Below are positions 1 through 64,000 of a stretch of 64,000 nucleotides of DNA, piece by piece (position 1 is the stretch's first letter; each line of letters starts with the position of its first letter). Origin of the DNA: Oceanospirillaceae bacterium (lineage in GTDB: Bacteria > Pseudomonadota > Gammaproteobacteria > Pseudomonadales > Oceanobacteraceae); NCBI GenBank assembly GCA_002724925.1, contig PBQA01000029.1:1-64000 (forward strand). The letters are read 5' to 3'. Under the pieces are notes generated by a model. It was not told the origin of the DNA. It saw only the letters and a program-made list of their open reading frames with translations, and did no database searches. Both the position numbers and the translations under genes were made by a program.

Positions 1-12
1 AAACTTGCTCAT
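1..12 (-). CDS. possible 5' end of a divergent gene, cut by window edge
   Basis: On the minus strand an ATG at 12-10 is followed by three sense codons (Met-Ser-Lys-Phe) before the window ends. An AGAGGG ribosome-binding-like run lies about 8 nt upstream. Only four codons are visible, so no product can be named and the call rests on the start context alone. Confidence 0.25.
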
Positions 13-112
13 AGGTGGACCCTCTTTCTTCGATGCCGGTTTGATGTTGTGCAATCTCATCATGGCACAAGGGGGACGGGTCCATCTCATTTCCCACAGG
101 GTGTAGTAGGCT

Positions 113-130
113 GGCTGATTCGCTCCCACA
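113..130. repeat. REP-like half element
   Basis: GGCTGATTCGCTCCCACA matches, in inverse orientation, the element at 32752-32786 and nearly matches the one at 29681-29697. It is an isolated member of the intergenic repeat family clustered at 29.5-33.6 kb. It lies 50 nt before the metallo-hydrolase start. Confidence 0.6.
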
Positions 131-139
131 GATTTATAA

Positions 140-153
140 AGGTCGCCCGACCT
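140..153. promoter_or_regulatory. short perfect dyad upstream of metallo-hydrolase gene
   Basis: AGGTCG-CC-CGACCT is a perfect 6-bp inverted repeat with a 2-nt centre, directly downstream of a TATAAA-like -10 element at 135-140. The position fits an operator or transcript-start dyad. No regulator can be assigned. Confidence 0.3.
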
Positions 154-181
154 CAACAAAAACACATATCAAGGAAGATAT

Positions 182-1588
182 ATGTACAAAATCTCTCACC
201 ATGGCGCGGTTGATGGCGTCACGGGTTCTTGCCACCGGCTGACGCTGGATTCGGGCGATGCCATTCTTATTGATTGCGGTATGTTTCAGGGTGCTGAGGG
301 CGAGGCCATTTCTGAAGGTCTGGCCAGGGGCGAGTCGCCCATCGATTTCGATATATCGAGGGTTAGGGCGTTAGTCGTCACTCACTGTCACATTGATCAC
401 GTCGGGCGTATTCCTTATCTGATGGCGGCGGGTTTTTCTGGCCCTATCTACGCCACTGAAGCAACAGCTCAATTGTTGCCCCTGGTGTTGGAAGATGCTC
501 TGAAAGTCGGTGTTACCCGTGACGAGTCTCTGATTAATAATTTCTTGCGTTTGCTGGATAAGCAGTTGATTGCTGTGCCGTTCAAGGAGTGGTTTGTTCC
601 TGCTTCTATCCCTGCGCTGCAACTCAAGTTTCAGCGCGCAGGGCATATTCTTGGTTCTGCGTATGTTGAATGCGCTGTGGGTGAGAAGTTACGTGGCTCA
701 AAACGTGTCGTGTTTTCGGGGGATCTCGGGGCGCCGTATTCGCCACTACTGCCCGCGCCTAAGTCGCCGTATCGTTGCGATGATCTGGTGATTGAGAGTA
801 CTTACGGTGATAAGTGCCACGAGGGCAGGAGAACCCGTCGACAACGTTTGCAGAAGACGATCGAGCGCTGCCTCAAGAATCGGGGGACGGTTCTGATTCC
901 GGCATTTTCGATTGGGCGCACGCAGGAGCTGCTGTATGAGATCGAGGAGATCATTCACCGGGCAACGCACAAGTCGACAAATGATGAGCAAGCAGCCCTG
1001 TGGGAGTCACTCGATATCATTGTCGATTCTCCATTAGCTGCTGAATTCACGGCACACTATCGTTCGTTAAAGAAGCTATGGGATGCCGAGGCAAGGCAGC
1101 GTCTTCGGTCTGGCCGCCATCCTTTGTCGTTTGAGCAGCTGACGACCATCGAATCTCACCGGGAGCATGTTCAGACCGTCGAATATCTGGCCAACACGGG
1201 AAAGCCAGCGATTGTGATTGCCGCAAGTGGCATGTGCGCAGGTGGACGGATGATGAACTACCTGAAGGCTTTGTTACCCGATAAACGCACTGATGTTGTG
1301 TTTGTGGGGTATCAGGCTCAGGGGACACCGGGCAGGGACATTCAGAAGTATGGCCCGCGAGGTGGGTATGTCTACCTGGACGGCGAGAAAACAGACATTC
1401 GGGCGGGTGTGTATACCTTGTCTGGGTACAGTGCTCATGCGGACCAGAAGGATTTGCTGAACTTTATTAAGCGTATGCGCTACCGCCCCAAAACTGTACG
1501 CATTGTTCATGGTGATGATGAGGCGAAAGCCGCGCTGAGGAGTAAGATTCAGCGCCAATTTACTGATTCTCAAGTAGTTATTCCGTGA
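182..1588 (+). CDS. MBL-fold beta-CASP metallo-hydrolase (probable RNase)
   Basis: This 468-aa protein belongs to the metallo-beta-lactamase/beta-CASP superfamily, whose bacterial members are RNA-processing nucleases related to CPSF-73. The zinc-binding HCHIDH motif is at residues 68-73, an AGHILGSA motif near 154 and an FSGDLG aspartate motif near 178. The beta-CASP part contains ASGMCAGGRM, and the C-terminal RMMBL region carries GYSAHADQ. The order and length fit a complete enzyme with no signal peptide, so it is probably cytoplasmic. An AGGAAG-like ribosome site precedes the ATG. It stands alone before the polysaccharide genes and shows no link to them. Its substrate cannot be told from sequence. 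Confidence 0.85.
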   Translation: MYKISHHGAVDGVTGSCHRLTLDSGDAILIDCGMFQGAEGEAISEGLARGESPIDFDISRVRALVVTHCHIDHVGRIPYLMAAGFSGPIYATEATAQLLPLVLEDALKVGVTRDESLINNFLRLLDKQLIAVPFKEWFVPASIPALQLKFQRAGHILGSAYVECAVGEKLRGSKRVVFSGDLGAPYSPLLPAPKSPYRCDDLVIESTYGDKCHEGRRTRRQRLQKTIERCLKNRGTVLIPAFSIGRTQELLYEIEEIIHRATHKSTNDEQAALWESLDIIVDSPLAAEFTAHYRSLKKLWDAEARQRLRSGRHPLSFEQLTTIESHREHVQTVEYLANTGKPAIVIAASGMCAGGRMMNYLKALLPDKRTDVVFVGYQAQGTPGRDIQKYGPRGGYVYLDGEKTDIRAGVYTLSGYSAHADQKDLLNFIKRMRYRPKTVRIVHGDDEAKAALRSKIQRQFTDSQVVIP

Positions 1589-1686
1589 CAATTCATTTTT
1601 TTGTCATGGAATGCCTTTAATCTGCGTCGTCTGAAAATTGTGCAATTGCGACAAAGTCGTTCACGAATCGTACGAATAGAACGATT

Positions 1687-1700
1687 GTCACTCGCCTGAC
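1687..1700. promoter_or_regulatory. FleQ-box-like inverted repeat GTCA-N6-TGAC
   Basis: GTCA-CTCGCC-TGAC has the half-sites and 6-nt spacing of the Pseudomonas FleQ binding consensus (GTCA-N6-TGAC). A weaker copy, GTCACATAATTCAC, lies at 1743-1756. Both sit upstream of the polysaccharide initiator gene, and fleQ itself is at 36644. The AT-rich centre of the consensus is missing from the first copy, so this is a candidate only. Confidence 0.35.
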
Positions 1701-1770
1701 GGTAACTTTACCCATACGGGGGATGGACACTTTCGGACCCCCGTCACATAATTCACATAAAGTTACGTCA
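1697..1770. promoter_or_regulatory. nested inverted repeat upstream of the polysaccharide genes
   Basis: Outer arms TGACGGTAACTTTA (1697-1710) and TAAAGTTACGTCA (1758-1770) are complementary apart from one bulged G. Inside them ACGGGGG (1716-1722) pairs with CCCCCGT (1738-1744). No T-run follows, and the dyad ends 48 nt before the wcaJ-like start. It therefore looks more like a regulatory site or leader structure than a terminator. Confidence 0.55.
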
Positions 1771-1818
1771 CGAATCACTATGTGGCGCAAAAAAGGGAAT
1801 TCGTAGTCAGAGGTAGTT

Positions 1819-3222
1819 ATGACGAAACAAGGACTCATCCGCTCGAATGAGAACTCTTTCGGTGTTCTTTATCGCGTAATCGACCTGTCCATCATTCTGA
1901 TGACCCTGTTCGTCTGTGTGATTGGCTACGAGATTACTCCGCACGTTGGCTACCTGACAGCGGGCCTTATTGCTTCAATGAGCTATCTTCTCGTGGCTGA
2001 GTCTCTGGAGGTTTACCGCTCCTGGCGCGCTGCGACGGCGCTTCGTATGATCACAGTGACTTCGTCTGCCTGGGTGCTGGTTGCCACTGGTCTTATTGTC
2101 CTGGCGTTCTTTGCCAAGGTCTCGGAGGATTTTTCTCGCCTCGTCATGGGGACCTGGATGGTAGGTGCTTTAGTTTTTCTGAGTACCTGGCGTCTGATTT
2201 TCAGGCTTTTTCTCAAAGAGATCCGGTTGCGCGGTTATAACACTCGCCGGGTTGCCATTGTCGGTGTGAATGAAGCCGCTATCGAAATGCGCAGGCAGAT
2301 TGATCGGAGCCCAGAGCTTGGCTATCAGTTCTGGGGCTTCTTTGATGATCGTTGTGATGAACGGATCATGGCTGAATACGATGATGTCGAGCTGATGGGA
2401 ACCATCGACGAACTGATTCATCTCACTCAGTCGGGTAAGTTTGAAGTGATCTTTATCGCTCTGCCGCTGAAAGCCCAGGTACGCATTGCTGAGATTCTGG
2501 AAAAATGCGGTGACACAACGGCATCTGTTCACCTTATTCCTGATTTCTTTACGTACAATCTGCTGCATGCCCGCCTGAGCGAGGTTGGCCACATGCAGAC
2601 GCTGAGCGTGTATGACTCGCCTATCTTTGGCATCAATGACGTTCTTAAGCGGATGTTCGATATTGTCTTTTCGTTGGCTGTGCTTACTGTGATAGCTATT
2701 CCTATGCTGGTTATTGCTGGGGCTGTGAAGTTCACTTCTAAAGGGCCGGTTGTCTTTAAACAGATTCGTTATGGACTGGATGGTCGTCGGATTGAGGTCT
2801 GGAAATTCCGTAGTATGACGACCATGGATAACGGCGATAAGGTGATGCAGGCGACCAAAGGCGATGCGCGTATTACCCCAGTTGGTGCCTTTATCCGCAA
2901 GACGTCGCTGGATGAACTGCCACAATTTATTAATGTTTTGCAGGGTAGTATGTCGGTGGTTGGCCCTCGGCCTCACGCGGTTGCGCACAACGAAGAGTAT
3001 CGGAAACTGATTCCGTACTACATGCTGCGCCACAAAGTGAAACCTGGTATTACCGGCTGGGCACAAATCAACGGTTATCGCGGCGAAACAGATACGCTGG
3101 ATAAGATGGAAGGGCGTGTTGAGTACGACCTGGATTATATCCGTAACTGGTCGTTGTGGATGGATGTGAAAATTGTCGTGCTGACCTTCTTTAAAGGGTT
3201 TGTCGGGAAACACGTTCACTAG
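1819..3222 (+). CDS. undecaprenyl-phosphate sugar-1-phosphate transferase (WcaJ/EpsL type)
   Basis: This 467-aa polyprenyl glycosylphosphotransferase should start an exopolysaccharide by moving a hexose-1-phosphate, probably glucose, onto undecaprenyl phosphate at the inner membrane. The N-terminal part has several membrane segments (about residues 12-120), then a Rossmann-like CoA-binding region starting [12 protein letters not shown]. Another membrane segment lies near 278-300, followed by the bacterial sugar transferase domain with [19 protein letters not shown] and KPGITGWAQ. It ends three bases before the VanZ-like gene, so they are probably co-transcribed. Sugar specificity is inferred from the family. 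Confidence 0.88.
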
Positions 3223-3225
3223 ATA

Positions 3226-3633
3226 ATGAAAGCAGAAGCGCAGCGGTGGCCAGCCGTGTTGTTTCTGGTCTATGCCATCGGATTGATCGTGTTAAGTGCG
3301 TGCAAGTCGGCTGAGATTGGCTTAACGCAGATACACGGGCTGGAAGCCTGGCTCGGTGGCGACAAAAGCATGCATTTTACATTGTCGGCCATCTTGGCCG
3401 TATTGGCTTGTTTTGCGTCGGAACGGGTGTTAGATTTAGCGCCAATTACGCGTACCATTGGCGTTTGCTGCGTGCTGGCAGCAGCCTTATCGCTGGATGA
3501 AGGCCTCCAGTACGTTCTGGCCTCACGGCGTTTTGAGTTGCTTGATCTTGCATTCGGATCATTGGGGCTACTGACAGGAGCATTGGGGTACTTGTCAGTA
3601 AGGTTTGTCTGGTCGAGAACTAAACCGGCCTGA
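3226..3633 (+). CDS. VanZ-like membrane protein
   Basis: This 135-aa integral membrane protein has about four hydrophobic segments and the VanZ-like signature KSMHF...DEGLQ. VanZ-like proteins often sit in exopolysaccharide loci and their biochemical role is unknown. Here it lies between the initiating transferase (3-nt gap) and the outer-membrane barrel gene. Glycopeptide resistance is not implied, because no vanHAX-type gene is present. Confidence 0.75.
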   Translation: MKAEAQRWPAVLFLVYAIGLIVLSACKSAEIGLTQIHGLEAWLGGDKSMHFTLSAILAVLACFASERVLDLAPITRTIGVCCVLAAALSLDEGLQYVLASRRFELLDLAFGSLGLLTGALGYLSVRFVWSRTKPA

Positions 3634-3715
3634 TTTGCTCGCAATCTGGCGAATGGATGGCAAATGGATACTGAGGCTTTGCCTGTGCAGAGTCTTGATT
3701 TTTAAGGGGAATACT

Positions 3716-4921
3716 ATGAAGTCTGTAAAAATACCGCTCAGTGTTGCTGTAATGGCCGCCAGCTTTGGCGCACAGGCAGTTGAGCCGCAGGGCATTCTAC
3801 TCGATAGTGGTATTACATTGCTGCCGTCAGTTGAGTTGTCAGTAGAAGATAATGACAACGTTTACCTGCAACCTGAAGAAACTCAGGAATCGTCAACCGT
3901 GACCCGTTTGTCACCTGCAATCGCCATTGCGGCAGATCTGGGGCAGACTCAGCTGGCATTAGGCTTTGCTGCCGAGAAAGGTACGTACTCGGCTGATGAA
4001 GACGACAACTATACGGATACTCGTATCAATGTTGGCGCTGATTTCGAAATGACTTCTCGCCATGCTCTGGCATTGAGTGCACAGGTGAACTCTCTGCACG
4101 ATGCTCGTGGTGCGGGTACTACCGAGGGTTCGGCAGCTCTTGAGATCAAAGACCCTGATGAATACGACGAAAACATCTGGGATGCTGCTTTCACATACGG
4201 TAGCGCCAATGCGCTGTTCAACATGACCTTTGGTCTGAACCGTTATGAAAAAGAATATCAGAACAACCTGAACGTAGCCGCCACTGCTAACCGTGACCAC
4301 GTCAAAACGACCTTGAGTGTTGATACGGCGATTTACGTGAGTGATCGAAGCAACTTCCTGATTGATTTGAGCACAGCAAATATTGACTACAACGAAGACA
4401 ACATCATCACCGAAGGTCGTGAAGGTAGCCTGACCAAAGCGCTGGTGGGTATGTCTTACGATCTCACAGGTAAGCTGAGTGGTAGTGCCAAAGTGGGTGC
4501 TGCGCAACGTAACTTCGATTCAGACGACGTTGATTCTGATACGGCTCTGAGTTGGGAAGTGCAGGGCATCTGGACGCCACGTACCTACTCAACGATTACG
4601 GTGTTCACTTCTCAGGCATCGAACGAAGCGAGCAGTGTAGGTAACTATATCGACAGCAAGTACTCGATGGTTAGTTGGGAGCATGAGTTCTCAGAATTTT
4701 TTGCTCTGACTGCTGACGTCTCTCTTGCGAGCGATACCTACTATAATGAAGCAGACGATCGTGAAGATGACACTCTTACTTATGGTCTGAAGGGTACCTA
4801 TTCGCCGACTACGTCACTCGATGTATATGGCAGCCTGAAACAGGCAGAGCGTGATTCTTCGACCGCTGGCCTGGACTACGACCAGCAAGTTGTCACTCTG
4901 GGTGTTGTACTGGCGATCTGA
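3716..4921 (+). CDS. outer-membrane beta-barrel protein of the polysaccharide locus
   Basis: The protein is 401 aa from the ATG at 3716, chosen because an AAGGGGA ribosome site precedes it and a classical signal peptide ending AQA follows. An upstream in-frame start at 3605 would bury that signal. The mature part has many alternating hydrophobic/polar strands, is rich in D, N, T and Y, and ends with a strand (QVVTLGVVLAI) typical of barrels. It resembles BBP2-type or VpsM-like barrels paired with short Wza proteins. A role in polymer passage or anchoring is inferred from context. Confidence 0.75.
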   Translation: MKSVKIPLSVAVMAASFGAQAVEPQGILLDSGITLLPSVELSVEDNDNVYLQPEETQESSTVTRLSPAIAIAADLGQTQLALGFAAEKGTYSADEDDNYTDTRINVGADFEMTSRHALALSAQVNSLHDARGAGTTEGSAALEIKDPDEYDENIWDAAFTYGSANALFNMTFGLNRYEKEYQNNLNVAATANRDHVKTTLSVDTAIYVSDRSNFLIDLSTANIDYNEDNIITEGREGSLTKALVGMSYDLTGKLSGSAKVGAAQRNFDSDDVDSDTALSWEVQGIWTPRTYSTITVFTSQASNEASSVGNYIDSKYSMVSWEHEFSEFFALTADVSLASDTYYNEADDREDDTLTYGLKGTYSPTTSLDVYGSLKQAERDSSTAGLDYDQQVVTLGVVLAI

Positions 4922-4937
4922 TAGATCAATCGCTTGT

Positions 4938-4958
4938 TCGGGGCGGACATAGCCCCGA
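4938..4958 (+). terminator. hairpin between barrel gene and export gene
   Basis: TCGGGGC and GCCCCGA form a 7-bp stem around GGACATA, 17 nt after the barrel gene stop. No T-run follows, so it is more likely a processing or attenuation hairpin than a full terminator. Confidence 0.35.
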
Positions 4959-4991
4959 GCCTCCTCTGATGTAATAACAAAGAGTACCTCC

Positions 4992-5528
4992 ATGCTGCGC
5001 TTTTTTGGCCTGCTTCTGATTGCAATTTCCCTCCCATCTTTCGCTAATGAAAATGCTTACCGCCTGGGTGCTGGTGACCTGATTTCTATCAGTGTCTACG
5101 ATGAGCCCGATCTGAGCCTTGAGTTACGTATTGGTTTGTCGGGCACGATCTCCTATCCCTTGCTGGGTGATGTCGATGTTGAGGGCTTGAGCCCGAAGCA
5201 GCTCGAGTTGAAATTGTTGGAGAAACTCAAAGGCCCGTATCTTGTTGACCCTAGTGTGTCTGTCTCCATCATGGAGTACCGGCCTTTTTACGTCACCGGG
5301 GAAGTCGAAAAACCGGGTAGTTATTCTTTCCATCCTGGCCTTACGGTAGAGCGGGCTATATCTATCGCTGGCGGCTTGACGGAACGTGCATCTAAAAACC
5401 GCATTTATGTGGTTCGAGATAAAGCGGCTGATGAGGTAGTGACTCAGTCAATCCAGAAAGAGAAAGCGAAACTTGCCGATGTCGTGCGACCAGGCGATGT
5501 GATTACCATTGAGCAGGGCTTCTTCTAA
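4992..5528 (+). CDS. short Wza-type polysaccharide export protein
   Basis: This 178-aa protein has a signal peptide (cleavage near SFA-NE, residues 17-19), a Poly_export domain beginning YRLGAGDLISISVYDEP and one SLBB domain (YVTGEVEKPGSY). It lacks a lipobox cysteine and the C-terminal membrane helix of full-length E. coli Wza. It probably forms the periplasmic or outer-membrane export channel together with the barrel protein upstream and the copolymerase downstream, 10 nt away. Confidence 0.85.
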   Translation: MLRFFGLLLIAISLPSFANENAYRLGAGDLISISVYDEPDLSLELRIGLSGTISYPLLGDVDVEGLSPKQLELKLLEKLKGPYLVDPSVSVSIMEYRPFYVTGEVEKPGSYSFHPGLTVERAISIAGGLTERASKNRIYVVRDKAADEVVTQSIQKEKAKLADVVRPGDVITIEQGFF

Positions 5529-5538
5529 GTAGAATTGT

Positions 5539-7740
5539 ATGGATAACCAGATGAAGAGTGCAGGTATGAATAATCATGCAGCCGTTGAGGTCATTGATCT
5601 CTCTCATTATTGGCAGGTGATTCGCCGACAGCTGAAAAAAATTATTCTGTTCAGCGCTATTATTACTGTGATTGCGGTGCTTGTTGCTCTTGCAATAACT
5701 CCTGTATACCGCGCAACTGCGACGATTCTTATTGAAGCTGAAGAAGCTAAAGTACTTTCTATTGAGGAAGTTTACGGGCTTGGTTCTGCCTCAGATGAGT
5801 ATTATCAAACTCAGTTTGAGATTCTTAAGTCCCGAGAGCTGGCTAAGCGTACGGTTCTTGAACTAGGGCTGATCGATAATCCAGAGTTTAACCCTGCTCA
5901 CCCTGCCAACAAAAAGTCCTTCTCTATTAAAGAAATGATTTTGGGGGAGGCAGAGCCGCTGACAGAAGAAGAGATATTGGCTGAAACGGTCGATACCTTC
6001 TGGGAAGCAGTGTCAATTTCGCCGGTACGTAAAACTCAGCTGGTAAAGGTTTCCGTAGACAGTGAGTCTGCTGAAATGGCGCGTGTGGCCGCAAATGCCA
6101 TGGCGCAACAATTTATTGAAAGTCAGCTTGACGCAAAAGTAGAAGTTACGCAGCAGGCAGCAGGCTGGCTGAGTGACCGTCTGGGTGGCTTGAAGGCTAA
6201 GCTTGAAGCATCTGAACGTAAGCTACAGCAATATCGTGAAGACAACGATCTGGTTGATGTCGAGGGTGTCGATACGCTGGTTGCCAAAGAAATTGACCAG
6301 ATAACGGAAGCCTTAGTTGAGGCTCGTGCCCGCAGGTTGGAGCTTCAGGGAACTTATGAACAGCTGCAGTCATTAGGTGCACTGAATTACGATAACTTAT
6401 CGAGTCTGCCAAGTATCATCAGTAACCCCGTTGTCGTTAATCTGCGTGATGCAGAAACTCAGGCCGAACTGAAAGTTTCTGAACTGAAAAAGCGCTATGG
6501 TCCGCTTCATCCTAAGATGATCGCTGCGGAATCTGATCTCGAGGCGGTTCGTGAGTCTGTTTTAACGCAGATGAAGCGGATCGCGACGTCGATTGAAAGC
6601 AACTACCTGGTTGCTCAAAGCAAAGAAAACTCTCTTGAGAAAGCACTAAGAAACTCTAAGTCCGATGTGCGTAACTTGAATAGAACTGAATTTACTCTGA
6701 GTGAATATCAGCGCGAGGTGCGGACTAACCGTCAGCTGTACGAGGCTTTCTTTAATCGCGTCAGTGAGACAAGTGCAACCGGAGACCTGCAAACGGCGAA
6801 CGCCCGTGTGGTGGACCCGGCCATTAAACCTGTGGAACCGATCAAGCCGAACAAAAAATTAATTGTTCTGTTGGCTCTCGTAGTCAGCGGTATGTTCGGT
6901 GTCGCACTGGCTTTCTTACTGGATATTCTCGATTCAACCATCAAGAATCTGGACGATGTTGAGCGTAAGCTTGATGTACCTATGCTTGGACTGTTGCCTC
7001 TGGTAGGTAAAAAGCAGGATGCGGGTGATGCAGAGCAGATGGTACGGGCGTTTGTCGGCGAAGGGATGGATGGCTTCAGGGAATCTGTTCGTACCTTACG
7101 TACGGGGCTGACGCTAGCAAGTATGGAGCAGCCTGCGTCGGTTATTCTGGTGACCTCATCGGTGCCGAGCGAAGGCAAAACGACCACCTCGACGAATATT
7201 GCTGAAGCTTTTGGGCAGATGGAAAAGACTCTATTGATTGACTGCGATATGCGTCGTCCGTCGGTTGCGAAGAAGTTAGGGTTGGCTCCGCATGTTCCGG
7301 GTCTGTCTAACGCGGTTGCTTACCCGGATATGTTGGATGAATGTATTCAGTCGCGCCCAGAGCTGGGTATTGATGTGATTTCAGCCGGACCGATTCCACC
7401 TAACCCGCTTGAGTTGCTGGGTTCGAAGAATTTCCGTGACATCCTCGATACACTCCGTGGGCGTTATCAGCGCATTATTATTGACTCTGCGCCTATGCAG
7501 GCCGTGAGCGATGCCTTGTACCTGTCGACTCTGGTAGATGGCGTTGTCTATGTCGTTAAGGCGGATGCGACGAAAGACAAGCTCGCGCAGGATGGCTTGA
7601 GTAAGCTTGATAACAATAATGCCCGCGTGCTGGGCGTGGTGTTGAATCAGGTGAATATTGATCGCGAAGCCAAATACGCTGATTCCTATGCGGGCTACTA
7701 CGATGTTTACGGATATTCATCGAAGTCTGTTCAGGGGTAA
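5539..7740 (+). CDS. Wzc-type polysaccharide copolymerase and tyrosine autokinase
   Basis: This 733-aa protein has an N-terminal Wzz domain with a first membrane helix near residues 35-55. A long coiled-coil periplasmic region contains the proline-rich VEPIKPNKK before the second helix (about 435-455). The cytoplasmic BY-kinase follows, with Walker A PSEGKTTTS near 541-549, Walker A' LLIDCDMRRPS and Walker B IIIDSAP. The tail has the clustered tyrosines that are autophosphorylated in this family (YADSYAGYYDVYGY). It controls chain length and export. No cognate phosphatase gene was seen. Confidence 0.9.
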   Translation: MDNQMKSAGMNNHAAVEVIDLSHYWQVIRRQLKKIILFSAIITVIAVLVALAITPVYRATATILIEAEEAKVLSIEEVYGLGSASDEYYQTQFEILKSRELAKRTVLELGLIDNPEFNPAHPANKKSFSIKEMILGEAEPLTEEEILAETVDTFWEAVSISPVRKTQLVKVSVDSESAEMARVAANAMAQQFIESQLDAKVEVTQQAAGWLSDRLGGLKAKLEASERKLQQYREDNDLVDVEGVDTLVAKEIDQITEALVEARARRLELQGTYEQLQSLGALNYDNLSSLPSIISNPVVVNLRDAETQAELKVSELKKRYGPLHPKMIAAESDLEAVRESVLTQMKRIATSIESNYLVAQSKENSLEKALRNSKSDVRNLNRTEFTLSEYQREVRTNRQLYEAFFNRVSETSATGDLQTANARVVDPAIKPVEPIKPNKKLIVLLALVVSGMFGVALAFLLDILDSTIKNLDDVERKLDVPMLGLLPLVGKKQDAGDAEQMVRAFVGEGMDGFRESVRTLRTGLTLASMEQPASVILVTSSVPSEGKTTTSTNIAEAFGQMEKTLLIDCDMRRPSVAKKLGLAPHVPGLSNAVAYPDMLDECIQSRPELGIDVISAGPIPPNPLELLGSKNFRDILDTLRGRYQRIIIDSAPMQAVSDALYLSTLVDGVVYVVKADATKDKLAQDGLSKLDNNNARVLGVVLNQVNIDREAKYADSYAGYYDVYGYSSKSVQG

Positions 7741-8384
7741 TGGGGCGTAACTTGATAGGTGGGTCACGAGTAGCGGGTGTTATTTCTCGCTATTGGTGGC
7801 TTATTTTATTGCCCGCTTTATTCGCGGCCTACTTAGCGTTGGTTTCTTTGCTGACTGAGTTAGGTAAAGCCTCGGACACGGACTCCGGAACCAGTCCGTA
7901 TTTTGAATCTGCGTTGACTCTCGCCCCCTGGCACTCTGATGCTGCTGCTTCTTACGCTTCTTATTTACGAGCTTACGCTGTGACGCTTCCATTGGATGCT
8001 GAACGTGAGGCGCTTCTTGAAAGAGTGCTCGCACTTTACGAGCGGGCGATGGAAGGTAGGCCCCTTTGGCCTTATTACCATCTGGGGGCGTTTGATGCGG
8101 AGTACCTTCTTAACCGTTCAGCGGAATCGATTCAGGCTCGCTTCGATCGGGTTACGTCGCTTGCGCCTAACGAACGAGGGTTAGACCGAAATCTACTTGA
8201 GTTGTCTCTCTACAGTTGGAACAAGTTACGTTCAGACCAGAAACAATGGGTAGTACTACGCCTCCAGAAGACCCAGGGCACGATCCGGCGGGACATGCTG
8301 GACATCATCAAAGAGCTTAAAGCCTACAACCTCAACCTGTGTACTGAGATGCCCTGGAAGCTCGTAAGGCGCGCCTGCCAGTAA
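7740..8384 (+). CDS. VpsP-like membrane-anchored protein of unknown function
   Basis: This 214-aa protein starts in a TAATG overlap with the kinase gene, so the two are translationally coupled. It has one N-terminal membrane segment (about residues 17-40) followed by a helical region with TPR-like spacing (YASYLRAYA, LLERVLALYERAM). Its place after barrel, Wza and Wzc genes matches vpsP after vpsMNO in Vibrio. That position and the architecture are the only grounds for the name. The mechanism is unknown. Confidence 0.5.
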   Translation: MGRNLIGGSRVAGVISRYWWLILLPALFAAYLALVSLLTELGKASDTDSGTSPYFESALTLAPWHSDAAASYASYLRAYAVTLPLDAEREALLERVLALYERAMEGRPLWPYYHLGAFDAEYLLNRSAESIQARFDRVTSLAPNERGLDRNLLELSLYSWNKLRSDQKQWVVLRLQKTQGTIRRDMLDIIKELKAYNLNLCTEMPWKLVRRACQ

Positions 8385-8395
8385 TCCGATAGACA

Positions 8396-8411
8396 TGGCA
8401 CACTGATTGCT
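8396..8411 (+). promoter_or_regulatory. sigma54 promoter of the pseudaminic acid operon
   Basis: TGGCAC-ACTGA-TTGCT is a perfect match to the RpoN consensus (TGGCAC-N5-TTGCW), with GG and GC 10 nt apart. It lies 40 nt before the pseB start in the short gap after the polysaccharide block. Start-site prediction is about 8422. The activator is presumably FleQ or FleR. Confidence 0.85.
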
Positions 8412-8451
8412 GAATCTCATGGATATGATTTAAAGCGTCAGGAGTTTGACT

Positions 8452-9450
8452 ATGTTCGATGGGAAAAGCATTCTGGTCACGGGTGGCACTGGGTCATTTG
8501 GCCATGCTTTTGTTCCGATGACGCTTGAGAAGTACAACCCGCGCCGGATCATTGTGTTTTCTCGTGATGAGATGAAGCAGTGGGAGATGGCGAAGCTCTT
8601 CGAGGGTGATCCCAGGGTTCGTTTCTTCATTGGCGATGTACGAGATAAAGACCGTTTGTATCGAGCCTTAGATGGCGTTGATTATGTGGTGCATGCTGCG
8701 GCGACTAAGATCGTTCCGATCGCTGAGTACAACCCGTTCGAGTGCGTAAAAACTAACATCAATGGCGCGATGAATGTGATTGATGCCTGTATCGATCACG
8801 GTATCGAAAGCTGTGTGGCGCTTTCTACGGATAAGGCCAGTTCTCCGGTCAATCTCTATGGTGCGACTAAGCTCGCCTCGGATAAGTTGTTTGTGTCGGG
8901 TAATGCGTATTCGGGCGAGCATGGCACCAACTTCTCGGTCGTGCGCTACGGCAATGTGATGGGCTCGCGCGGGTCTGTGATTCCGTTCTTTCAGTCGATT
9001 AAGGAGTCGGGTGTGTTACCGATTACTGATGATCGAATGACACGCTTTATGATCTCACTAGAGGATGCCGTGAAACTGGTCTGGCATGCTTTTGAAGACA
9101 TGGTCGGCGGTGAAATCTACGTGAAGAAAATTCCGTCGATGAAGGTAACGGATCTTGCGCGTGTTGTGGCCCCGGAAGCCGAACAGAAGGTCGTAGGTAT
9201 CCGCCCGGGCGAAAAGCTGCATGAGCAGATGATTGGCAGTGAGGATTCGTTCCACACTTACGAGTACGACGAACATTTTAAAATTCTGCCGAGTATCAAC
9301 GGTTGGGACCATTGCCCTGAGCGTATAAAAGACGGCAAGCTGGTACCCGAAGGCTTTACCTATTCAAGTGATAATAACTCAGAGTGGATGACCGATGCTG
9401 AGCTTCAGCATTGGATTGAGCATAACCGGGATAGAATCGGGAAGATTTAA
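8452..9450 (+). CDS. pseB: UDP-GlcNAc 4,6-dehydratase (5-inverting)
   Basis: PseB makes the 4-keto-6-deoxy-L-arabino sugar from UDP-GlcNAc, the first step to pseudaminic acid. The 332-aa short-chain dehydrogenase has the NAD(P) motif GGTGSFG near its start and the Asp-Lys/Tyr catalytic set in STDKASSPVNLYGATK (about D127, K128, Y136, K140). The ATG at 8452 is preferred over the TTG at 8446 because AGGAG lies 7 nt before it and the family starts MF(D/N)GKSILVTGG. It is the first gene of the operon. Confidence 0.95.
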   Translation: MFDGKSILVTGGTGSFGHAFVPMTLEKYNPRRIIVFSRDEMKQWEMAKLFEGDPRVRFFIGDVRDKDRLYRALDGVDYVVHAAATKIVPIAEYNPFECVKTNINGAMNVIDACIDHGIESCVALSTDKASSPVNLYGATKLASDKLFVSGNAYSGEHGTNFSVVRYGNVMGSRGSVIPFFQSIKESGVLPITDDRMTRFMISLEDAVKLVWHAFEDMVGGEIYVKKIPSMKVTDLARVVAPEAEQKVVGIRPGEKLHEQMIGSEDSFHTYEYDEHFKILPSINGWDHCPERIKDGKLVPEGFTYSSDNNSEWMTDAELQHWIEHNRDRIGKI

Positions 9451-9452
9451 CT

Positions 9453-10610
9453 ATGATCCCATACGGGCGCCAGAACATTACGAGCGAGGATATCAAAGCG
9501 GTCACTGAAGCACTTCAGTCTGACTTCCTGACTCAGGGGCCGGCTGTCCCTGCCTTTGAATCCGCGGTTTGTGATGCCGTTGGTGCGGCGTTTGGTGTAG
9601 CTGTTAACAGTGCTACCTCTGCACTTCATATCGCTTGTCTGGCCTTAGGAGTAGGCAGGGGACGTCGAGTCTGGACCAGCCCGGTAACCTTTGTTGCTTC
9701 TGCTAATTGTGCTCTTTACTGCGGTGCTGACGTTGATTTTGTCGACATCGATAGCCAGACCTACAACCTCAGTATCGAGGCTCTGACCGAAAAGCTCGTT
9801 GAGGCTGAGCAGGCGGGTACTTTACCTGATGTGCTGATCCCCGTTCATTTAGCTGGCCAGTCGTGCGACATGAAGGCCATCGCTGACCTCGCAGAACGTT
9901 TTAATTTCAAAGTCATTGAAGATGCTTCTCATGCGATAGGGGCAGATTATGCCGGTTTGCCGGTAGGGAATTGCCGTTACTCTGATATTACTGTCTTCAG
10001 CTTTCATCCAGTAAAGATTATTACGACGGGTGAGGGCGGTATGACAGTGACTCAGGATGAGGAGCTGGCGAATACTATGGCGCGGTTGCGCTCGCACGGC
10101 ATTACCCGTGATCCAGCTTTGATGACTCAAGAGCCCGATGGTGATTGGTATTACCAGCAGCAGGAGCTTGGTTTTAACTATCGCATGACGGACCTTCAGG
10201 CGGCCTTGGGCGTTAGTCAGATGCAGCGCCTGAGTCAGTTTATTGAGCAACGACGCGCACTGGCTGAACGATATTTTTCGCTATTGAGTAGCCTGCCGGT
10301 GACGTTGCCGTACCAGGCCGAGTGGTCAGTATCGGCCTGGCATTTGTACATATTGAGAATTAAACCTGATCTGATTAAGAAATCGCAGAAGCAGGTATTT
10401 AAGGAACTCCGTGAGGCGGGCATTGGCGTTAATCTGCATTATATTCCGGTGCATTTGCAGCCGTATTACGCTGCTCGTGGCTTTGCGATGGGGGACTTCC
10501 CTGCGGCCGAGAAATATTACACAGAAGCGATCAGTATCCCGTTATTTCACGGAATGACAGAAGAACAGCAGAACACGGTAGCTAACGTTTTGGAGGACGT
10601 TCTGATATGA
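9453..10610 (+). CDS. pseC: UDP-4-amino-4,6-dideoxy-N-acetyl-beta-L-altrosamine transaminase
   Basis: PseC is a PLP enzyme of the DegT/DnrJ/EryC1 family that aminates C4 of the PseB product using glutamate. The 385-aa protein carries the Schiff-base lysine in FHPVKIITTGEGG (about K188) and the PLP-phosphate region NSATSALH. It begins 2 nt after pseB, and its last bases overlap pseF by four. Confidence 0.94.
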   Translation: MIPYGRQNITSEDIKAVTEALQSDFLTQGPAVPAFESAVCDAVGAAFGVAVNSATSALHIACLALGVGRGRRVWTSPVTFVASANCALYCGADVDFVDIDSQTYNLSIEALTEKLVEAEQAGTLPDVLIPVHLAGQSCDMKAIADLAERFNFKVIEDASHAIGADYAGLPVGNCRYSDITVFSFHPVKIITTGEGGMTVTQDEELANTMARLRSHGITRDPALMTQEPDGDWYYQQQELGFNYRMTDLQAALGVSQMQRLSQFIEQRRALAERYFSLLSSLPVTLPYQAEWSVSAWHLYILRIKPDLIKKSQKQVFKELREAGIGVNLHYIPVHLQPYYAARGFAMGDFPAAEKYYTEAISIPLFHGMTEEQQNTVANVLEDVLI

Positions 10611-11296
10611 GTCGGATCGCTGTGATACCCGCTCGCGGTGGCAGTAAGCGGATTCCACGAAAGAACATTAAGCATTTTGCGGGTAAACCGATGATCGCCT
10701 GGTCGATTGATGCAGCGATTCAATGTGGATTGTTCGACCGTATTATTGTCTCTACCGATGACGATGAAATTGCTGAAATAGCCCGCACACTCGGAGCTGA
10801 AGTTCCGTTTATGCGCCCGGCGTATCTGTCGGATGATCATACGGCCACGATTCCGGTCATTGCGCATGCAATCGATACTCTTATTGACGAAGGCGAGGCC
10901 CCTGTTGATGTTTGTTGTATCTACGCAACCGCCCCCTTTATTTCAGCAGACGATTTAGAGGCTTCTTATAAGCAGTTTAAGCGCACAGACAGCATGTATT
11001 GTTTTACCGCAACAGAGTTTGCGGCGCCGATCTTCCGCTCCTTTCAGGTAGAAGATGATCATTCTGTCGAGATGTTCTGGCCAGAAAACTTTGAAAAGCG
11101 CAGCCAGGATCTACCGGTGGCGTATCACGATGCAGGACAATTCTACTGGGGCCACGCCAAAGCCTGGATGGATGGCGATCTTATTTTTGCTCCGCATTCT
11201 CAGGCGTTCGTCATTCCTCGATGGCGGGTTCAGGATATTGATACTCCAGATGATTGGGCGAGAGCAGAACTGATGGCTCCGGCAATTCTGGGGTAA
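10607..11296 (+). CDS. pseF: pseudaminic acid cytidylyltransferase
   Basis: PseF activates pseudaminic acid with CTP to give CMP-Pse, the donor for the glycosyltransferase. The 229-aa NeuA-like enzyme has the nucleotide-binding loop IPARGGSKRIPRKN at residues 7-20 and the family region YATAPFISADDL. It starts in an ATGA overlap with pseC. Placement of the activating enzyme before the synthase is common in pse loci. Confidence 0.93.
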   Translation: MSRIAVIPARGGSKRIPRKNIKHFAGKPMIAWSIDAAIQCGLFDRIIVSTDDDEIAEIARTLGAEVPFMRPAYLSDDHTATIPVIAHAIDTLIDEGEAPVDVCCIYATAPFISADDLEASYKQFKRTDSMYCFTATEFAAPIFRSFQVEDDHSVEMFWPENFEKRSQDLPVAYHDAGQFYWGHAKAWMDGDLIFAPHSQAFVIPRWRVQDIDTPDDWARAELMAPAILG

Positions 11297-11299
11297 CGC

Positions 11300-12838
11300 A
11301 TGAAAATTGCGTTTCGTTGCGATGCATCAGAGAGAGTAGGTACAGGGCATGTAATGCGCTGCCTGACTCTGGCACGTGCAGCCATGACGCAGGGGCATGA
11401 GGTTTGCTTTTTTGTTTCTGATATCGATGCTGCTCTTGAGAAGCGAATCAATGCGACTGGTATCCGGATTATCAGGCTTCCTTCGCTGGAATATGGCTGT
11501 CAGCAATCATCGGTAGCAATTGAAGCTGAATACGAAACAAGTCAGCAGGAGACTGAGGCCCGGTACTTTTTAAGTACAGTGGCGGGCTATCAGCTTGACT
11601 GGATCGTCGTCGATCATTACGGCTACGGTGAGCCATGGATCTCGGCAATTAAACGCGCGGGCTATTGTTTGCTTTTAATCGAAGACTGGCCGCACCGGAA
11701 AGTCAGTGCTGACTTACTTCTTGACCCAAGACCAGGCGCCGTTGCTTCAGATTATCAAGAGTATATTCGTTCTGAAAAGGTACTCTCTGGCTCTGGTTTT
11801 AATCTTATCCGTGAGGAGTTTTTTGCTGAACCTTGCAGTTCTTCCAGAAGAGTTCAGCGGGTTTTACTTAATCTGGGCGGATACGACCATCGTGGTCTAA
11901 GTGCTGATATTCTCGATGCATTGGCCAGCGAAGACTTCGTCAATAAGCTAAGTTTTACCGTGCTTTTGAGTCAGTCATCTCCTGCATTTTCTCGTATTCA
12001 GTCTCGTAGTCAGAGCAGCGAATATCCATTTTCGGTGAACTTAATTGATCACTGCGACGATATGGCAGGCCTGTATCGCTCTCACGATGTTTGTATTGGT
12101 GCATCTGGAGGTTCTCTGTGGGAACGGGTCGCTATGAGATTGCCTACTGCATTGGTGATTGTTGCTGATAATCAGAAACCCCAGGCCAGTTATGCTGAAG
12201 ATAATGGCCTGGTAAAAGTCGTAGCAGACTACTCTGGCACAGCTGGCAGTTTTGATACCTCCGCGTTCAGAAGTCTTGTTGAATCTGATGAGGTGCGTCA
12301 GAGTATGCAGGATAGCTCAGCCAACCTCATTGAGAAGAGTGGCAGTCGGTGTGTTATCCAGGCCGTTGAAAACACAAAGCCGGAAGGCATGACTCTGCGC
12401 TCCGCGATAGTGAGTGACATGCGGGATTTCTATCGTTGGCAGAAGCAACCCGGAGCCCGTCGTTTTTTCCGTACGCCACAACTGCCGCGCTGGTCGCAAC
12501 ACAGACGTTGGTATCAAGGTGTTATGTCTGACGCTTCGGTTAGCCTGTATATCGTTCTATTTAACGGAGAGAAGGCGGGCTACGTGCGAGTGGATGGCGC
12601 TGTAACTAGTTCTAAAAGTAGTTCTGTAGGTAGCTCTTTAGGTAGCTCAGAAGTATCTATCCTTATCAGCCGGAACTTTCGCGGGCGGAAGCTTGCTGTT
12701 AACGCATTGAAAGCGCTTGTAAGTCGTTATCCCGAAACACGTTTTTGCGCCGATGTTGCTCCCGGTAATTTTGCCTCGCGGAAAGTATTCAAACGAGCGG
12801 GCTTTCAGAAAACAGGAGGACGTCGCTATGAGTACTGA
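11300..12838 (+). CDS. pseG: PseG UDP-sugar hydrolase fused to GNAT acetyltransferase (PseG-PseH)
   Basis: This 512-aa protein has two domains. Residues 1 to about 350 are PseG, a GT-B-like hydrolase that removes UDP from the diacetamido sugar, with the GTGH motif placing the expected catalytic histidine at H17. From about 357 a GNAT domain follows (RSAIVSDMRDFYRWQK, then NFRGRKLAVNALKAL and NFASRKVFKRAGF), probably supplying PseH, the C4 N-acetyltransferase, which has no other clear gene here. A Ser-rich insert (about 436-451) in the GNAT part is encoded by four 12-bp repeats. The 3' end overlaps the next gene by 11 nt. Confidence 0.88.
   Translation: MKIAFRCDASERVGTGHVMRCLTLARAAMTQGHEVCFFVSDIDAALEKRINATGIRIIRLPSLEYGCQQSSVAIEAEYETSQQETEARYFLSTVAGYQLDWIVVDHYGYGEPWISAIKRAGYCLLLIEDWPHRKVSADLLLDPRPGAVASDYQEYIRSEKVLSGSGFNLIREEFFAEPCSSSRRVQRVLLNLGGYDHRGLSADILDALASEDFVNKLSFTVLLSQSSPAFSRIQSRSQSSEYPFSVNLIDHCDDMAGLYRSHDVCIGASGGSLWERVAMRLPTALVIVADNQKPQASYAEDNGLVKVVADYSGTAGSFDTSAFRSLVESDEVRQSMQDSSANLIEKSGSRCVIQAVENTKPEGMTLRSAIVSDMRDFYRWQKQPGARRFFRTPQLPRWSQHRRWYQGVMSDASVSLYIVLFNGEKAGYVRVDGAVTSSKSSSVGSSLGSSEVSILISRNFRGRKLAVNALKALVSRYPETRFCADVAPGNFASRKVFKRAGFQKTGGRRYEY
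12607..12654 (+). repeat. in-frame 12-bp minisatellite, four copies
   Basis: Four consecutive 12-mers (TAGTTCTAAAAG, TAGTTCTGTAGG, TAGCTCTTTAGG, TAGCTCAGAAGT) encode a Ser/Gly-rich loop inside the GNAT domain. The period equals four codons, so gain or loss of a unit keeps the frame. Confidence 0.75.
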
Positions 12839-13562
12839 TATTGCGTCTGCATATATTATTGCGAGCAATAAAGAGTGGCATCGAACCTCGTTTGAAACTT
12901 TGAAGGAAGAGTACGAAGGCGATTGGTACTGGGTATCGACGCCTGATGAATTGCTCGAAGCTGTCAGGGAGATCGAGTCTCCGCGTTATATATTTTTCTT
13001 GCACTGGAGTCATCATGTGCCCGAAAGCGTATGGGCGCAGCATGAGTGCGTGTGCTTCCATATGACGGACCTGCCCTACGGGCGAGGTGGCAGCCCATTG
13101 CAGAATTTGATTCTTCGCGGTCATCAGGAAACGGTGCTTACTGCGTTCCGAATGGTCGAGGCTATGGATGCCGGGCCTGTTTATGCGAAACGGGGCTTAT
13201 CCCTGAGTGGCACGGCAGAACAGATCTACAGAAGAGTGGGGGAGTTATCGACGGATATCATTCGCTCAATGATTGTTGAGCAACCTGAACCTGAAGATCA
13301 GACGGGTGAAGTCGTTGTGTTTAAGCGTCGTACACCGGAGGAGAGTGAAATTCCGAACGGTGCTTCCCCTGAGATACTTTATGATTTCATACGTATGCTG
13401 GATGCCGATGGTTACCCTCATGCGTTCAGTCGTTCTGGCCAGTACATTCTGCGCTACACGGATGCCGAATTACATGAGGGCGAACTGAAAGCGAGCGTTG
13501 TTATTTCTTTAACAGGTTCAGAAAGATCAACATCCGAAGTAAAACAGAGAGAGAAGCCATGA
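12828..13562 (+). CDS. formyltransferase-like protein of the pse operon
   Basis: This 244-aa protein is related to the formyl_trans_N family (Fmt, GART, sugar N-formyltransferases). The core block FHMTDLPYGRGGSPLQN at residues 77-93 aligns with the NxHxSLLP block, and EAMDAGPVY supplies the conserved aspartate (D114). His78 is kept, but the usual catalytic asparagine appears as Cys76. The ATG at 12828 is chosen for AGGAGG 8 nt upstream; an earlier in-frame start at 12753 lacks one. Position before pseI suggests N-formylation of a nonulosonic acid or precursor. This is inferred and activity is unproven given the changed residue. Confidence 0.7.
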   Translation: MSTDIASAYIIASNKEWHRTSFETLKEEYEGDWYWVSTPDELLEAVREIESPRYIFFLHWSHHVPESVWAQHECVCFHMTDLPYGRGGSPLQNLILRGHQETVLTAFRMVEAMDAGPVYAKRGLSLSGTAEQIYRRVGELSTDIIRSMIVEQPEPEDQTGEVVVFKRRTPEESEIPNGASPEILYDFIRMLDADGYPHAFSRSGQYILRYTDAELHEGELKASVVISLTGSERSTSEVKQREKP

Positions 13563-14605
13563 CGTTTTCTATTTCAGGCCGAAAGATAGGCGCCTCTTTC
13601 AAGCCGTATATTATTGCTGAGGTGTCTGCTAATCATAACGGCGATCTCGCAAAAGCGTTGCAGACCATTGATGCGGCCGCTGATGCAGGGGCCAGCGCAG
13701 TCAAAATTCAGACTTATACTGCAGACACCATGACCATCGACTGCGATTTACCTGATTTTCAGATTCATGGTGGTTTGTGGGATGGCTACAAGCTTTACGA
13801 CCTCTATAAGTGGGCCGAAACGCCTTATGAATGGCATAAGGCCATGTTCGATCATGCAAAGGCGCGAGGTATTACTTTGTTTTCTACGCCGTTCGATGAG
13901 TCGGCTGTAGAGCTTCTGGAATCGCTAAATACGCCTGCATACAAAGTCGCGTCGTTTGAGCTGACTGATATCCCATTAATTCGCTGTATTGCAGCCACCG
14001 GTAAACCTTTGATCATGTCGACGGGAATGGCGAGCCTGGAAGAAGTGAAAGAGGCGGTAGATGCCGCGCGCGCTTCTGGTTGCAAGGATCTGGTGTTGCT
14101 GCACTGCATCAGTAGCTATCCAGCGCCGATGGAGCAGGCGAATATCCGCCAGATGGCCACCCTTGAGAAAGAGTTTGGCGTTACCGTTGGGTTGTCTGAT
14201 CATACGTTAGGAACCGTCGCTTCCGTGGCTGCTGTTTCCTTAGGCGCGAGTGTGATCGAGAAACACTTTACCCTGAGCCGGGAAGACAAAGGTCCGGACA
14301 GTGAGTTCTCTATTGAGCCGCACGAGTTGAAGCAGTTAGTCGAGGACGCAAATAACGCCTGGGCTGCATTGGGTAGTGAGGCTTATACCCGACAAAAAGC
14401 TGAAGAGCCGAACCGCCGATTCCGCCGGTCTTTGTACTTTGTTAAAGATCTGCCCGCGGGCCATATTGTCAGAGAGAATGATATCCGTCGTATTCGTCCC
14501 GGTTTCGGTCTGGCGCCTAAATATTACGATGATGTCATCGGCCGTGCGCTAAGTGATTCAGTAAGCCGGGGTACACCCGTGCAATGGGAGGCGTTTGATG
14601 AGTGA
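13559..14605 (+). CDS. pseI: pseudaminic acid synthase
   Basis: PseI (NeuB family) condenses the freed 2,4-diacetamido-2,4,6-trideoxy-L-altrose with phosphoenolpyruvate to give pseudaminic acid. The 348-aa protein has the N-terminal TIM barrel with AEVSANHNGD, KIQTYTADT and FSTPFDESAVELLE, the GLSDHTLG block, and the C-terminal SAF antifreeze-like domain (RRSLYFVKDLPAGHIV onward). It starts in an ATGA overlap with the formyltransferase-like gene and overlaps the deacetylase gene by 8 nt. Confidence 0.95.
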   Translation: MTFSISGRKIGASFKPYIIAEVSANHNGDLAKALQTIDAAADAGASAVKIQTYTADTMTIDCDLPDFQIHGGLWDGYKLYDLYKWAETPYEWHKAMFDHAKARGITLFSTPFDESAVELLESLNTPAYKVASFELTDIPLIRCIAATGKPLIMSTGMASLEEVKEAVDAARASGCKDLVLLHCISSYPAPMEQANIRQMATLEKEFGVTVGLSDHTLGTVASVAAVSLGASVIEKHFTLSREDKGPDSEFSIEPHELKQLVEDANNAWAALGSEAYTRQKAEEPNRRFRRSLYFVKDLPAGHIVRENDIRRIRPGFGLAPKYYDDVIGRALSDSVSRGTPVQWEAFDE

Positions 14606-15269
14606 GATTGTGTTGGTTGTTGCTGCCCATCCCGATGATGAAGTTCTTGGGTGTGGTGGCACTATAGCCAGGCATACTGCCGCAGGTGATCAGGTTCATG
14701 TTTTGTTTATGGCAGATGGCGAAGCCTCTCGTGAAGAGGCTGATATTACGCAACGCCGTTTGGCCGCAAACAATTGCGCCGATGCGCTCGGAATATCAGA
14801 ACGGATCTTTTTAGACTGGCCTGATAATAAATTGGATTCTGTGCCATTACTGGATGTCGTACAGAGCCTTGAGCCACATATCCGTCGCTTAAACCCTTCA
14901 ATTGTTTATACCCACTTTTGGGGTGATTTGAATATTGATCATCGCGTGACTGCTCAGGCGGTCATGACAGCATGTCGTCCCCAGCCGGACTCTTTGCCTG
15001 CCTTAAAACGTATTCTTTCATTTGAGGTTCTTTCCAGTACCGAATGGTCAATGAATGAAACGTTTGTGCCGAATTATTGGATAGATATAACTGCCACCAT
15101 TGAGGAAAAAATGTCGGCACTCGCACCGTACGACTCAGAGATGCGTGAGTACCCCCATACCCGCTCATATCAGAATATACGTCAGTTAGCCGGCCTTCGG
15201 GGCGCATCTGTTGGTGTGGAATATGCGGAAGCCTTTATGTTGTTGCGGGCGGTAGAGAAGTCAGTATGA
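14598..15269 (+). CDS. PIG-L/LmbE family N-deacetylase
   Basis: The 223-aa protein has the zinc motif AHPDDE near residues 12-17, LGCGGT after it, and the second metal histidine block DLNIDHRVT. Family members remove N-acetyl groups from GlcNAc-containing substrates. The ATG at 14598 is chosen for GGGAGG 6 nt upstream. In this operon it could expose an amine on pseudaminic acid or a precursor for the formyltransferase-like or GNAT proteins. The family call is strong and the substrate is inferred. Confidence 0.8.
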   Translation: MSEIVLVVAAHPDDEVLGCGGTIARHTAAGDQVHVLFMADGEASREEADITQRRLAANNCADALGISERIFLDWPDNKLDSVPLLDVVQSLEPHIRRLNPSIVYTHFWGDLNIDHRVTAQAVMTACRPQPDSLPALKRILSFEVLSSTEWSMNETFVPNYWIDITATIEEKMSALAPYDSEMREYPHTRSYQNIRQLAGLRGASVGVEYAEAFMLLRAVEKSV

Positions 15270-16261
15270 CGACGCCATTGTCTGTCCTTATTGTTGGATG
15301 TGGACGAATCGCAGGCGGGTTCGATGAAAAGCGCTCGACGGAAGAGCACGCGCTGTCGCATGCCGGTGCTTACAGTAAGCGATCCGATGTCGTACTCGCT
15401 GCTTGCGTCGATCCTGATATTGAGATTGCGGAGAGATTTGCAGAACGTTGGTCAGTCAGTGAAGCGTACCCGGGGTGCGAAGAAATACCAGCTGAATGTG
15501 AATTTGATATTGTCAGTATCTGTACTCCAACCGCCGTGCACAGTAGCTCAATTGAGGATGTATTTCGCTTCAGACCGAAAGTAATATTTCTTGAGAAACC
15601 TGTATCGGCTTCTGCAGATACGAGTCAGGCGTTACTGGATAAATGCAGGCAGCATAATATCGCCTTGATTGTTAATTACAGTCGCCGTTGGGATTCAGTG
15701 CTGGCTGAGCTTAAAAATGGTCTGGAAACCAAGAGTGCAGAATGGCCGGGTTCGCTTAAAGCGGTCACCGCGGTGTACAACAAGGGCATACGCAATAACG
15801 GCTCTCACCTTCTGGACTTGTTGGCGGGTGTGGTCGGCGTGCTGAGCCCAGAGTGGGCTGCGGTTCGCCCAGGCAACGCACGTAAGGATGATCCTGATAT
15901 CGATATGGTCCTGATGTCTGATCGTGGAATACGCTGTTCTCTAAATAGTACGGACTCGGATGATTTCGCTCAGTTTGAGCTGACGTTTCTGACTGATAAA
16001 GGCGAATTCCGTATGCTTGATGGTGGGCTTCGCTGGAGCGAACGGAGGGTTGAAGAAAGCCCGGAGTTTGCCGGCTATAAGCGTTTGGGTAAAGAAATCG
16101 CATGTTCCGGTGGATATCTTCCAGTGATGGAAAAAGCCATATCTGAAGTGATAGATCTCGCACTGCTCAGTCAGTCTGGCCCTATTGATTATCGGGCTGC
16201 GGAGCAGGCGGTAGAAACGGAACGTTTGATAGAACAGATTCTGGAACGAGTAGATGACTAA
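15266..16261 (+). CDS. Gfo/Idh/MocA family oxidoreductase
   Basis: This 331-aa NAD(P)-dependent dehydrogenase has the Rossmann motif VGCGRIAGG at the N terminus, CTPTAVHS, and the family signature EKPVS (about residues 110-114). In sugar pathways such enzymes oxidise a hydroxyl to a ketone, often just before a PLP aminotransferase, and the next gene is exactly that. It starts in an ATGA overlap with the deacetylase gene and overlaps the aminotransferase gene by 8 nt. Substrate unknown. Confidence 0.82.
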   Translation: MTTPLSVLIVGCGRIAGGFDEKRSTEEHALSHAGAYSKRSDVVLAACVDPDIEIAERFAERWSVSEAYPGCEEIPAECEFDIVSICTPTAVHSSSIEDVFRFRPKVIFLEKPVSASADTSQALLDKCRQHNIALIVNYSRRWDSVLAELKNGLETKSAEWPGSLKAVTAVYNKGIRNNGSHLLDLLAGVVGVLSPEWAAVRPGNARKDDPDIDMVLMSDRGIRCSLNSTDSDDFAQFELTFLTDKGEFRMLDGGLRWSERRVEESPEFAGYKRLGKEIACSGGYLPVMEKAISEVIDLALLSQSGPIDYRAAEQAVETERLIEQILERVDD

Positions 16262-17564
16262 TACAAACGAATTACTGGATGCCATGCGTTCAGAAACCCT
16301 TGCTCTTGAGGGTGGCGCGCCTGTTATTACGCATGAGTTTCCGCGTTATAACAGCCTTGGCAAAGAAGAGCAGGATGCTGTGCAGAAGGTTATGGAAAGT
16401 GGTGTTCTGTCTCAGTTTCTGGGTTGCTGGCACGACGATTTTTATGGCGGCAGCAAGGTACAGGCGTTCGAGGCACAGTGCGCTGACTACTTTGGTGTTA
16501 AGCACGCTATCACGGTCAACTCCTGGACCTCAGGTCTGATCGCTGCGGTGGGTGCTCTTGATATCGAACCGGGTGATGAAATTATCGTAACGCCATGGAC
16601 TATGTGTGCCAGTGCGACGGCCATCCTACATTGGAATGCCATCCCGGTATTTGCAGATATCGATCCGCAAACATTTAACCTTGATCCAGAATCGGTGCGG
16701 AGAAATATTTCAGAAAAAACCCGGGCTATCATGGCCGTCGATATTTTTGGGCAGTCGGCCGATATGGAGGCGCTTCGAGCCATTGCTGATGAGTTTAATC
16801 TGAAAATTATCTCCGATACCGCGCAGGCACCCGCCGCGAAGTACAAAGGAAAATGGGCGGGCACCCTGGGGGATATTGGTGGTTATAGTCTGAATTACCA
16901 CAAACATATTCATACCGGTGAGGGGGGTGTCGTTGTTACCAACGATGATGCACTCGCGGAGCGTGTCCGCTTGATACGCAATCATGCAGAAGCCGTGTTG
17001 CCTGACCGGGAGGCTATGCCGATCAATAACATGCTTGGTTATAACTTCCGCTTGGGAGAAATTGAGTGCGCGATTGGCATGGAGCAGTTGAAGAAGCTAA
17101 ATGGGCTGGTTGAGTCCCGTCGCGCTCTGGCCGAACGATTGGCGGCGGGTATTTGTGAGCTGCCGGGGCTGTCAGTGCCGTATGTTGCCGATGGGAATAC
17201 CCACGTGTACTACGTATTTCCACTTCTGGTCGACCCGGATGTCGCGGGTGTCAGTAAGTTTGAAATTGCTGAAGCGCTGAAAGCCGAGGGTGTGATTCTT
17301 GCGACGCAGTATCAGAACCTGCATCTTTTGCCTATGTATCAGCAGAAAACAGCTTACGGTACGAGTGGATTTCCCTGGAGTGCTGAGTTCACCAGGCAGG
17401 ATATTTCCTACGAGAAGGGAATATGTCCGGTCGCAGAGGATATGAATGACCGTACGTATCTGGGTTTCGGAATGTGTACTTATGATCTGACCGAATCGGA
17501 TGTCGATCTGATTATCCGTGCTTTCCATAAGGTGTGGGCACACAAGGTCGAGATGAGTCGGTAA
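16254..17564 (+). CDS. DegT/DnrJ/EryC1/StrS sugar aminotransferase
   Basis: This 436-aa PLP enzyme has NSWTSGLIAA for cofactor binding and the Schiff-base lysine in YHKHIHTGEGG (about K217). It is distinct from PseC and about 50 residues longer, with an N-terminal extension including ALEGGAPVI. Paired with the oxidoreductase upstream and the GNAT downstream, it could install an extra amino group on a sugar or on the nonulosonic acid. That pathway is inferred from gene order. The family assignment itself is firm. Confidence 0.85.
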   Translation: MTNTNELLDAMRSETLALEGGAPVITHEFPRYNSLGKEEQDAVQKVMESGVLSQFLGCWHDDFYGGSKVQAFEAQCADYFGVKHAITVNSWTSGLIAAVGALDIEPGDEIIVTPWTMCASATAILHWNAIPVFADIDPQTFNLDPESVRRNISEKTRAIMAVDIFGQSADMEALRAIADEFNLKIISDTAQAPAAKYKGKWAGTLGDIGGYSLNYHKHIHTGEGGVVVTNDDALAERVRLIRNHAEAVLPDREAMPINNMLGYNFRLGEIECAIGMEQLKKLNGLVESRRALAERLAAGICELPGLSVPYVADGNTHVYYVFPLLVDPDVAGVSKFEIAEALKAEGVILATQYQNLHLLPMYQQKTAYGTSGFPWSAEFTRQDISYEKGICPVAEDMNDRTYLGFGMCTYDLTESDVDLIIRAFHKVWAHKVEMSR

Positions 17565-17573
17565 GGCGTAACC

Positions 17574-18110
17574 ATGTTCAGTAATGACTTCAAATCCATA
17601 CTGCCGATTGAAAAGGATGACTTGAAAGTTTGTCTTTTTACTCTGGATGATATTTCAGAGCGATATATTGGTTGGTTGAACAATAAGGAACTGGTCAGGT
17701 TCAGTAATCAGAGATTTATGAATCATGATGAAGCCAGTTGTCGTGAGTTCTTTGATTCCGTAAGCCGGAGTAACTCGGTATTTCTTGCTGTGAAGCATAA
17801 AATTCACGGCCATATCGGCACGATGACGGTTCATTTCAATCAACGTCATGGCACGGCTGATATGGGAATCCTGATCGGTGAAACATCGGCTCCCGGTGCT
17901 GGTTCTACAGCCTGGTTAATGGTGATGGATAAGGTGCTTTCGTTGCCTGGTTTGCGTAAGGTGACTGCAGGCACCCTAGGCTGTAACAAGGCCATGCTGG
18001 GGGTTATTCGTAAGAGTGATATGGTCCCGGATGGTATTCGTGTACAGCATGAATTAGTTGAAGGCGTTGCTTTCGATATGTTGCATTTCGCCAGATTCTC
18101 CTATGACTGA
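17574..18110 (+). CDS. GNAT family N-acetyltransferase
   Basis: This 178-aa protein has a RimJ/RimL-like GNAT fold: FTLDDISERYIGWLNN at the start, a central strand pair around GHIGTMTVHFN, and GILIGE near the acetyl-CoA site. It is the second GNAT in the operon, after the one fused to PseG. It might be the true PseH or might acylate the amine made by the oxidoreductase/aminotransferase pair. Sequence alone does not decide. Confidence 0.7.
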   Translation: MFSNDFKSILPIEKDDLKVCLFTLDDISERYIGWLNNKELVRFSNQRFMNHDEASCREFFDSVSRSNSVFLAVKHKIHGHIGTMTVHFNQRHGTADMGILIGETSAPGAGSTAWLMVMDKVLSLPGLRKVTAGTLGCNKAMLGVIRKSDMVPDGIRVQHELVEGVAFDMLHFARFSYD

Positions 18111-19008
18111 TTTTCCTGCGGGGCGTTGTGGCATTGTCGCTCACGATGCGGGTGCGGCGAATCAGATCCTGCATTGGATTACGGCAGGCGATTTTTCTGA
18201 TATTGATATCATTCTATCTCTGCATGGCCCCGCTAAAAAAATAGCAGATCGTCTTGGGCTGCTGAATCAATTCGAAAACATCGACGATACAGAGGCGCTG
18301 GCTCAGAGGGTGGACTGGATTATCTCGGGCACAGGCTGGGCAACTGAAATCGAAAAGAATGTGATGTATCTCGCCCGACAGCGTGCAATTCCTGTATTCG
18401 CTGTGCTGGATCACTGGGTGAATTATCGTCCGAGACTGAACTATCAGGCGGATGGCCAGGCAGATATTGATGAGCTTTGGGTGGTTGATAATGAGGCTCA
18501 GGCTGTGGCAGCTTCAGAGTTTCCTGGTGCTTGTATACGAATCATGCCGGGTAGGTACCTGGAGGATCAGGTCGCGGAGATCAGTTCAGTAACAGAGTCT
18601 GGCACGGTTCTGTTTTTGATGGAGCCTGTGCGGGAGCAATGGGGTGATATGCAATCCGGTTCACTAAATCCCGGCGAGTTTTCAGCCTTCGAGTTTTTTC
18701 TCTCCGCTCTTAAAAAGACCGGTGCTAATGTCGGCAACATTGTGATTCGCCCTCATCCTTCTGACCCTCCCGGTAAGTACGACGCTCTTACTGAGTGTGT
18801 AGAGTTCAGAGTTTCTGTAAACACGGAAGATTCATTGTCACATGCGATCTCAGAGGCGACGTATGTTGTCGGATTAAACAGTTACGCGATGGTGGTGGCG
18901 TTAGCCGCAGGACGAAAAGTCTACTGTGCTTTGCCACCGATTGCGCCTGCATGTGTGTTACCACACACAGGTATTATTGATCTTCGAAACGAATCATTCG
19001 GCGTATAG
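18103..19008 (+). CDS. unassigned GT-B-like protein ending the pse operon
   Basis: This 301-aa protein is taken from the ATG at 18103, which overlaps the GNAT stop; an in-frame start at 18058 would overlap more. It has an N-terminal Rossmann-like start (GIVAHDAGAANQIL), and a C-terminal half with VIRPHPSD and VGLNSYAMVVALAAGRKVY. This HP plus Ser/Asn layout is reminiscent of capsule and sialic-acid-type glycosyltransferases. No family was recognised with certainty. Its last 15 bp overlap the convergent maf gene. Confidence 0.5.
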   Translation: MTDFPAGRCGIVAHDAGAANQILHWITAGDFSDIDIILSLHGPAKKIADRLGLLNQFENIDDTEALAQRVDWIISGTGWATEIEKNVMYLARQRAIPVFAVLDHWVNYRPRLNYQADGQADIDELWVVDNEAQAVAASEFPGACIRIMPGRYLEDQVAEISSVTESGTVLFLMEPVREQWGDMQSGSLNPGEFSAFEFFLSALKKTGANVGNIVIRPHPSDPPGKYDALTECVEFRVSVNTEDSLSHAISEATYVVGLNSYAMVVALAAGRKVYCALPPIAPACVLPHTGIIDLRNESFGV

Positions 19009-21045
19009 ATGCTCGTTAGAAACGATATCGTTGCGAACCCATGGGTCTGCAGTATCCGGGTATTGCTTAGACGTAATACTGTCGTAATGAGACGGTAGAT
19101 CTTCAAGAAATTTCCCAAAGTTACTCTTCCATTCAGTAATAAATTTATCCCGGCTGGCTTTATTTTCTATCGAAAGTGAGTGAGCACACCCGATATTCAG
19201 GTAATGCCATATTGAACCGCGTATGAAGTATGCGGTCAGGCCATACTTAGGGAAGACCTGTTGCAGTAGATTCAGGTTGATCGTGTGGCACACACGAAAT
19301 ACGTCTTCAGGTTCGGTCGATTTCAGAGAATTTAAGCACACACTGAATGAGCGGCTGATTTCTTTCAGGAAAGCACCGAGCTCGTCGATTTTCTCGCGCA
19401 TCTGCTTCTGTGTGAAGGGTGTACCTTTGAGTGCCTTCAGAAATTCGGTTGAAGCGATGTCTTCACGTGTAGCGAAGAAGTCATCTACGGCATCCGGTGT
19501 AAGATATTCAGTGTTGGCGATCTTTGCGCCTTCTGAACATGCGTAGCTTTGTGTTTGCTGGTGCAGTGTGCGGTGCTTTGTCAGTTGTTCAATACTCATC
19601 CTTGAGGTGTTGTACATTGGAAAAGTGTACATAGGGTCGCCATGAACTGATTCGGTTTCGACCAATTTCTCCAGATTACGTTTAACCCCTTCTTTGATGG
19701 AGTCACTCATTTTATCGCTGAAGTAGATGCTGTTCTTCGAGTGATGCTGATTCTTCTCCGGGAAGCCGAAGTCCATGCCGTACAGGAAGACGCTTTTAAG
19801 TTGAAGGTGAGTTGCTACGGCCACGCCGGTGTTGGTGCAGGTTGGCGTCGCTCTGTGTACGATTTCTTCCTGGCTGCCGAACATATTTCCCAGCGCCGTT
19901 GAGTCTTTCAGAAAGTAGTAACCGTGTCTGAATAAGCTAAATACCTGGGGAGGCAGCTGTAGGGCGCCAACCAGCAACGTATTTTCAAAGAATTCTGGAT
20001 GCTCGATTTTTGAAAGATGATCGTACGTCAACATGTGCGATTCAATTTCAACGTGTATATCGGGCATGAGTCCGGCAGCAATAATGCTGTGTACCGATGT
20101 TCCGCACGAGATCAGTAACATCTTATTGCGATGGCGCTTAATTTCTTCAACCCGCATATCAAAGGATGGTCCACCGCCGACGATAACCGCTGGTAGAGTG
20201 GTATCTATCTGGTCGTAAGACATAGGTGGCACGCCTGCGCCAATATTATGCAGAGCATTGTTAAGCTGATTTATTTCATCGTCATAGTAGCCCCACTGAT
20301 TCAGGAAGAAGTGCATATCCCCCTGTATACGTTTGACTATGGGGTTATAGGGCGCACTGCTTATGTGATTATAAAAGAGAGCGCACAGCGGGAAGCTCGG
20401 GCCGTAGTTGATCAGTAGGTTCCAGAGTGCGGGAGAAGACACCTCCGGTGGAGCGACTCCGCCGTTGGCGACGAGTATGTCGATCTTATTGCCTTTCCTT
20501 TCAAACTCGCGGAATAGATCTTCCCAGTCAGTGACATAGAGGCTGGCGAAGAAGTACTCAGGATCTGGCTCGAAAATGATGACGTTAAGAATTCGGTTTT
20601 CCCGGATCATTCTTTCGATATGGATACCCAGGCCACAGCCAAAGAATACGATCATGGGATAGAAATCGGGAATGGTGTAATTCTGGGTCAGGTCTGCATC
20701 GTCCGGGATCTGATCCGTCAGAGCGTGCATACGTTTAGAGAAGAAACGATGAAAGCCAATCTCCCCCGGACTGGGTGGCAGTATGGTGGCTATTGATTGT
20801 CCGGGGCCGAAGTTGTCTTTGTATGCGTCAACTTCTCTATCTGCAAAGGCATGCGCATCACCTTGATACAAACTTTGTTTGTCGTGCCAAAGATCGACGC
20901 TACCTGTATCGCCATCAATATTCAGCGTCAGTCTACTGAAGCTTTCCTGCAACGCAGTTTGATACAGAGCAGGGTGCTTCTTCTTAAAGTACGCCAGATT
21001 TTTGTCTTTCAGCGCCATAGCACCGGCGGCTCGTGGGTGTGTCAT
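18994..21045 (-). CDS. Maf-type flagellin nonulosonic acid glycosyltransferase (DUF115)
   Basis: This 683-aa motility-associated factor probably attaches the CMP-activated nonulosonic acid to serine or threonine of flagellin in the cytoplasm. The central MptE-like DUF115 domain is visible from ALHNIGAGVPPM through VIVGGGPSFD, ISCGTSVHSI, PDIHVEIE and YGMDFGFPEKNQHH. The start at 21045 is chosen for AAGGAG 7 nt upstream; a longer frame to 21144 has no such site. It is read convergently to the pse operon and divergently from fliC, so it has its own promoter. Confidence 0.9.
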   Translation of the reverse strand: MTHPRAAGAMALKDKNLAYFKKKHPALYQTALQESFSRLTLNIDGDTGSVDLWHDKQSLYQGDAHAFADREVDAYKDNFGPGQSIATILPPSPGEIGFHRFFSKRMHALTDQIPDDADLTQNYTIPDFYPMIVFFGCGLGIHIERMIRENRILNVIIFEPDPEYFFASLYVTDWEDLFREFERKGNKIDILVANGGVAPPEVSSPALWNLLINYGPSFPLCALFYNHISSAPYNPIVKRIQGDMHFFLNQWGYYDDEINQLNNALHNIGAGVPPMSYDQIDTTLPAVIVGGGPSFDMRVEEIKRHRNKMLLISCGTSVHSIIAAGLMPDIHVEIESHMLTYDHLSKIEHPEFFENTLLVGALQLPPQVFSLFRHGYYFLKDSTALGNMFGSQEEIVHRATPTCTNTGVAVATHLQLKSVFLYGMDFGFPEKNQHHSKNSIYFSDKMSDSIKEGVKRNLEKLVETESVHGDPMYTFPMYNTSRMSIEQLTKHRTLHQQTQSYACSEGAKIANTEYLTPDAVDDFFATREDIASTEFLKALKGTPFTQKQMREKIDELGAFLKEISRSFSVCLNSLKSTEPEDVFRVCHTINLNLLQQVFPKYGLTAYFIRGSIWHYLNIGCAHSLSIENKASRDKFITEWKSNFGKFLEDLPSHYDSITSKQYPDTADPWVRNDIVSNEHLYAE

Positions 21046-21147
21046 GCCATTTCTCCTTATTGAACAGAGAAAGTAGCAGAGATCATGCCACCTGAAGGGG
21101 GGAGCAGACTTGCAGGAAGAGCACAGAAAAACATTTCGTAACAAACT

Positions 21148-21176
21148 TTTTTAATGCCAGATTTGGTGAGTGTCAA
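21148..21176 (-). promoter_or_regulatory. putative sigma70 promoter for maf
   Basis: On the minus strand TTGACA (21176-21171) and TAAAAA (21153-21148) are separated by 17 nt. They lie about 100 nt upstream of the maf start. The -35 is perfect and the -10 matches four of six. Confidence 0.45.
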
Positions 21177-21272
21177 AAATAATTTTCTATATATATCAGT
21201 GGGTTAGCAGGGGTGTTGCGAGGGTGTCAAAAGGGTGTCGCATATGCCCCTCACTTTGTTGAAAAAAACTTC

Positions 21273-21299
21273 TAAAGAACTCTACGGGGGCGCCGTTAA
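21273..21299 (+). promoter_or_regulatory. sigma28 (FliA) promoter of fliC
   Basis: TAAAGAAC-N11-GCCGTTAA has the exact 8-11-8 layout of the FliA consensus (TAAAGTTT-N11-GCCGATAA). It predicts a leader of about 75 nt before the flagellin ATG at 21381, which is preceded by a CAGGAGA ribosome site. Confidence 0.85.
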
Positions 21300-21380
21300 A
21301 CCCTATGACAAAGTCAGGCGGAGCCGAAAAGCGTCGAAGGTGATGCCGGTTCCAATAGAAGTAGGTACAGGAGAAACACC

Positions 21381-24300
21381 ATGCCTCAAATTATTAATAC
21401 CAACATTGCCTCGCTGAACGCTCAGCGTAACCTGGACAAATCCCAGTCGGCGAACCAGCAGGCCTTGCAGCGCCTGTCTTCTGGTCTCCGAATCAACAGC
21501 GCGAAAGACGACGCTGCTGGTCTGGCGATTTCTACCCGTTTCACTTCTCAGATCAAAGGTCTGGATGTAGCCGTACGTAACGCCGGTGACGGTATTGCTC
21601 TGGCACAGACTGCTGAAGGTGCACTGGGTTCTATTAACGAATCTCTGCAGCGTATTCGTGAGCTGGCGGTTCAGTCTGCTAACGCCACTAACTCTGACGT
21701 TGACCGTGAAGCTCTCCAGGCTGAGGTTGATCAGCTGGTTTCTGAGATTTCGCGTACTGCAGAAGAAACTGACTTCAACGGTCGTAAACTGTTGGACGGT
21801 TCTTTCTCTGCAACCTTCCAGGTTGGCGCTAACGCTGGTCAGACGGTTGATATCTCTATCGGTGAGCTGACTGCTGACAAGCTGGGTTCTTCTTCTCAGT
21901 CAGGTCTTTCAGCGCGTGGTACTGACAACGCTCTGGAAAACGGCGACCTGGTTCTTAACGGTGTTGCGATTGCCGCTTCCCGTGCAGAAGACGACACTTC
22001 TTCTGTCTCTAACAATGTCGCTTCTGCGATTTCTAAAGCAGCAGCGATTAACCGTTACAGCGACGAAACTGGCGTTACCGCTCAGGTAAATGAAAACGTT
22101 GCTGGTGGTAGTGAGATGAGCGGCACCGCGGGTTCCGGTACTTTCACTTTGAACGGCGTAGACATTTCTTTCTCTACAACGACCGATACGGCGCAATCCC
22201 GTGCAGCGATCACGCAGGCAATCAACGCGGTTGCTGAACAGACTGGTGTTCGTGCGGTTGATACTGAAAACGGTTCGACGGGTGTAAACCTGGTTGCTGA
22301 AGACGGCCGGAACATCACTCTGAGCTTCGATACCACTGAACTGACTGGCCTTGACCAGGATACCTTTGCTGCGGCAACCGGTCTGTCTGGCGGTGCGACG
22401 CTGCAGTCTGGTACCACATACAGCAACACCTACGAAGGTGGTTACACTCTGATTGCTGACGGCGACCAGAAAACCATTGAAGTATCTGGTGGTAACGGCA
22501 CTGGCCGTGGCGACCTGGCAAACGCGGGTCTGACTGCGGGTACATACGACCGAGCTGAAGCAGTCTCTGTGTCTTCTAAAGTGGCTGACACTACCTCTGC
22601 CTCTACTGTGGGCGGCGGTTCGCTGGCGAACACTCTGCAGCGTGCTGACTCCGGCGGTACCTTCATTTCGCAAACCACTGGTTCTGTGACAACTACCGTA
22701 ACGACTACGGCAACTGCAGCACAGATCACCGACAGTGGTGCATCTCTGACGATTGTTCAGGGTACAACTGCGGTTACTTACTCGAATGCGGGTAACCAGG
22801 ACATCGCTGCATATGCAGATGCTGCTGAGACTGCGGCAACGACTGCGGGTATCGATGTTAACTTCTACGAGCAGGGCACCATGACGCTTTCGGGTCTGGA
22901 TGCGGGTGACTCGTTTGACATCGGTGGCGTGACTGTAAACGTTTCTGGTACTTCTGCGATTCTCCGTGCGGAAAGCGTGGTTGATCAGCTGAACGCTGGT
23001 AACTTTGCTGCGGACCTGGGCGCAACAGGTTTCCTCAATGCTGAACTGGACGGTACTGGCGGTGATGTGACCTTCACATTCCGCAACGAAACTGCCACCC
23101 AGCTGACTGCCGATCGTACGACTGCAGGTGCAGTAACCATCGACGGTACTACGATCTCAACAGGCGCAAATGGGACCATTCTGACTGGTGAGCTGGCCTT
23201 CGCATCAACGTCTGCAACTGGTGAAGCGGTTGACGTAACTCTGACTGACGCTGGTACTGAACTGCTGGGTGCAGCGGGTACTGTGACGGATAGTTCTTCT
23301 GCTGGTGATGTACTGACAACTACCGCTGAAACGAACCTTTCTGTGAGTGTTGGCGGTGTTGATGCATCACCTGCTGCGCCTCTGCAGGCAGGCTCAACGG
23401 TTGCAGAACTGGCAAGCACCATTAACGGTGTGAGCGGTGTCAGCGCCTACGAAGAGATTAACCTGACCATTACAGACTCGGCTCTTGAATCTGGTGAGCA
23501 GCTGCGCTTCTCGGCGGGTGGTACTGATATCGATGTAACGGCTACTCCAGACAGCGATGGTAACTTCACGCTGCAAGGTCTGGCTGATGACATCAACGGT
23601 ACTGACTTCTCTACAGCCAATATGGATGTATCAGCAACTTACGACGCAGACAGCGGCGAAGTATCACTGACTATCCGTAACTACAGCGCTAACACGGTTA
23701 GCCTGGAAACTGAGAACGCCAGCGGCCAGACCATTACAGTCGCTGAAGGCGGTACTACAGATATTGGAGAAAACGCTCTGAATCTGTCGGGCGAACTGAA
23801 GTTCTACTCTGACGATGGCAAAGACGTAAACGTTACTCTGTCTGATCCAACGACTGGTGGCGAGCTCTTTAGCGGTAACAGCGCTTCTGAAGACTACACA
23901 GGTGTGAACGGTCTTGAAGACGGTGACCTGCTGATCAACGGCGTAACCATCGGTGGCGCGGATGTGAATGCGGATACTTCTTCTGCAACTGTATCGTCTG
24001 ATGGCTCTAAGATCCTCTCTTCTGAGAAGTCTCAGTCAGCGATCGCGATTGCAGCAGCAATCAACAAAGTATCTGACGAGACCGGCGTATCTGCTGAAGT
24101 TAACGCGACCGAAGTGGTTGGTGGCGACGGCACTAACGTTGACCTGACTCAGTTCGAAGAGGGTGATCAGGCTGGTATCTACATCAACGGTGTAGAAGTC
24201 GGTACGGTAACCCTGCAGACTGATGGTGGCGGTAACCTGGACTCTGACCGTGCACGTGCTGACGCACTGAACCTGATTAACCAGAACTCTGGTAAAACAG

Positions 24301-24953
24301 GTGTGGTAGCTGAAGACAACGGTGTGTCTCTGACGCTGACTGCAGCAGATGGTCGTAACGTCTCCATCGCAATCGACGATAAGTCTGGCTCAAGCGCCTC
24401 TATCGGTGCAGTGCTGGGTCTGGATGCTGGCGTCGACGGTATCGGTGAAGCAACCTTCGGTGAGGGCTCTGTAGCAGGCGGCGGTACTTCTGCGGAAGCT
24501 GCGGCTTACGAGACCACTTACGGTTCGATCTCACTGTCTTCTGCGAAAGAGTTCACTCTGGAAGGTGGTGCGAACGGTAACTCTGAACTGGATGCAATCG
24601 GTCTGGCGACAGGTACTTACGGCGGCGGTGAAGATGGTCAGTTCCTGGCTGACATCGACATCTCTACCTTCGAAGGCGCTCAGGAAGCTATCACCGCGAT
24701 CGACAATGCGATCGGTCAGGTGGCGAGCCAGCGAGCCGACCTTGGTGCGATTCAGAACCGTCTCGAATCCACAGTGAGCAACCTGCAGGTGACCTCTGAG
24801 AACCTGAATGCTGCGAACTCACGGATTCAGGATGCCGACTTTGCGGCCGAAACCGCCGAGCTGTCACGTACTCAGGTACTGCAGCAGGCTGGTATCTCGG
24901 TACTGGCTCAGGCCAACGCCGCAGGTCAGCAGGTACTGTCTCTGCTGGGATAA
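21381..24953 (+). CDS. fliC: flagellin, giant form (1190 aa)
   Basis: This is the filament subunit. Residues 1-165 are the conserved N-terminal D0/D1 (INTNIASLNAQRNL, LSSGLRINSAKDDAAGLAI). Residues from about 1088 are the C-terminal D1/D0 (RIQDADFAAETAELSR, ending QQVLSLLG). Between them lie some 900 surface residues against about 200 in many flagellins. This insert shows two module types in mirrored order: A (about 183-395 and 843-1085, each with xLNGVxI and AAINxxSDETGVxAxVN) and B (about 500-634 and 693-836, each ending GELxF...VTLxD). It is rich in Ser/Thr and has no Cys, so it offers many O-glycan sites for Maf. Confidence 0.95.
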   Translation: MPQIINTNIASLNAQRNLDKSQSANQQALQRLSSGLRINSAKDDAAGLAISTRFTSQIKGLDVAVRNAGDGIALAQTAEGALGSINESLQRIRELAVQSANATNSDVDREALQAEVDQLVSEISRTAEETDFNGRKLLDGSFSATFQVGANAGQTVDISIGELTADKLGSSSQSGLSARGTDNALENGDLVLNGVAIAASRAEDDTSSVSNNVASAISKAAAINRYSDETGVTAQVNENVAGGSEMSGTAGSGTFTLNGVDISFSTTTDTAQSRAAITQAINAVAEQTGVRAVDTENGSTGVNLVAEDGRNITLSFDTTELTGLDQDTFAAATGLSGGATLQSGTTYSNTYEGGYTLIADGDQKTIEVSGGNGTGRGDLANAGLTAGTYDRAEAVSVSSKVADTTSASTVGGGSLANTLQRADSGGTFISQTTGSVTTTVTTTATAAQITDSGASLTIVQGTTAVTYSNAGNQDIAAYADAAETAATTAGIDVNFYEQGTMTLSGLDAGDSFDIGGVTVNVSGTSAILRAESVVDQLNAGNFAADLGATGFLNAELDGTGGDVTFTFRNETATQLTADRTTAGAVTIDGTTISTGANGTILTGELAFASTSATGEAVDVTLTDAGTELLGAAGTVTDSSSAGDVLTTTAETNLSVSVGGVDASPAAPLQAGSTVAELASTINGVSGVSAYEEINLTITDSALESGEQLRFSAGGTDIDVTATPDSDGNFTLQGLADDINGTDFSTANMDVSATYDADSGEVSLTIRNYSANTVSLETENASGQTITVAEGGTTDIGENALNLSGELKFYSDDGKDVNVTLSDPTTGGELFSGNSASEDYTGVNGLEDGDLLINGVTIGGADVNADTSSATVSSDGSKILSSEKSQSAIAIAAAINKVSDETGVSAEVNATEVVGGDGTNVDLTQFEEGDQAGIYINGVEVGTVTLQTDGGGNLDSDRARADALNLINQNSGKTGVVAEDNGVSLTLTAADGRNVSIAIDDKSGSSASIGAVLGLDAGVDGIGEATFGEGSVAGGGTSAEAAAYETTYGSISLSSAKEFTLEGGANGNSELDAIGLATGTYGGGEDGQFLADIDISTFEGAQEAITAIDNAIGQVASQRADLGAIQNRLESTVSNLQVTSENLNAANSRIQDADFAAETAELSRTQVLQQAGISVLAQANAAGQQVLSLLG

Positions 24954-24964
24954 GGTAACCGGTA

Positions 24965-24990
24965 AGATGGGCTGGCTATTCAGCCCATCT
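24965..24990 (+). terminator. hairpin after fliC
   Basis: AGATGGGCTG and CAGCCCATCT form a perfect 10-bp stem around GCTATT, 12 nt after the flagellin stop. Only a short T-rich stretch follows. It probably stabilises the abundant fliC message and lets only part of transcription continue into flaG. Confidence 0.65.
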
Positions 24991-25020
24991 TTGCTGACTC
25001 AGATACCAACGAGGTGAATT

Positions 25021-25404
25021 ATGAACGAGCTGAGAAATAACATGATGGATAAGTCCGCTGCGGCGTCCACTGTCAGCGTCACCCAGGGTCAGTCTGCTAA
25101 GGTCAACGTCAGCGCTGATATCAGCGCTACCAGCGGCAAGGAATTGCCGCAGGGTACCGAAGCCCGGGCAGAGGTGAGTTCAGACAAAGTGCGTGACGCT
25201 GTTTCCCGTATCAATGAATACGTGCAACAGACAGAACGGACTCTGGACTTCAAACTGGATGAAAACAGCGGTAAGACGGTTATCAGCGTCTATGATAAAG
25301 CTTCTGCGGAACTGATTCGTCAGATCCCCAGCGAGCTGGCCCTTGAGCTGGCGCAGAAATTGAATGATGAAGAGCCATCTTTATTGTTCAGTGCGCAAGT
25401 GTAA
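25021..25404 (+). CDS. flaG: FlaG family flagellar protein
   Basis: This 127-aa protein has the FlaG core in its second half (VRDAVSRINEYVQQ, LDFKLDENSGKTVISVYD, ELIRQIPSE). FlaG proteins influence filament length in other bacteria. The N-terminal half is variable and Ser/Thr-rich. It lies 67 nt after fliC with no clear promoter of its own, so it is probably expressed by read-through from the sigma28 promoter of fliC. Confidence 0.9.
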   Translation: MNELRNNMMDKSAAASTVSVTQGQSAKVNVSADISATSGKELPQGTEARAEVSSDKVRDAVSRINEYVQQTERTLDFKLDENSGKTVISVYDKASAELIRQIPSELALELAQKLNDEEPSLLFSAQV

Positions 25405-25422
25405 CGGTTAAGTAAACCGCTC

Positions 25423-25449
25423 TAAAAAGAGACCCGCACTGGCCGATAA
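25423..25449 (+). promoter_or_regulatory. sigma28 (FliA) promoter of fliD
   Basis: TAAAAAGA-N11-GCCGATAA has a perfect -10 and the exact 11-nt spacer. The -10 lies in the loop of the flaG terminator hairpin at 25432-25468 and the spacer covers its left arm. Transcription would begin within the right arm, about 40 nt before the fliD ATG. Confidence 0.85.
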
Positions 25450-25468
25450 GGTGAGTGTGGGTTTTTTT
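25432..25468 (+). terminator. rho-independent terminator after flaG
   Basis: ACCCGCACT (25432-25440) pairs with AGTGTGGGT (25454-25462), with one G-U pair, and is followed by seven T. It should end the fliC-flaG transcript. The 13-nt loop contains the -10 of the fliD promoter. Confidence 0.8.
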
Positions 25469-25497
25469 ATGTCCGCAATGTGCGGCAAGAGGATTGT

Positions 25498-28400
25498 ATG
25501 GCATCGATAGAATCGTTAGGTTTGGGCTCAGGTGTACTGACCACCGACCTCGTCGAGCAGATCATTGGCGCTGAGAGAGAAGTCAGTGAACTTCGTCTTG
25601 ACCGTCGCCAGGAGCTGATCGAAGCCAAGATTACGGCCTATGGTGAAATCAAAGGCCTGATGTCTACCATGCAGTCTTCGGTCAACAATCTCGCGTCGCC
25701 CAGTGCGGCAGGTGCGACCCTCGCCACTTCCAGCAACGAAGATATTCTGACGGTTACCACGTCGACCACGGCCGATCCGGGTAATTACAGTGTTGAAGTT
25801 CTTAACACGGCAAAGTCTCACTCGTTGGCAACGGGTACATTCAACAGTTTTGATGAAATCGTTGGAACAGGTGAGCTGACGTTCAGCTTCGGCACTAACA
25901 ACTACGATGAGGTGACTGGCGATGTCACGGGCCAGGACGTCAACACGGATCGTCCAACCCGTACTATTACCATTGATGAATCAAACCGTACTCTGAGTGG
26001 TATTCGTGATGCGATTAATAACGCCGATATGGGCGTAAGAGCATCCATTATCAACGACGGTGTGGGTTTTCGTCTTCTGATGACGAGCGACGACACGGGC
26101 TCCAGCAACGCCATGCGGATTGAAGCGCGTGATGATAGTGGCAACCTGCTGACCAATGGTCTGGCGTCGATGGCGTTTAATGAACTTCAGGCTGGTCCTG
26201 ATAATCTCGAGCAGACCAGTCGCGGTGAGAATGCGCAGCTCAGCGTGAATGGCCTGACGATCACTCGCGAAAGTAACAATGTCGATGAGGTCATTAAAGG
26301 CGTTACGATTAATCTGAAAAGTGCAGATGTAGGAACTCAGGTCAGTATTGGTGTGTCTCCCGATACTGATAAATTGAGTGAGAATATTCAGGGTTTTGTT
26401 GATGCCTACAACAACCTGAAACAATTTGTAGATGATCTTTCCTCGTTTGATACTGATAGTCAGCAGGCAGGCCTGCTGCTGGGTGACTCAACCATCCGCA
26501 CCATGCAGAGCCAGATTCGCTCGCTGATCTCTCAGCCGATTGCAGGCCTGAGTGGTGAATACCGCTCGCTCACCGAGTTGGGCGTGAATACCGACCGGAA
26601 CAACGATTATCTGCTCGAGTACGACCCATCGGTGTTCCGCAAAGCGATTAATGAAGAACGCTCATCTATTGTTGGTATTCTGGCGAAATCAGGTATCACC
26701 AGTGATAGCCAGATTACCTATGTCAACGACTCTATTAATACGAAGTCAGGCACGTATGGCGTAGAAATCACGCAATTGGCGACGCAGGCAAAATATACAT
26801 CGGCGTCTCTCGGACTGCTGGATTTTGCGTCTCCTGTGACTGTCGACAGCAGTAACGACAGTTTCACTATTAATGTGAATGGCAAAGATGCAACCGTAAA
26901 TCTGACGCATGGTGATTACACCTCAGGTGATGATCTGGCCGCAGAGCTGGCGTTGCAGATCAACAGTAACGATACCCTGGTTCAGTTCGGCCACTCGGTA
27001 TCGGTGGATTTCAACACTAGCAGCAATAACTTCTCGATCACGTCGAATAAGTATGGAGCTGATTCTCAGGTTTACATCAAGTCAGTAAGCGGAAACACGG
27101 CTAATACACTGGGCTTCAGTGCATTGGGTAGCGGTACCTACGAAGGTGGTGAGCTGACGACTCTGAACGCAGCTGCGTTTGCAGGGCGTGGTGCCACTAC
27201 TGATGCTGGAAGTCGCTTTATTAATCCCGAAACCGGTATTAATTTTCAGGCGAATAACGCGACTTTCAGTCTTGATGTGGACGGTTCTGGCCCGGTCGCT
27301 GTCACTGTCGACCAAAATGCTCAGGGACAGGATCTTAACGGCGACGGCGTGTTTGGTGATCGCAATGATACCTTGCAGGCGATTCAGACGGCGATTGATT
27401 CGACCGCTCTTAATGGTCAGGTACTGGCCACCTTCGATGATAATGGTTATCTGAAATTTGAAACGACGTCGGTCGGTGCAGCCAGCTCAATCGAGATTAC
27501 TTCTGTTGGTGCATCTGTAACGGATACGCAGCTCGGTCTGGACGCGACGCAGGGCGCCCAGACCAACGGCAAAGACCCTGGTGTTGATTTTCCGGCTGCG
27601 GTTAATTTTAAGGTACAGGTGGATGGCATCGATTCGGATGGTTTCGTGTCCATCCCCGCAGGCACTTACCTTACGGGTGATGACCTGGCGACTGAAATAC
27701 AGAATCAGTTAAGTGCGACTTTAAGTGCAGATCCTAATTTCGCGGGCGTAGTGCGTGGTGGCGAGACAGCGACCGGTTCACGTGATATCAGTGCCAATAT
27801 CGACTTCACCACAACGAACGCCGGGTTCCGTCTGAATGTGTCGGGTGTTGAGCAGGATATTCTTGTTAATACTGATTCTGGCGACAACGTTGCTGACGTC
27901 CAGGCAGCGTTGGATGCTGCGTATGGTGCAGGCGTAGTGACTGCATCCCTGGACGGTACCGGGCTGAAACTCAGCACGGTGGCGACCGGACACGAAGAAT
28001 TTATTGAAGTTGTCAGTGATGGGCGTGGCGCTCAGACATCAGCTTTTGGTGATATTTCTACTGGCTTTGATTTCTCGGCACCAGGTCAGAATGCCAGCTT
28101 TACGCTTACCGTCGGTGGAACTGCCATTAATGTGGATGTTACAGGTGACGGCACATCTGGTAGCAACGATAGCCAGTCGAATCTGGTCGCTATCCAGAGT
28201 GCGCTGGATGAAGCCTTGATCGCTACAGGTGAATACCAGGCAGCTGATGTTACGGCTGCGGTGGATGGTTCTGGTCAGCTGTACTTTGAGACGAATTCGA
28301 AAGAGGGCGTAAAAACGTCAGCCACGTTCGGCTCTGCGGCAAGCATTGAGGTCAGCAACCTCGGTGGTACAGCGGCGACGTCACTGGGACTATCTGCCGA

Positions 28401-29454
28401 AACCAGCACGAATGGTTTTGATGGTTTCGGTATGAGCAGCGGTCGTGAGTTCGGTTATGACCTTGATCCGGTTGTCAGCTACAACTATGACCCTGACAGC
28501 GACCTTGGCTCATTCAATATTCAGATTGGTGGTGAAGGCACTCGTGTTGGGTTCACTGAGCTTGATGCGGATGCTATTGCTTTTCTTGGCCTGCAGGATG
28601 TCAGTATCTACAGTCAGGAAATTCCGAAAGGCCAGAACGTCGCGGGCAAAATTAATGGTGTTGAAGCTTCTGGTAATGGGCAGTTTCTGCGTGCGGTGGA
28701 TGGCAACGTTAAGGCGTCACCCGGTTTCTATATCGGCAACGAATCAGCAGGTTTTGATACGCCTGTCGTTCTCGATGCGGACAATAGCAGCTTCACCATT
28801 GAAGTGGATGGGGTTGAGGCTGAGATTCAGCTGAATTTTCCGGCGACCTACATCAGTGGATCGGCACTGGCATCGGCCATGCAAACAGCGATCAATGACA
28901 ACGCGACTCTTCAGGCAGAAGGCGTTTCAGTGAAGGTTGAGTACACAGATGATACCTCATCGTTCGCGTTTAATAAGTTCGGTATTATTTCTAACCGTAC
29001 CGGTGCTGAGTCGTCGGTCGAGATAAAAGATTTGCCAAATGATGCTGCCGATCTGTTTGGTTTTGTTCGCGGTGTTGGTGATGGTGAGCGCGGTAAAGAT
29101 GCCGACGGCACTATTGATGATGCGTCGGGTATCCGCCTTAAAATCACCGGTGGTGATATTGGTGACCGCGGGGACATCACGTACATCACCGGCTTTGGTG
29201 ATCAACTGAAAGATATTCTGCTGAACTTCCTCGACAACAGCAGCGGCACCATTACCAACAAGCTGTCAGCATTGGATCAGGACATTACAACCGTTGAAGA
29301 GGACCGTGCGGATCTTGAGGCCCGTATGGATGCTCAGGAAGCCCGCCTGAAGGCTAAGTTCCTGTATAACGACTCTTTGATTCAGACGCTGAATACAACG
29401 TTGGACTATGTGAAGCAGCAGTTTGATGCGCTCAATGGCAATAACAAGGATTAA
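25498..29454 (+). CDS. fliD: flagellar filament cap protein, giant form (about 1318 aa)
   Basis: FliD caps the filament and guides flagellin folding. The N-terminal FliD_N region (SLGLGSGVLTTDLVEQI) and the C-terminal coiled region (LSALDQDITTVEEDRADLEARMDAQEARLKAKF in segments, ending with YVKQQFDALNG) are normal. The middle holds about six diverged copies of a roughly 100-residue unit of the type FxINVNGxxATV...LQxAID...FETxSxGxxSSIEI. Usual FliD is 450-500 aa. The ATG at 25498 is chosen for AAGAGGA upstream; an in-frame GTG lies at 25480. The extended cap parallels the extended flagellin. Confidence 0.93.
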   Translation: MASIESLGLGSGVLTTDLVEQIIGAEREVSELRLDRRQELIEAKITAYGEIKGLMSTMQSSVNNLASPSAAGATLATSSNEDILTVTTSTTADPGNYSVEVLNTAKSHSLATGTFNSFDEIVGTGELTFSFGTNNYDEVTGDVTGQDVNTDRPTRTITIDESNRTLSGIRDAINNADMGVRASIINDGVGFRLLMTSDDTGSSNAMRIEARDDSGNLLTNGLASMAFNELQAGPDNLEQTSRGENAQLSVNGLTITRESNNVDEVIKGVTINLKSADVGTQVSIGVSPDTDKLSENIQGFVDAYNNLKQFVDDLSSFDTDSQQAGLLLGDSTIRTMQSQIRSLISQPIAGLSGEYRSLTELGVNTDRNNDYLLEYDPSVFRKAINEERSSIVGILAKSGITSDSQITYVNDSINTKSGTYGVEITQLATQAKYTSASLGLLDFASPVTVDSSNDSFTINVNGKDATVNLTHGDYTSGDDLAAELALQINSNDTLVQFGHSVSVDFNTSSNNFSITSNKYGADSQVYIKSVSGNTANTLGFSALGSGTYEGGELTTLNAAAFAGRGATTDAGSRFINPETGINFQANNATFSLDVDGSGPVAVTVDQNAQGQDLNGDGVFGDRNDTLQAIQTAIDSTALNGQVLATFDDNGYLKFETTSVGAASSIEITSVGASVTDTQLGLDATQGAQTNGKDPGVDFPAAVNFKVQVDGIDSDGFVSIPAGTYLTGDDLATEIQNQLSATLSADPNFAGVVRGGETATGSRDISANIDFTTTNAGFRLNVSGVEQDILVNTDSGDNVADVQAALDAAYGAGVVTASLDGTGLKLSTVATGHEEFIEVVSDGRGAQTSAFGDISTGFDFSAPGQNASFTLTVGGTAINVDVTGDGTSGSNDSQSNLVAIQSALDEALIATGEYQAADVTAAVDGSGQLYFETNSKEGVKTSATFGSAASIEVSNLGGTAATSLGLSAETSTNGFDGFGMSSGREFGYDLDPVVSYNYDPDSDLGSFNIQIGGEGTRVGFTELDADAIAFLGLQDVSIYSQEIPKGQNVAGKINGVEASGNGQFLRAVDGNVKASPGFYIGNESAGFDTPVVLDADNSSFTIEVDGVEAEIQLNFPATYISGSALASAMQTAINDNATLQAEGVSVKVEYTDDTSSFAFNKFGIISNRTGAESSVEIKDLPNDAADLFGFVRGVGDGERGKDADGTIDDASGIRLKITGGDIGDRGDITYITGFGDQLKDILLNFLDNSSGTITNKLSALDQDITTVEEDRADLEARMDAQEARLKAKFLYNDSLIQTLNTTLDYVKQQFDALNGNNKD

Positions 29455-29484
29455 TTCTTCGTGAATAGCTTCCATGCGCAAACT

Positions 29485-29555
29485 TGTAGGAGGGGATCTT
29501 ATCCCCGATAGGGGGCTCGGGTGACACGCTGCCGGGAAGAAGCTTCCCTCCTACA
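29485..29555. repeat. REP/BIME-like inverted pair
   Basis: TGTAGGAGGG (29485-29494) is mirrored by CCCTCCTACA (29546-29555). Each arm extends into its own small palindrome (GGGGATCTTATCCCC and GGGAAGAAGCTTCCC). Near-identical copies occur at 33560-33632. Confidence 0.75.
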
Positions 29556-29572
29556 GGGTCGTCACACGATAT

Positions 29573-29697
29573 TGTAGGAGCTCAACGCGAAGCTTGAGCG
29601 ATACCCTGAGTCTGTCGAGCATAGCCAGGCAGGCTGGCTTAAGCGCTCCTACCCATTTCAAATAGCGCGAATAGCCTACGGCTGATTCACTCCCACA
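29573..29697. repeat. REP/BIME-like cluster, remainder of the fliD-prfB gap
   Basis: TGTAGGAG plus CTCAACGCGAAGCTTGAG at 29573 faces AGCGCTCCTAC at 29642-29652, and a third unit ends GGCTGATTCACTCCCACA at 29680-29697. With the pair at 29485-29555, these repeats take up most of the 347-base gene-free stretch 29455-29801. The rest holds the prfB leader, including a TAAAAT -10-like hexamer near 29752. Confidence 0.7.
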
Positions 29698-29801
29698 GGA
29701 ACCAGTGTGTGGTTCTATGCCACACAGGATGAAACCCCGCTGTCTTTCCTGTAAAATGCCGCGTCATTTTCATACGTTAGACAGCGACAGGGGTACCCAC
29801 C

Positions 29802-30897
29802 TTGGAAATCAATCCAATCGTCGAACAGATTAAAGACCTTCAGGCACGCACCGACGTGCTTAGGGGGTATCTTTGACTACGCCAACAAGGTTGAGCGTCT
29901 CGAAGAAGTAGAACACGAACTGGCTCAGGGCGATGTCTGGGATGACCCGGACCGCGCGCAGGAGCTGGGTCGCGAACGGTCTTCTCTGGAAGCCGTCGTT
30001 AAGACCATCGATACCCTGGATAGCGGTCTCGGCGATGCCAAAGATCTGCTTGATATGGCGGTCGAAGAAGACGATGAAGATGCCGTTGACGAAGTTAAAA
30101 GCGAATTGGATGGCCTTCAGTCCGAGCTGGAAGTTCTGGAATTCCGCCGCATGTTCTCGGGCGAGATGGACGAGAACAACTGCTACGTAGAAATTCAGGC
30201 TGGCTCGGGTGGTACCGAGGCTCAGGACTGGGCCAACATGCTGCTGCGTATGTACCTGCGCTGGATCGAAGCGCATGGCTTCAAAGGCGAGCTGATGGAA
30301 GTCTCCGAAGGTGAAGTTGCAGGCATCAAAGGTGCTACGATTCACGTTCAGGGCGAATACGCTTATGGTTGGCTGCGTACTGAAACAGGCGTCCACCGCC
30401 TGGTACGTAAGAGCCCGTTTGATTCGGGTAACCGCCGTCATACCTCATTCTCATCGGTATTCGTTTCTCCGGAAGTCGACGACAATATCGAAATCGATAT
30501 TAACCCGGCCGATCTCCGCATCGACGTATACCGTGCCTCAGGTGCTGGTGGTCAGCACGTAAACCGGACAGAGTCAGCGGTACGTATTACGCACTTGCCG
30601 ACCAATACCGTGACTCAGTGTCAGAATGACCGCTCCCAGCACAAGAACAAAGATCAGGCGATGAAGCAGATGAAAGCCAAGCTCTATGAGCTGGAGCTGC
30701 AGAAGCGCAGTGCTGAATCTCAGGCGCTTGAAGACAGTAAAGCTGATATCGGCTGGGGCAGCCAGATTCGTTCGTACGTTCTCGATGATGCGCGTATTAA
30801 AGATCTGCGCACCAGCGTTGAAACGCGTAATACGCAGGCTGTTCTGGATGGCGATCTGGACCAGTTTATCGAGGCGAGCTTGAAATCCGGGCTTTGA
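29802..30897 (+). CDS. prfB: peptide chain release factor 2, with programmed +1 frameshift
   Basis: RF2 releases peptides at UGA and UAA. The gene is read from TTG 29802 through CTT 29871-29873, slips +1 past the in-frame TGA at 29874-29876, and continues from GAC 29875 to 30897, giving 364 aa (E. coli RF2 has 365). The slip site is AGGGGG-TAT-CTT-TGA-C, with its internal Shine-Dalgarno-like run. The second frame carries the SPF stop-recognition tripeptide and the catalytic GGQ ([14 protein letters not shown]). RF2 thus autoregulates its own synthesis. lysS follows, as in many proteobacteria. Confidence 0.95.
29862..29877 (+). promoter_or_regulatory. prfB frameshift element
   Basis: AGGGGGTATCTTTGAC matches the E. 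coli RF2 recoding site: a Shine-Dalgarno-like AGGGGG three bases before CTT-TGA-C. When RF2 is scarce, the ribosome pauses at UGA and the peptidyl-tRNA slips from CUU to UUU. Confidence 0.95.
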
Positions 30898-30904
30898 CCT
30901 TTTT

Positions 30905-30985
30905 CGCGCATAGCCAGGCGAGCTGGCTGAAGCGCTCCTACGATAAAAGAATCCTGTAGGAGCGCAACGCGAAGCTTGCGCGATG
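30905..30985. repeat. REP/BIME-like inverted pair between prfB and lysS
   Basis: CGCTCCTAC (30933-30941) and GTAGGAGCG (30956-30964) are a perfect 9-bp inverted repeat. Each is flanked by its own palindrome (AGCCAGGCGAGCTGGCT at 30912-30928 and CGCAACGCGAAGCTTGCG at 30963-30980). The pair probably forms a hairpin in the prfB-lysS transcript. Confidence 0.75.
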
Positions 30986-31040
30986 TATATTTGCAGACCA
31001 AACAGAATTTAACATTGATCCCTAGAATACCGGGTGCCAA

Positions 31041-32558
31041 ATGACAGATCAGAATCAAACCGCTCAGGACGAAAACAAGCTCATCGCCGAGCGCCGTGCC
31101 AAACTCGAAACGCTGCGTGAAAACAGCAAATCTAATGGCCACCCGAACGACTTCCGTCGGGAACATCTGGCGGCTGATCTGAAAGCTGAGCACGGTGAAA
31201 AGAGCAAAGAGCAGCTTGCTGAAGAAGGTCACCGCGTTGCGGTAGCAGGTCGTGTCATGCGTCGCGGCGGTCCGTTTATCGGTATTCAGGATGTCACGGG
31301 GTCCCTGCAGGTCTACATGGCGAAGCCACTGCAGAAAGAAAGCACCGCGTGGCAGTCACTGGATATCGGTGACATCGTGGCGGCAACCGGCACACTGAGC
31401 CTGTCTGGTAAAGGCGAGCTGTACGTTGATGTGGGTGATCTGAGCAACTTCCAGATTCTGACCAAGTCACTGCGCCCACTGCCGGATAAATTCCACGGCC
31501 TAGCGGATCAGGAACTGAAATATCGTCAGCGTTATGTTGATCTGATCATCAACGAAGAAACGCGTAATAATTTCCTGATGCGTTCAAAAATCATCGAAGG
31601 CATTCGCTTCTATCTGTCGCAGCGCGGCTTTATGGAAGTCGAAACGCCAATGCTGCAAACCATTCCGGGCGGTGCAACTGCGAAGCCATTTGAAACACAC
31701 CACAATGCGCTGGATATCGATATGTTCCTGCGTATTGCGCCTGAGCTATACCTCAAGCGCCTCGTCGTTGGTGGTTTTGAGCGTGTGTTCGAAATTAACC
31801 GTAACTTCCGTAATGAAGGTCTGAGTACTCGCCATAACCCAGAATTCACCATGATTGAGTTCTATCAGGCATACGCCGATTACCGTGACATGATGGACCT
31901 GACCGAAGGCATGCTGCGCTTTGTTGCTGAAAATGTCGTTGGTAGCACCACCATTAAATACGGTGAGTCTGAATACGATTTTGCACAGCCATTCCAGCGC
32001 ATGACCATGGTCGATGCGATTCTGAAGTACAACCCGGATATGGATGCCAATGTACTGAATAATCCGGAAGAAAATATCGATACGCTTAAAGAGTATGCGA
32101 AAAAAGTCGGTATTCCTCAGTCTGAGAAACAGTCTGCCTGGGGCCCTGGTAAGTACATCTGCGAAATCTTTGAAGAAACCGCTGAAGAAAAACTCGATCA
32201 GCCGACCTTCATTACCGAATATCCATGGGAAGTGTCACCGCTGGCACGCCGTAACGACGACAACCCATTTGTGACTGACCGCTTCGAATTTTTTGTCGGT
32301 GGCCGTGAGCTGGCAAATGGCTTCTCGGAGCTTAACGATGCCGAAGATCAGGCCGCTCGCTTCCGTAAGCAGGTTGAAGAAAAAGACGCCGGTGACGACG
32401 AAGCAATGCACTACGATGCAGATTATGTCCGTGCGCTGGAGTACGGTATGCCACCAACTGCAGGTGAAGGTATTGGTATTGACCGTCTGGTGATGTTGTT
32501 TACCGATTCGCACACCATTAAGGATGTTATTCTCTTCCCACATATGAAGCCGCTCTGA
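31041..32558 (+). CDS. lysS: lysyl-tRNA synthetase, class II
   Basis: LysS charges tRNA-Lys. The 505-aa protein has the N-terminal OB-fold anticodon-binding domain ([19 protein letters not shown]), class II motif 2 ([20 protein letters not shown]) and motif 3 ([13 protein letters not shown]). Length matches E. coli LysS (505). The prfB-lysS neighbourhood is conserved. It is complete, with nothing unusual seen. Confidence 0.97.
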
Positions 32559-32573
32559 GGCTAGCTACGTTGC

Positions 32574-32655
32574 CCTGACGGTGGTGAAGGCTGATTCAAA
32601 GTGCTCATGTATTACAATACATTCCGCGCTTTTCACCAGCCTTCGCCTTGTCAGG
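32574..32655. repeat. imperfect long dyad after lysS
   Basis: CCTGACGGTGGTGAAGGCTG (32574-32593) is partly complementary to CAGCCTTCGCCTTGTCAGG (32637-32655), with an internal mismatch block and about 43 bases between the arms. It could be a transcription-end structure, though no T-run follows. Confidence 0.4.
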
Positions 32656-32720
32656 TCTGCCTCGCTGACGCCTCAGCCGCAAGAGGTTAATCGCGTAGCC
32701 AGTTTGCGCGACTCTGATAG

Positions 32721-32786
32721 GTAGGAGGAGATCTTATCCCCAACCTCTCATTGTGGGAGCGAATCAGCCGGAGGCTATTCGCGATG
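32721..32786. repeat. REP/BIME-like units upstream of ung
   Basis: GTAGGAGGAGATCTTATCCCC (about 32721-32741) belongs to the type of 29485. TGTGGGAGCGAATCAGCC followed by GGCTATTCGCG (32752-32783) is the inverse of the 113-130 and 29666-29697 units. The two lie in direct order before ung. Confidence 0.7.
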
Positions 32787-32816
32787 ATTTTCAGGCTGAT
32801 TTAAGAGCACCACACC

Positions 32817-33494
32817 ATGAATAAACCCAGCGAGTTACATCCCTCCTGGCTGGCGGTCATTGGCGATCAGTTTGATCAGCCTTATATGCAGAACCTACGC
32901 GACTTTCTCAAAGCCGAAAAAGCCGCGGGCAAAACTATGTTCCCGCCGGGTCATTTAATTTTTAATGCGTTTAATCACACGCCATTCAATAAAACTCGTG
33001 TCGTGATCATCGGGCAGGACCCATACCACGGCCCAGATCAGGCCATGGGCTTAAGTTTTTCTGTGCCGCAGGGCGTTAAAGTCCCACCTTCTCTGGTGAA
33101 TATCTTCAAAGAAATTCATCAGGATCTCGGCTTGAGTATGAGTGGATCAGGTGATTTAACTCCATGGGCTGATCAAGGCGTTTTATTATTAAATGCGACC
33201 TTAACAGTCGAGCAGGCGAACGCCGGCTCACATCAGAAAAAAGGCTGGGAAGAGTTTACTGATGCGGCTATTGCTGCACTAAACGCGCAGTGTGAAGGTT
33301 TGGTGTTTGTTTTGTGGGGCAGTTACGCGCAGAAAAAGGGTGCGTTTATTGATCGCAATAAACACCTGGTTCTGCAATCACCACACCCGTCGCCTTTATC
33401 GGCGCATCGGGGTTTTTTCGGTAATCGTCAGTTTTCAACGATTAATGAATATCTGATGAAGCGTGGTGAGCAGCCGATTAACTGGCAGTTGTAA
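32817..33494 (+). CDS. ung: uracil-DNA glycosylase, family 1
   Basis: Ung removes uracil from DNA at the start of base excision repair. The 225-aa protein has the catalytic water-activating block GQDPYHGP (D68, H71), the uracil-binding region LLLNATLTVE and the minor-groove loop HPSPLSAHRGF with the second catalytic histidine. Length is normal for the family. It is flanked on both sides by REP-like repeats and is probably transcribed on its own. Confidence 0.96.
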   Translation: MNKPSELHPSWLAVIGDQFDQPYMQNLRDFLKAEKAAGKTMFPPGHLIFNAFNHTPFNKTRVVIIGQDPYHGPDQAMGLSFSVPQGVKVPPSLVNIFKEIHQDLGLSMSGSGDLTPWADQGVLLLNATLTVEQANAGSHQKKGWEEFTDAAIAALNAQCEGLVFVLWGSYAQKKGAFIDRNKHLVLQSPHPSPLSAHRGFFGNRQFSTINEYLMKRGEQPINWQL

Positions 33495-33500
33495 CTGCTA

Positions 33501-33632
33501 TTCGCGCATAGCCAGGTAAGCTGGCTGAAGCGCTCCTACGAGGTGAGTTACGTTGCCGATGTAGGAGGGGATCTTATCCCCGACAATGATCAGGTTAGTC
33601 AGGCTGTCGGGAAGATGCTTCCCTCCTACAGG
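33501..33632. repeat. REP/BIME-like cluster between ung and methyltransferase gene
   Basis: One unit (33501-33542, with AGCCAGGTAAGCTGGCT and GCGCTCCTACG) is followed by an inverted pair, TGTAGGAGGGGATCTTATCC (33560) and GAAGATGCTTCCCTCCTACA (33612-33631). The pair closely copies the one at 29485-29555. It lies between convergent genes and may help end both transcripts. Confidence 0.75.
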
Positions 33633-33645
33633 TCTACCACGGATT

Positions 33646-35667
33646 TTATACCGGCTTCCTCACATAAAACTGGTACATGCCTGCGAAGAGCGCAGGCTCT
33701 ATCTGTTCCAATGTATGCCAGTCATTTAACGTCAGGTTAGCCGGTGGCAAACGCAGAATTTTCTCTGCGAGCTGTTGAGCGCCCGGTGGTGGCACAATGC
33801 CAACCCATTCGAGGTCGGCACTTTCAATCATGCGACGTATTTCCTGCAGATCAAATGTGTGTTCCTGAGTATGGAATAACAGGTCCCGCACACTGCTCAT
33901 GCTGTAAAAGTCGGGTGACTGCAGAATGGCGCGCCAGCGTCCTTCTCCTTGATGCAGCAGGGCTTCACGGACTGTGCGTATTTCCTGCTCGCTTTGCGGA
34001 AGATTGCCATTCAGTTCAGAGCGAAGTTCAGAGATCAGAGTTCTTGCCTGACGACTGTAGAGGGCGAGTTTCATGATGCCACCGGGTTTTAATGCATCAA
34101 CAAGCGCCTTCAGGCCCGCCTCAGGCGTTTCCATATGATGCAGGACACCAGAGCTCTCAATGACATCAAACTGCTGCCCTAAGCGTTCTGAGACAAGAAT
34201 ATCGCCCAGGATGAAGTCTACTGGCAGGTGATGATGCTCCGCCTGCACTTGTGCGTATCCCAGAGCAGAAGCACTGAGATCCATCGCAGTCACCTGCATA
34301 CGGTGGAAGTACTTAACCAGTCGCAAAGCGTGGCGGCCGGTACCGCAGCCTGCAACGAGCACACTTATCGGTCCGGACTCTGGCTGCAGATCGTCGAGAC
34401 GATTCGGAAACAGCGCCTGAAGCGATGCGTAGTAGTCGGTTTTCTGGTTATATCCCAAACTCGTCCAGCGAGGATATGGATGTTCCTCGTATTGAGTTTT
34501 TACTTTACGTGATGTGGCGTTGCTGCTGAGCCCAAGTGAAGGAATTACCTTCGCTGCCTCTGCAACGTGCAGAGGTTGATCGAAGCACAGGCTCATCAAC
34601 TCACTCAGATGATCAGGCCATAGCAGAGCTTTTTCTCTAAGGTCCATGTAGAAAGGTGCTGTACGCAGTGGCTGGTACATCATGGTCAGCAGCATGATCG
34701 CGCTGATGTCTTCGGCTTTTAATTCACTTATCTGCAGGATTTTTGCTGCAAGCTGGTTAAGCTGACTGACGAGCGTCTGCTCTTGCTGGCTGATAAACCA
34801 GACTGCCTCGTTAAGCTCGATTTGTCCCGACAGGGCGACAACGAAAGGCATATAGCCTGAATCAATGGCAAGATCGCGACTGCTGTTCAGGAGAATGCTC
34901 TGGCGTAAGGTAATTAACAGCCGCTCTATTAACGGATCACTGAAATGAAAGCGCATCATGGCTTTAAGCAAGAGTGGATCCGACGCAATGGTTTCCGGCT
35001 CGATCGGGCAGCCGGCTTCACTCAGATGTAGTTTGTGCTTGAGCAGTGAGGTGGTGAGGCTTCTCAACTGGTTGTAGTCGACGTCTTTAAACTCGAACCA
35101 GCGCAAAAGCTCGCTTTCCAATTCCTGGGAGTAGAAGTCTGCAACGATGTAGCTGGCAGCTTCAAATAATTTACTGCGGATCTGGACATCATCAGAGCGG
35201 GTTTTTATCAGCTCACGATACAGTTGAAAGGCCTCGAGATACTCGCCTTGCAGGAGGCGTATGTGGGCGAGGTAAATCGGAGCTTTCGTGCTCGTTTTCG
35301 AAATGCGGGTCGCATCCGCAAAGTAATCGGCCGCGAGTGTCTGCTTTCCTTCGATCAGAGCCAGGTGACCTGCGCTGTATAAGAGGCCGGTGCTTTCAGG
35401 CTTCAGGCTTAAACCGGTTTGCAGCCAGTGATGGGCTTCTCCATTAGCACCACGGCGCATAGCAATGCGGGCGAGCAGGTTAATACCGGGAATGTAATTG
35501 TTGTCAGCCTGCCATGCCTGATAAGCAAGGTCGGCAGCCTGAGACAATAACACTGGGTTGTTTTCCCGGCTGGCCTCATTGTAACAACGGCTGGCGGCAG
35601 CGAGCAGACTTCGGTGGTCTGTCTGCCGTGCTGTATTTAATTGTGCTGTCGTTTGTACGCTGGCCAT
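33646..35667 (-). CDS. TPR protein with C-terminal SAM-dependent methyltransferase domain
   Basis: This 673-aa protein has an N-terminal half with TPR-like helix pairs (AADLAYQAWQADNNY, AADYFADATRISK, EAFQLYRELIK). The C-terminal half is a class I methyltransferase with motif I VLVAGCGTGRHALRL, the acidic residue in VTAMDLSASAL and VIESSGVLHHM. A KTQYEEHPYPRW block joins the two. An AAGAGG ribosome site precedes the start. The substrate is unknown. It is divergent from fliS, so flagellin or another surface protein is one guess, without direct support. Confidence 0.75.
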   Translation of the reverse strand: MASVQTTAQLNTARQTDHRSLLAAASRCYNEASRENNPVLLSQAADLAYQAWQADNNYIPGINLLARIAMRRGANGEAHHWLQTGLSLKPESTGLLYSAGHLALIEGKQTLAADYFADATRISKTSTKAPIYLAHIRLLQGEYLEAFQLYRELIKTRSDDVQIRSKLFEAASYIVADFYSQELESELLRWFEFKDVDYNQLRSLTTSLLKHKLHLSEAGCPIEPETIASDPLLLKAMMRFHFSDPLIERLLITLRQSILLNSSRDLAIDSGYMPFVVALSGQIELNEAVWFISQQEQTLVSQLNQLAAKILQISELKAEDISAIMLLTMMYQPLRTAPFYMDLREKALLWPDHLSELMSLCFDQPLHVAEAAKVIPSLGLSSNATSRKVKTQYEEHPYPRWTSLGYNQKTDYYASLQALFPNRLDDLQPESGPISVLVAGCGTGRHALRLVKYFHRMQVTAMDLSASALGYAQVQAEHHHLPVDFILGDILVSERLGQQFDVIESSGVLHHMETPEAGLKALVDALKPGGIMKLALYSRQARTLISELRSELNGNLPQSEQEIRTVREALLHQGEGRWRAILQSPDFYSMSSVRDLLFHTQEHTFDLQEIRRMIESADLEWVGIVPPPGAQQLAEKILRLPPANLTLNDWHTLEQIEPALFAGMYQFYVRKPV

Positions 35668-35847
35668 GTGAATAACCTCTTAGCATTTACAGCCCTACGA
35701 TCAAATTCTGTGCCATTTTTTATATCGTTGATTTTATTGGGGTTTTTAATTTATCTGAACGAGGAGGGCGGCCGCTTGCCGCTGATTGCCGGGCAAGAGC
35801 TTGCCGCTTGTGCCGTCTGAAAATTCGCTGAAACTACAAAAAGTTAC

Positions 35848-35874
35848 TAAAGAATTCTGCTCGCAGGCCGTCAA
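35848..35874 (+). promoter_or_regulatory. sigma28 (FliA) promoter of fliS
   Basis: TAAAGAAT-N11-GCCGTCAA has the FliA layout and closely matches the fliC promoter. It lies 65 nt before the fliS ATG in the 272-base gap shared with the divergent methyltransferase gene. Confidence 0.75.
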
Positions 35875-35939
35875 AGAGAGTATCACTTGATTATGCTCAT
35901 CAGGTTTTTCGGTGGGCTATTTCGGCAGGAGAGTTGTGT

Positions 35940-36398
35940 ATGTATCAATCCGGCGCGTCGCAATACCAAAAGGTAAACGTTACGTCCGAGGTCCTCGATG
36001 CGGACCCACATCGTCTGATTCAGCTTCTGATGGAAGCGGCTCTGACTCGTATGGCGCAGGCGAAAGGAGCTATTCAGCGTAAGGATATGCAGGAGAAGGC
36101 AAGTTTGCTTGGCAGGGTGAATGAAATCATCCAGACGTTGAAGTCGAGCCTGGATCACACTCAGGGAGGTGAACTGGCCGGAAATCTCGATCGTCTTTAT
36201 GACTACATGATACGTCGAATTCTGGAAGCGAGCGGGCAGAATAGTACAGACATGATTGATGAAGTTATGGGGCTGATGCTGGAGGTCAAGACGGGCTGGG
36301 ACGGTATTCGTCAGGAATATCTTGAGTCTGTGCATGGTACTCGCCCTGAAACCGACGAATCAGCATCAGGGCGCCTGTCGAGTTCAGTATCTGCCTGA
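35940..36398 (+). CDS. fliS: flagellin export chaperone
   Basis: FliS binds the C-terminal region of flagellin in the cytoplasm and keeps it unfolded for export. The 152-aa helical protein has the family start YQ...YQKVNVTSEVLDADPHRLIQLLM (in parts) and the later block LDRLYDYMIRRILEA. ATG 35940 is preferred over the TTG at 35934 because AGGAGA lies 7 nt upstream. It is separated from fliD by the prfB-to-methyltransferase block. No fliT follows. Confidence 0.92.
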   Translation: MYQSGASQYQKVNVTSEVLDADPHRLIQLLMEAALTRMAQAKGAIQRKDMQEKASLLGRVNEIIQTLKSSLDHTQGGELAGNLDRLYDYMIRRILEASGQNSTDMIDEVMGLMLEVKTGWDGIRQEYLESVHGTRPETDESASGRLSSSVSA

Positions 36399-36434
36399 AT
36401 TTCCACGACTTTTTTCACTTGTGTGAACTTCCTT

Positions 36435-36457
36435 GCCCTCTTTTCAGAGGGCTTTTT
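36435..36457 (+). terminator. rho-independent terminator after fliS
   Basis: GCCCTC and GAGGGC form a 6-bp stem around TTTTCA, followed by TTTTT. It lies 36 nt after the fliS stop and separates the sigma28-driven gene from fleQ. Confidence 0.8.
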
Positions 36458-36643
36458 ATTGTCCTGAGGCGCCATATTCTTAGGTATTTCAACAAATTAA
36501 GTATAGATTTGGGCTAACTGGATAAGTTTTAACGTCAGAAGTTTGACTTCGTCGCATTTTGATACTTAACTGAAAAGAGGGAAGTCAATCAGTTGGCGTT
36601 GATTACGCTGTTCCGTGTTTTATTGAGGGAAAGGGCATCTGCC

Positions 36644-38101
36644 ATGTGGAGAGAAATCAAAATTTTACTTGTCGATGACGACGAACAACGTCGCCATGAT
36701 CTTAAGGTAATTCTCGATTTCCTGGGCGAAGAAGTTATCGTGGCGGGCTCGTCAGACTGGCGCAAAGTTGCGGATGCCAGCATTGAAGAGAGCACTGAGA
36801 TCAGTGCAGTAATGCTGGGCGACTGTGATAACCAGTCGCTTGAGAAAACTGTTGAGGCGATGCTTGCCTGGGATAAGGGGCTGCCATTCCTTTTTGTTGG
36901 CAGCCAGATACAGGTCGACGAATTATCTGAAAATGTCCGCCGCTGTGTATTAGCCAGCCTGGCGATGCCCCCAAGTTACAATAAAATGCTTGATAGCCTT
37001 CACCGCTGTCAGGTGTTCCGCGAACAATATACGCACAACCGCAGTCGCGGTGAGCGACGCGAAGTTCAACTTTTCCGAAGCCTTGTGGGTACCAGCCGTC
37101 AGATTCAACATGTGCGTGAGCTGATCATGCAGGTGGCCGATAAAGACGTCAGCGTTATGATTCAGGGCGAGAGCGGCACGGGTAAGGAAGTGGTTGCCCG
37201 TAACCTGCATTATCATTCGCATCGCCGTAATAAACCCTTCGTGCCTGTGAACTGCGGTGCTATTCCGGCTGAGCTGCTTGAGAGTGAGCTGTTCGGGCAT
37301 GAGAAAGGCGCATTCACCGGTGCAATCAACAGCCGTCCGGGGCGTTTTGAGCTGGCAGAGGGTGGTACGCTCTTTCTGGATGAGATCGGTGACATGCCGC
37401 TCAATATGCAGGTAAAAATCCTGCGTGTGTTGCAGGAGCATACGTTTGAGCGTGTTGGCAGTAATAAAACCCTTAAAGCGAATGTCCGTGTTATTGCAGC
37501 CACGCACAAGAACCTCGAAAAAATGATTGAGGATGGTTCATTCAGGGAAGACCTGTACTACCGTCTGAATGTTTTCCCCATCGATATGCCATCGCTGCGC
37601 GAGCGTGTCGAAGATCTGCCCCTGCTGTTGAATGAACTGATTTCCCGCCTGGAAAATGAAAAGCGCGGTTCTATCCGCTTTAACTCGGCTGCAATTATGT
37701 CGCTGTGCCGTCATGAGTGGCATGGGAATGTTCGTGAGCTGGCTAACCTGGTAGAGCGTTTAGCAATTCTGCATCCGTACGGTGTTATTGGTGTAAATGA
37801 ATTGCCGAAGAAGTTCCGTCACGTGGATGAAGACGATGAGCAGTACACACCACCGGTTGTTGCGGACGTCACTCAGAACGAAGGTCTGGCGGGTGTCGAC
37901 AGCCCAGCCTTGTTACCGGTGAATGGTCTGGATCTGCGTGAATATCTGTCTGACCTTGAGTGTTCGTTGATTCAGCAAGCGCTTGATGATGCCAATGGCG
38001 TTGTCGCACGCGCTGCCGAGAAACTCAGTATCCGCCGTACGACACTGGTGGAGAAAATGCGTAAGTACAACATCAACCGCAAAGAAAAAGACATGGCCTG
38101 A
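36644..38101 (+). CDS. fleQ: master flagellar activator, sigma54-dependent
   Basis: FleQ is the enhancer-binding protein at the top of the polar flagellar cascade and, in Pseudomonas, also controls exopolysaccharide genes in response to c-di-GMP. The 485-aa protein (P. aeruginosa 490) starts [13 protein letters not shown], matching the family and fixing the start at 36644. It has a degenerate receiver domain, the LFRSLVG block linked to c-di-GMP binding, Walker A GESGTGKE, the sigma54-contacting GAFTGA loop and a Fis-type helix-turn-helix ([16 protein letters not shown]). No strong promoter was identified upstream. Confidence 0.94.
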
Positions 38102-38115
38102 TCAGCCACAGAAGC

Positions 38116-38135
38116 GGCCTGCATTGGCGGGCCGT
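38116..38135 (+). terminator. hairpin after fleQ
   Basis: CGGCC and GGCCG form a GC-rich 5-bp stem with a 10-nt loop 15 nt after the fleQ stop. The following T content is weak, so termination strength is uncertain. Confidence 0.4.
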
Positions 38136-38208
38136 TGATTTCAATCCTACCTGACTTTCGTAACCTCTCTTTTTTAAATTATCCTCCCTCTAAGTTTATT
38201 GCAGTTGC

Positions 38209-38224
38209 TGGCACGCTAATTGCC
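38209..38224 (+). promoter_or_regulatory. sigma54 promoter of fleSR
   Basis: TGGCAC-GCTAA-TTGCC matches the RpoN consensus, with GG and GC 10 nt apart. It lies 57 nt before the chosen fleS start. FleQ is the expected activator. Confidence 0.88.
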
Positions 38225-38280
38225 CAATACCTATCAGTGACATTTTTCCGCCGCAAATGTGGTGTTCTGGTGAGGTATTT

Positions 38281-39480
38281 ATGGCGAGTGTGGCATTAAG
38301 TTCAGTTCCTGACGATCAGCAGCCCCTGGACCCCAGTGAGCTCAAGCGCGCATTTAACATGTTCAATGAGATGTCGCAGCAGCTGACGGATTCTTACGCC
38401 TTTCTCGAAAACAAGGTTGAGCAACTCAGCGGCGAACTGGCGACGGTGTCTGCGCAGCGTATGCAGGAGCTGGGCGAAAAAGAACGTCTGGCCGATCGCC
38501 TGGAAAGCCTGCTGCAGATGCTACCTGCAGGTGTTCTGCTGCTCGATGAAAATGGCGTCATTATTCAGAGTAACCCAGCCGCTGAAGACCTTTTATTAGC
38601 AGCTTCGGGTGCTGGCACCTTGCTTGGCCAGCGCTGGCGCAACGTGATTAAGCGTTGTTTCAAACCACGCCGGGATGACGGTCATGAAATTTCACTGGTT
38701 GATGGTCGCCGCGTCAGTCTGCGCACCGCAGCCATGACCAATGAGCGTGGACAGCTGATTCTTCTTACCGACCTGACGGAAACCCGTGCGTTGCAGTCTC
38801 AGTTGGCTCAACACGAGCGCTTGTCGGCCATGGGAAAAATGGTCGCTTCTCTGGCGCATCAGATTCGGACACCTCTGGCAGCGGCGACACTCTACGCGGG
38901 CCATCTTAGTTCCGAAGATCTCGCTGAAGAACACCGTATTCGCTTTGCCGGTAAGTTGCAGGAGCGACTTCATCACCTGGAAAGCCAGGTGCGCGATATG
39001 TTGATTTTTGCCCGTGGCGAGGCGCCATTAAACGATGATGTGAAAGTAACGTCCCTGTTGGACGGTATTGCCTCGGCCATGGAGGTCGCTGTTGCGCAGA
39101 GCGGCGCTGTCTGCACGCTTGAGAATCAAGTGGGGGAAGCTTCCCTTATGTGTAATCGGGACTCTTTAATCAGCGCCGTAATGAACCTGATTAATAACGC
39201 CCTTGAGTCCTGTGAGCACCCTATCGAGATCAAATTGGTCGCCCGTCGTGACGAGCAGGGCAGGCTGTGTATCGCCGTCATGGACAACGGTCCAGGCCTG
39301 CCGGATGACAAGAAAAACCGCATGATGGAGCCTTTCTTTACAACAAAAAGCAATGGTACCGGGCTGGGTCTGGCCGTTGTGCAGGCGGTTGTTCGTGCTC
39401 ATCACGGTGATTTCAGATTAACCGACAGCCCACTGGGTGGGGTGTCTGCAGAAATGTACCTGCCGCTCGCACGCGGTTAA
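38281..39480 (+). CDS. fleS: flagellar two-component sensor kinase
   Basis: FleS is a cytoplasmic histidine kinase that phosphorylates FleR to turn on middle flagellar genes. The 399-aa protein has a coiled N terminus, a PAS domain (about 75-170, GVLLLDENGVIIQSNPAAE), the dimerisation helix with SLAHQIRTPLAA (H193), and an ATPase domain with the N box NLINNALES and G boxes DNGPGLP and GTGLGLAVV. No membrane segment is present. ATG 38281 follows a GAGG site; an earlier in-frame ATG at 38257 is possible. Confidence 0.92.
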   Translation: MASVALSSVPDDQQPLDPSELKRAFNMFNEMSQQLTDSYAFLENKVEQLSGELATVSAQRMQELGEKERLADRLESLLQMLPAGVLLLDENGVIIQSNPAAEDLLLAASGAGTLLGQRWRNVIKRCFKPRRDDGHEISLVDGRRVSLRTAAMTNERGQLILLTDLTETRALQSQLAQHERLSAMGKMVASLAHQIRTPLAAATLYAGHLSSEDLAEEHRIRFAGKLQERLHHLESQVRDMLIFARGEAPLNDDVKVTSLLDGIASAMEVAVAQSGAVCTLENQVGEASLMCNRDSLISAVMNLINNALESCEHPIEIKLVARRDEQGRLCIAVMDNGPGLPDDKKNRMMEPFFTTKSNGTGLGLAVVQAVVRAHHGDFRLTDSPLGGVSAEMYLPLARG

Positions 39481-39508
39481 TTCAAACAGGTATCTAAGAG
39501 GAATTATT

Positions 39509-40879
39509 ATGCGCTTACTCGTTGTTGAAGATGATCCGACTCTACGTGAAGCAGTCGTAGATACCCTGAAAATGAAAGGGTACGACGTCAAAGAAGCTCC
39601 GAACGGCATCGAGGCTGTGGCTTTGCTGAATCACCATAATTTCGACGTTGTTCTGTCGGATATTAATATGCCTGGCATGGACGGTCTTGAGTTGCTGAAT
39701 CACATAAAGCAGCAGCACCCATGGTTGCCTGTATTGTTAATGACTGCCTATGGCGATGTTTCTCAGGCAGTTCAGGCGATGCAGAAAGGTGCTGATGATT
39801 ACCTGATGAAGCCATTCGAATTGCGTGAACTTGAGGCTCTGTTAAAGCCCTATACGCAAGGTGAAACTGAGGTATCGGATAAAGATCAACCTGTGTGTGA
39901 ATCCTTCGCGTCGCAGCAGTTATTTCAGATGGCCATGCGTGTCGCGGCAACAGATTCCACGGTGTTGATCAGTGGTGAGAGCGGTACCGGCAAAGAAGTT
40001 CTTGCCCGTTATATTCACCAGAATTCGCCAAGAAAAAGTGGCCCTTTTATCGCACTGAACTGTGCTGCTATTCCGGAAAATATGCTTGAAGCCATGTTGT
40101 TTGGCTATGAGAAGGGCGCATTTACCGGGGCTTACAGTGCTATGCCGGGCAAGTTTGAACAGGCGGATGGTGGCACCATTCTGCTTGATGAAATTACTGA
40201 AATGGACATGGGGCTTCAGGCGAAACTGCTGCGAGTGCTGCAGGAGCGTCAGGTCGAACGTCTGGGCGGTAAGAAAACCATTGATCTTGATGTTCGTATT
40301 GTTGCCACGACGAACCGTGAACTGGCGGATTACGTAGCCGAAGGTAACTTCAGAGAAGATCTGTATTACCGCCTCACCGTATTCCCTCTGCAGTGGCTAC
40401 CGCTGCGCGAACGCCGCGACGACATCCTCCCTCTGGCGCGCCGCTTACTCGCGCATCATGCCGATAAAATGAAACGACCAGCACCATCACTGCATGCCGA
40501 TGCTGAACGTAAGTTGGTAACGCACAGCTGGCCCGGCAACGTTCGTGAGCTGGATAACACAGTCCAGCGTGCACTGATTATGCAGACTGGAAATCAACTG
40601 AACGCAAATGACTTTATTCTGACTCCGGTGCCAAAGCATCGTCAGGTCCCGGCACCAGTGTCTGTGGATGTGGCGGATGTTACGCAGGATGAAGGCGAGT
40701 TAGGTTCTGACTTACGTACCCGTGAGGTTGAATTAATCGTTCGCGCATTGAAAGAAGAACCCAGTAGAAAAGAAGCCGCTGAACGGCTGGGTATCAGCCC
40801 TCGAACACTACGCTACAAGGTGGCGCGCTTAAGAGATGAGGGTGTTGATGTTGAATCTATGGTGCTGGCTGCGTCTTAA
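39509..40879 (+). CDS. fleR: flagellar response regulator, sigma54-dependent
   Basis: FleR is the NtrC-type partner of FleS and activates RpoN-dependent basal-body and hook genes. The 456-aa protein has a full receiver domain (VEDDPTLRE, phosphorylated Asp in VLSDINMPGMDG, conserved Lys in MKPF), Walker [15 protein letters not shown] and a C-terminal Fis-type helix-turn-helix (AAERLGISPRTLRYKV). The ATG at 39509 follows AAGAGGA and begins the receiver directly. It probably acts on the promoters seen before fliE, fliK and fliL. Confidence 0.93.
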   Translation: MRLLVVEDDPTLREAVVDTLKMKGYDVKEAPNGIEAVALLNHHNFDVVLSDINMPGMDGLELLNHIKQQHPWLPVLLMTAYGDVSQAVQAMQKGADDYLMKPFELRELEALLKPYTQGETEVSDKDQPVCESFASQQLFQMAMRVAATDSTVLISGESGTGKEVLARYIHQNSPRKSGPFIALNCAAIPENMLEAMLFGYEKGAFTGAYSAMPGKFEQADGGTILLDEITEMDMGLQAKLLRVLQERQVERLGGKKTIDLDVRIVATTNRELADYVAEGNFREDLYYRLTVFPLQWLPLRERRDDILPLARRLLAHHADKMKRPAPSLHADAERKLVTHSWPGNVRELDNTVQRALIMQTGNQLNANDFILTPVPKHRQVPAPVSVDVADVTQDEGELGSDLRTREVELIVRALKEEPSRKEAAERLGISPRTLRYKVARLRDEGVDVESMVLAAS

Positions 40880-40888
40880 GCGCGAAGC

Positions 40889-40904
40889 TGGCAAGGGGTT
40901 TGCA
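40889..40904 (+). promoter_or_regulatory. sigma54 promoter of the fliE operon
   Basis: TGGCAA-GGGGT-TTGCA keeps the GG-N10-GC core of the RpoN consensus with one change at the last base of the first block. It starts 10 nt after fleR and lies 80 nt before fliE. Confidence 0.8.
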
Positions 40905-40984
40905 ACGTCAAAGAATGCATCGGAAAAATATAGAAAAAGTGTCAAAAATAAGTTGCCGATGCGTTGCAGAAGAGGGTGTAGAAA

Positions 40985-41395
40985 ATGGTTGATCGTGTTG
41001 ATGTAAGTTCAGTTCTGATGCAGATGCGACAGGTAAAAGATCAGTTGCGTTCGCAGAATGAAATGGCCAGCCAGGGAGTGCGACCAAATGCTGAAATGGA
41101 CGCCGTTGCACGGATCTCTAAGCAAGCCGAGCAAGCAACCAGCATTAACGAAGTCAGTGGTGATAATACGGTTCCTGATTTCCAGTCCATGTTTAAAAAT
41201 GCCATCGATAATGTGAATGAAAACCAGCAGACGGCTGCACAGCTGGCAACACGGTTTGAACAGGGCGACCCTTCCATTGATCTGCCAGAGGTCATGATTG
41301 CTCTGCAGAAATCCAGCGTTTCTTTTCAGGCGATGACACAGGTTCGTAACAAACTTGTCGAGGCCTATAAAGACATCATGAACATGCCTGTATAA
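40985..41395 (+). CDS. fliE: flagellar hook-basal body protein FliE
   Basis: FliE joins the MS ring to the proximal rod. The 136-aa protein ends with the conserved FliE region ([20 protein letters not shown], then [11 protein letters not shown]). The N terminus is about 30 residues longer than E. coli FliE (104 aa), mostly polar. It is the first gene of fliEFGHIJ, behind the sigma54 promoter. It lies 11 nt before fliF. Confidence 0.93.
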
Positions 41396-41406
41396 CGAGC
41401 TGAGCT

Positions 41407-43146
41407 ATGGAAAACGTACCCGCACAAGCAGGCGCCGGCGCTGATGGCGCTAACGCAAACGCTCAGGAACCTCAGGCAAGTAGCACGAATACTGGTGCCG
41501 AAGGCTTAAGCGAGAATAGCGCTCCGACATCCGGACATCCTCTACTCGCTGGTTTCAGCAGCCTTCCTATGACGCGTCAGGTGATGGCGATTGGTGGTAT
41601 CGCACTGGTCGTCGCCATTGGTATTGCGGTCATGATCTGGTCAGGCGAACCCACCTACAAGCCTCTGATTCACCGCATGCAGGATCACAACGCCCAGGAT
41701 ATTGTCGAGATCCTGAATCGTGAGGGTATTCCATTCCAGATTGATCCGACGACCCAGGTTCTGATGGTCGAAGCGGGGGATGTGCACCAGGCACGGATGA
41801 AACTCGCTGCGGCCAGCCTGATCGATGATAAAACCGTCGGGCTGGAAGTGCTTGAGCAGGACAGCGCGCTCGGTACCAGTCAGTTTATTGAAAATGCACG
41901 CTATCGCCGCGGTCTGGAAGGTGAACTTGCACGTACGGTTGCCAGTGTTAAATCGGTGCGCAATGCCCGTGTTCATCTGGCGATTCCCCGTCAGTCGGTG
42001 TTTGTACGTGATCAACGTAAGCCCCGTGCATCGGTATTTGTAGAGTTATATCCCGGCAGTAACCTGAGTAAAGATCAGGTTGAGGCTGTTGTGAATCTGG
42101 TCGCAACCAGTGTCAGTGAAATGGATCGGTCTGATGTGTCAGTGGTTGATCAGCACGGCAATCTGCTGTCGAAAATTGAAGATGACACGGAAGAAATGCT
42201 GGCAGCCCGCCAGCTGGAATATCGCGAAAAAGTTGAGTCGTCTATTTCTGACGCGGTGAATAATATTCTTCAGCCGGTGCTGGGCTCTGCGAACTACAAA
42301 GCGGAAGTGTCGGCAGACATCGACTTTACGATCAGAGAAGAAAGCTCTGAACTCTTTAATCCTGATTTGATTGCGCTGCGCAGTGAGCAGGTCATCGACG
42401 AAGAAAACATGTCAGAGGCTGGTGGCGGCATTCCTGGTGCGCTTTCTAACCAGCCTCCGCCAGAAGCAGCTGCTCCGGAAGAAGCCATTGGCACGGGGGC
42501 CGGCGGTGCGGGTGCGGCAGGTAAGCGTCGCTCAGAAGCAACTCGTAATTACGAGGTCGATCGTACACTGAGCTATCGCCAGCATTCGGTCGGAGATATC
42601 CGTCGCCTGACCGTTGCGGTAGTAATTAACGACAAAGCGGTGCTTGATGCGGATGGGAACACCACGACGCAGCCATGGACTGTGGATGACCTGCAGCGCC
42701 TCGAAACTCTGGTGAAAGATGCCGTTGGCTTTAATGCGGCTCGAGGTGACAGTGTGAACGTCATCAACTCTCCATTCATGGGTGATGATTCGCTGACGCT
42801 GGGCGAACCTGATATCTGGACTCAGCCCTGGTTCTGGGAACTGGTAAAACAGGTGCTGGCGGGATTGTTCGTTCTGATCCTCATATTCGGTGTTATCCGT
42901 CCTACTATTAAGAGCATTACAAATAAAGGTCGGGAAGAAAGTGACTTACTGCTCGATGAGCTTGAAGATGCTGAAGCCGGTCTGGATGATGATAAGGTGA
43001 CACTGGCGGGCATGGATGAATATCTACTTCCCGGTGCGTCAGAAAGTTATGAGCGTCAGCTGGATGCCTTGAAAGGGCTGATCGCAGAAGATCCGGCCCG
43101 GGTCGCTCAGGTAGTTATTCAGTGGGTAAACGACGATGCCGGATAA
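41407..43146 (+). CDS. fliF: flagellar MS-ring protein FliF
   Basis: FliF forms the inner-membrane MS ring that houses the export gate. The 579-aa protein has membrane segments near residues 60-80 and 475-495, ring-building motifs between them (EGELARTVASVKSVRNARVH, conserved in the family) and a C-terminal cytoplasmic tail that binds FliG. The first 40 residues are a low-complexity Ala/Asn/Gln region. A Gly/Ala/Pro-rich loop near 340-370 is also typical. The stop overlaps the fliG start by 11 nt. Confidence 0.96.
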   Translation: MENVPAQAGAGADGANANAQEPQASSTNTGAEGLSENSAPTSGHPLLAGFSSLPMTRQVMAIGGIALVVAIGIAVMIWSGEPTYKPLIHRMQDHNAQDIVEILNREGIPFQIDPTTQVLMVEAGDVHQARMKLAAASLIDDKTVGLEVLEQDSALGTSQFIENARYRRGLEGELARTVASVKSVRNARVHLAIPRQSVFVRDQRKPRASVFVELYPGSNLSKDQVEAVVNLVATSVSEMDRSDVSVVDQHGNLLSKIEDDTEEMLAARQLEYREKVESSISDAVNNILQPVLGSANYKAEVSADIDFTIREESSELFNPDLIALRSEQVIDEENMSEAGGGIPGALSNQPPPEAAAPEEAIGTGAGGAGAAGKRRSEATRNYEVDRTLSYRQHSVGDIRRLTVAVVINDKAVLDADGNTTTQPWTVDDLQRLETLVKDAVGFNAARGDSVNVINSPFMGDDSLTLGEPDIWTQPWFWELVKQVLAGLFVLILIFGVIRPTIKSITNKGREESDLLLDELEDAEAGLDDDKVTLAGMDEYLLPGASESYERQLDALKGLIAEDPARVAQVVIQWVNDDAG

Positions 43147-44167
43147 TACGATGCCCGAGGCGGGCAATGCACTAGCTAATCTCAACCGCACAGAGCGTGC
43201 TGCGATTCTGTTGATGTCTCTGGGCGAGAAAGACGCTGCCGAAATCCTGAAACACATGGGCCCGAAAGAGGTTCAGCGTGTAGGTTCGGCCATGGCCACT
43301 CTTGCGAGTGTGAACCAGACTCAGGTTGAAGGCGTGGTATCAGAGTTCCTTGATGCTGTCAGTGGTCAGACCGGCATGGGGCTTGGCGCTGATGACTACA
43401 TCCGTAATATGCTGACGCAGGCTCTGGGTCAGGATAAAGCGGGCGCACTCATAGACCGGATTCTTCTTGGCGGTAACACCACAGGCCTGGATTCATTGAA
43501 ATGGATGGAGCCGCGTCAGGTTGCTGACCTGATTCGTCACGAGCACCCTCAGATTCAGGCTATTGTTGTGTCATACCTGGACGCGGATCAGTCGGCGGAA
43601 GTGCTGTCTTTATTTGATGAGAAAGTCGTCCTAGACATCATCATGCGTGTTGCATCGCTCGAGGCCGTTCAGCCAGCGGCACTGCAGGAACTTAACGATA
43701 TCCTTGAACGCCAGTTTTCTGGCAAGGCAGGCACACAAACCACGACCATGGGTGGTATCAAATGCGCGGCCAGTATTGTTAACTTCGTGGATAGCACGAT
43801 TGCCTCTGAGCTGCTTGAGCAGATTAAAGAGGTCGATGAAGATCTGGGTACCCAGATTGAAGACCTCATGTTTGTCTTCGATAACCTCGTTGACGTTGAT
43901 GACCGGGGTATTCAGACCCTGCTGCGCGAAGTGTCGACCGACCTTCTGGTGCTGGCATTAAAAGGGGCAGATCCGGGCGTTCAGGAAAAGATATTCAAGA
44001 ATATGTCGAAACGCGCTGCCGAGCTGTTACGTGATGATCTGGATGCGAAAGGGCCGGTCAAACTCAGTGACGTTGAAGGCGCTCAGAAAGAGATTCTTAC
44101 CATTGCCCGTCGTCTGGCTGATGCCGGTGAAATTATGCTGGGCGGTGGTGGTGAGGCCATGGTGTAA
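43136..44167 (+). CDS. fliG: flagellar motor switch protein FliG
   Basis: FliG links the MS ring to the C ring and transmits stator torque. The 343-aa protein has the three armadillo-like domains: the N-terminal FliF-binding part (RAAILLMSLGEKDAAEILKHM), the EHPQ motif in the middle domain (HEHPQIQAIV) and the torque helix region with charged residues (LLREVSTDLLVLALKG). Length and order are normal. Confidence 0.97.
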   Translation: MPDNTMPEAGNALANLNRTERAAILLMSLGEKDAAEILKHMGPKEVQRVGSAMATLASVNQTQVEGVVSEFLDAVSGQTGMGLGADDYIRNMLTQALGQDKAGALIDRILLGGNTTGLDSLKWMEPRQVADLIRHEHPQIQAIVVSYLDADQSAEVLSLFDEKVVLDIIMRVASLEAVQPAALQELNDILERQFSGKAGTQTTTMGGIKCAASIVNFVDSTIASELLEQIKEVDEDLGTQIEDLMFVFDNLVDVDDRGIQTLLREVSTDLLVLALKGADPGVQEKIFKNMSKRAAELLRDDLDAKGPVKLSDVEGAQKEILTIARRLADAGEIMLGGGGEAMV

Positions 44168-44170
44168 CCC

Positions 44171-45313
44171 ATGACCGAACTGAAGAAACGTGATGCGCCG
44201 ATTCCTGCTGAAAGTGCGGAAGAAGCGCGTCCGTGGCGACTGCCGTTCTGGACTGAGCCTCCTGTTCATACTGTCGAGCGTGAACCCGATCCCGCAGATT
44301 CAGATGACGAGTCTACCGGTAAGGCAGACGCTGACAGTAATGAATCCCCTCCTAATTTCCCGACGGCCGAAGAACTGGAAGCGATTCGCCGGGAAGCCTA
44401 CAACGCCGGTTTAGAGCAAGGCTTGGTCGAAGGGCGTCAACAGGGTCATAAAGACGGCTACGATGCTGGCTTCGCCGAAGGTCAGGCCGATGGTCAGGCT
44501 CAAGGCTTTGATGCTGGTAAAAAAGAAGGTTCGACTGCGGGCTTTCAGGAAGGCAAAGCGTTAGGCAGTCAGGAAGTCACTGACGAGGCACAGCGCCTGC
44601 GTCAGATTAGTGCCACGCTCACGGCGACACTCAAAGAGCGTGACGCTGAACTGCCTGATGTTATGCTGATGCTTCTTACCCGGCTCGCCGAACAGGTGCT
44701 AGAGCACGAATTGAATTCTGGAGCCGATAGTATCGCGCAGTTTGTCGACAAGGCCATTGCTGCTTTACCTTCAGGTGAGGCGTTGGCAAAGGTTTACGTT
44801 TCCGAAGCCGACTCTGAACTGATGGCATCCCATTCTGCAGCGAATAAATTGCTTGTCGATAAGACGTTGAATGCGGGCGAATGCCGTGTCGAAAGTGAAA
44901 ATACCCTGGTTGAGTATTCAGTCAGCGAAAGCCTTCAGCAAACAATCGTCGCACTGGCGAATAAATTATTGACGGCGTCTGACGGTTATCCTGACGACTC
45001 CATTGGTGAGTTCGTTCTGGTTGATGTATCAGAGGATACAGAGGCAGATGATGAACTGGATGGCTACGATGATATTGAAGAGATCACTCAGGGCGATGTT
45101 CAGCAGCCGGCGGCATCAACATCAGAAGCTCTGGAGCCCGAAACTCAGCAGTCTGAAACTCAGCAGTCCGAAGTTGAGCAACCTGAAACTGAAAACGGCG
45201 CAGGGTTAGAACAGAGCACGGAACAAAACACACAAACAGACACGGAACCAGACACAAATCCGGATTTGACGACGGAGGAATCAGACGATGACTCTGAGCA
45301 GCCGTTGGCGTGA
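44171..45313 (+). CDS. fliH: flagellar export stator FliH, with long acidic tail
   Basis: FliH holds the FliI ATPase at the export gate. The 380-aa protein has the glycine-repeat helix characteristic of FliH ([20 protein letters not shown] onward, about residues 78-132), followed by the conserved C-terminal domain to about 280. It then extends by some 100 unusual acidic residues containing the repeat [20 protein letters not shown]. Typical FliH is 230-280 aa. The tail-coding end overlaps the fliI start by 26 nt. Confidence 0.9.
45140..45184 (+). repeat. 15-bp repeats in the fliH tail
   Basis: GAAACTCAGCAGTCT, GAAACTCAGCAGTCC and GAAGTTGAGCAACCT are three consecutive 15-mers, the first two differing at one base. 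They encode the ETQQS units of the acidic FliH extension. Confidence 0.75.
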
Positions 45314-46613
45314 TCTCACACCCGAGGCGGTGTATCAACCGCGTACATCCGGTCGTCTTGTGCGCATGGTCGGTCTTACGCTGGAAGCTATCGGTATCGA
45401 TGTCCGTACAGGTGATCGTTGCCGGGTAGAGCGTCCGGGTGGCGGTGATGTTGAGGCAGAAGTTGTCGGCTTTGATGGACAGCGTATTTTTCTGATGCCG
45501 ATTGAGCAGGTTGATGGACTGCGTCCTGGGGCACGGGTCTGGCCGTTGCAGGGCAGTGCGGATGTACCGGTTGGTTTCTCTCTTCTGGGGCGGGTTGTTG
45601 ACGGTGCCGGCCGGCCATTGGATCTTGATGGCCCGCTTCTCAATACCGAATCCGGAAATCTTCAGGGGCGCTATATTAACCCGCTGCACCGCGCACCCAT
45701 CCGTGAAACGCTCGATGTTGGTATTCGCGCCATTAATTCCATGCTGACAGTAGGACGCGGACAGCGTATCGGTTTGTTTGCGGGTTCGGGTGTCGGTAAA
45801 AGTGTGCTTCTCGGTATGATGACGCGCTTCACCAACGCTGATGTCGTCGTGGTTGGTCTGATTGGTGAGCGTGGCCGTGAAGTTAAAGAATTTATCGACG
45901 AGATTCTCGGGCCGGAGGGCCTTAAGCGTGCCGTTGTGATTGCATCACCTGCCGATGATTCGCCCTTGATGCGTCTGAGAGCCGCCATGTACACGACCTC
46001 GGTCGCTGAATTCTTTCGCGATCAGGGACTTAACGTTCTTATGTTGATGGATTCATTAACGCGCTATGCACAGGCGCAGCGTGAGATCGCTCTGGCTGTG
46101 GGTGAACCGCCAGCCACGAAAGGCTACCCACCTTCAGTATTTAATAAGCTTCCAAAGTTGGTCGAGCGTACGGGTAATGGTCAACAAGGTGGTGGGTCTA
46201 TTACGGCGTTCTATACGGTATTGAGTGAAGGCGACGATATGCAGGACCCGATTGCCGATGCCAGTCGGGCAATTCTGGATGGTCATATCGTCCTGTCCAG
46301 GAAACTGGCGGAAGAAGGGCATTATCCAGCGATTGATGTCGAGGCTTCCGTCAGCCGTGTGATGCCTCAGGTTGTCGACGAAGGCTGGCTACAGCAATCG
46401 CAACTGTGCCGCCGTCTTATGGCGCATTATCGTCAGAATCAGGATCTCGTCGCTGTTGGGGCGTATCAGGCTGGCACGGACCAGGTGCTGGATGTCGCGA
46501 TAGATCGTATGCCACAGATCAAAGCCATGCTCAGGCAAGGGCTGACCGAAGGTGCTGATATTGCGAACAGCCGTAAGGCGCTCAATGATCTGTTCCCAGG
46601 TGCAGATAAGTGA
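45288..46613 (+). CDS. fliI: flagellar export ATPase FliI
   Basis: FliI is the F1-beta-like hexameric ATPase that energises loading of export substrates. The 441-aa protein has Walker [13 protein letters not shown], the catalytic region [16 protein letters not shown], Walker [18 protein letters not shown] and the family block [14 protein letters not shown]. Its ATG lies inside the fliH tail, implying translational coupling. The fliJ GTG overlaps its stop. Confidence 0.97.
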
Positions 46614-47050
46614 CCTATCAGCATCCTCGCTCTAAACGATTGGCCGTCGTGCTTAACCTTAAGCGAAGAGAAGAAAAAGAGGCGCTTCAGCGCTGGGGTG
46701 ATATTGAGCAGCGTCTGACCGCCGAGAGAGACAAACGAACGCAGCTGGACACGTACGCTCAGGAGTACCGCCGTCAGATCACCAGCCCGGCGGACCAGAG
46801 TGTCGCTGCCGGACAAATACATAACTCTCTCGAATTTATCGGTCAGATAGAGACTGCTCTGGCGCAACAGGATACGCAACTCAAGGAACTTGAGGCTCTC
46901 AGTCAGCGTGCGCGGGATGCCTATCTTGAGATTCATCATAAAGCCGATGCATTGGAGAGCATGATCGATAAGCTTGAAGACGAGCACAAGCGGACTATCA
47001 GCCGCGCTGAACAGCGTGAAGCGGACGAGTGGGCCAACCGTCGTCGCTGA
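46610..47050 (+). CDS. fliJ: flagellar export chaperone FliJ
   Basis: FliJ is a small coiled-coil protein that binds FliI and FlhA. The 146-aa sequence is almost wholly charged helix, with heptads through [18 protein letters not shown] and the ending [15 protein letters not shown]. The start is a GTG at 46610 that overlaps the fliI TGA stop. It is the last gene of the fliE operon; a 129-base gap follows before the chemosensory operon. Confidence 0.88.
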
Positions 47051-47152
47051 TTATCCAAATCGCATATTTCCTGACTTTCATACCTTCATTTAGCGATCTA
47101 TAAAAAAAACACCACATTGTGTGGCAGCTCACAGATTGCCTACTAATCTTAA

Positions 47153-47168
47153 GGTCATGTCCATGACC
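47153..47168. promoter_or_regulatory. perfect dyad before the STAS-che operon
   Basis: GGTCATG-TC-CATGACC is a perfect 7-bp inverted repeat 11 nt before the STAS gene start. The half-site CATGACC recurs over the start codon (47178-47184). This arrangement suits an operator or an mRNA structure limiting initiation. No binding protein can be named. Confidence 0.4.
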
Positions 47169-47179
47169 GGAATAAAACC

Positions 47180-47461
47180 ATGACCGACACCAGCCCAGTT
47201 AACTGTGGTAACCGCCTTAGCATTGATCAGGCTGAAGCTCTCCTAGAGAAGCTTGAGGCTGCAGTGCAAGCAGGTGGGGATGTTGTTCTTGATGGCAGTG
47301 AGGTGCAGTACTCGGATACAGCGGGTTACCAGCTTCTGATCAGCCTCCGGAAAACGCTGGAAACCACAGGTAACAGCATTCAATGGCATGCGGTCTCTGA
47401 AAATATCCGGGAGATAACGGGCTATCTTGGCCTCAAGCAGGCGATAAACCTGCCAGATTAA
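47180..47461 (+). CDS. STAS-domain protein leading the chemosensory operon
   Basis: This 93-aa single STAS domain resembles anti-sigma-factor antagonists. The usual phosphoacceptor loop is present as YSDTAGYQLL, with Thr after Asp where Ser is common. It is the first gene before cheY and cheA. It may be a small switch read by a kinase/phosphatase, or a non-sigma regulator of the array. A second STAS protein is encoded at 55896. Confidence 0.75.
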   Translation: MTDTSPVNCGNRLSIDQAEALLEKLEAAVQAGGDVVLDGSEVQYSDTAGYQLLISLRKTLETTGNSIQWHAVSENIREITGYLGLKQAINLPD

Positions 47462-47490
47462 TTATTCGTTTACTAAGAGGGAGTACTCCT

Positions 47491-47853
47491 ATGACGAGTA
47501 TTTTAGCGGTCGATGATTCGGCATCCATGCGTCAGATGGTGAGTTTCACACTGAAAGGTGCGGGCTTTGACGTACGCGAAGCGACTGACGGTGTGGAGGC
47601 GTTAGAAATCGCTAAAACGGAGAGTTTTGACCTGGTGCTGACCGACGTAAATATGCCAAACATGAATGGCATTGAGTTGGTGAAGAATCTTCGTCAACTC
47701 GACAATTATAAGTTTACCCCGATGCTTATGTTAACCACCGAATCGGCAGGTGACATGAAGATGCAGGGCAAACAGGCAGGTGCTACCGGCTGGATCGTGA
47801 AGCCGTTTAATCCGGATCAATTGCTGAGTACGATCAAGCGCGTTCTGGGGTAA
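47491..47853 (+). CDS. cheY: CheY-like single-domain response regulator
   Basis: The 120-aa receiver domain has the acidic pair in AVDDS, the phosphoacceptor Asp in VLTDVNMPNMNG, Thr in LTTES and Lys in VKPF. Motor-binding CheY and the Che2-type CheY look alike at this level. It lies 4 nt before cheA and is probably its direct partner. Its ribosome site is part of the 10-bp palindrome GGAGTACTCC (47480-47489). Confidence 0.9.
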   Translation: MTSILAVDDSASMRQMVSFTLKGAGFDVREATDGVEALEIAKTESFDLVLTDVNMPNMNGIELVKNLRQLDNYKFTPMLMLTTESAGDMKMQGKQAGATGWIVKPFNPDQLLSTIKRVLG

Positions 47854-47857
47854 GCAC

Positions 47858-49945
47858 ATGAGTGTCGATCTGTCGCAATTTCATCAGGTATTTTTCGAAG
47901 AAAGTTTCGAAGGCCTGGACGTTATGGAAAGTGAGCTGCTGGATATGGACCCTGCAGATGTCGATGACGAGACCGTCAATAATATCTTTCGCGCGGCTCA
48001 TTCTATTAAAGGTGGCGCAGGTACATTTGGCTTTATGCCTGTGTCTGAGTTCACACACGTTCTTGAAACCTTGCTTGACGAAATACGCTCCGGAAAACGC
48101 TCCATGGAGCCCCGCTACGTCGACCTTTTTCTGCAGTCGGTCGACTGTCTGCGTGGCATGCTTTCCGATATGCAGGATGGAAACGATCCAGAGACAGAAC
48201 GCCCTGCCGAGTTGCGTAAAGAATTCGAGGTGATTCTTGGAATGGAGCAGGAGAGTGCTGCTTCAGAAAATACCGACGCAGACTCTGACGAAAAAGATCA
48301 TGGTTGGTTAATCGATGTACACCCTCATACCGATCTGCTGATGACCGGTAATGAACCCTTCCGTATGTTCCGTGAATTGCGCGAACTGGTCGGGGAAGAC
48401 AGCTTTGATGTTACCGCCGATATCGACAATGTCCCAGAACTGAGCAGTCTGACGCCAGAAGAATGCATCATCAACTGGCAGATCAAAGTCACGACCTCAG
48501 TGCCACTCGAAGATATCAAAGCGATTTTTGAGTGGGTCGAGGATGAGTGTGATCTGACCTATTCGCCTCTAACGGGTGATGCAGATACCACTGCGGATAA
48601 CAGCACAATACCGGATCAGAAAGCCCCTGAAGAGCAGGAACAGCAATCTCAAGAGACACCAGAGGTTGTTGCGGAAAAAGCACCTGTGATCGCTGAGGCT
48701 CAGAAAGCTGCGAAGCCTGCAAAAGCTCCGAAGAAGGCCGCCGAAAGCTCATCAATACGGGTGTCCATCGATAAAGTCGATAGCCTGATTAATATGGTCG
48801 GTGAGTTGGTGATTACCCAGTCGATGCTGGGGCAGCTTGGACAGGACTTTGATCTGAGCCGTCTTGCAAAATTACAGGAAGGCTTGTCTCAGCTGGAACA
48901 GAATACGCGCGAACTGCAGGAAAGCGTCATGAAAATACGCATGATGCCGATCAGTTTTGCCTTCAGTCGCTTCCCGCGTCTGGTACGGGATCTGGGTGGT
49001 CAGCTCGGTAAGAAAGTTATTCTCGAAACCATCGGTGAGCAGACGGAACTTGATAAAACGGTGATGGAAAAGATCAACGATCCTCTTGTGCACCTCGTTC
49101 GTAACTCAATGGATCACGGGCTTGAGACAACAGAAAAGCGTATCGCTGCCGGTAAATCCGAAGAGGGAACCATCACCCTGAATGCGTACCACCAGGGCGG
49201 AAATATCGTTATTGAAGTGGCAGATGACGGCGCGGGTCTGAACGAAGACCGGATTCTGTCGAAAGCCATAGAAAAAGGTCTGGTACCTGAGAACAACAAC
49301 CTGACCCCAGAAGAAATTCACAACCTTATCTTCCTGCCGGGTTTCTCAACAGCAGAAGCGGTGAGCGATATTTCTGGCCGTGGTGTTGGTATGGATGTGG
49401 TGCGTCGGAATATTCAGGCGCTGAATGGCAGTATTGAAGTGAAGTCTCAGCGTAACGTGGGTTCCACTTTCATTATTCGCTTGCCACTGACACTCGCTAT
49501 TCTCGATGGACAACTCGTTAAGGTCTGCGAAGAAACGTACATCTTCCCGCTGGTATCGATTGTTGAATCCATCCAGATTCACAGATCTTCACTGAATCAT
49601 GTCACCGGTAGCCAGTACGTCATGCAGCTGCGCGATGAATATATTCCGATTGTAAGACTCGATCAGATCTTTGGACTGCGTGATGACAAAGATGTTGTCG
49701 ATGAAATGATGCTGGTGGTTGTTGAAGGTGACAACGAGAAAATTGGCATCGTGGTCGATGATCTTCTGGGCCAGCAGCAGGTCGTTATTAAGAGTCTTGA
49801 ACAGAATTATCAGAAAGTGTCCGGTATTTCGGGCGCCACAATTCTGGGTGATGGAACCGTTGCTTTAATAATCGACATTTCCAGTATCGGTAAAAATATT
49901 GTTCCTGTTAAACGAAACCAGAACCGCTCTGAACGAGCTGCATGA
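47858..49945 (+). CDS. cheA: chemotaxis histidine kinase CheA
   Basis: CheA autophosphorylates in receptor arrays and passes phosphate to CheY and CheB. The 695-aa protein has the P1 Hpt domain with phospho-histidine in AAHSIKGGAGTFGF (H48), a P2-like segment, and an Ala/Lys/Pro linker near 285-300. Dimerisation helices, an ATPase domain (HLVRNSMDHGLE, DDGAGLN, GRGVGMDVVRRN) and a C-terminal CheW-like domain follow. The stop overlaps an ATG of the following cheW frame. Confidence 0.96.
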   Translation: MSVDLSQFHQVFFEESFEGLDVMESELLDMDPADVDDETVNNIFRAAHSIKGGAGTFGFMPVSEFTHVLETLLDEIRSGKRSMEPRYVDLFLQSVDCLRGMLSDMQDGNDPETERPAELRKEFEVILGMEQESAASENTDADSDEKDHGWLIDVHPHTDLLMTGNEPFRMFRELRELVGEDSFDVTADIDNVPELSSLTPEECIINWQIKVTTSVPLEDIKAIFEWVEDECDLTYSPLTGDADTTADNSTIPDQKAPEEQEQQSQETPEVVAEKAPVIAEAQKAAKPAKAPKKAAESSSIRVSIDKVDSLINMVGELVITQSMLGQLGQDFDLSRLAKLQEGLSQLEQNTRELQESVMKIRMMPISFAFSRFPRLVRDLGGQLGKKVILETIGEQTELDKTVMEKINDPLVHLVRNSMDHGLETTEKRIAAGKSEEGTITLNAYHQGGNIVIEVADDGAGLNEDRILSKAIEKGLVPENNNLTPEEIHNLIFLPGFSTAEAVSDISGRGVGMDVVRRNIQALNGSIEVKSQRNVGSTFIIRLPLTLAILDGQLVKVCEETYIFPLVSIVESIQIHRSSLNHVTGSQYVMQLRDEYIPIVRLDQIFGLRDDKDVVDEMMLVVVEGDNEKIGIVVDDLLGQQQVVIKSLEQNYQKVSGISGATILGDGTVALIIDISSIGKNIVPVKRNQNRSERAA

Positions 49946-49953
49946 GGTCCGGG

Positions 49954-50475
49954 ATGGAAGAGCTTAAGAAAGAAATAGTTTTGCCCGAAGGCGACATCGG
50001 CGACGAGCAGCAATACCTGACGTTCATCATGTCAGGTGAAGAGTACGGTGTAGATATTCTGGCTGTTCAGGAGATTCGCGGCTGGGAAGAACCCACTTTG
50101 ATCCCTAATGCGCCCTCGTACATCCGCGGTGTGATCAACCTCCGGGGAACCATCGTTCCTATTATGGATTTGCGCCTGAGATTCGGTCTCGATGAGGCAG
50201 ATTATACCGCAACCACTGTTGTCATTATTCTGAAATTTGACAGTGACAATGGCGAGCGCGTGATGGGTATTGTTGTCGATGCTGTATCCGATGTTTATAC
50301 CATTGCCGACGAAGATACCCGTCGACCTCCAGAACTTACGGAGGACGACAACTCAGATTTTATAAAAGGTCTGGTGAACGTGAACGAGAAGATGGTCATT
50401 CTGCTCGATGTAGAAGAGCTACTGATGCTACGCATGGGTATGGCTGCAACTCCTTATTCTATTGATGAAGATTAA
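49954..50475 (+). CDS. cheW: chemotaxis coupling protein CheW
   Basis: CheW couples receptors to CheA. The 173-aa protein has the conserved blocks YLTFIMSGEEYGVDILAVQE, PNAPSYIRGVINLRG and PIMDLR. The ATG at 49954 is chosen because GAGG precedes it at suitable distance; the ATG at 49942, which overlaps the cheA stop, is also possible and adds four residues. It is followed 43 nt later by the receptor gene. Confidence 0.94.
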   Translation: MEELKKEIVLPEGDIGDEQQYLTFIMSGEEYGVDILAVQEIRGWEEPTLIPNAPSYIRGVINLRGTIVPIMDLRLRFGLDEADYTATTVVIILKFDSDNGERVMGIVVDAVSDVYTIADEDTRRPPELTEDDNSDFIKGLVNVNEKMVILLDVEELLMLRMGMAATPYSIDED

Positions 50476-50518
50476 CTGCCGTAAGGTATTTGCCTGAAGA
50501 AGGTACAGGAAGGTAACT

Positions 50519-53266
50519 ATGAGCTTTTTCCGCAATATCATTTCCGGTGGCGCAGCCATCGACCCTAATAAAATCCGTGAAATGGAAGGGAAGCTGGCTG
50601 CGATTGAGAAAAGTCAGGCTTCTATTGAATTCAAGCCGGACGGAACGATTGTCACAGCAAATCAGAATTTTTTGGATGCGATGGGCTACCGCCTGGAGGA
50701 GATACAGGGCCAGCACCACAGTATTTTTGTGTCGGCTAAGTACGCTAAAACTCCAGAATACGCGGCCTTCTGGAATTCTTTGGCACGTGGAGATTTTCAG
50801 ACGGCGGAGTTTGAGCGCTTTAATAAAGCTGGCGAGAGTATCTGGATTCAGGCGACGTATAACCCAATCTTTGATGAAACAGGCAAAGTGGTGAAGGTTA
50901 TTAAGTACGCAACTGATATTACCGAGCAGAAACGCCGGAATATTGATTTCGCGGGCAAAGTAGAAGCGATCAGCCGTGCCCAGGCCATGATCGAGTTTAC
51001 GCCAGAAGGTGAGATCCTGACGGCGAACGATAACTTCCTGAAGACTCTGGGATATCAGCTAAGCGAAATTCAGGGGAAGCATCATCGCATGTTCGTGAAA
51101 CCAGAGTATGCAAACAGCCCTGAATACGCAGAATTCTGGAAGAAGCTGGGACAAGGTGAATTCAGTGCCGATGAGTTCGAGCGTGTAGCCAAAAATGGTA
51201 GCTCAGTCTGGATTCAGGCGACTTATAACCCTATCGTCAATGATGATGGTGATGTCGTTAAGGTCGTGAAATTTGCCTCAGATATTACCGAGCAGAAAGC
51301 CAGGGCTGTGGTCAATGAGAAGAATGCTCAGATCGCCAGTGCATTGAAGTTGTGTCAGGCAACGGTGATGATGGCAGATAATGATCTCAACATTGTTTAT
51401 ATGAACGATGAGATGGTGAAAATGCTTCAGAATCGTGAAGCAGACATCCAGAAGCATCTCAGTAACTTTAAAGTGTCGGAGTTGATCGGCACCAACGTCG
51501 ATAGCTTCCATAAAAAGCCTTCGCATCAGCGAGGCATTCTGCAGTCTTTGGATGGGCCTATCGAAACTCAGCTGTCGTTCGATGACGTCAAGTTTGATCT
51601 GACTGCATCTCCCTGGTACGACGCCGATGGTAACCGCATTGGTACCGTGGTTGAGTGGGTTGATATGACCGATATCCTAAAAGCCCGTGAAGAAGAAAAG
51701 CGGATTGCAAACGAGAACCTTCGCGTACGTCAGGCACTCGACTCTGTCAGCACGAACGCCATGATTGCAGACACTGACGGCAATATCATTTATATGAACG
51801 AAGCCGTTGAAAATATGATGAAGGACTCTGAAGCGGATCTGCGTAAGGACCTGCCTTCATTCAATGCCTCGGCCTTGATGGGCGCGAACATCGATACATT
51901 CCATAAGAATCCTGCGCATCAGCGCTCTATGCTGGCTGCCTTAACACAGACCTATAAAACCCAGATCGAGGTTGGTGGTCGTCATTATTCGTTGATCGCT
52001 AACCCGATTATCAATGAAAGTAATGAGCGTCTGGGTACGGTTGTTGAGTGGACAGATCGTACCATTGAGGTTCGTGCTGAGCGTGAGATCGATACCATCG
52101 TTGAAGCCGCCGCGGGTGGAGATCTGTCGCGTCGGATCGACACTATCGGTAAGCAAGGTTTCTTCCTTGGTCTGGCCGAAGGCCTCAACCGTTTGCTTGG
52201 TATTGCGGATGATGTTGTTAACGATACCGTACGTATCTTCGATGCTCTGGCGCATGGCAATCTGACCCGCAAAATTGAAACAGACTACATGGGCTCATTT
52301 GGCAAGCTCAAGCAGGACGCGAACTCAACAGTTGAGCGCCTGACCGAAATCATGACCCGTATCCGTGAGTCTGCTTCGACCGTTGCTACGGGCGCGAGTG
52401 AAATTGCTCAGGGCAACGCGGATCTGAGTAAGCGTACTGAGTCTCAGGCTTCGAGTCTGGAAGAAACCGCTTCCAGCATGGAAGAAATGACCAGTGCGGT
52501 GAAACAGACCAGCGAAAATTCTGTACACGCCAACGAGCTGGCAAGTTCGGCGAAGAACAAAGCGGAAGAAGGCGGCGAAGTCGTTGAGAAAGCTGTCACT
52601 GCGATGGATGAAATTAATCAGGCCAGTAAGAAAATCTCAGACATTATCGGTGTAATTGATGAAATCGCCTTCCAGACCAACCTGCTGGCACTGAATGCCG
52701 CCGTTGAGGCAGCGAGAGCTGGAGAGCAGGGACGGGGCTTTGCGGTGGTTGCCGGTGAGGTAAGAAACCTGGCTCAGCGTTCTGCCGGAGCAGCAAAAGA
52801 GATCAAGGATCTGATCCGCGACAGCGTAGACAAAGTTGAAGCTGGCACGTCACTTGTGAATGCATCGGGTAAAACTCTGAACGAAATTATCGGTGCGGTT
52901 GATCGTGTATCGGCCATGATTCAGGAAATCAGCACTGCGGCGGCTGAGCAGTCTGCAGGTATCGATCAGGTGAACAGCGCGGTTGCCCAGATGGACGAAA
53001 TGACCCAGCAGAATGCTGCTCTGGTTGAGGAGGCAACTGCGGCTGGTGAGGCAATGGCCGGACAGGCTCAGGGTATGACTCAGCTGATGGAATTCTTCAC
53101 CGTTGATGCGTCGTTTGCATCGGGGTCTATGGCGATGGATGCTCCAGTCGCGGCAGCGCCTTCTCAAGCTGCGGCTCCTACAGCGACAAAAGCTCCGTCC
53201 GCACCAGCTGCTGATCAAGGTGGGCTGTCGGTCAGTAATTCTCATGATGACTGGGAAGAGTTCTGA
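50519..53266 (+). CDS. soluble methyl-accepting chemotaxis protein with four PAS domains
   Basis: This 915-aa receptor has no membrane segment, so it is cytoplasmic. Two BdlA-like PAS domains lie at about 25-140 and 148-260 (each with GYxLxEIQGxHHxxFV and WIQATYNPI). Two of another type lie at about 270-385 and 392-505 (each with NxxxxNxxxVxxM and GTVVEWxD). A HAMP-like region and the signalling helices follow, with the tip block [20 protein letters not shown]. The tail ends DDWEEF, a CheR-docking pentapeptide like the GWEEF of Pseudomonas Aer2. It probably senses redox, oxygen or a small ligand inside the cell. Confidence 0.92.
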
Positions 53267-53272
53267 TCAGGT

Positions 53273-54121
53273 ATGAACGCACATGTGTCTGATAAGCCCC
53301 TGTTAGCCGACAAAGAGTTTTTAATGACAGAGCGCGATTTCGATGAGATCGCAGCTCTTGCTCTTAAACATACGGGGATTGTTCTCGGTCGCCATAAAGC
53401 GAATATGGTTTACGGACGTATAGCTCGCAGGCTGCGTCAGACGGGGTATCGAAACTTTGCAGATTACCTGGCGTATCTTAAAGACAATTTTAGGGACGAA
53501 TCGACAAATTTTATAAACCTAATTACAACCAATCTGACGTCTTTTTACCGGGAGCCTCATCACTTTGATTTTTTGAGGGATACGGTCATCCCGGAATTAA
53601 AGAAAAAATCAGATAAGAAGGTCAGAATCTGGTCTTCTGGTTGTTCCATCGGTCAAGAGGCGTACACAATCGCCTTTACCCTCGCTGAAGCGCATTTGGC
53701 TTCATCATTTGATGTGAAAATTCTCGCGACCGATCTTGATTCAAATGTTGTCAGTACCGGGGCTGAGGGCATTTACCCTGCGGATAGCCTGATGTCGGTG
53801 CCTGATGATACGGTTGAACGATTTTTTGAAAAGAACCGGGCTGGTAATCAGGTTCGCGTGAAGAAAAGCATGCGGGACCTGGTGCACTTTAAGCGCCTGA
53901 ACCTTCTTGAAGGTTGGCCCATGAAAGGAAAATTCGACGTTATTTTTTGCCGTAATGTCGTAATCTATTTCAACAGAGAGACTCAGAAAACCCTGTTCAA
54001 CCGCTATGCCGATTATTTACCGGTGGGGGGGTATCTGATTATTGGTCATTCTGAGTCGCTGAACGGTCTGACAGACCGCTTTAAGTCGGTGGGTAATACC
54101 ATCTACCAGAAAATCTATTAA
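53273..54121 (+). CDS. cheR: chemoreceptor methyltransferase CheR
   Basis: CheR methylates receptor glutamates using SAM. The 282-aa protein has the N-terminal helical domain (GRIARRLRQTG), the SAM-binding motif SSGCSIGQEAYTIAF and the catalytic region FCRNVVIYFN. It starts 7 nt after the receptor gene, whose C-terminal WEEF tail is a likely docking site for it. ATG 53273 is taken; a later in-frame ATG at 53318 cannot be excluded. Confidence 0.95.
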   Translation: MNAHVSDKPLLADKEFLMTERDFDEIAALALKHTGIVLGRHKANMVYGRIARRLRQTGYRNFADYLAYLKDNFRDESTNFINLITTNLTSFYREPHHFDFLRDTVIPELKKKSDKKVRIWSSGCSIGQEAYTIAFTLAEAHLASSFDVKILATDLDSNVVSTGAEGIYPADSLMSVPDDTVERFFEKNRAGNQVRVKKSMRDLVHFKRLNLLEGWPMKGKFDVIFCRNVVIYFNRETQKTLFNRYADYLPVGGYLIIGHSESLNGLTDRFKSVGNTIYQKIY

Positions 54122-54132
54122 GGGGTCTGCCT

Positions 54133-54777
54133 ATGCATCAGCGCCCACCCGAGCCGAAACCTCTCAGTGGTTTCGAGCATGTCGCGCGATATTGGGATGG
54201 GGTTCACAACACCTGGGCCGCAAAAATCCTTCCTGGTGAATTATACGTTTCGACACAGGGAGAGATGATTGCCACCGTGTTGGGTTCGTGCGTCTCCGCC
54301 TGCATACGCGACCGTAAGCTAGGTATTGGCGGAATGAATCACTTTATGCTGCCAGAACAGAATGAACACTCAAGCGATGTCTGGGGATCCAACCCGGTAA
54401 CACAGAACTCACGCTATGGGACCTGGGCGATGGAGTTTCTGATTAACGAGATACTTAAACGCGGTGGGCGTCGACAGAATTTAGAAGTGAAGCTTTTCGG
54501 CGGCGGTCAGATGATCGCGTCTATGAGTGATATTGGTCAGCGTAATATTCTTTTTGTATACAACTATTTGCGTAATGAGGGGCTTGAAATCGCCAGTGCT
54601 GATGTTGGTGATGTTTACGCACGTAAGGTTCTTTACTTCCCCGATACTGGGTCCGTGAAAATGCGCCGTATCTCCAATGTTAAGAACGATACATTGATGA
54701 AGCGTGAAACTGAATATAGCCGCAAAGTTAAAATGGAAGATATGGAGCAGGGAGACAGCGGTATTGATCTCTTTTGA
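54133..54777 (+). CDS. cheD: chemoreceptor glutamine deamidase CheD
   Basis: CheD deamidates receptor glutamines to methylatable glutamates. The 214-aa protein has the catalytic cysteine in LGSCVSAC, the histidine in GGMNHFMLP and the KLFGGGQMIASM block. Presence of CheD between cheR and cheB matches the Che2 operon order of Pseudomonas. No cheZ or cheC is in the window. Confidence 0.94.
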   Translation: MHQRPPEPKPLSGFEHVARYWDGVHNTWAAKILPGELYVSTQGEMIATVLGSCVSACIRDRKLGIGGMNHFMLPEQNEHSSDVWGSNPVTQNSRYGTWAMEFLINEILKRGGRRQNLEVKLFGGGQMIASMSDIGQRNILFVYNYLRNEGLEIASADVGDVYARKVLYFPDTGSVKMRRISNVKNDTLMKRETEYSRKVKMEDMEQGDSGIDLF

Positions 54778-54789
54778 GGGGGAAGTTGT

Positions 54790-55836
54790 ATGAGTAAAAT
54801 TAAAGTCCTGATCATTGATGATTCCGCTCTCATTAGAAAAATGCTTCGCGAAGTGTTTGATAGTACAGAGGATATCGATGTCGTCGGAGTGGCCAGTGAT
54901 CCATTGATCGCGCGCGACAAAATTAAACAGTTGAATCCGGATGTCATCACGCTAGACGTTGAAATGCCGAGGATGGACGGGTTGCAGTTTCTCAGTAACC
55001 TCATGCGCCTTCGACCCATGCCGGTAGTGATGGTATCGACCCTTACAGAAAAAGGGGCACCCGAGACGCTTGAGGCGCTGGAAATGGGCGCAGTTGATTA
55101 CATCTGTAAACCCAAAGCGCAAAGCCCTGACGAGTTTTACGAATTTGCAGAAGCACTATGCGATAAAGTCCGGATTGCTTCGCAGGCGCGTGTCGTTGCT
55201 GTTGAAACGACAAGAAGCCAGAAAACGACACGAGTCGTGACGCGTGAAACGAACGATAACTACAAACGCATTATTGCCGTGGGGTCATCAACCGGTGGTA
55301 CAGAGGCCATTTCAGAGGTCCTCTCATCATTACCGGTTAATTGTCCGCCGATAGTGATCAGTCAGCATATTCCTGAGGTCTTCAGTGCCTCACTGGCAAA
55401 ACGTCTGGATAACCGCTATCCGATGGAAGTACTCGAAGCGAGGAATGATCTTGAGGTGACTCCGGGTCGGGTGATCATTGCTCAGGGCGGGCGTCATCTT
55501 CGTTTCAGGCGGAAAGGTGATCAGTTGTTCACTATCGTGGACGATGGCCCGAAACAGAATCTTCATAAACCTTCGGTTGAGGCAATGTTTGATTCATTGC
55601 TACAGGTTGCGGGTGGTAAGCGCCTGGTGGCTGTGATGCTGACGGGCATGGGCGCTGATGGCGCAGTTGCCATGAAGCGGCTTCATGACGCTGGTGCCCT
55701 GACCATGGCGCAGGATGAGGCCTCTTCCGTTGTTTGGGGCATGCCTAAATCAGCTTATGAGCTGGGTGCGGTTGACGAACTGATTCCTTTGACAGGAATT
55801 GCGTCAGAAATGATTAAAAAAGCACGATTGATATGA
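54790..55836 (+). CDS. cheB: chemotaxis methylesterase CheB
   Basis: CheB removes methyl groups from receptors after phosphorylation by CheA. The 348-aa protein has a receiver domain (IDDSALIRKML, Asp in ITLDVEMPRMDG, KPKAQSPDEF at the end) and the esterase domain with catalytic Ser in GSSTGGTEA, His in SQHIPEVF and Asp in GMGADGAVAM. It closes the che operon; hsbA follows after 59 nt. Confidence 0.96.
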   Translation: MSKIKVLIIDDSALIRKMLREVFDSTEDIDVVGVASDPLIARDKIKQLNPDVITLDVEMPRMDGLQFLSNLMRLRPMPVVMVSTLTEKGAPETLEALEMGAVDYICKPKAQSPDEFYEFAEALCDKVRIASQARVVAVETTRSQKTTRVVTRETNDNYKRIIAVGSSTGGTEAISEVLSSLPVNCPPIVISQHIPEVFSASLAKRLDNRYPMEVLEARNDLEVTPGRVIIAQGGRHLRFRRKGDQLFTIVDDGPKQNLHKPSVEAMFDSLLQVAGGKRLVAVMLTGMGADGAVAMKRLHDAGALTMAQDEASSVVWGMPKSAYELGAVDELIPLTGIASEMIKKARLI

Positions 55837-55895
55837 CCACTTTTTGTGGCTTGTGCTAAACCTATTGTACGAGATTTATTTCAGGAGATAGTCGC

Positions 55896-56198
55896 ATGTC
55901 TGTACGTGCATCATTGGCGGGTAACGGCCAGGAACTGGTCATTCAGGTTGACGGACGCTTTGACTTCAGTGCTCATCAGGAGTTTCGGGATGCCTATGAA
56001 AGTGCATCGCAGGTGCGGAAATATATTGTCGACCTGGGCGGTGCTACTTACCTCGACAGCTCAGCTTTGGGTATGCTGCTTCTGCTGCGCGATCACGCGG
56101 GCGGAGACCACTCTGAAATTTCAATTACGAACTGTAATGATGACGTTCGTAAGATTCTGGCAATTTCAAACTTCGAGCAACTTTTCACTATTCAGTAA
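55896..56198 (+). CDS. hsbA: anti-sigma factor antagonist, HsbA-like
   Basis: This 100-aa STAS-domain protein has the phosphoacceptor loop YLDSSALGMLLL. In P. aeruginosa HsbA is phosphorylated and dephosphorylated by HsbR and partners the anti-sigma factor FlgM, tuning FliA activity and the motile/sessile choice. The name rests on the adjacent hsbR- and hptB-like genes in a compact module, which also lies next to a cheR in Pseudomonas. Confidence 0.8.
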   Translation: MSVRASLAGNGQELVIQVDGRFDFSAHQEFRDAYESASQVRKYIVDLGGATYLDSSALGMLLLLRDHAGGDHSEISITNCNDDVRKILAISNFEQLFTIQ

Positions 56199-56207
56199 CA
56201 GGTAATC

Positions 56208-57908
56208 ATGACCGCTTATAAGGTCCTGATAGCGGACGATAACAGCGTTGATCGCAAAGTGTTATCACGCGTTGTCCGCAACCAGGGAAACGATGTAATA
56301 GAAGCGACAAACGGATTTGAAGCGGTAGATATCTTTACGGAGCATCGCCCCGATATCGTCTTGATGGACGTTATGATGCCTGGCCTCAACGGAAAGGAGG
56401 CCACCCGCCAGATTAAGACGATCGCCGACGAAGATTTTATCCCCGTTATCTTTCTGACATCGCTATCGGATGCACAGAGCCTGGCCGATTGTCTTGAGTC
56501 AGGTGGTGATGACTTTTTAACCAAGCCTTATAACCATGTAGTTCTGCAGGCAAAAATCGCTTCTTATCACCGCATGTCGGAAATGCATCGCACGCTGCTA
56601 AATCAACGTGATGAAATCGCACGTGTTAACCGGCATATGCTGCAGGAGCAGTGCGTTGCTAAGGCTGTGTATGATAACGTTGCCCACGCAGGCTGTCTTA
56701 CCTCCCCGAATATCCGATACGAACTGTCTCCACTTGCCGTTTTTAACGGTGATGTTCTGTTGGCCGCCCGCAAGCCGGGTGGTGGGATGCATGTATTGCT
56801 GGGCGATTTTACAGGGCATGGGCTTCCGGCTGCGATTGGTGCAATGCCGATGGCCGATATCTTTTACGGAATGACGGCGAAAGGCTTTGGTCTTCGTGAG
56901 GTACTTCGTGAGATCAACCAGAAGTTAAAAAGTATTCTGCCGGTAGGGTTTTTCTGTTGTGCTGCTGCGGTCGACCTGGCCCCGGACCGACAAGCCGCCA
57001 GCGTATGGATGGGCGGCGTGCCAGACTGTTATCTGTTGCGTAACGACGGTGAAATGATAGAAACATTATCATCACGTCATCTTCCTCTGGGTGTGATGTC
57101 CGCTGATAAGTTCAATGATCAGATGACCGAATTTCCGATGGCAAACGGAGACCGGCTATTTCTCTGGTCGGACGGAATCATCGAAGCCCGTAATTCTGAC
57201 GGTGAAATGTTTGGACAAGAGAGGTTATTAAACGTAGTAAGAGATTCTGCGCATGCGAGCGAAGTGTATGAAGATATCCAGCGTGCGGTGGACGAATTTG
57301 TTGACGGTTCGGAACAGGATGATGACACTACTCTGATTGAAGTCGTCATGGATGATGCACTGCGTGAAGATAAAGAAAGCGCAGTTACTAAGGCCGGTAT
57401 TTCACAGGGCCCACGAGACTGGAATATGGAGTATCGTCTCGAAGCTTCTACGCTGAAGTCATTCAACCCAGTGCCACTGATGAATCATATAATGATGGAG
57501 GTCCCCGGGCTTCGCGCGATTGGCGGTCAGCTCTATACGGTCGTCGCTGAACTTTTTTCAAATGCCTTTGAGCATGGTGTGTTGGGATTGGAGTCTTCGA
57601 TGAAGCAATCGCCAGATGGTTTCGTGGAGTATTACCGTCAGCGAGAAAAGCGTGTTGCTGCTCTTGAGGAAGGTTTTGTCCGTATTAATATGCATCATAC
57701 GGGGGACGGTGACAGCGGTAAGCTGACTCTGACTCTGGAAGACAGTGGTGACGGGTTCGACTATCAACAACATGATATAAGCATTGGAAATAATTACTCA
57801 GGCCGAGGTATTCCCCTGATTGAGAGCATCTGTGATTCAATTGAGTATCACGGTAAGGGGAACAAAGTGTCGGTGGTTATTCACTGGCCATTGGAGCTGG
57901 AGACATGA
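56208..57908 (+). CDS. hsbR: response regulator with phosphatase and kinase domains, HsbR-like
   Basis: This 566-aa protein has three domains. The first is a receiver (ADDNSVDRKVL, Asp in VLMDVMMPGLNG, KPYN). The second is a PP2C/SpoIIE-type phosphatase (FNGDVLLAARKPGG, LLGDFTGHGLPAAIG, FLWSDGIIEARN). The third is a HATPase_c serine-kinase domain (AELFSNAFEHGVLGL, EDSGDGFDY, GRGIPLIES). It probably dephosphorylates or phosphorylates HsbA depending on its own phosphorylation by HptB. The stop overlaps the hptB start by 4 nt. Confidence 0.88.
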   Translation: MTAYKVLIADDNSVDRKVLSRVVRNQGNDVIEATNGFEAVDIFTEHRPDIVLMDVMMPGLNGKEATRQIKTIADEDFIPVIFLTSLSDAQSLADCLESGGDDFLTKPYNHVVLQAKIASYHRMSEMHRTLLNQRDEIARVNRHMLQEQCVAKAVYDNVAHAGCLTSPNIRYELSPLAVFNGDVLLAARKPGGGMHVLLGDFTGHGLPAAIGAMPMADIFYGMTAKGFGLREVLREINQKLKSILPVGFFCCAAAVDLAPDRQAASVWMGGVPDCYLLRNDGEMIETLSSRHLPLGVMSADKFNDQMTEFPMANGDRLFLWSDGIIEARNSDGEMFGQERLLNVVRDSAHASEVYEDIQRAVDEFVDGSEQDDDTTLIEVVMDDALREDKESAVTKAGISQGPRDWNMEYRLEASTLKSFNPVPLMNHIMMEVPGLRAIGGQLYTVVAELFSNAFEHGVLGLESSMKQSPDGFVEYYRQREKRVAALEEGFVRINMHHTGDGDSGKLTLTLEDSGDGFDYQQHDISIGNNYSGRGIPLIESICDSIEYHGKGNKVSVVIHWPLELET

Positions 57909-58231
57909 TCGACCTTGATTCGTTGAATATGCTGAAAGACATTATGGAAGAAGAGTTTCAGCCTCTCATTGAATTGTATATACGTGATAGTGACAGACGT
58001 TTCCCCGAAATGCGTCAGGCATTGCAAGAGGGCGATTGCGAAAGTGTCCGCATGACGGTGCATAGTTTCAAAGGCGCAAGCAGTAATGTGTGCGCTGTTG
58101 AATTAGCCGAGCAGGCGTATTCGGTTGAAAAAATGGCGATCGCCGGCGATACCGCTCACCTTAGAGGTGCAATTGACGAACTTGAGCAGTCCTATCTGCG
58201 GGTTCGTCAGCAATTGAATTCTCTCCTATAG
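57905..58231 (+). CDS. hptB: histidine phosphotransfer protein, HptB-like
   Basis: The 108-aa Hpt domain has the phospho-histidine in VHSFKGASSNVCA. HptB relays phosphate from hybrid sensor kinases to HsbR in P. aeruginosa. The ATG overlaps the hsbR stop, so their products are made together. The kinases that feed it are not in this window. Confidence 0.85.
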   Translation: MIDLDSLNMLKDIMEEEFQPLIELYIRDSDRRFPEMRQALQEGDCESVRMTVHSFKGASSNVCAVELAEQAYSVEKMAIAGDTAHLRGAIDELEQSYLRVRQQLNSLL

Positions 58232-58259
58232 GCTCCGCGCATTCCCCTGATCTGAAAAC

Positions 58260-58275
58260 TGGCCCACCTTTTGCG
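58260..58275 (+). promoter_or_regulatory. sigma54 promoter of fliK
   Basis: TGGCCC-ACCTT-TTGCG keeps the GG-N10-GC core of the RpoN consensus. It lies 50 nt before the fliK ATG in the 78-base gap after hptB. Confidence 0.75.
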
Positions 58276-58309
58276 ATATCACCGGTAACCCAGATAACAG
58301 GAGACCGGG

Positions 58310-59668
58310 ATGAACCCTTCTCTTCCAAACAGCCCAATGGCATCACTGTTGATGTCACTTGGGGGCAATATTGATTTCCAGGGCCTGAAACTCAGTGGTG
58401 ACGGGGCCTCTGGCTTAAGTGACTTCTCGAATTTACTTGACCAGATGCAACTTCAACCGCTCGAATCATTAGAAAAGAGCGGTATATCCCCGGCTCTGGC
58501 GGCAATGCCAGAGGGGCAAAGTCTGCCGCTGGACTTGCCGCTTAGTTTGCCGTTGGACTCTGCAACAGATGGCGCTCAGATTATTCCTGAAGGCCAGTTG
58601 TCACTCGTTGCAGTTGAAAAGCCGCTGGATGATTCTGGTCGCGAGTTGATGGGAGACACCCTGATGGCTCAGATTCAGAAAGGAAAAGATATTTCAGTAC
58701 GCTACACCGATCAGGAAGGCGTGACTGATAATGCGGACCCAGATGCCGCGCTTGTGGATAGTGATACTTCTGTGGATGCGGCGGTCGAAGTAGCTTCGCC
58801 ACTCGCTGTTGCGTCTGTTTCTCCTGTTGCAGCTGCTGTACGAAGTCAGAACGCAGCCGAGGGTCGTTTGCAAACTGATCAGAAAACGTCAGGTAAACCA
58901 CAAGCATCAGTGCCATTAACTGATGGTGTCGATGCCGCTGCAGAAGATGCCGAAGCAGAGCTGGTCAGTGGCGTATTTAAGCCGGTCACGGCTGAAGACA
59001 GCCCGGTTGAAACGTCTGGCTACCGTGACAACCTGACGGGAATGCAGAACAACGCACCCGCTCAGTTACAGTCAGCCTCAGCGACGCCTGCCCAGTCTCA
59101 GACGGCCACTGCTATAAATGTTACTGCCGCATCTGACCTGATCAACGCCGAGAGCACCGGTGAAGAAATTGCCACGGAAGACTACAGCTTCGAGGAAGGT
59201 TTCGAGCAGAAGCTTCAGCGCCAGTTCCGCGAGCGGTTAGATTTTGGTCAGGATCGTCGCGAGTGGACGCCAGCTCTGGGCGCTCGTCTGATGACCATGG
59301 TGGCCAATGATGTGCAGCACGCTCGCATTCAGCTGGACCCTCCCGAGCTGGGCAGTCTTGAAATCCGAATGCAGGTTCAGAACGATCAGGCCAGTGTTCA
59401 GGTGTCTGCACAAAGCCATCAGGTGAAAGATGTTCTTGATAGCAGTGCGCAGCGATTGCGGGATGCGTTGGCTGCTGAAGGCATCGAATTGAATGAGTTC
59501 AGTGTTTCAGCTGACAGTGGCGGCCAGGGCCGGGACAGCGGTTCCGATGGCTCTGATGGCGGAGACAACGGCTATGCCGGCGGCTCAGGTGTTGAGGGTG
59601 ATGAGCTCGTCGGGGGAAATGAGGTTCATGTTCCTGCGCCAGATTCGCTGCTGGATACGTTCGCTTAG
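58310..59668 (+). CDS. fliK: flagellar hook-length control protein FliK
   Basis: FliK measures hook length and switches export specificity. The 452-aa protein has a long variable N-terminal ruler region rich in Ala, Ser, Asp and Pro. The conserved C-terminal domain (about 325-400) has LDPPELGSLEIRMQV and LRDALAAEGIELNEFSVS. A Gly/Ser/Asp-rich tail follows. An AGGAG site precedes the ATG. Confidence 0.92.
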   Translation: MNPSLPNSPMASLLMSLGGNIDFQGLKLSGDGASGLSDFSNLLDQMQLQPLESLEKSGISPALAAMPEGQSLPLDLPLSLPLDSATDGAQIIPEGQLSLVAVEKPLDDSGRELMGDTLMAQIQKGKDISVRYTDQEGVTDNADPDAALVDSDTSVDAAVEVASPLAVASVSPVAAAVRSQNAAEGRLQTDQKTSGKPQASVPLTDGVDAAAEDAEAELVSGVFKPVTAEDSPVETSGYRDNLTGMQNNAPAQLQSASATPAQSQTATAINVTAASDLINAESTGEEIATEDYSFEEGFEQKLQRQFRERLDFGQDRREWTPALGARLMTMVANDVQHARIQLDPPELGSLEIRMQVQNDQASVQVSAQSHQVKDVLDSSAQRLRDALAAEGIELNEFSVSADSGGQGRDSGSDGSDGGDNGYAGGSGVEGDELVGGNEVHVPAPDSLLDTFA

Positions 59669-59693
59669 CCTTCTGAACTCAGCTCAGACTGTA

Positions 59694-59711
59694 AGACCAT
59701 GCTTCTGGTCT
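59694..59711 (+). terminator. small hairpin after fliK
   Basis: AGACCA and TGGTCT pair around TGCTTC, inside a wider CTCAGAC/GTCTGAG pairing, 26 nt after the fliK stop. No T-run follows, so a role in termination is weakly supported. Confidence 0.3.
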
Positions 59712-59913
59712 GAGTTGCTTATCTGAGGCTACGCACTCGACGCTTTTGTCCTCATTTTATTCTGAGAGCTGCCGCTCTGGTGGCTCGATTCTTTGTTTTT
59801 GTTGCTGTTCCTTCGACTGTTGGTGAAATCCGCCAGTAGCCCCAGTGATTTACTTCTACACTGAAATCAGGCTGAGCATTTAAGTTTGATGTCATTTTTT
59901 TGGCGAAAAAACG

Positions 59914-59929
59914 TGGCACAAGCTTTGCA
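59914..59929 (+). promoter_or_regulatory. sigma54 promoter of the fliL operon
   Basis: TGGCAC-AAGCT-TTGCA is a perfect RpoN consensus. It lies 44 nt before the fliL ATG and should drive fliLMNOPQR. The rest of the 289-base gap after fliK shows only the small hairpin at 59694-59711. Confidence 0.92.
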
Positions 59930-59957
59930 AATTTGACTTCATAAAGGAGATATCCGA

Positions 59958-60488
59958 ATGGCAAAAGAACAGGACCTGAAGCTCGAAGGTCAGGAAGGCG
60001 AAGAAGAACAGTCGGGTGGTGGTAAGAAGAAACTCATTATCATCATCGGCATTGTGGTGGTTGTCTTGCTGGCGGGTGGTGGTGCTGCGGCCTTCTTCTT
60101 ACTCGGTGGAGAAGACGAAGAAGCGACCGATGAAGAAGTGGTAGAAGAGGTCGTCGAGGAACCGGAAATTCCGGCAGTGTACGTCAAACTGAAACCCGAA
60201 TTTGTGATCAGTTTTCAGGTCGGTACGCGTCAGAGATACGTCCAGGCGAGTATCGAAATTATGACGCGTCAGCAGTCCATCGTTGATGCACTCGAGTTGC
60301 ACGAGCCGATGGTGAGAAACGAAGTAATCAATATTGTTAGCCGCCAGGAGTTTGCGACATTACGAACAGCCGAAGGACGGGTTGCTCTGCAGAACGCTTT
60401 AAAAAGCGCAATCACGGAAATGATGGAACGGGAAGCAGGCTCTGACGGTGTCGAAGCTGTGCTGTTTACCAACTTTGTAATGCAGTAG
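59958..60488 (+). CDS. fliL: flagellar basal body-associated protein FliL
   Basis: FliL is an inner-membrane protein that supports stator function. The 176-aa protein has a Gly/Lys-rich cytoplasmic start, one membrane helix (about 27-48, ending AAAFFLLGG), a strongly acidic stretch (EDEEATDEEVVEEVVEE) and a periplasmic stomatin-like domain. An AAAGGAG site precedes the ATG. It is the first gene behind the sigma54 promoter. Confidence 0.93.
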   Translation: MAKEQDLKLEGQEGEEEQSGGGKKKLIIIIGIVVVVLLAGGGAAAFFLLGGEDEEATDEEVVEEVVEEPEIPAVYVKLKPEFVISFQVGTRQRYVQASIEIMTRQQSIVDALELHEPMVRNEVINIVSRQEFATLRTAEGRVALQNALKSAITEMMEREAGSDGVEAVLFTNFVMQ

Positions 60489-60497
60489 GAATGAGTT

Positions 60498-61466
60498 GTG
60501 CAGGATTTACTGTCGCAAGATGAAATCGATGCCTTATTGCATGGTGTAGACGACGGCGACATTGGCCCCGAAGAAGAGGTCGATGCGGCCGGAATCAAAT
60601 CCTACGATCTGACCAGTAACGACCGTATCGTCCGCGGACGTATGCCGACGCTGGAGATGATCAATGAGCGATTTGCCCGCTATACCCGCATCAGCATGTT
60701 TAATTTTCTGCGCCGAAGTGCCGATGTTGCCTCCGGTGGTGTTCAGATTATGAAATTTGGTGAGTACATACATACCTTGTATGTACCTACCAGCCTGAAC
60801 CTCGTGAAGATGCGTCCTTTGCGTGGTACAGCGTTGTTTATCCTTGATGCGAAGCTGGTTTTTAAGCTGGTGGATAACTTTTTTGGTGGCGATGGTCGTC
60901 ACGCTAAGATTGAAGGTCGTGAATTTACTCCGACCGAAGTACGAGTGGTGCAGTTAATTCTGACGCAGGTCTTCAACGACATGATGGAAGCCTGGTCACC
61001 GGTGATTCCTGTTGAGTTTGAATACGTCGGCTCTGAAGTAAACCCTGCGATGGCGAATATCGTCAGCCCGAGTGAAGTCGTGGTCGTCAGTACTTTTCAT
61101 ATTGAACTCGACGGTGGCGGGGGGGATCTTCACCTGACGATTCCTTATTCCATGATTGAACCGATGCGCGAGGTTCTGGATGCAGGTTTTCAGAGCGATG
61201 TTGACGACGTGGATGAGCGTTGGCAGCAGTCTCTTCGCGAAGATATTCTCGAAGCGCCGGTTGAGATACACGGAACGCTGGCGCAGAGAGACATTACGTT
61301 ACGAGAAGTTGCCGCGCTGAAAACCGGCGATGTAATACCAATAGAAATTCCCGAAGACTTTGTATTGGAAGCGAATGGCATTCCAATTTTTACCGGGAAA
61401 ATGGGCATATCCAATGAGAATCTGGCCGTCAAAATAAAAGAACAGATTTCTCACAGAAAACGCTGA
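60498..61466 (+). CDS. fliM: flagellar motor switch protein FliM
   Basis: FliM forms the C ring and binds phospho-CheY through its N terminus. The 322-aa protein starts at a GTG and has the CheY-binding peptide LSQDEIDALLHG, the middle CheC-like domain (RGTALFILDAKLVFKLVDNF) and a C-terminal SpoA domain. Its intact CheY-binding peptide implies that some CheY, perhaps encoded elsewhere, acts on this motor. Confidence 0.96.
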   Translation: MQDLLSQDEIDALLHGVDDGDIGPEEEVDAAGIKSYDLTSNDRIVRGRMPTLEMINERFARYTRISMFNFLRRSADVASGGVQIMKFGEYIHTLYVPTSLNLVKMRPLRGTALFILDAKLVFKLVDNFFGGDGRHAKIEGREFTPTEVRVVQLILTQVFNDMMEAWSPVIPVEFEYVGSEVNPAMANIVSPSEVVVVSTFHIELDGGGGDLHLTIPYSMIEPMREVLDAGFQSDVDDVDERWQQSLREDILEAPVEIHGTLAQRDITLREVAALKTGDVIPIEIPEDFVLEANGIPIFTGKMGISNENLAVKIKEQISHRKR

Positions 61467-61478
61467 CAGGAGCAGGTT

Positions 61479-62009
61479 ATGAGTGACGAAAAAGATCAGG
61501 ATCAGTCACCCGAAGAAGAATTAGATCCTCAGAAACTTGCTGATGAAGTGGCGGGTGGTATCGAAGAAGCCAGTGGCGACGACAGTGCGACAGAAGGCGA
61601 GGAAGATAGTCAGGCGCTTGCAGATGAGTGGGCGGCGGCAATGGAAGAGGCTGGTGAAACTGAAGATGAAGAACCTGAGCCTGACCCCGTAAAACAGGTC
61701 GAGCTTGATGAGCTGCAGGACGAAGGTCGCCCTGGAGGTAATGGTGATAATCCCGAGCTTGAAGTCATTCTGGATATTCCGGTTCGTATATCAATGGAAG
61801 TAGGCGCGACCAAAATACCTATCCGAAACCTGTTGCAATTAAATCAGGGGTCAGTCGTTGAGCTGGATCGTTTGGCTGGTGAGCCATTGGACGTTCTGGT
61901 GAATGGAACTCTGATTGCACATGGTGAGGTGGTCATGGTTAACGATAAGTTTGGTATCCGCCTGACGGATGTGGTGAGTCAGAGTGAACGTATACACCGT
62001 CTGCGCTAG
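61479..62009 (+). CDS. fliN: flagellar motor switch protein FliN
   Basis: FliN completes the C ring. The 176-aa protein has the SpoA domain at its end (EVILDIPVRISMEVGATKI to [10 protein letters not shown]). The N-terminal 90 residues are highly acidic and repeat a motif, LADEVAGGIEEA then LADEWAAAMEEA. The usual E. coli FliN is 137 aa; acidic extensions occur in pseudomonads. The stop lies inside the fliO start region, a 26-nt overlap. Confidence 0.95.
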   Translation: MSDEKDQDQSPEEELDPQKLADEVAGGIEEASGDDSATEGEEDSQALADEWAAAMEEAGETEDEEPEPDPVKQVELDELQDEGRPGGNGDNPELEVILDIPVRISMEVGATKIPIRNLLQLNQGSVVELDRLAGEPLDVLVNGTLIAHGEVVMVNDKFGIRLTDVVSQSERIHRLR

Positions 62010-62391
62010 TTTATTGTTGTTTCTGCCCGGGCTGGCAGCCGCTGAAGAGCAGGTCGCGCCAATGTTGCAGGCGACACCGATGGCAAGCGCTGGAAAAGTC
62101 GTACTGTTTCTGGTGCTTATCCTCGGGCTCATCGTTGGCTTGGCCTGGCTGGTCAATAAAACCCGGGTTGGTCAGTGGACTGGCGGCGCTCAACATCTTA
62201 AGACATTGGCAGTGTTGCCTCTTGGACAGCGTGAAAAAGTAGCCATTATTCAAGCCGGTGAGCAGCAGCTGGTGATTGGTATTACACCGCATGGCATTAA
62301 TACACTGGCGACCCTTGATCAACCGATTGATGTCGCTGAAAGTAAGCCTGCCGATTTTGCCGACATTCTGAAAAAGGCCGTGCGCAAATGA
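61984..62391 (+). CDS. fliO: flagellar biosynthetic protein FliO
   Basis: FliO assists assembly of the FliP ring of the export gate. The 135-aa protein has a signal-like first segment, a membrane helix (about 39-60, [19 protein letters not shown]) and the FliO domain with [18 protein letters not shown]. Start taken as GTG at 61984 within fliN. The stop overlaps fliP by 4 nt. Confidence 0.88.
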
Positions 62392-63155
62392 TGACTCTGA
62401 TGCGCTGGTTACCCATCCTGTTTTTTATGCCGATGGTTGCTTTCGGTGCTGATCCCGCGACGCCCGTAACTGGGCCGGGCGGCATTCCTGCTGTTGTGTA
62501 CACCGCCAATGATAATGGTGGTCAGTACTCGGTGACTATTCAGATTCTTGTATTAATGACGCTGCTGACGGTGTTACCGTCGTTGCTCATTATGATGACC
62601 TCGTTTACCCGCATTATTGTTGTGTTGGCAATTCTTCGTCAGGCCATTGGTTTACAGCAGACGCCATCCAATCAGGTACTGCTGGGACTTTCTCTGTTTC
62701 TTACTTTGTTTATTATGATGCCGGTATTTCGTATCGTTAATGCCGATGCGATACAGCCATATCTTGCCGAAGAGATTGCTCCGCTGGAGGCGCTGGAGCG
62801 AGCAGCGGTTCCTATGCATGAGTTTATGCTAGCGCAGACACGGGAAACGGATCTTGATCTTTTCGTACGCATTAGCGGCCGTACTGATATTGCAGGCCCG
62901 GCAGAAACGCCGATTCATATTCTGATTCCAGCATTTATCACCAGTGAACTGAAAACGGCTTTTCAGATTGGCTTCCTGATATTTATTCCGTTCCTGATCA
63001 TTGACCTTGTGGTGGCCAGTATCCTGATGGCCATGGGTATGATGATGCTGTCGCCCATCATTATATCGTTGCCATTTAAAATCATGTTGTTCGTATTGAT
63101 TGATGGCTGGGCATTAATCATGGGTACTCTGGCGAACAGTTTCGGAACGATTTAG
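62388..63155 (+). CDS. fliP: flagellar export gate protein FliP
   Basis: FliP is the main component of the export gate pore with FliQ and FliR. The 255-aa protein has a cleavable signal peptide (MVAFGADP), then the family blocks [36 protein letters not shown] and [20 protein letters not shown]. Four membrane segments are visible and the length is normal. Confidence 0.97.
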
Positions 63156-63196
63156 AAAGGGAAACATGGTCACAAATACGCACTCGGGAGGCCGTG

Positions 63197-63466
63197 ATGT
63201 CTGAAGCGATAATCGGTGATATTTTTACCAGCGCGCTCTATATCGTGCTGGCCATTGTTGTGGTGATCATTGTCCCAAGTTTGATTATTGGTCTGATGGT
63301 AAGTACGTTTCAGGCGGCAACTCAGATCAATGAGCAGACGCTGAGCTTTCTTCCGCGTTTGGTGGTGACTTTGCTGGCGATGATTATGTTTGGCCCCTGG
63401 GCCGTCAGTGCTGTGCTCGATTTTACGCGTGAAATCTACCTCAATATTCCGTTTCTGATCGGGTGA
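63197..63466 (+). CDS. fliQ: flagellar export gate protein FliQ
   Basis: FliQ is an 89-aa protein with two membrane helices. It winds around the FliP-FliR core. Conserved blocks are LIIGLMVSTFQAATQINEQT and PRLVVTLLAM. The ATG at 63197 follows GGGAGG by 5 nt and gives the exact family length; the GTG at 63194 is less likely. Confidence 0.95.
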   Translation: MSEAIIGDIFTSALYIVLAIVVVIIVPSLIIGLMVSTFQAATQINEQTLSFLPRLVVTLLAMIMFGPWAVSAVLDFTREIYLNIPFLIG

Positions 63467-63469
63467 GCT

Positions 63470-64000
63470 GTGATTGAGGTCGAAGCACTGGATATCAGCC
63501 ACTGGATTACCCGCTATGTGTATCCCTTTGCGCGGATATCCGGTCTTCTAATGGTGATGCCTTTGATCGGTACTCGCATGGTCTCAATGAGGGTGCGCCT
63601 GCTTCTTGCCGTTGCAGTTACCCTGGTTGTCGTACCGCTATTACCGCCGATCCCTAAGGTCGAAGCCATCTCTCTTGCTTCTGTGATCATTATTCTGCAG
63701 CAATTGTTGATAGGAATCTTACTCGGATTCGTGACCGAATTACTCATGCAGGTGTTTGTGATTGCGGGGCAGTTGATTGCGATGCAGACCGGCCTCGGTA
63801 TTGCCACCACCGTAGATCCCAGTCAGGGGGCATCTGTGGTGGTTATCTCGCAGTGGTTTTTGTTTATGGTCAGCCTCGTTTTTTTGTCGTTGAACGGGCA
63901 TCTGGTACTCATCGAAATTCTGGTCGATAGCTTCCGTTCTATCCCCATTGGTATGGCGAGTTTTTCTGCGGAACAATTTGGATTGCTGGTGAATTGGAGT
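63470..64000 (+). CDS. fliR: flagellar export gate protein FliR, 5' part
   Basis: FliR completes the export gate. It begins at GTG 63470, three bases after fliQ, and runs open for 177 codons to the window end. Visible features are membrane segments starting YVYPFARISGLLMVMPLIG, the block RLLLAVAVTLVVVPLLPP, and ELLMQVFVIAGQLIAMQTGL. FliR is about 260 aa, so roughly one third is missing beyond the window. Confidence 0.93.
   Translation, partial: MIEVEALDISHWITRYVYPFARISGLLMVMPLIGTRMVSMRVRLLLAVAVTLVVVPLLPPIPKVEAISLASVIIILQQLLIGILLGFVTELLMQVFVIAGQLIAMQTGLGIATTVDPSQGASVVVISQWFLFMVSLVFLSLNGHLVLIEILVDSFRSIPIGMASFSAEQFGLLVNWS

Follow-up and report, generated by a model that had tools for sequence, protein, structure and literature searches.

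A Thalassolituus pse operon holds genes for a formyltransferase-fold protein and a PIG-L deacetylase on either side of pseI, with maf and flagellin genes nearby

PseJ is a formyltransferase of the pseudaminic acid (Pse) pathway that acts directly on the C4 amine to give a 7-formamido sugar; it takes the role of PseH and needs no deacetylase. Fmt and ArnA use an Asn-His-Asp triad. The known de-N-acetylases BshB1, MshB and PIG-L feed the synthesis of thiols or of GPI, and the PIG-L enzymes that have been characterised on sugars have the 2-N-acetyl group of GlcNAc as their substrate. PDB entries 6ci2, 6ci4, 6ci5 and 6edk carry the name PseJ. Among the N-formyl pseudaminic acids met in the available parts of the literature, none bears its formyl group at N5; those of P. 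aeruginosa O7 (PMC12795346) and of 1244 pilin (PMC6222762) have it at N7.

A nonulosonic acid with formyl at N5, 5-N-formyl-legionaminic acid, has been reported from Halorubrum sp. PV6 (PMC6137143). The available text of that paper presents a candidate formyltransferase in the cluster (GenBank MH673034) and names no route for freeing the amine; by word count, 'deacetylase' is absent from it. This system resembles our prediction in the position of the formyl group and differs in that the sugar is legionaminic acid, not Pse, and belongs to an archaeal N-glycan. Formyltransferases in flagellin glycosylation islands are already known from the genomes of Geobacillus (PMC5109656) and the Enterobacteriaceae (PMC4875605), in papers whose available parts contain no deacetylase, PIG-L or LmbE term; their likeness to the protein described below is one of description. 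An Aeromonas paper (PMC7874193) has pse islands with a 'deacetylase' and, in the parts available, no formyl term; such islands can thus contain a deacetylase with no formyltransferase reported. The available parts of a Shewanella flagellin paper (PMC3765264) also contain no formyl term. Among the titles and abstract openings listed, which covered a share of the matching papers and few subscription journals, none connects a nonulosonic acid with both a formyltransferase and a PIG-L gene; such work may still exist.

Gene layout of the operon

The window, the whole stretch of 64,000 nucleotides that was analysed, contains a Thalassolituus pse operon in which pseI is flanked by the gene for a formyltransferase-fold protein, Fmt-B, and by a PIG-L gene:

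8446..9450, + strand: pseB, UDP-GlcNAc 4,6-dehydratase (inverting); TIGR03589, 539 bits (cut-off 408)
9453..10610, + strand: pseC, C4 aminotransferase; TIGR03588, 565 bits (cut-off 424)
10607..11296, + strand: pseF, CMP-pseudaminic acid synthetase; TIGR03584, 329 bits (cut-off 206)
11300..12838, + strand: pseG-pseH fusion, a UDP-sugar hydrolase with a GNAT domain; TIGR03590 on residues 1-296 at 212 bits (cut-off 154), Acetyltransf_3 at 365-503
12828..13562, + strand: Fmt-B, formyltransferase fold, 244 aa, proposed to N-formylate the freed amine; PF21553, 1zgh and Foldseek on the model
13559..14605, + strand: pseI, pseudaminic acid synthase; TIGR03586, 505 bits (cut-off 340)
14598..15269, + strand: PIG-L/LmbE deacetylase, 223 aa, candidate for freeing the amine; PF02585, 107.7 bits (cut-off 28.2)
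18994..21144, - strand: Maf-type flagellin glycosyltransferase; PF20157 and PF01973
21381..24953, + strand: flagellin, 1190 aa, named by eye from the flagellin-like ends of the ORF

PseB, PseC, PseF, PseG and PseI all exceed their curated NCBIfam cut-offs, and together with an acyltransferase in the PseH role they mark this as a pseudaminic acid cluster; that role probably falls to the GNAT domain fused to PseG, judging from the domain and its place. The ATG of Fmt-B at 12828 follows closely on an AGGAGG-type site, in an open frame that begins at 12753. Neighbouring genes overlap throughout this part of the operon: PseG-PseH and Fmt-B by 11 nt, Fmt-B and PseI by 4 nt, PseI and PIG-L by 8 nt, and PIG-L and the next gene by 4 nt. 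The overlap of the formyltransferase-like gene, pseI and the LmbE-type gene had been seen in an earlier note, whose coordinates proved exact.

Directly downstream of PIG-L in the window lie a Gfo/Idh gene, a second DegT gene and a second GNAT gene; the first two passed no Pse cut-off and the third had no NCBIfam match. The Maf-type glycosyltransferase is the likely user of the CMP-sugar, and the flagellin its likely acceptor. Against two relatives, dN/dS was 0.10 and 0.15 for Fmt-B and 0.08 and 0.12 for PIG-L, values that suggest purifying selection on both genes. The Fmt-B of the marine strain Thalassolituus maritimus DSM 24913 is 97% identical to that of the window.

Fmt-B and PIG-L as proteins

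The sole Pfam cut-off that Fmt-B passes is that of PF21553 (Formyl_trans_C_2; 59.1 bits, cut-off 27); against PF00551 (Formyl_trans_N) it scores 21.3 bits, below the cut-off of 26.1. Its AlphaFold model (pLDDT 91.6) points clearly to the formyltransferase (Formyl_trans) fold, with Foldseek matches to 1zgh (TM-score 0.87), ArnA, WbkC and VioF. The protein of 1zgh, a 'methionyl-tRNA formyltransferase' of Clostridium thermocellum, is of the same family as Fmt-B; it matches by sequence (E 7.9e-54) and shares the stretch HMTDLPxGRGGSPLQNLI. PseJ, like Fmt-B, is a formyltransferase assigned to the pseudaminic acid pathway, but it belongs to a different family, and none of the 30 PDB entries that matched Fmt-B at E up to 1 is PseJ. 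Unlike PseJ, Fmt-B comes with PIG-L and usually alongside a separate enzyme for the PseH role. We rejected the identification of Fmt-B as a methionyl-tRNA formyltransferase, its score against TIGR00460 being 36.2 bits for a cut-off of 201.5; a tRNA role for the family is doubtful because the same genome has a separate ORF with the canonical Fmt stretch.

His78 and Asp114 are invariant in the 62 aligned Fmt-B sequences. In the window's protein the Asn of the N-x-H motif of the formyl-THF transformylase triad is absent, while His and Asp are present; the Asn position, read from the sequence stretch, is occupied by Cys76, and across the 62 sequences it holds Cys (44), Val (8), Asn (3), Gly (3), Ile (3) or Met (1). 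This Asn is missing too from Fmt-A and from the formyltransferases of about 300 aa that lie beside PIG-L, where the stretch was read. Our search of the literature found no assay of the Fmt-B family. A plasmid search with Fmt-B returned 47 records; among the 40 listed, one (Synechococcus NIES-970) was 48% identical and the 39 others, mostly ArnA by name, were at most 31% identical. A phage search gave one distant match.

The domain score of PIG-L and its metal-site residues (H11, D13, D14, E15, D114 and H115, each kept in 81 of 82 aligned sequences) place it in the PIG-L/LmbE superfamily. It has superfamily and metal-site residues in common with the BshB1, MshB and PIG-L GlcNAc de-N-acetylases but reaches none of their curated cut-offs, the best NCBIfam model being BshB1 at 96.6 bits (cut-off 182.5). 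Its proposed reaction is hydrolysis of the amide of an N-acetyl sugar.

Pairing of the two genes across genomes

Counts of Fmt-B, PIG-L, GNAT and Fmt-A rest on family profiles and thresholds that we set. In a sample of 50 pseI loci drawn from 299 genomes of the phylum with the PseI model alone, some of them cut by contig ends, Fmt-B occurred at six loci and PIG-L at the identical six (one-sided exact p 6e-8 if the loci are independent; the six represent five families). Among 80 Fmt-B loci, PIG-L lay within 8 kb in 75. Two of those without it are on contigs that end within 76 bases of Fmt-B (L075, L088) and two on contigs shorter than 4 kb (L032, L077). The fifth, L048, is a real exception, although its contig carries another Fmt-B, L087, that does have a PIG-L. 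On the Synechococcus sp. NIES-970 plasmid, genes of the GNAT, Fmt-B, LmbE and NeuB types follow one another. These neighbourhood counts exclude chance as the source of the pairing. The association supports a unit that deacetylates and then formylates, and with it the proposal of the earlier note that the two proteins act as a pair.

PIG-L also keeps company with other formyltransferases. Of 29 other PIG-L loci, six have Fmt-B adjacent or one gene (pseI) away and seven, with more distantly related PIG-L genes, directly adjoin formyltransferases of other families; two of those seven (L183/L204, L187/L207) lie in clusters whose NeuB/LegI-type synthases score above the NeuB-type cut-off. At 16 of the 29 no formyltransferase was found within about 1.5 kb. 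For one of these 16, L178/L201, whose PIG-L is 50% identical to that of the window, none was found in 18.8 kb, nor was any found at L213, a NeuB-type PIG-L locus with one ORF that is GNAT-like by eye. In the haloarchaeon Halorussus, neuC and neuB flank PIG-L, and two formyltransferase genes lie alongside.

Co-variation gave weaker signals. In a mirror-tree analysis of 64 of 86 loci, from which thresholds dropped short or low-scoring sequences, Fmt-B and PIG-L were weakly correlated beyond PseC and PseI, with a partial r of 0.19 (0 of 300 shuffles); for Fmt-B and PseI the value was barely lower (0.18, 1 of 300). The best column difference between Fmt-B-positive and Fmt-B-negative clusters was 0.68 in PseI (73 positive, 44 negative) and, with fewer sequences, 0.54 in PseC, 0.49 in PseB and 0.57 in PseF, so PseI does not clearly separate the two sets as far as its columns can tell. 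PseI Met58 and Thr110 occurred together at 65 of 73 positive and 7 of 44 negative loci, groups that differ in taxonomy.

The edited amine and its implications

In our preferred reading, Fmt-B and PIG-L together carry out acyl editing within the pseudaminic acid pathway. PIG-L would hydrolyse the 2-acetamido group that comes from UDP-GlcNAc (hexose carbon 2, which becomes N5 of Pse), and Fmt-B would then formylate the freed amine, most likely with N10-formyl-tetrahydrofolate as donor and probably at a stage between PseC/PseH and PseI. The C4 amine (N7 of Pse) would be acylated independently: with acetyl here, from the GNAT domain fused to PseG, and with formyl in clusters that have Fmt-A or a PseJ/VioF-like enzyme. 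On the flagellin we predict Pse5Fo7Ac, 14 Da below Pse5Ac7Ac. We consider this exchange of acetyl for formyl at N5 reasonably probable. It gains from BshB1 being the best curated model for PIG-L, given the GlcNAc 2-N-acetyl activity of known PIG-L enzymes, and from the fact that the UDP-GlcNAc acetyl is unavoidable whatever acyltransferase is used. The tight pairing, the other-family formyltransferases beside PIG-L and the N5-formyl sugar of Halorubrum also favour it. Counting against it are the triad Asn, kept in 3 of 62 Fmt-B sequences, the N7 formyl of the Pse sugars met in print, the PseI columns, the weak co-variation and the 16 PIG-L loci at which no formyltransferase was found. That editing rather than direct acylation is at work, as had been suggested, is supported in that it accounts for the need for a deacetylase.

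The distribution of enzymes for the PseH role bears on the choice of amine. Over the entire fetched stretches of the 50 pseI loci, GNAT was present in 30, Fmt-A in 5, both in none and neither in 15. Fmt-A behaves as a PseH substitute, since in this sample it never occurs with GNAT and PIG-L is absent from three of its five loci; it thus seems to take that role without PIG-L. Its scores were lower at those three loci (161-187) than at the two beside Fmt-B (288 and 310). A second formyltransferase is present at 15 of the 75 Fmt-B/PIG-L loci, nine of which have no GNAT within 8 kb; Fmt-A occurs at 13 of the 75 (8 of the 13 without GNAT within 8 kb), and L036 and L062 have a formyltransferase resembling PseJ and VioF. 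We discarded the idea that Fmt-B replaces PseH, because a GNAT, Fmt-A or PseJ/VioF-like gene lies within 8 kb in 69 of the 80 Fmt-B loci, so that the PseH role usually has an enzyme of its own. The other 11 comprise six short or cut contigs (L037, L050, L053, L059, L070, L075) and five long ones (L025, L066, L083, L086, L087).

In the earlier note's proposal, it is the acetyl added by PseH that is exchanged; PIG-L would strip it from the C4 amine and Fmt-B would formylate that amine to give Pse5Ac7Fo. An acetyl-to-formyl swap is still the best reading, but this site for it is unlikely. The N7 formyl of the sugars in PMC12795346 and PMC6222762, as far as the available parts go, agrees with it, and GNAT-Fmt-B fusions (L024, L077) suggest that the two steps may be close together; against this, Fmt-A seems to fill the PseH role directly without PIG-L (3 of 50 loci), a formyltransferase named PseJ exists in the PDB, and acetylating, deacetylating and formylating a single amine is wasteful. 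Moreover, editing at N7 would be pointless where a second formyltransferase is present, and the persistence of Fmt-B and PIG-L at those 15 of 75 loci speaks against it. The PseH acetyl is therefore a less likely target than the N-acetyl derived from UDP-GlcNAc.

PIG-L might instead free the N5 amine for Fmt-B to add some other acyl group, or Fmt-B might be a scaffold, an idea prompted by the loss of the usual Asn, kept in just 3 of 62 Fmt-B sequences, and by the GNAT-like ORF at L213, where no formyltransferase was found. We think this distinctly improbable, given the invariant His78 and Asp114, the fold of formyl-THF enzymes, the other-family formyltransferases that adjoin 7 of the 29 other PIG-L loci, and the lack of the same Asn, where read, in Fmt-A and the formyltransferases of about 300 aa near PIG-L. 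Least probable, and in our view a long shot, is that the pair targets a sugar of this glycan other than Pse, such as a product of the downstream Gfo/Idh, DegT and GNAT genes, which directly follow in the window and fall outside the named Pse families. That block is complete in just 4 of 80 loci (L010, L011, L012, L022), whereas at least one Pse-type gene accompanies Fmt-B in all 80 except L037 and L073, and the window's Fmt-B sits between pseG-pseH and pseI.

Editing at N5 by PIG-L and Fmt-B would be a route to N5-formyl nonulosonic acids that can be put to the test. If it is true, sugar structure becomes predictable from genes: GNAT, Fmt-A or PseJ would specify the group at N7, and Fmt-B with PIG-L the one at N5. 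A further suggestion is that some of the genes annotated as 'methionyl-tRNA formyltransferase' (in Synechococcus sp. NIES-970 and Halorussus records, and 1zgh) encode sugar enzymes. More broadly, we put at about even the chance that Fmt-B and PIG-L make up a widespread editing cassette, which has probably moved between phyla and which converts the acetyl at N5 of Pse to formyl (Pse5Fo7Ac, Pse5Fo7Fo) with a formyltransferase family lacking the classical Asn, and that the same logic arose a second time in legionaminic-type pathways, where another formyltransferase family is used.

The operon-like run with Fmt-B and PIG-L, and its surroundings

The 3.97-Mb genome that holds the window belongs to the genus Thalassolituus or lies very near it; its closest named locus is that of T. 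maritimus DSM 24913, with 97% identity in the formyltransferase. The operon-like run encodes, in order, PseB, PseC, PseF, a PseG-GNAT acetyltransferase fusion, the formyltransferase-fold protein Fmt-B, PseI and a PIG-L/LmbE deacetylase, then a Gfo/Idh oxidoreductase, a DegT aminotransferase, a GNAT and a 316-aa ORF with no Pfam match, with overlaps of 4 to 11 nt between adjacent genes. The interval assigned to the candidate pair in the earlier note, 12828-15269, runs exactly from the start of Fmt-B to the end of the PIG-L gene.

Features in and beyond the operon-like run
11300-12838: PseG and PseH as a single fused protein
15266-19008: Gfo/Idh oxidoreductase, second DegT aminotransferase, second GNAT and 316-aa protein, after PIG-L
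Beyond the run, opposite strand: Maf-type glycosyltransferase
21381-24953, + strand: flagellin-like ORF, 1190 aa, beyond the Maf gene, named by eye
25480-29454: FliD-like ORF, 1324 aa, named by eye

The last two ORFs are well over the usual lengths. PseG-GNAT fusions recur among the loci found through Fmt-B; other fusions join PseG to Fmt-A, a separate formyltransferase family (L034, L046, L049), GNAT to Fmt-B (L024, L077), GNAT to Fmt-A (L004) and Fmt-A to Fmt-B (L032). The 15266-19008 block, which may make a second amino sugar, is also complete in L010, L011, L012 and L022, and L045 has counterparts to part of it; its DegT protein has perosamine synthases and KdnA (5k8b, E 3.2e-44) among its PDB relatives.

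Conservation of the pair

Named genome records were searched with Fmt-B alone, and the best 80 of 127 stretches encoding a relative come, judged by record title, from Pseudomonadota, Verrucomicrobia, Acidobacteria, cyanobacteria, planctomycetes, Bacteroidetes, Anaerolineales, Lachnospiraceae and candidate phyla. A PIG-L gene lies within 8 kb of Fmt-B in 75 of these 80. Two of the loci without it are on contigs shorter than 4 kb (L032, L077) and two on contigs that end beside Fmt-B (L075, L088), leaving L048 as a true exception. A PseI model, applied to 299 genomes from the phylum, gave 51 loci over the cut-off, of which 50 were fetched with the window's own excluded, some ending at contig ends. 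Fmt-B occurs in 6/50 and PIG-L in 6/50, and the six are identical (L123, L124, L125, L129, L134, L154; one-sided exact p 6e-8, kinship between loci being ignored). A strict scan for the HPDD-type motif found ORFs in three of those six and in none of the other PseI loci; the profile recovers all six. The pair is almost certainly real, conserved and functionally linked. A chemical step is not something that gene neighbourhood can prove.

Purifying selection appears to act on both genes. PIG-L His11, Asp13, Asp14 and His115 are kept in 81 of 82 aligned proteins. Fmt-B residues 9-226 align to 1zgh, and its AlphaFold model (62 sequences, mean pLDDT 91.6) matches 1zgh, ArnA, WbkC, VioF and HypX. His78 and Asp114 are present in 62/62. 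Canonical formyltransferases carry an Asn two residues before the His; at that position the window's Fmt-B has Cys, and just 3/62 have Asn, and Asp81, kept in 60/62, is Leu in the canonical stretches inspected. In the stretches read from Fmt-A and from the ~300-aa formyltransferases beside other PIG-L genes, the Asn position is Val or Gly. With the Asn so commonly absent from these cluster-borne proteins, its loss may be compensated; a literature search found no biochemistry for Fmt-B.

The amine of the proposed edit: N5 or N7

In pseudaminic acid (Pse), PseC makes the C4 amine, N7, which PseH acylates; N5 bears the N-acetyl that arrives with UDP-GlcNAc. A new acyl group at N5 therefore needs a deacetylase, whereas at N7 another acyltransferase suffices. 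The 50 PseI loci hold GNAT in 30, Fmt-A in five, both in none and neither in 15. From this exclusivity across 35 loci, Fmt-A seems to fill the PseH role. At L126, L128 and L156, three of those five Fmt-A loci, neither GNAT nor PIG-L was found; from gene content they look like cases of direct N7 formylation, candidates for Pse5Ac7Fo synthesis; the L126 Fmt-A had no match to PseJ in the PDB at E up to 0.01. L123 and L124, the remaining two, carry Fmt-A together with Fmt-B and PIG-L.

The same combination recurs in the larger sample, where Fmt-A occurs at 14 of the 80 Fmt-B loci, 13 of them with PIG-L; in L036 and L062 a further formyltransferase has PseJ, VioF and other sugar N-formyltransferases among its best PDB matches. 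An N7 role for Fmt-B and PIG-L would make them redundant at such loci. A GNAT also lies within 8 kb at L036 and at five of the 13 Fmt-A/PIG-L loci, apart from pseG in L012, L052, L056 and L072 (in L052 after PIG-L, as in some other loci) and fused to PseG in L085. The strict count of a second formyltransferase without GNAT is thus 9 of the 75 Fmt-B/PIG-L loci. Two points count against the Fmt-B/PIG-L reading. PseI signatures and mirror-tree tests gave weak results, and in the available text of published accounts the formyl group of N-formyl Pse is at N7 (P. aeruginosa O7, PMC12795346; 1244 pilin, PMC6222762).

The gene content of the loci is consistent with a change at N5 that requires prior deacetylation. 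We consider an acetyl-to-formyl swap by Fmt-B and PIG-L likely and, given a swap, N5 likely its position. The earlier note's pair holds up and its exchange is probable; its placement on the PseH amine (N7) is less likely, given the pair's persistence beside a second formyltransferase.

PIG-L in other clusters

When the window's PIG-L was searched against a sample of that type (299 genomes), 47 genomes had a match, and 30 loci were fetched including the window's. Among the 29 others, Fmt-B is next door or one gene away in six; seven have a formyltransferase of another family directly beside PIG-L (L179, L182, L183, L184, L185, L187, L190), and in 16 no formyltransferase was found within ~1.5 kb, although for L180, counted among the 16, a longer stretch (L209) has one 1.4 kb off on the other strand. 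Longer stretches of L183 and L187 (L204, L207) carry NeuB-type synthases over the cut-off, L204 with a LegC-family aminotransferase too, and in L202 (longer L179), a Pse-type cluster judged by PseB, PIG-L adjoins a non-Fmt-B formyltransferase. L201 (longer L178) encodes a PIG-L 50% identical to the window's with no formyltransferase found, so PIG-L may serve other acyl groups as well. L191-L200 have shorter PIG-L proteins (~200 aa matched), with a DegT-type aminotransferase ORF nearby in nine of ten and a PseG-like ORF in L195, which makes theirs an arrangement of another kind.

A Halorussus plasmid (L214) bears a nonulosonic acid cluster with PIG-L between neuC and neuB and two formyltransferase genes alongside:

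L214 10001-10945 and 11069-11791: two formyltransferase genes + PIG-L

This arrangement is notable because 5-N-formyl-legionaminic acid is reported, in the part of the account available, from another haloarchaeon, Halorubrum sp. PV6 (PMC6137143). For the flagellin of Shewanella oneidensis, the available text describes a putative nonulosonic acid of 274 Da (PMC3765264), which equals the computed mass of a Pse residue minus one acetyl. Deacetylation followed by re-acylation is known chemistry; what the pair would add is its use in nonulosonic acid synthesis.
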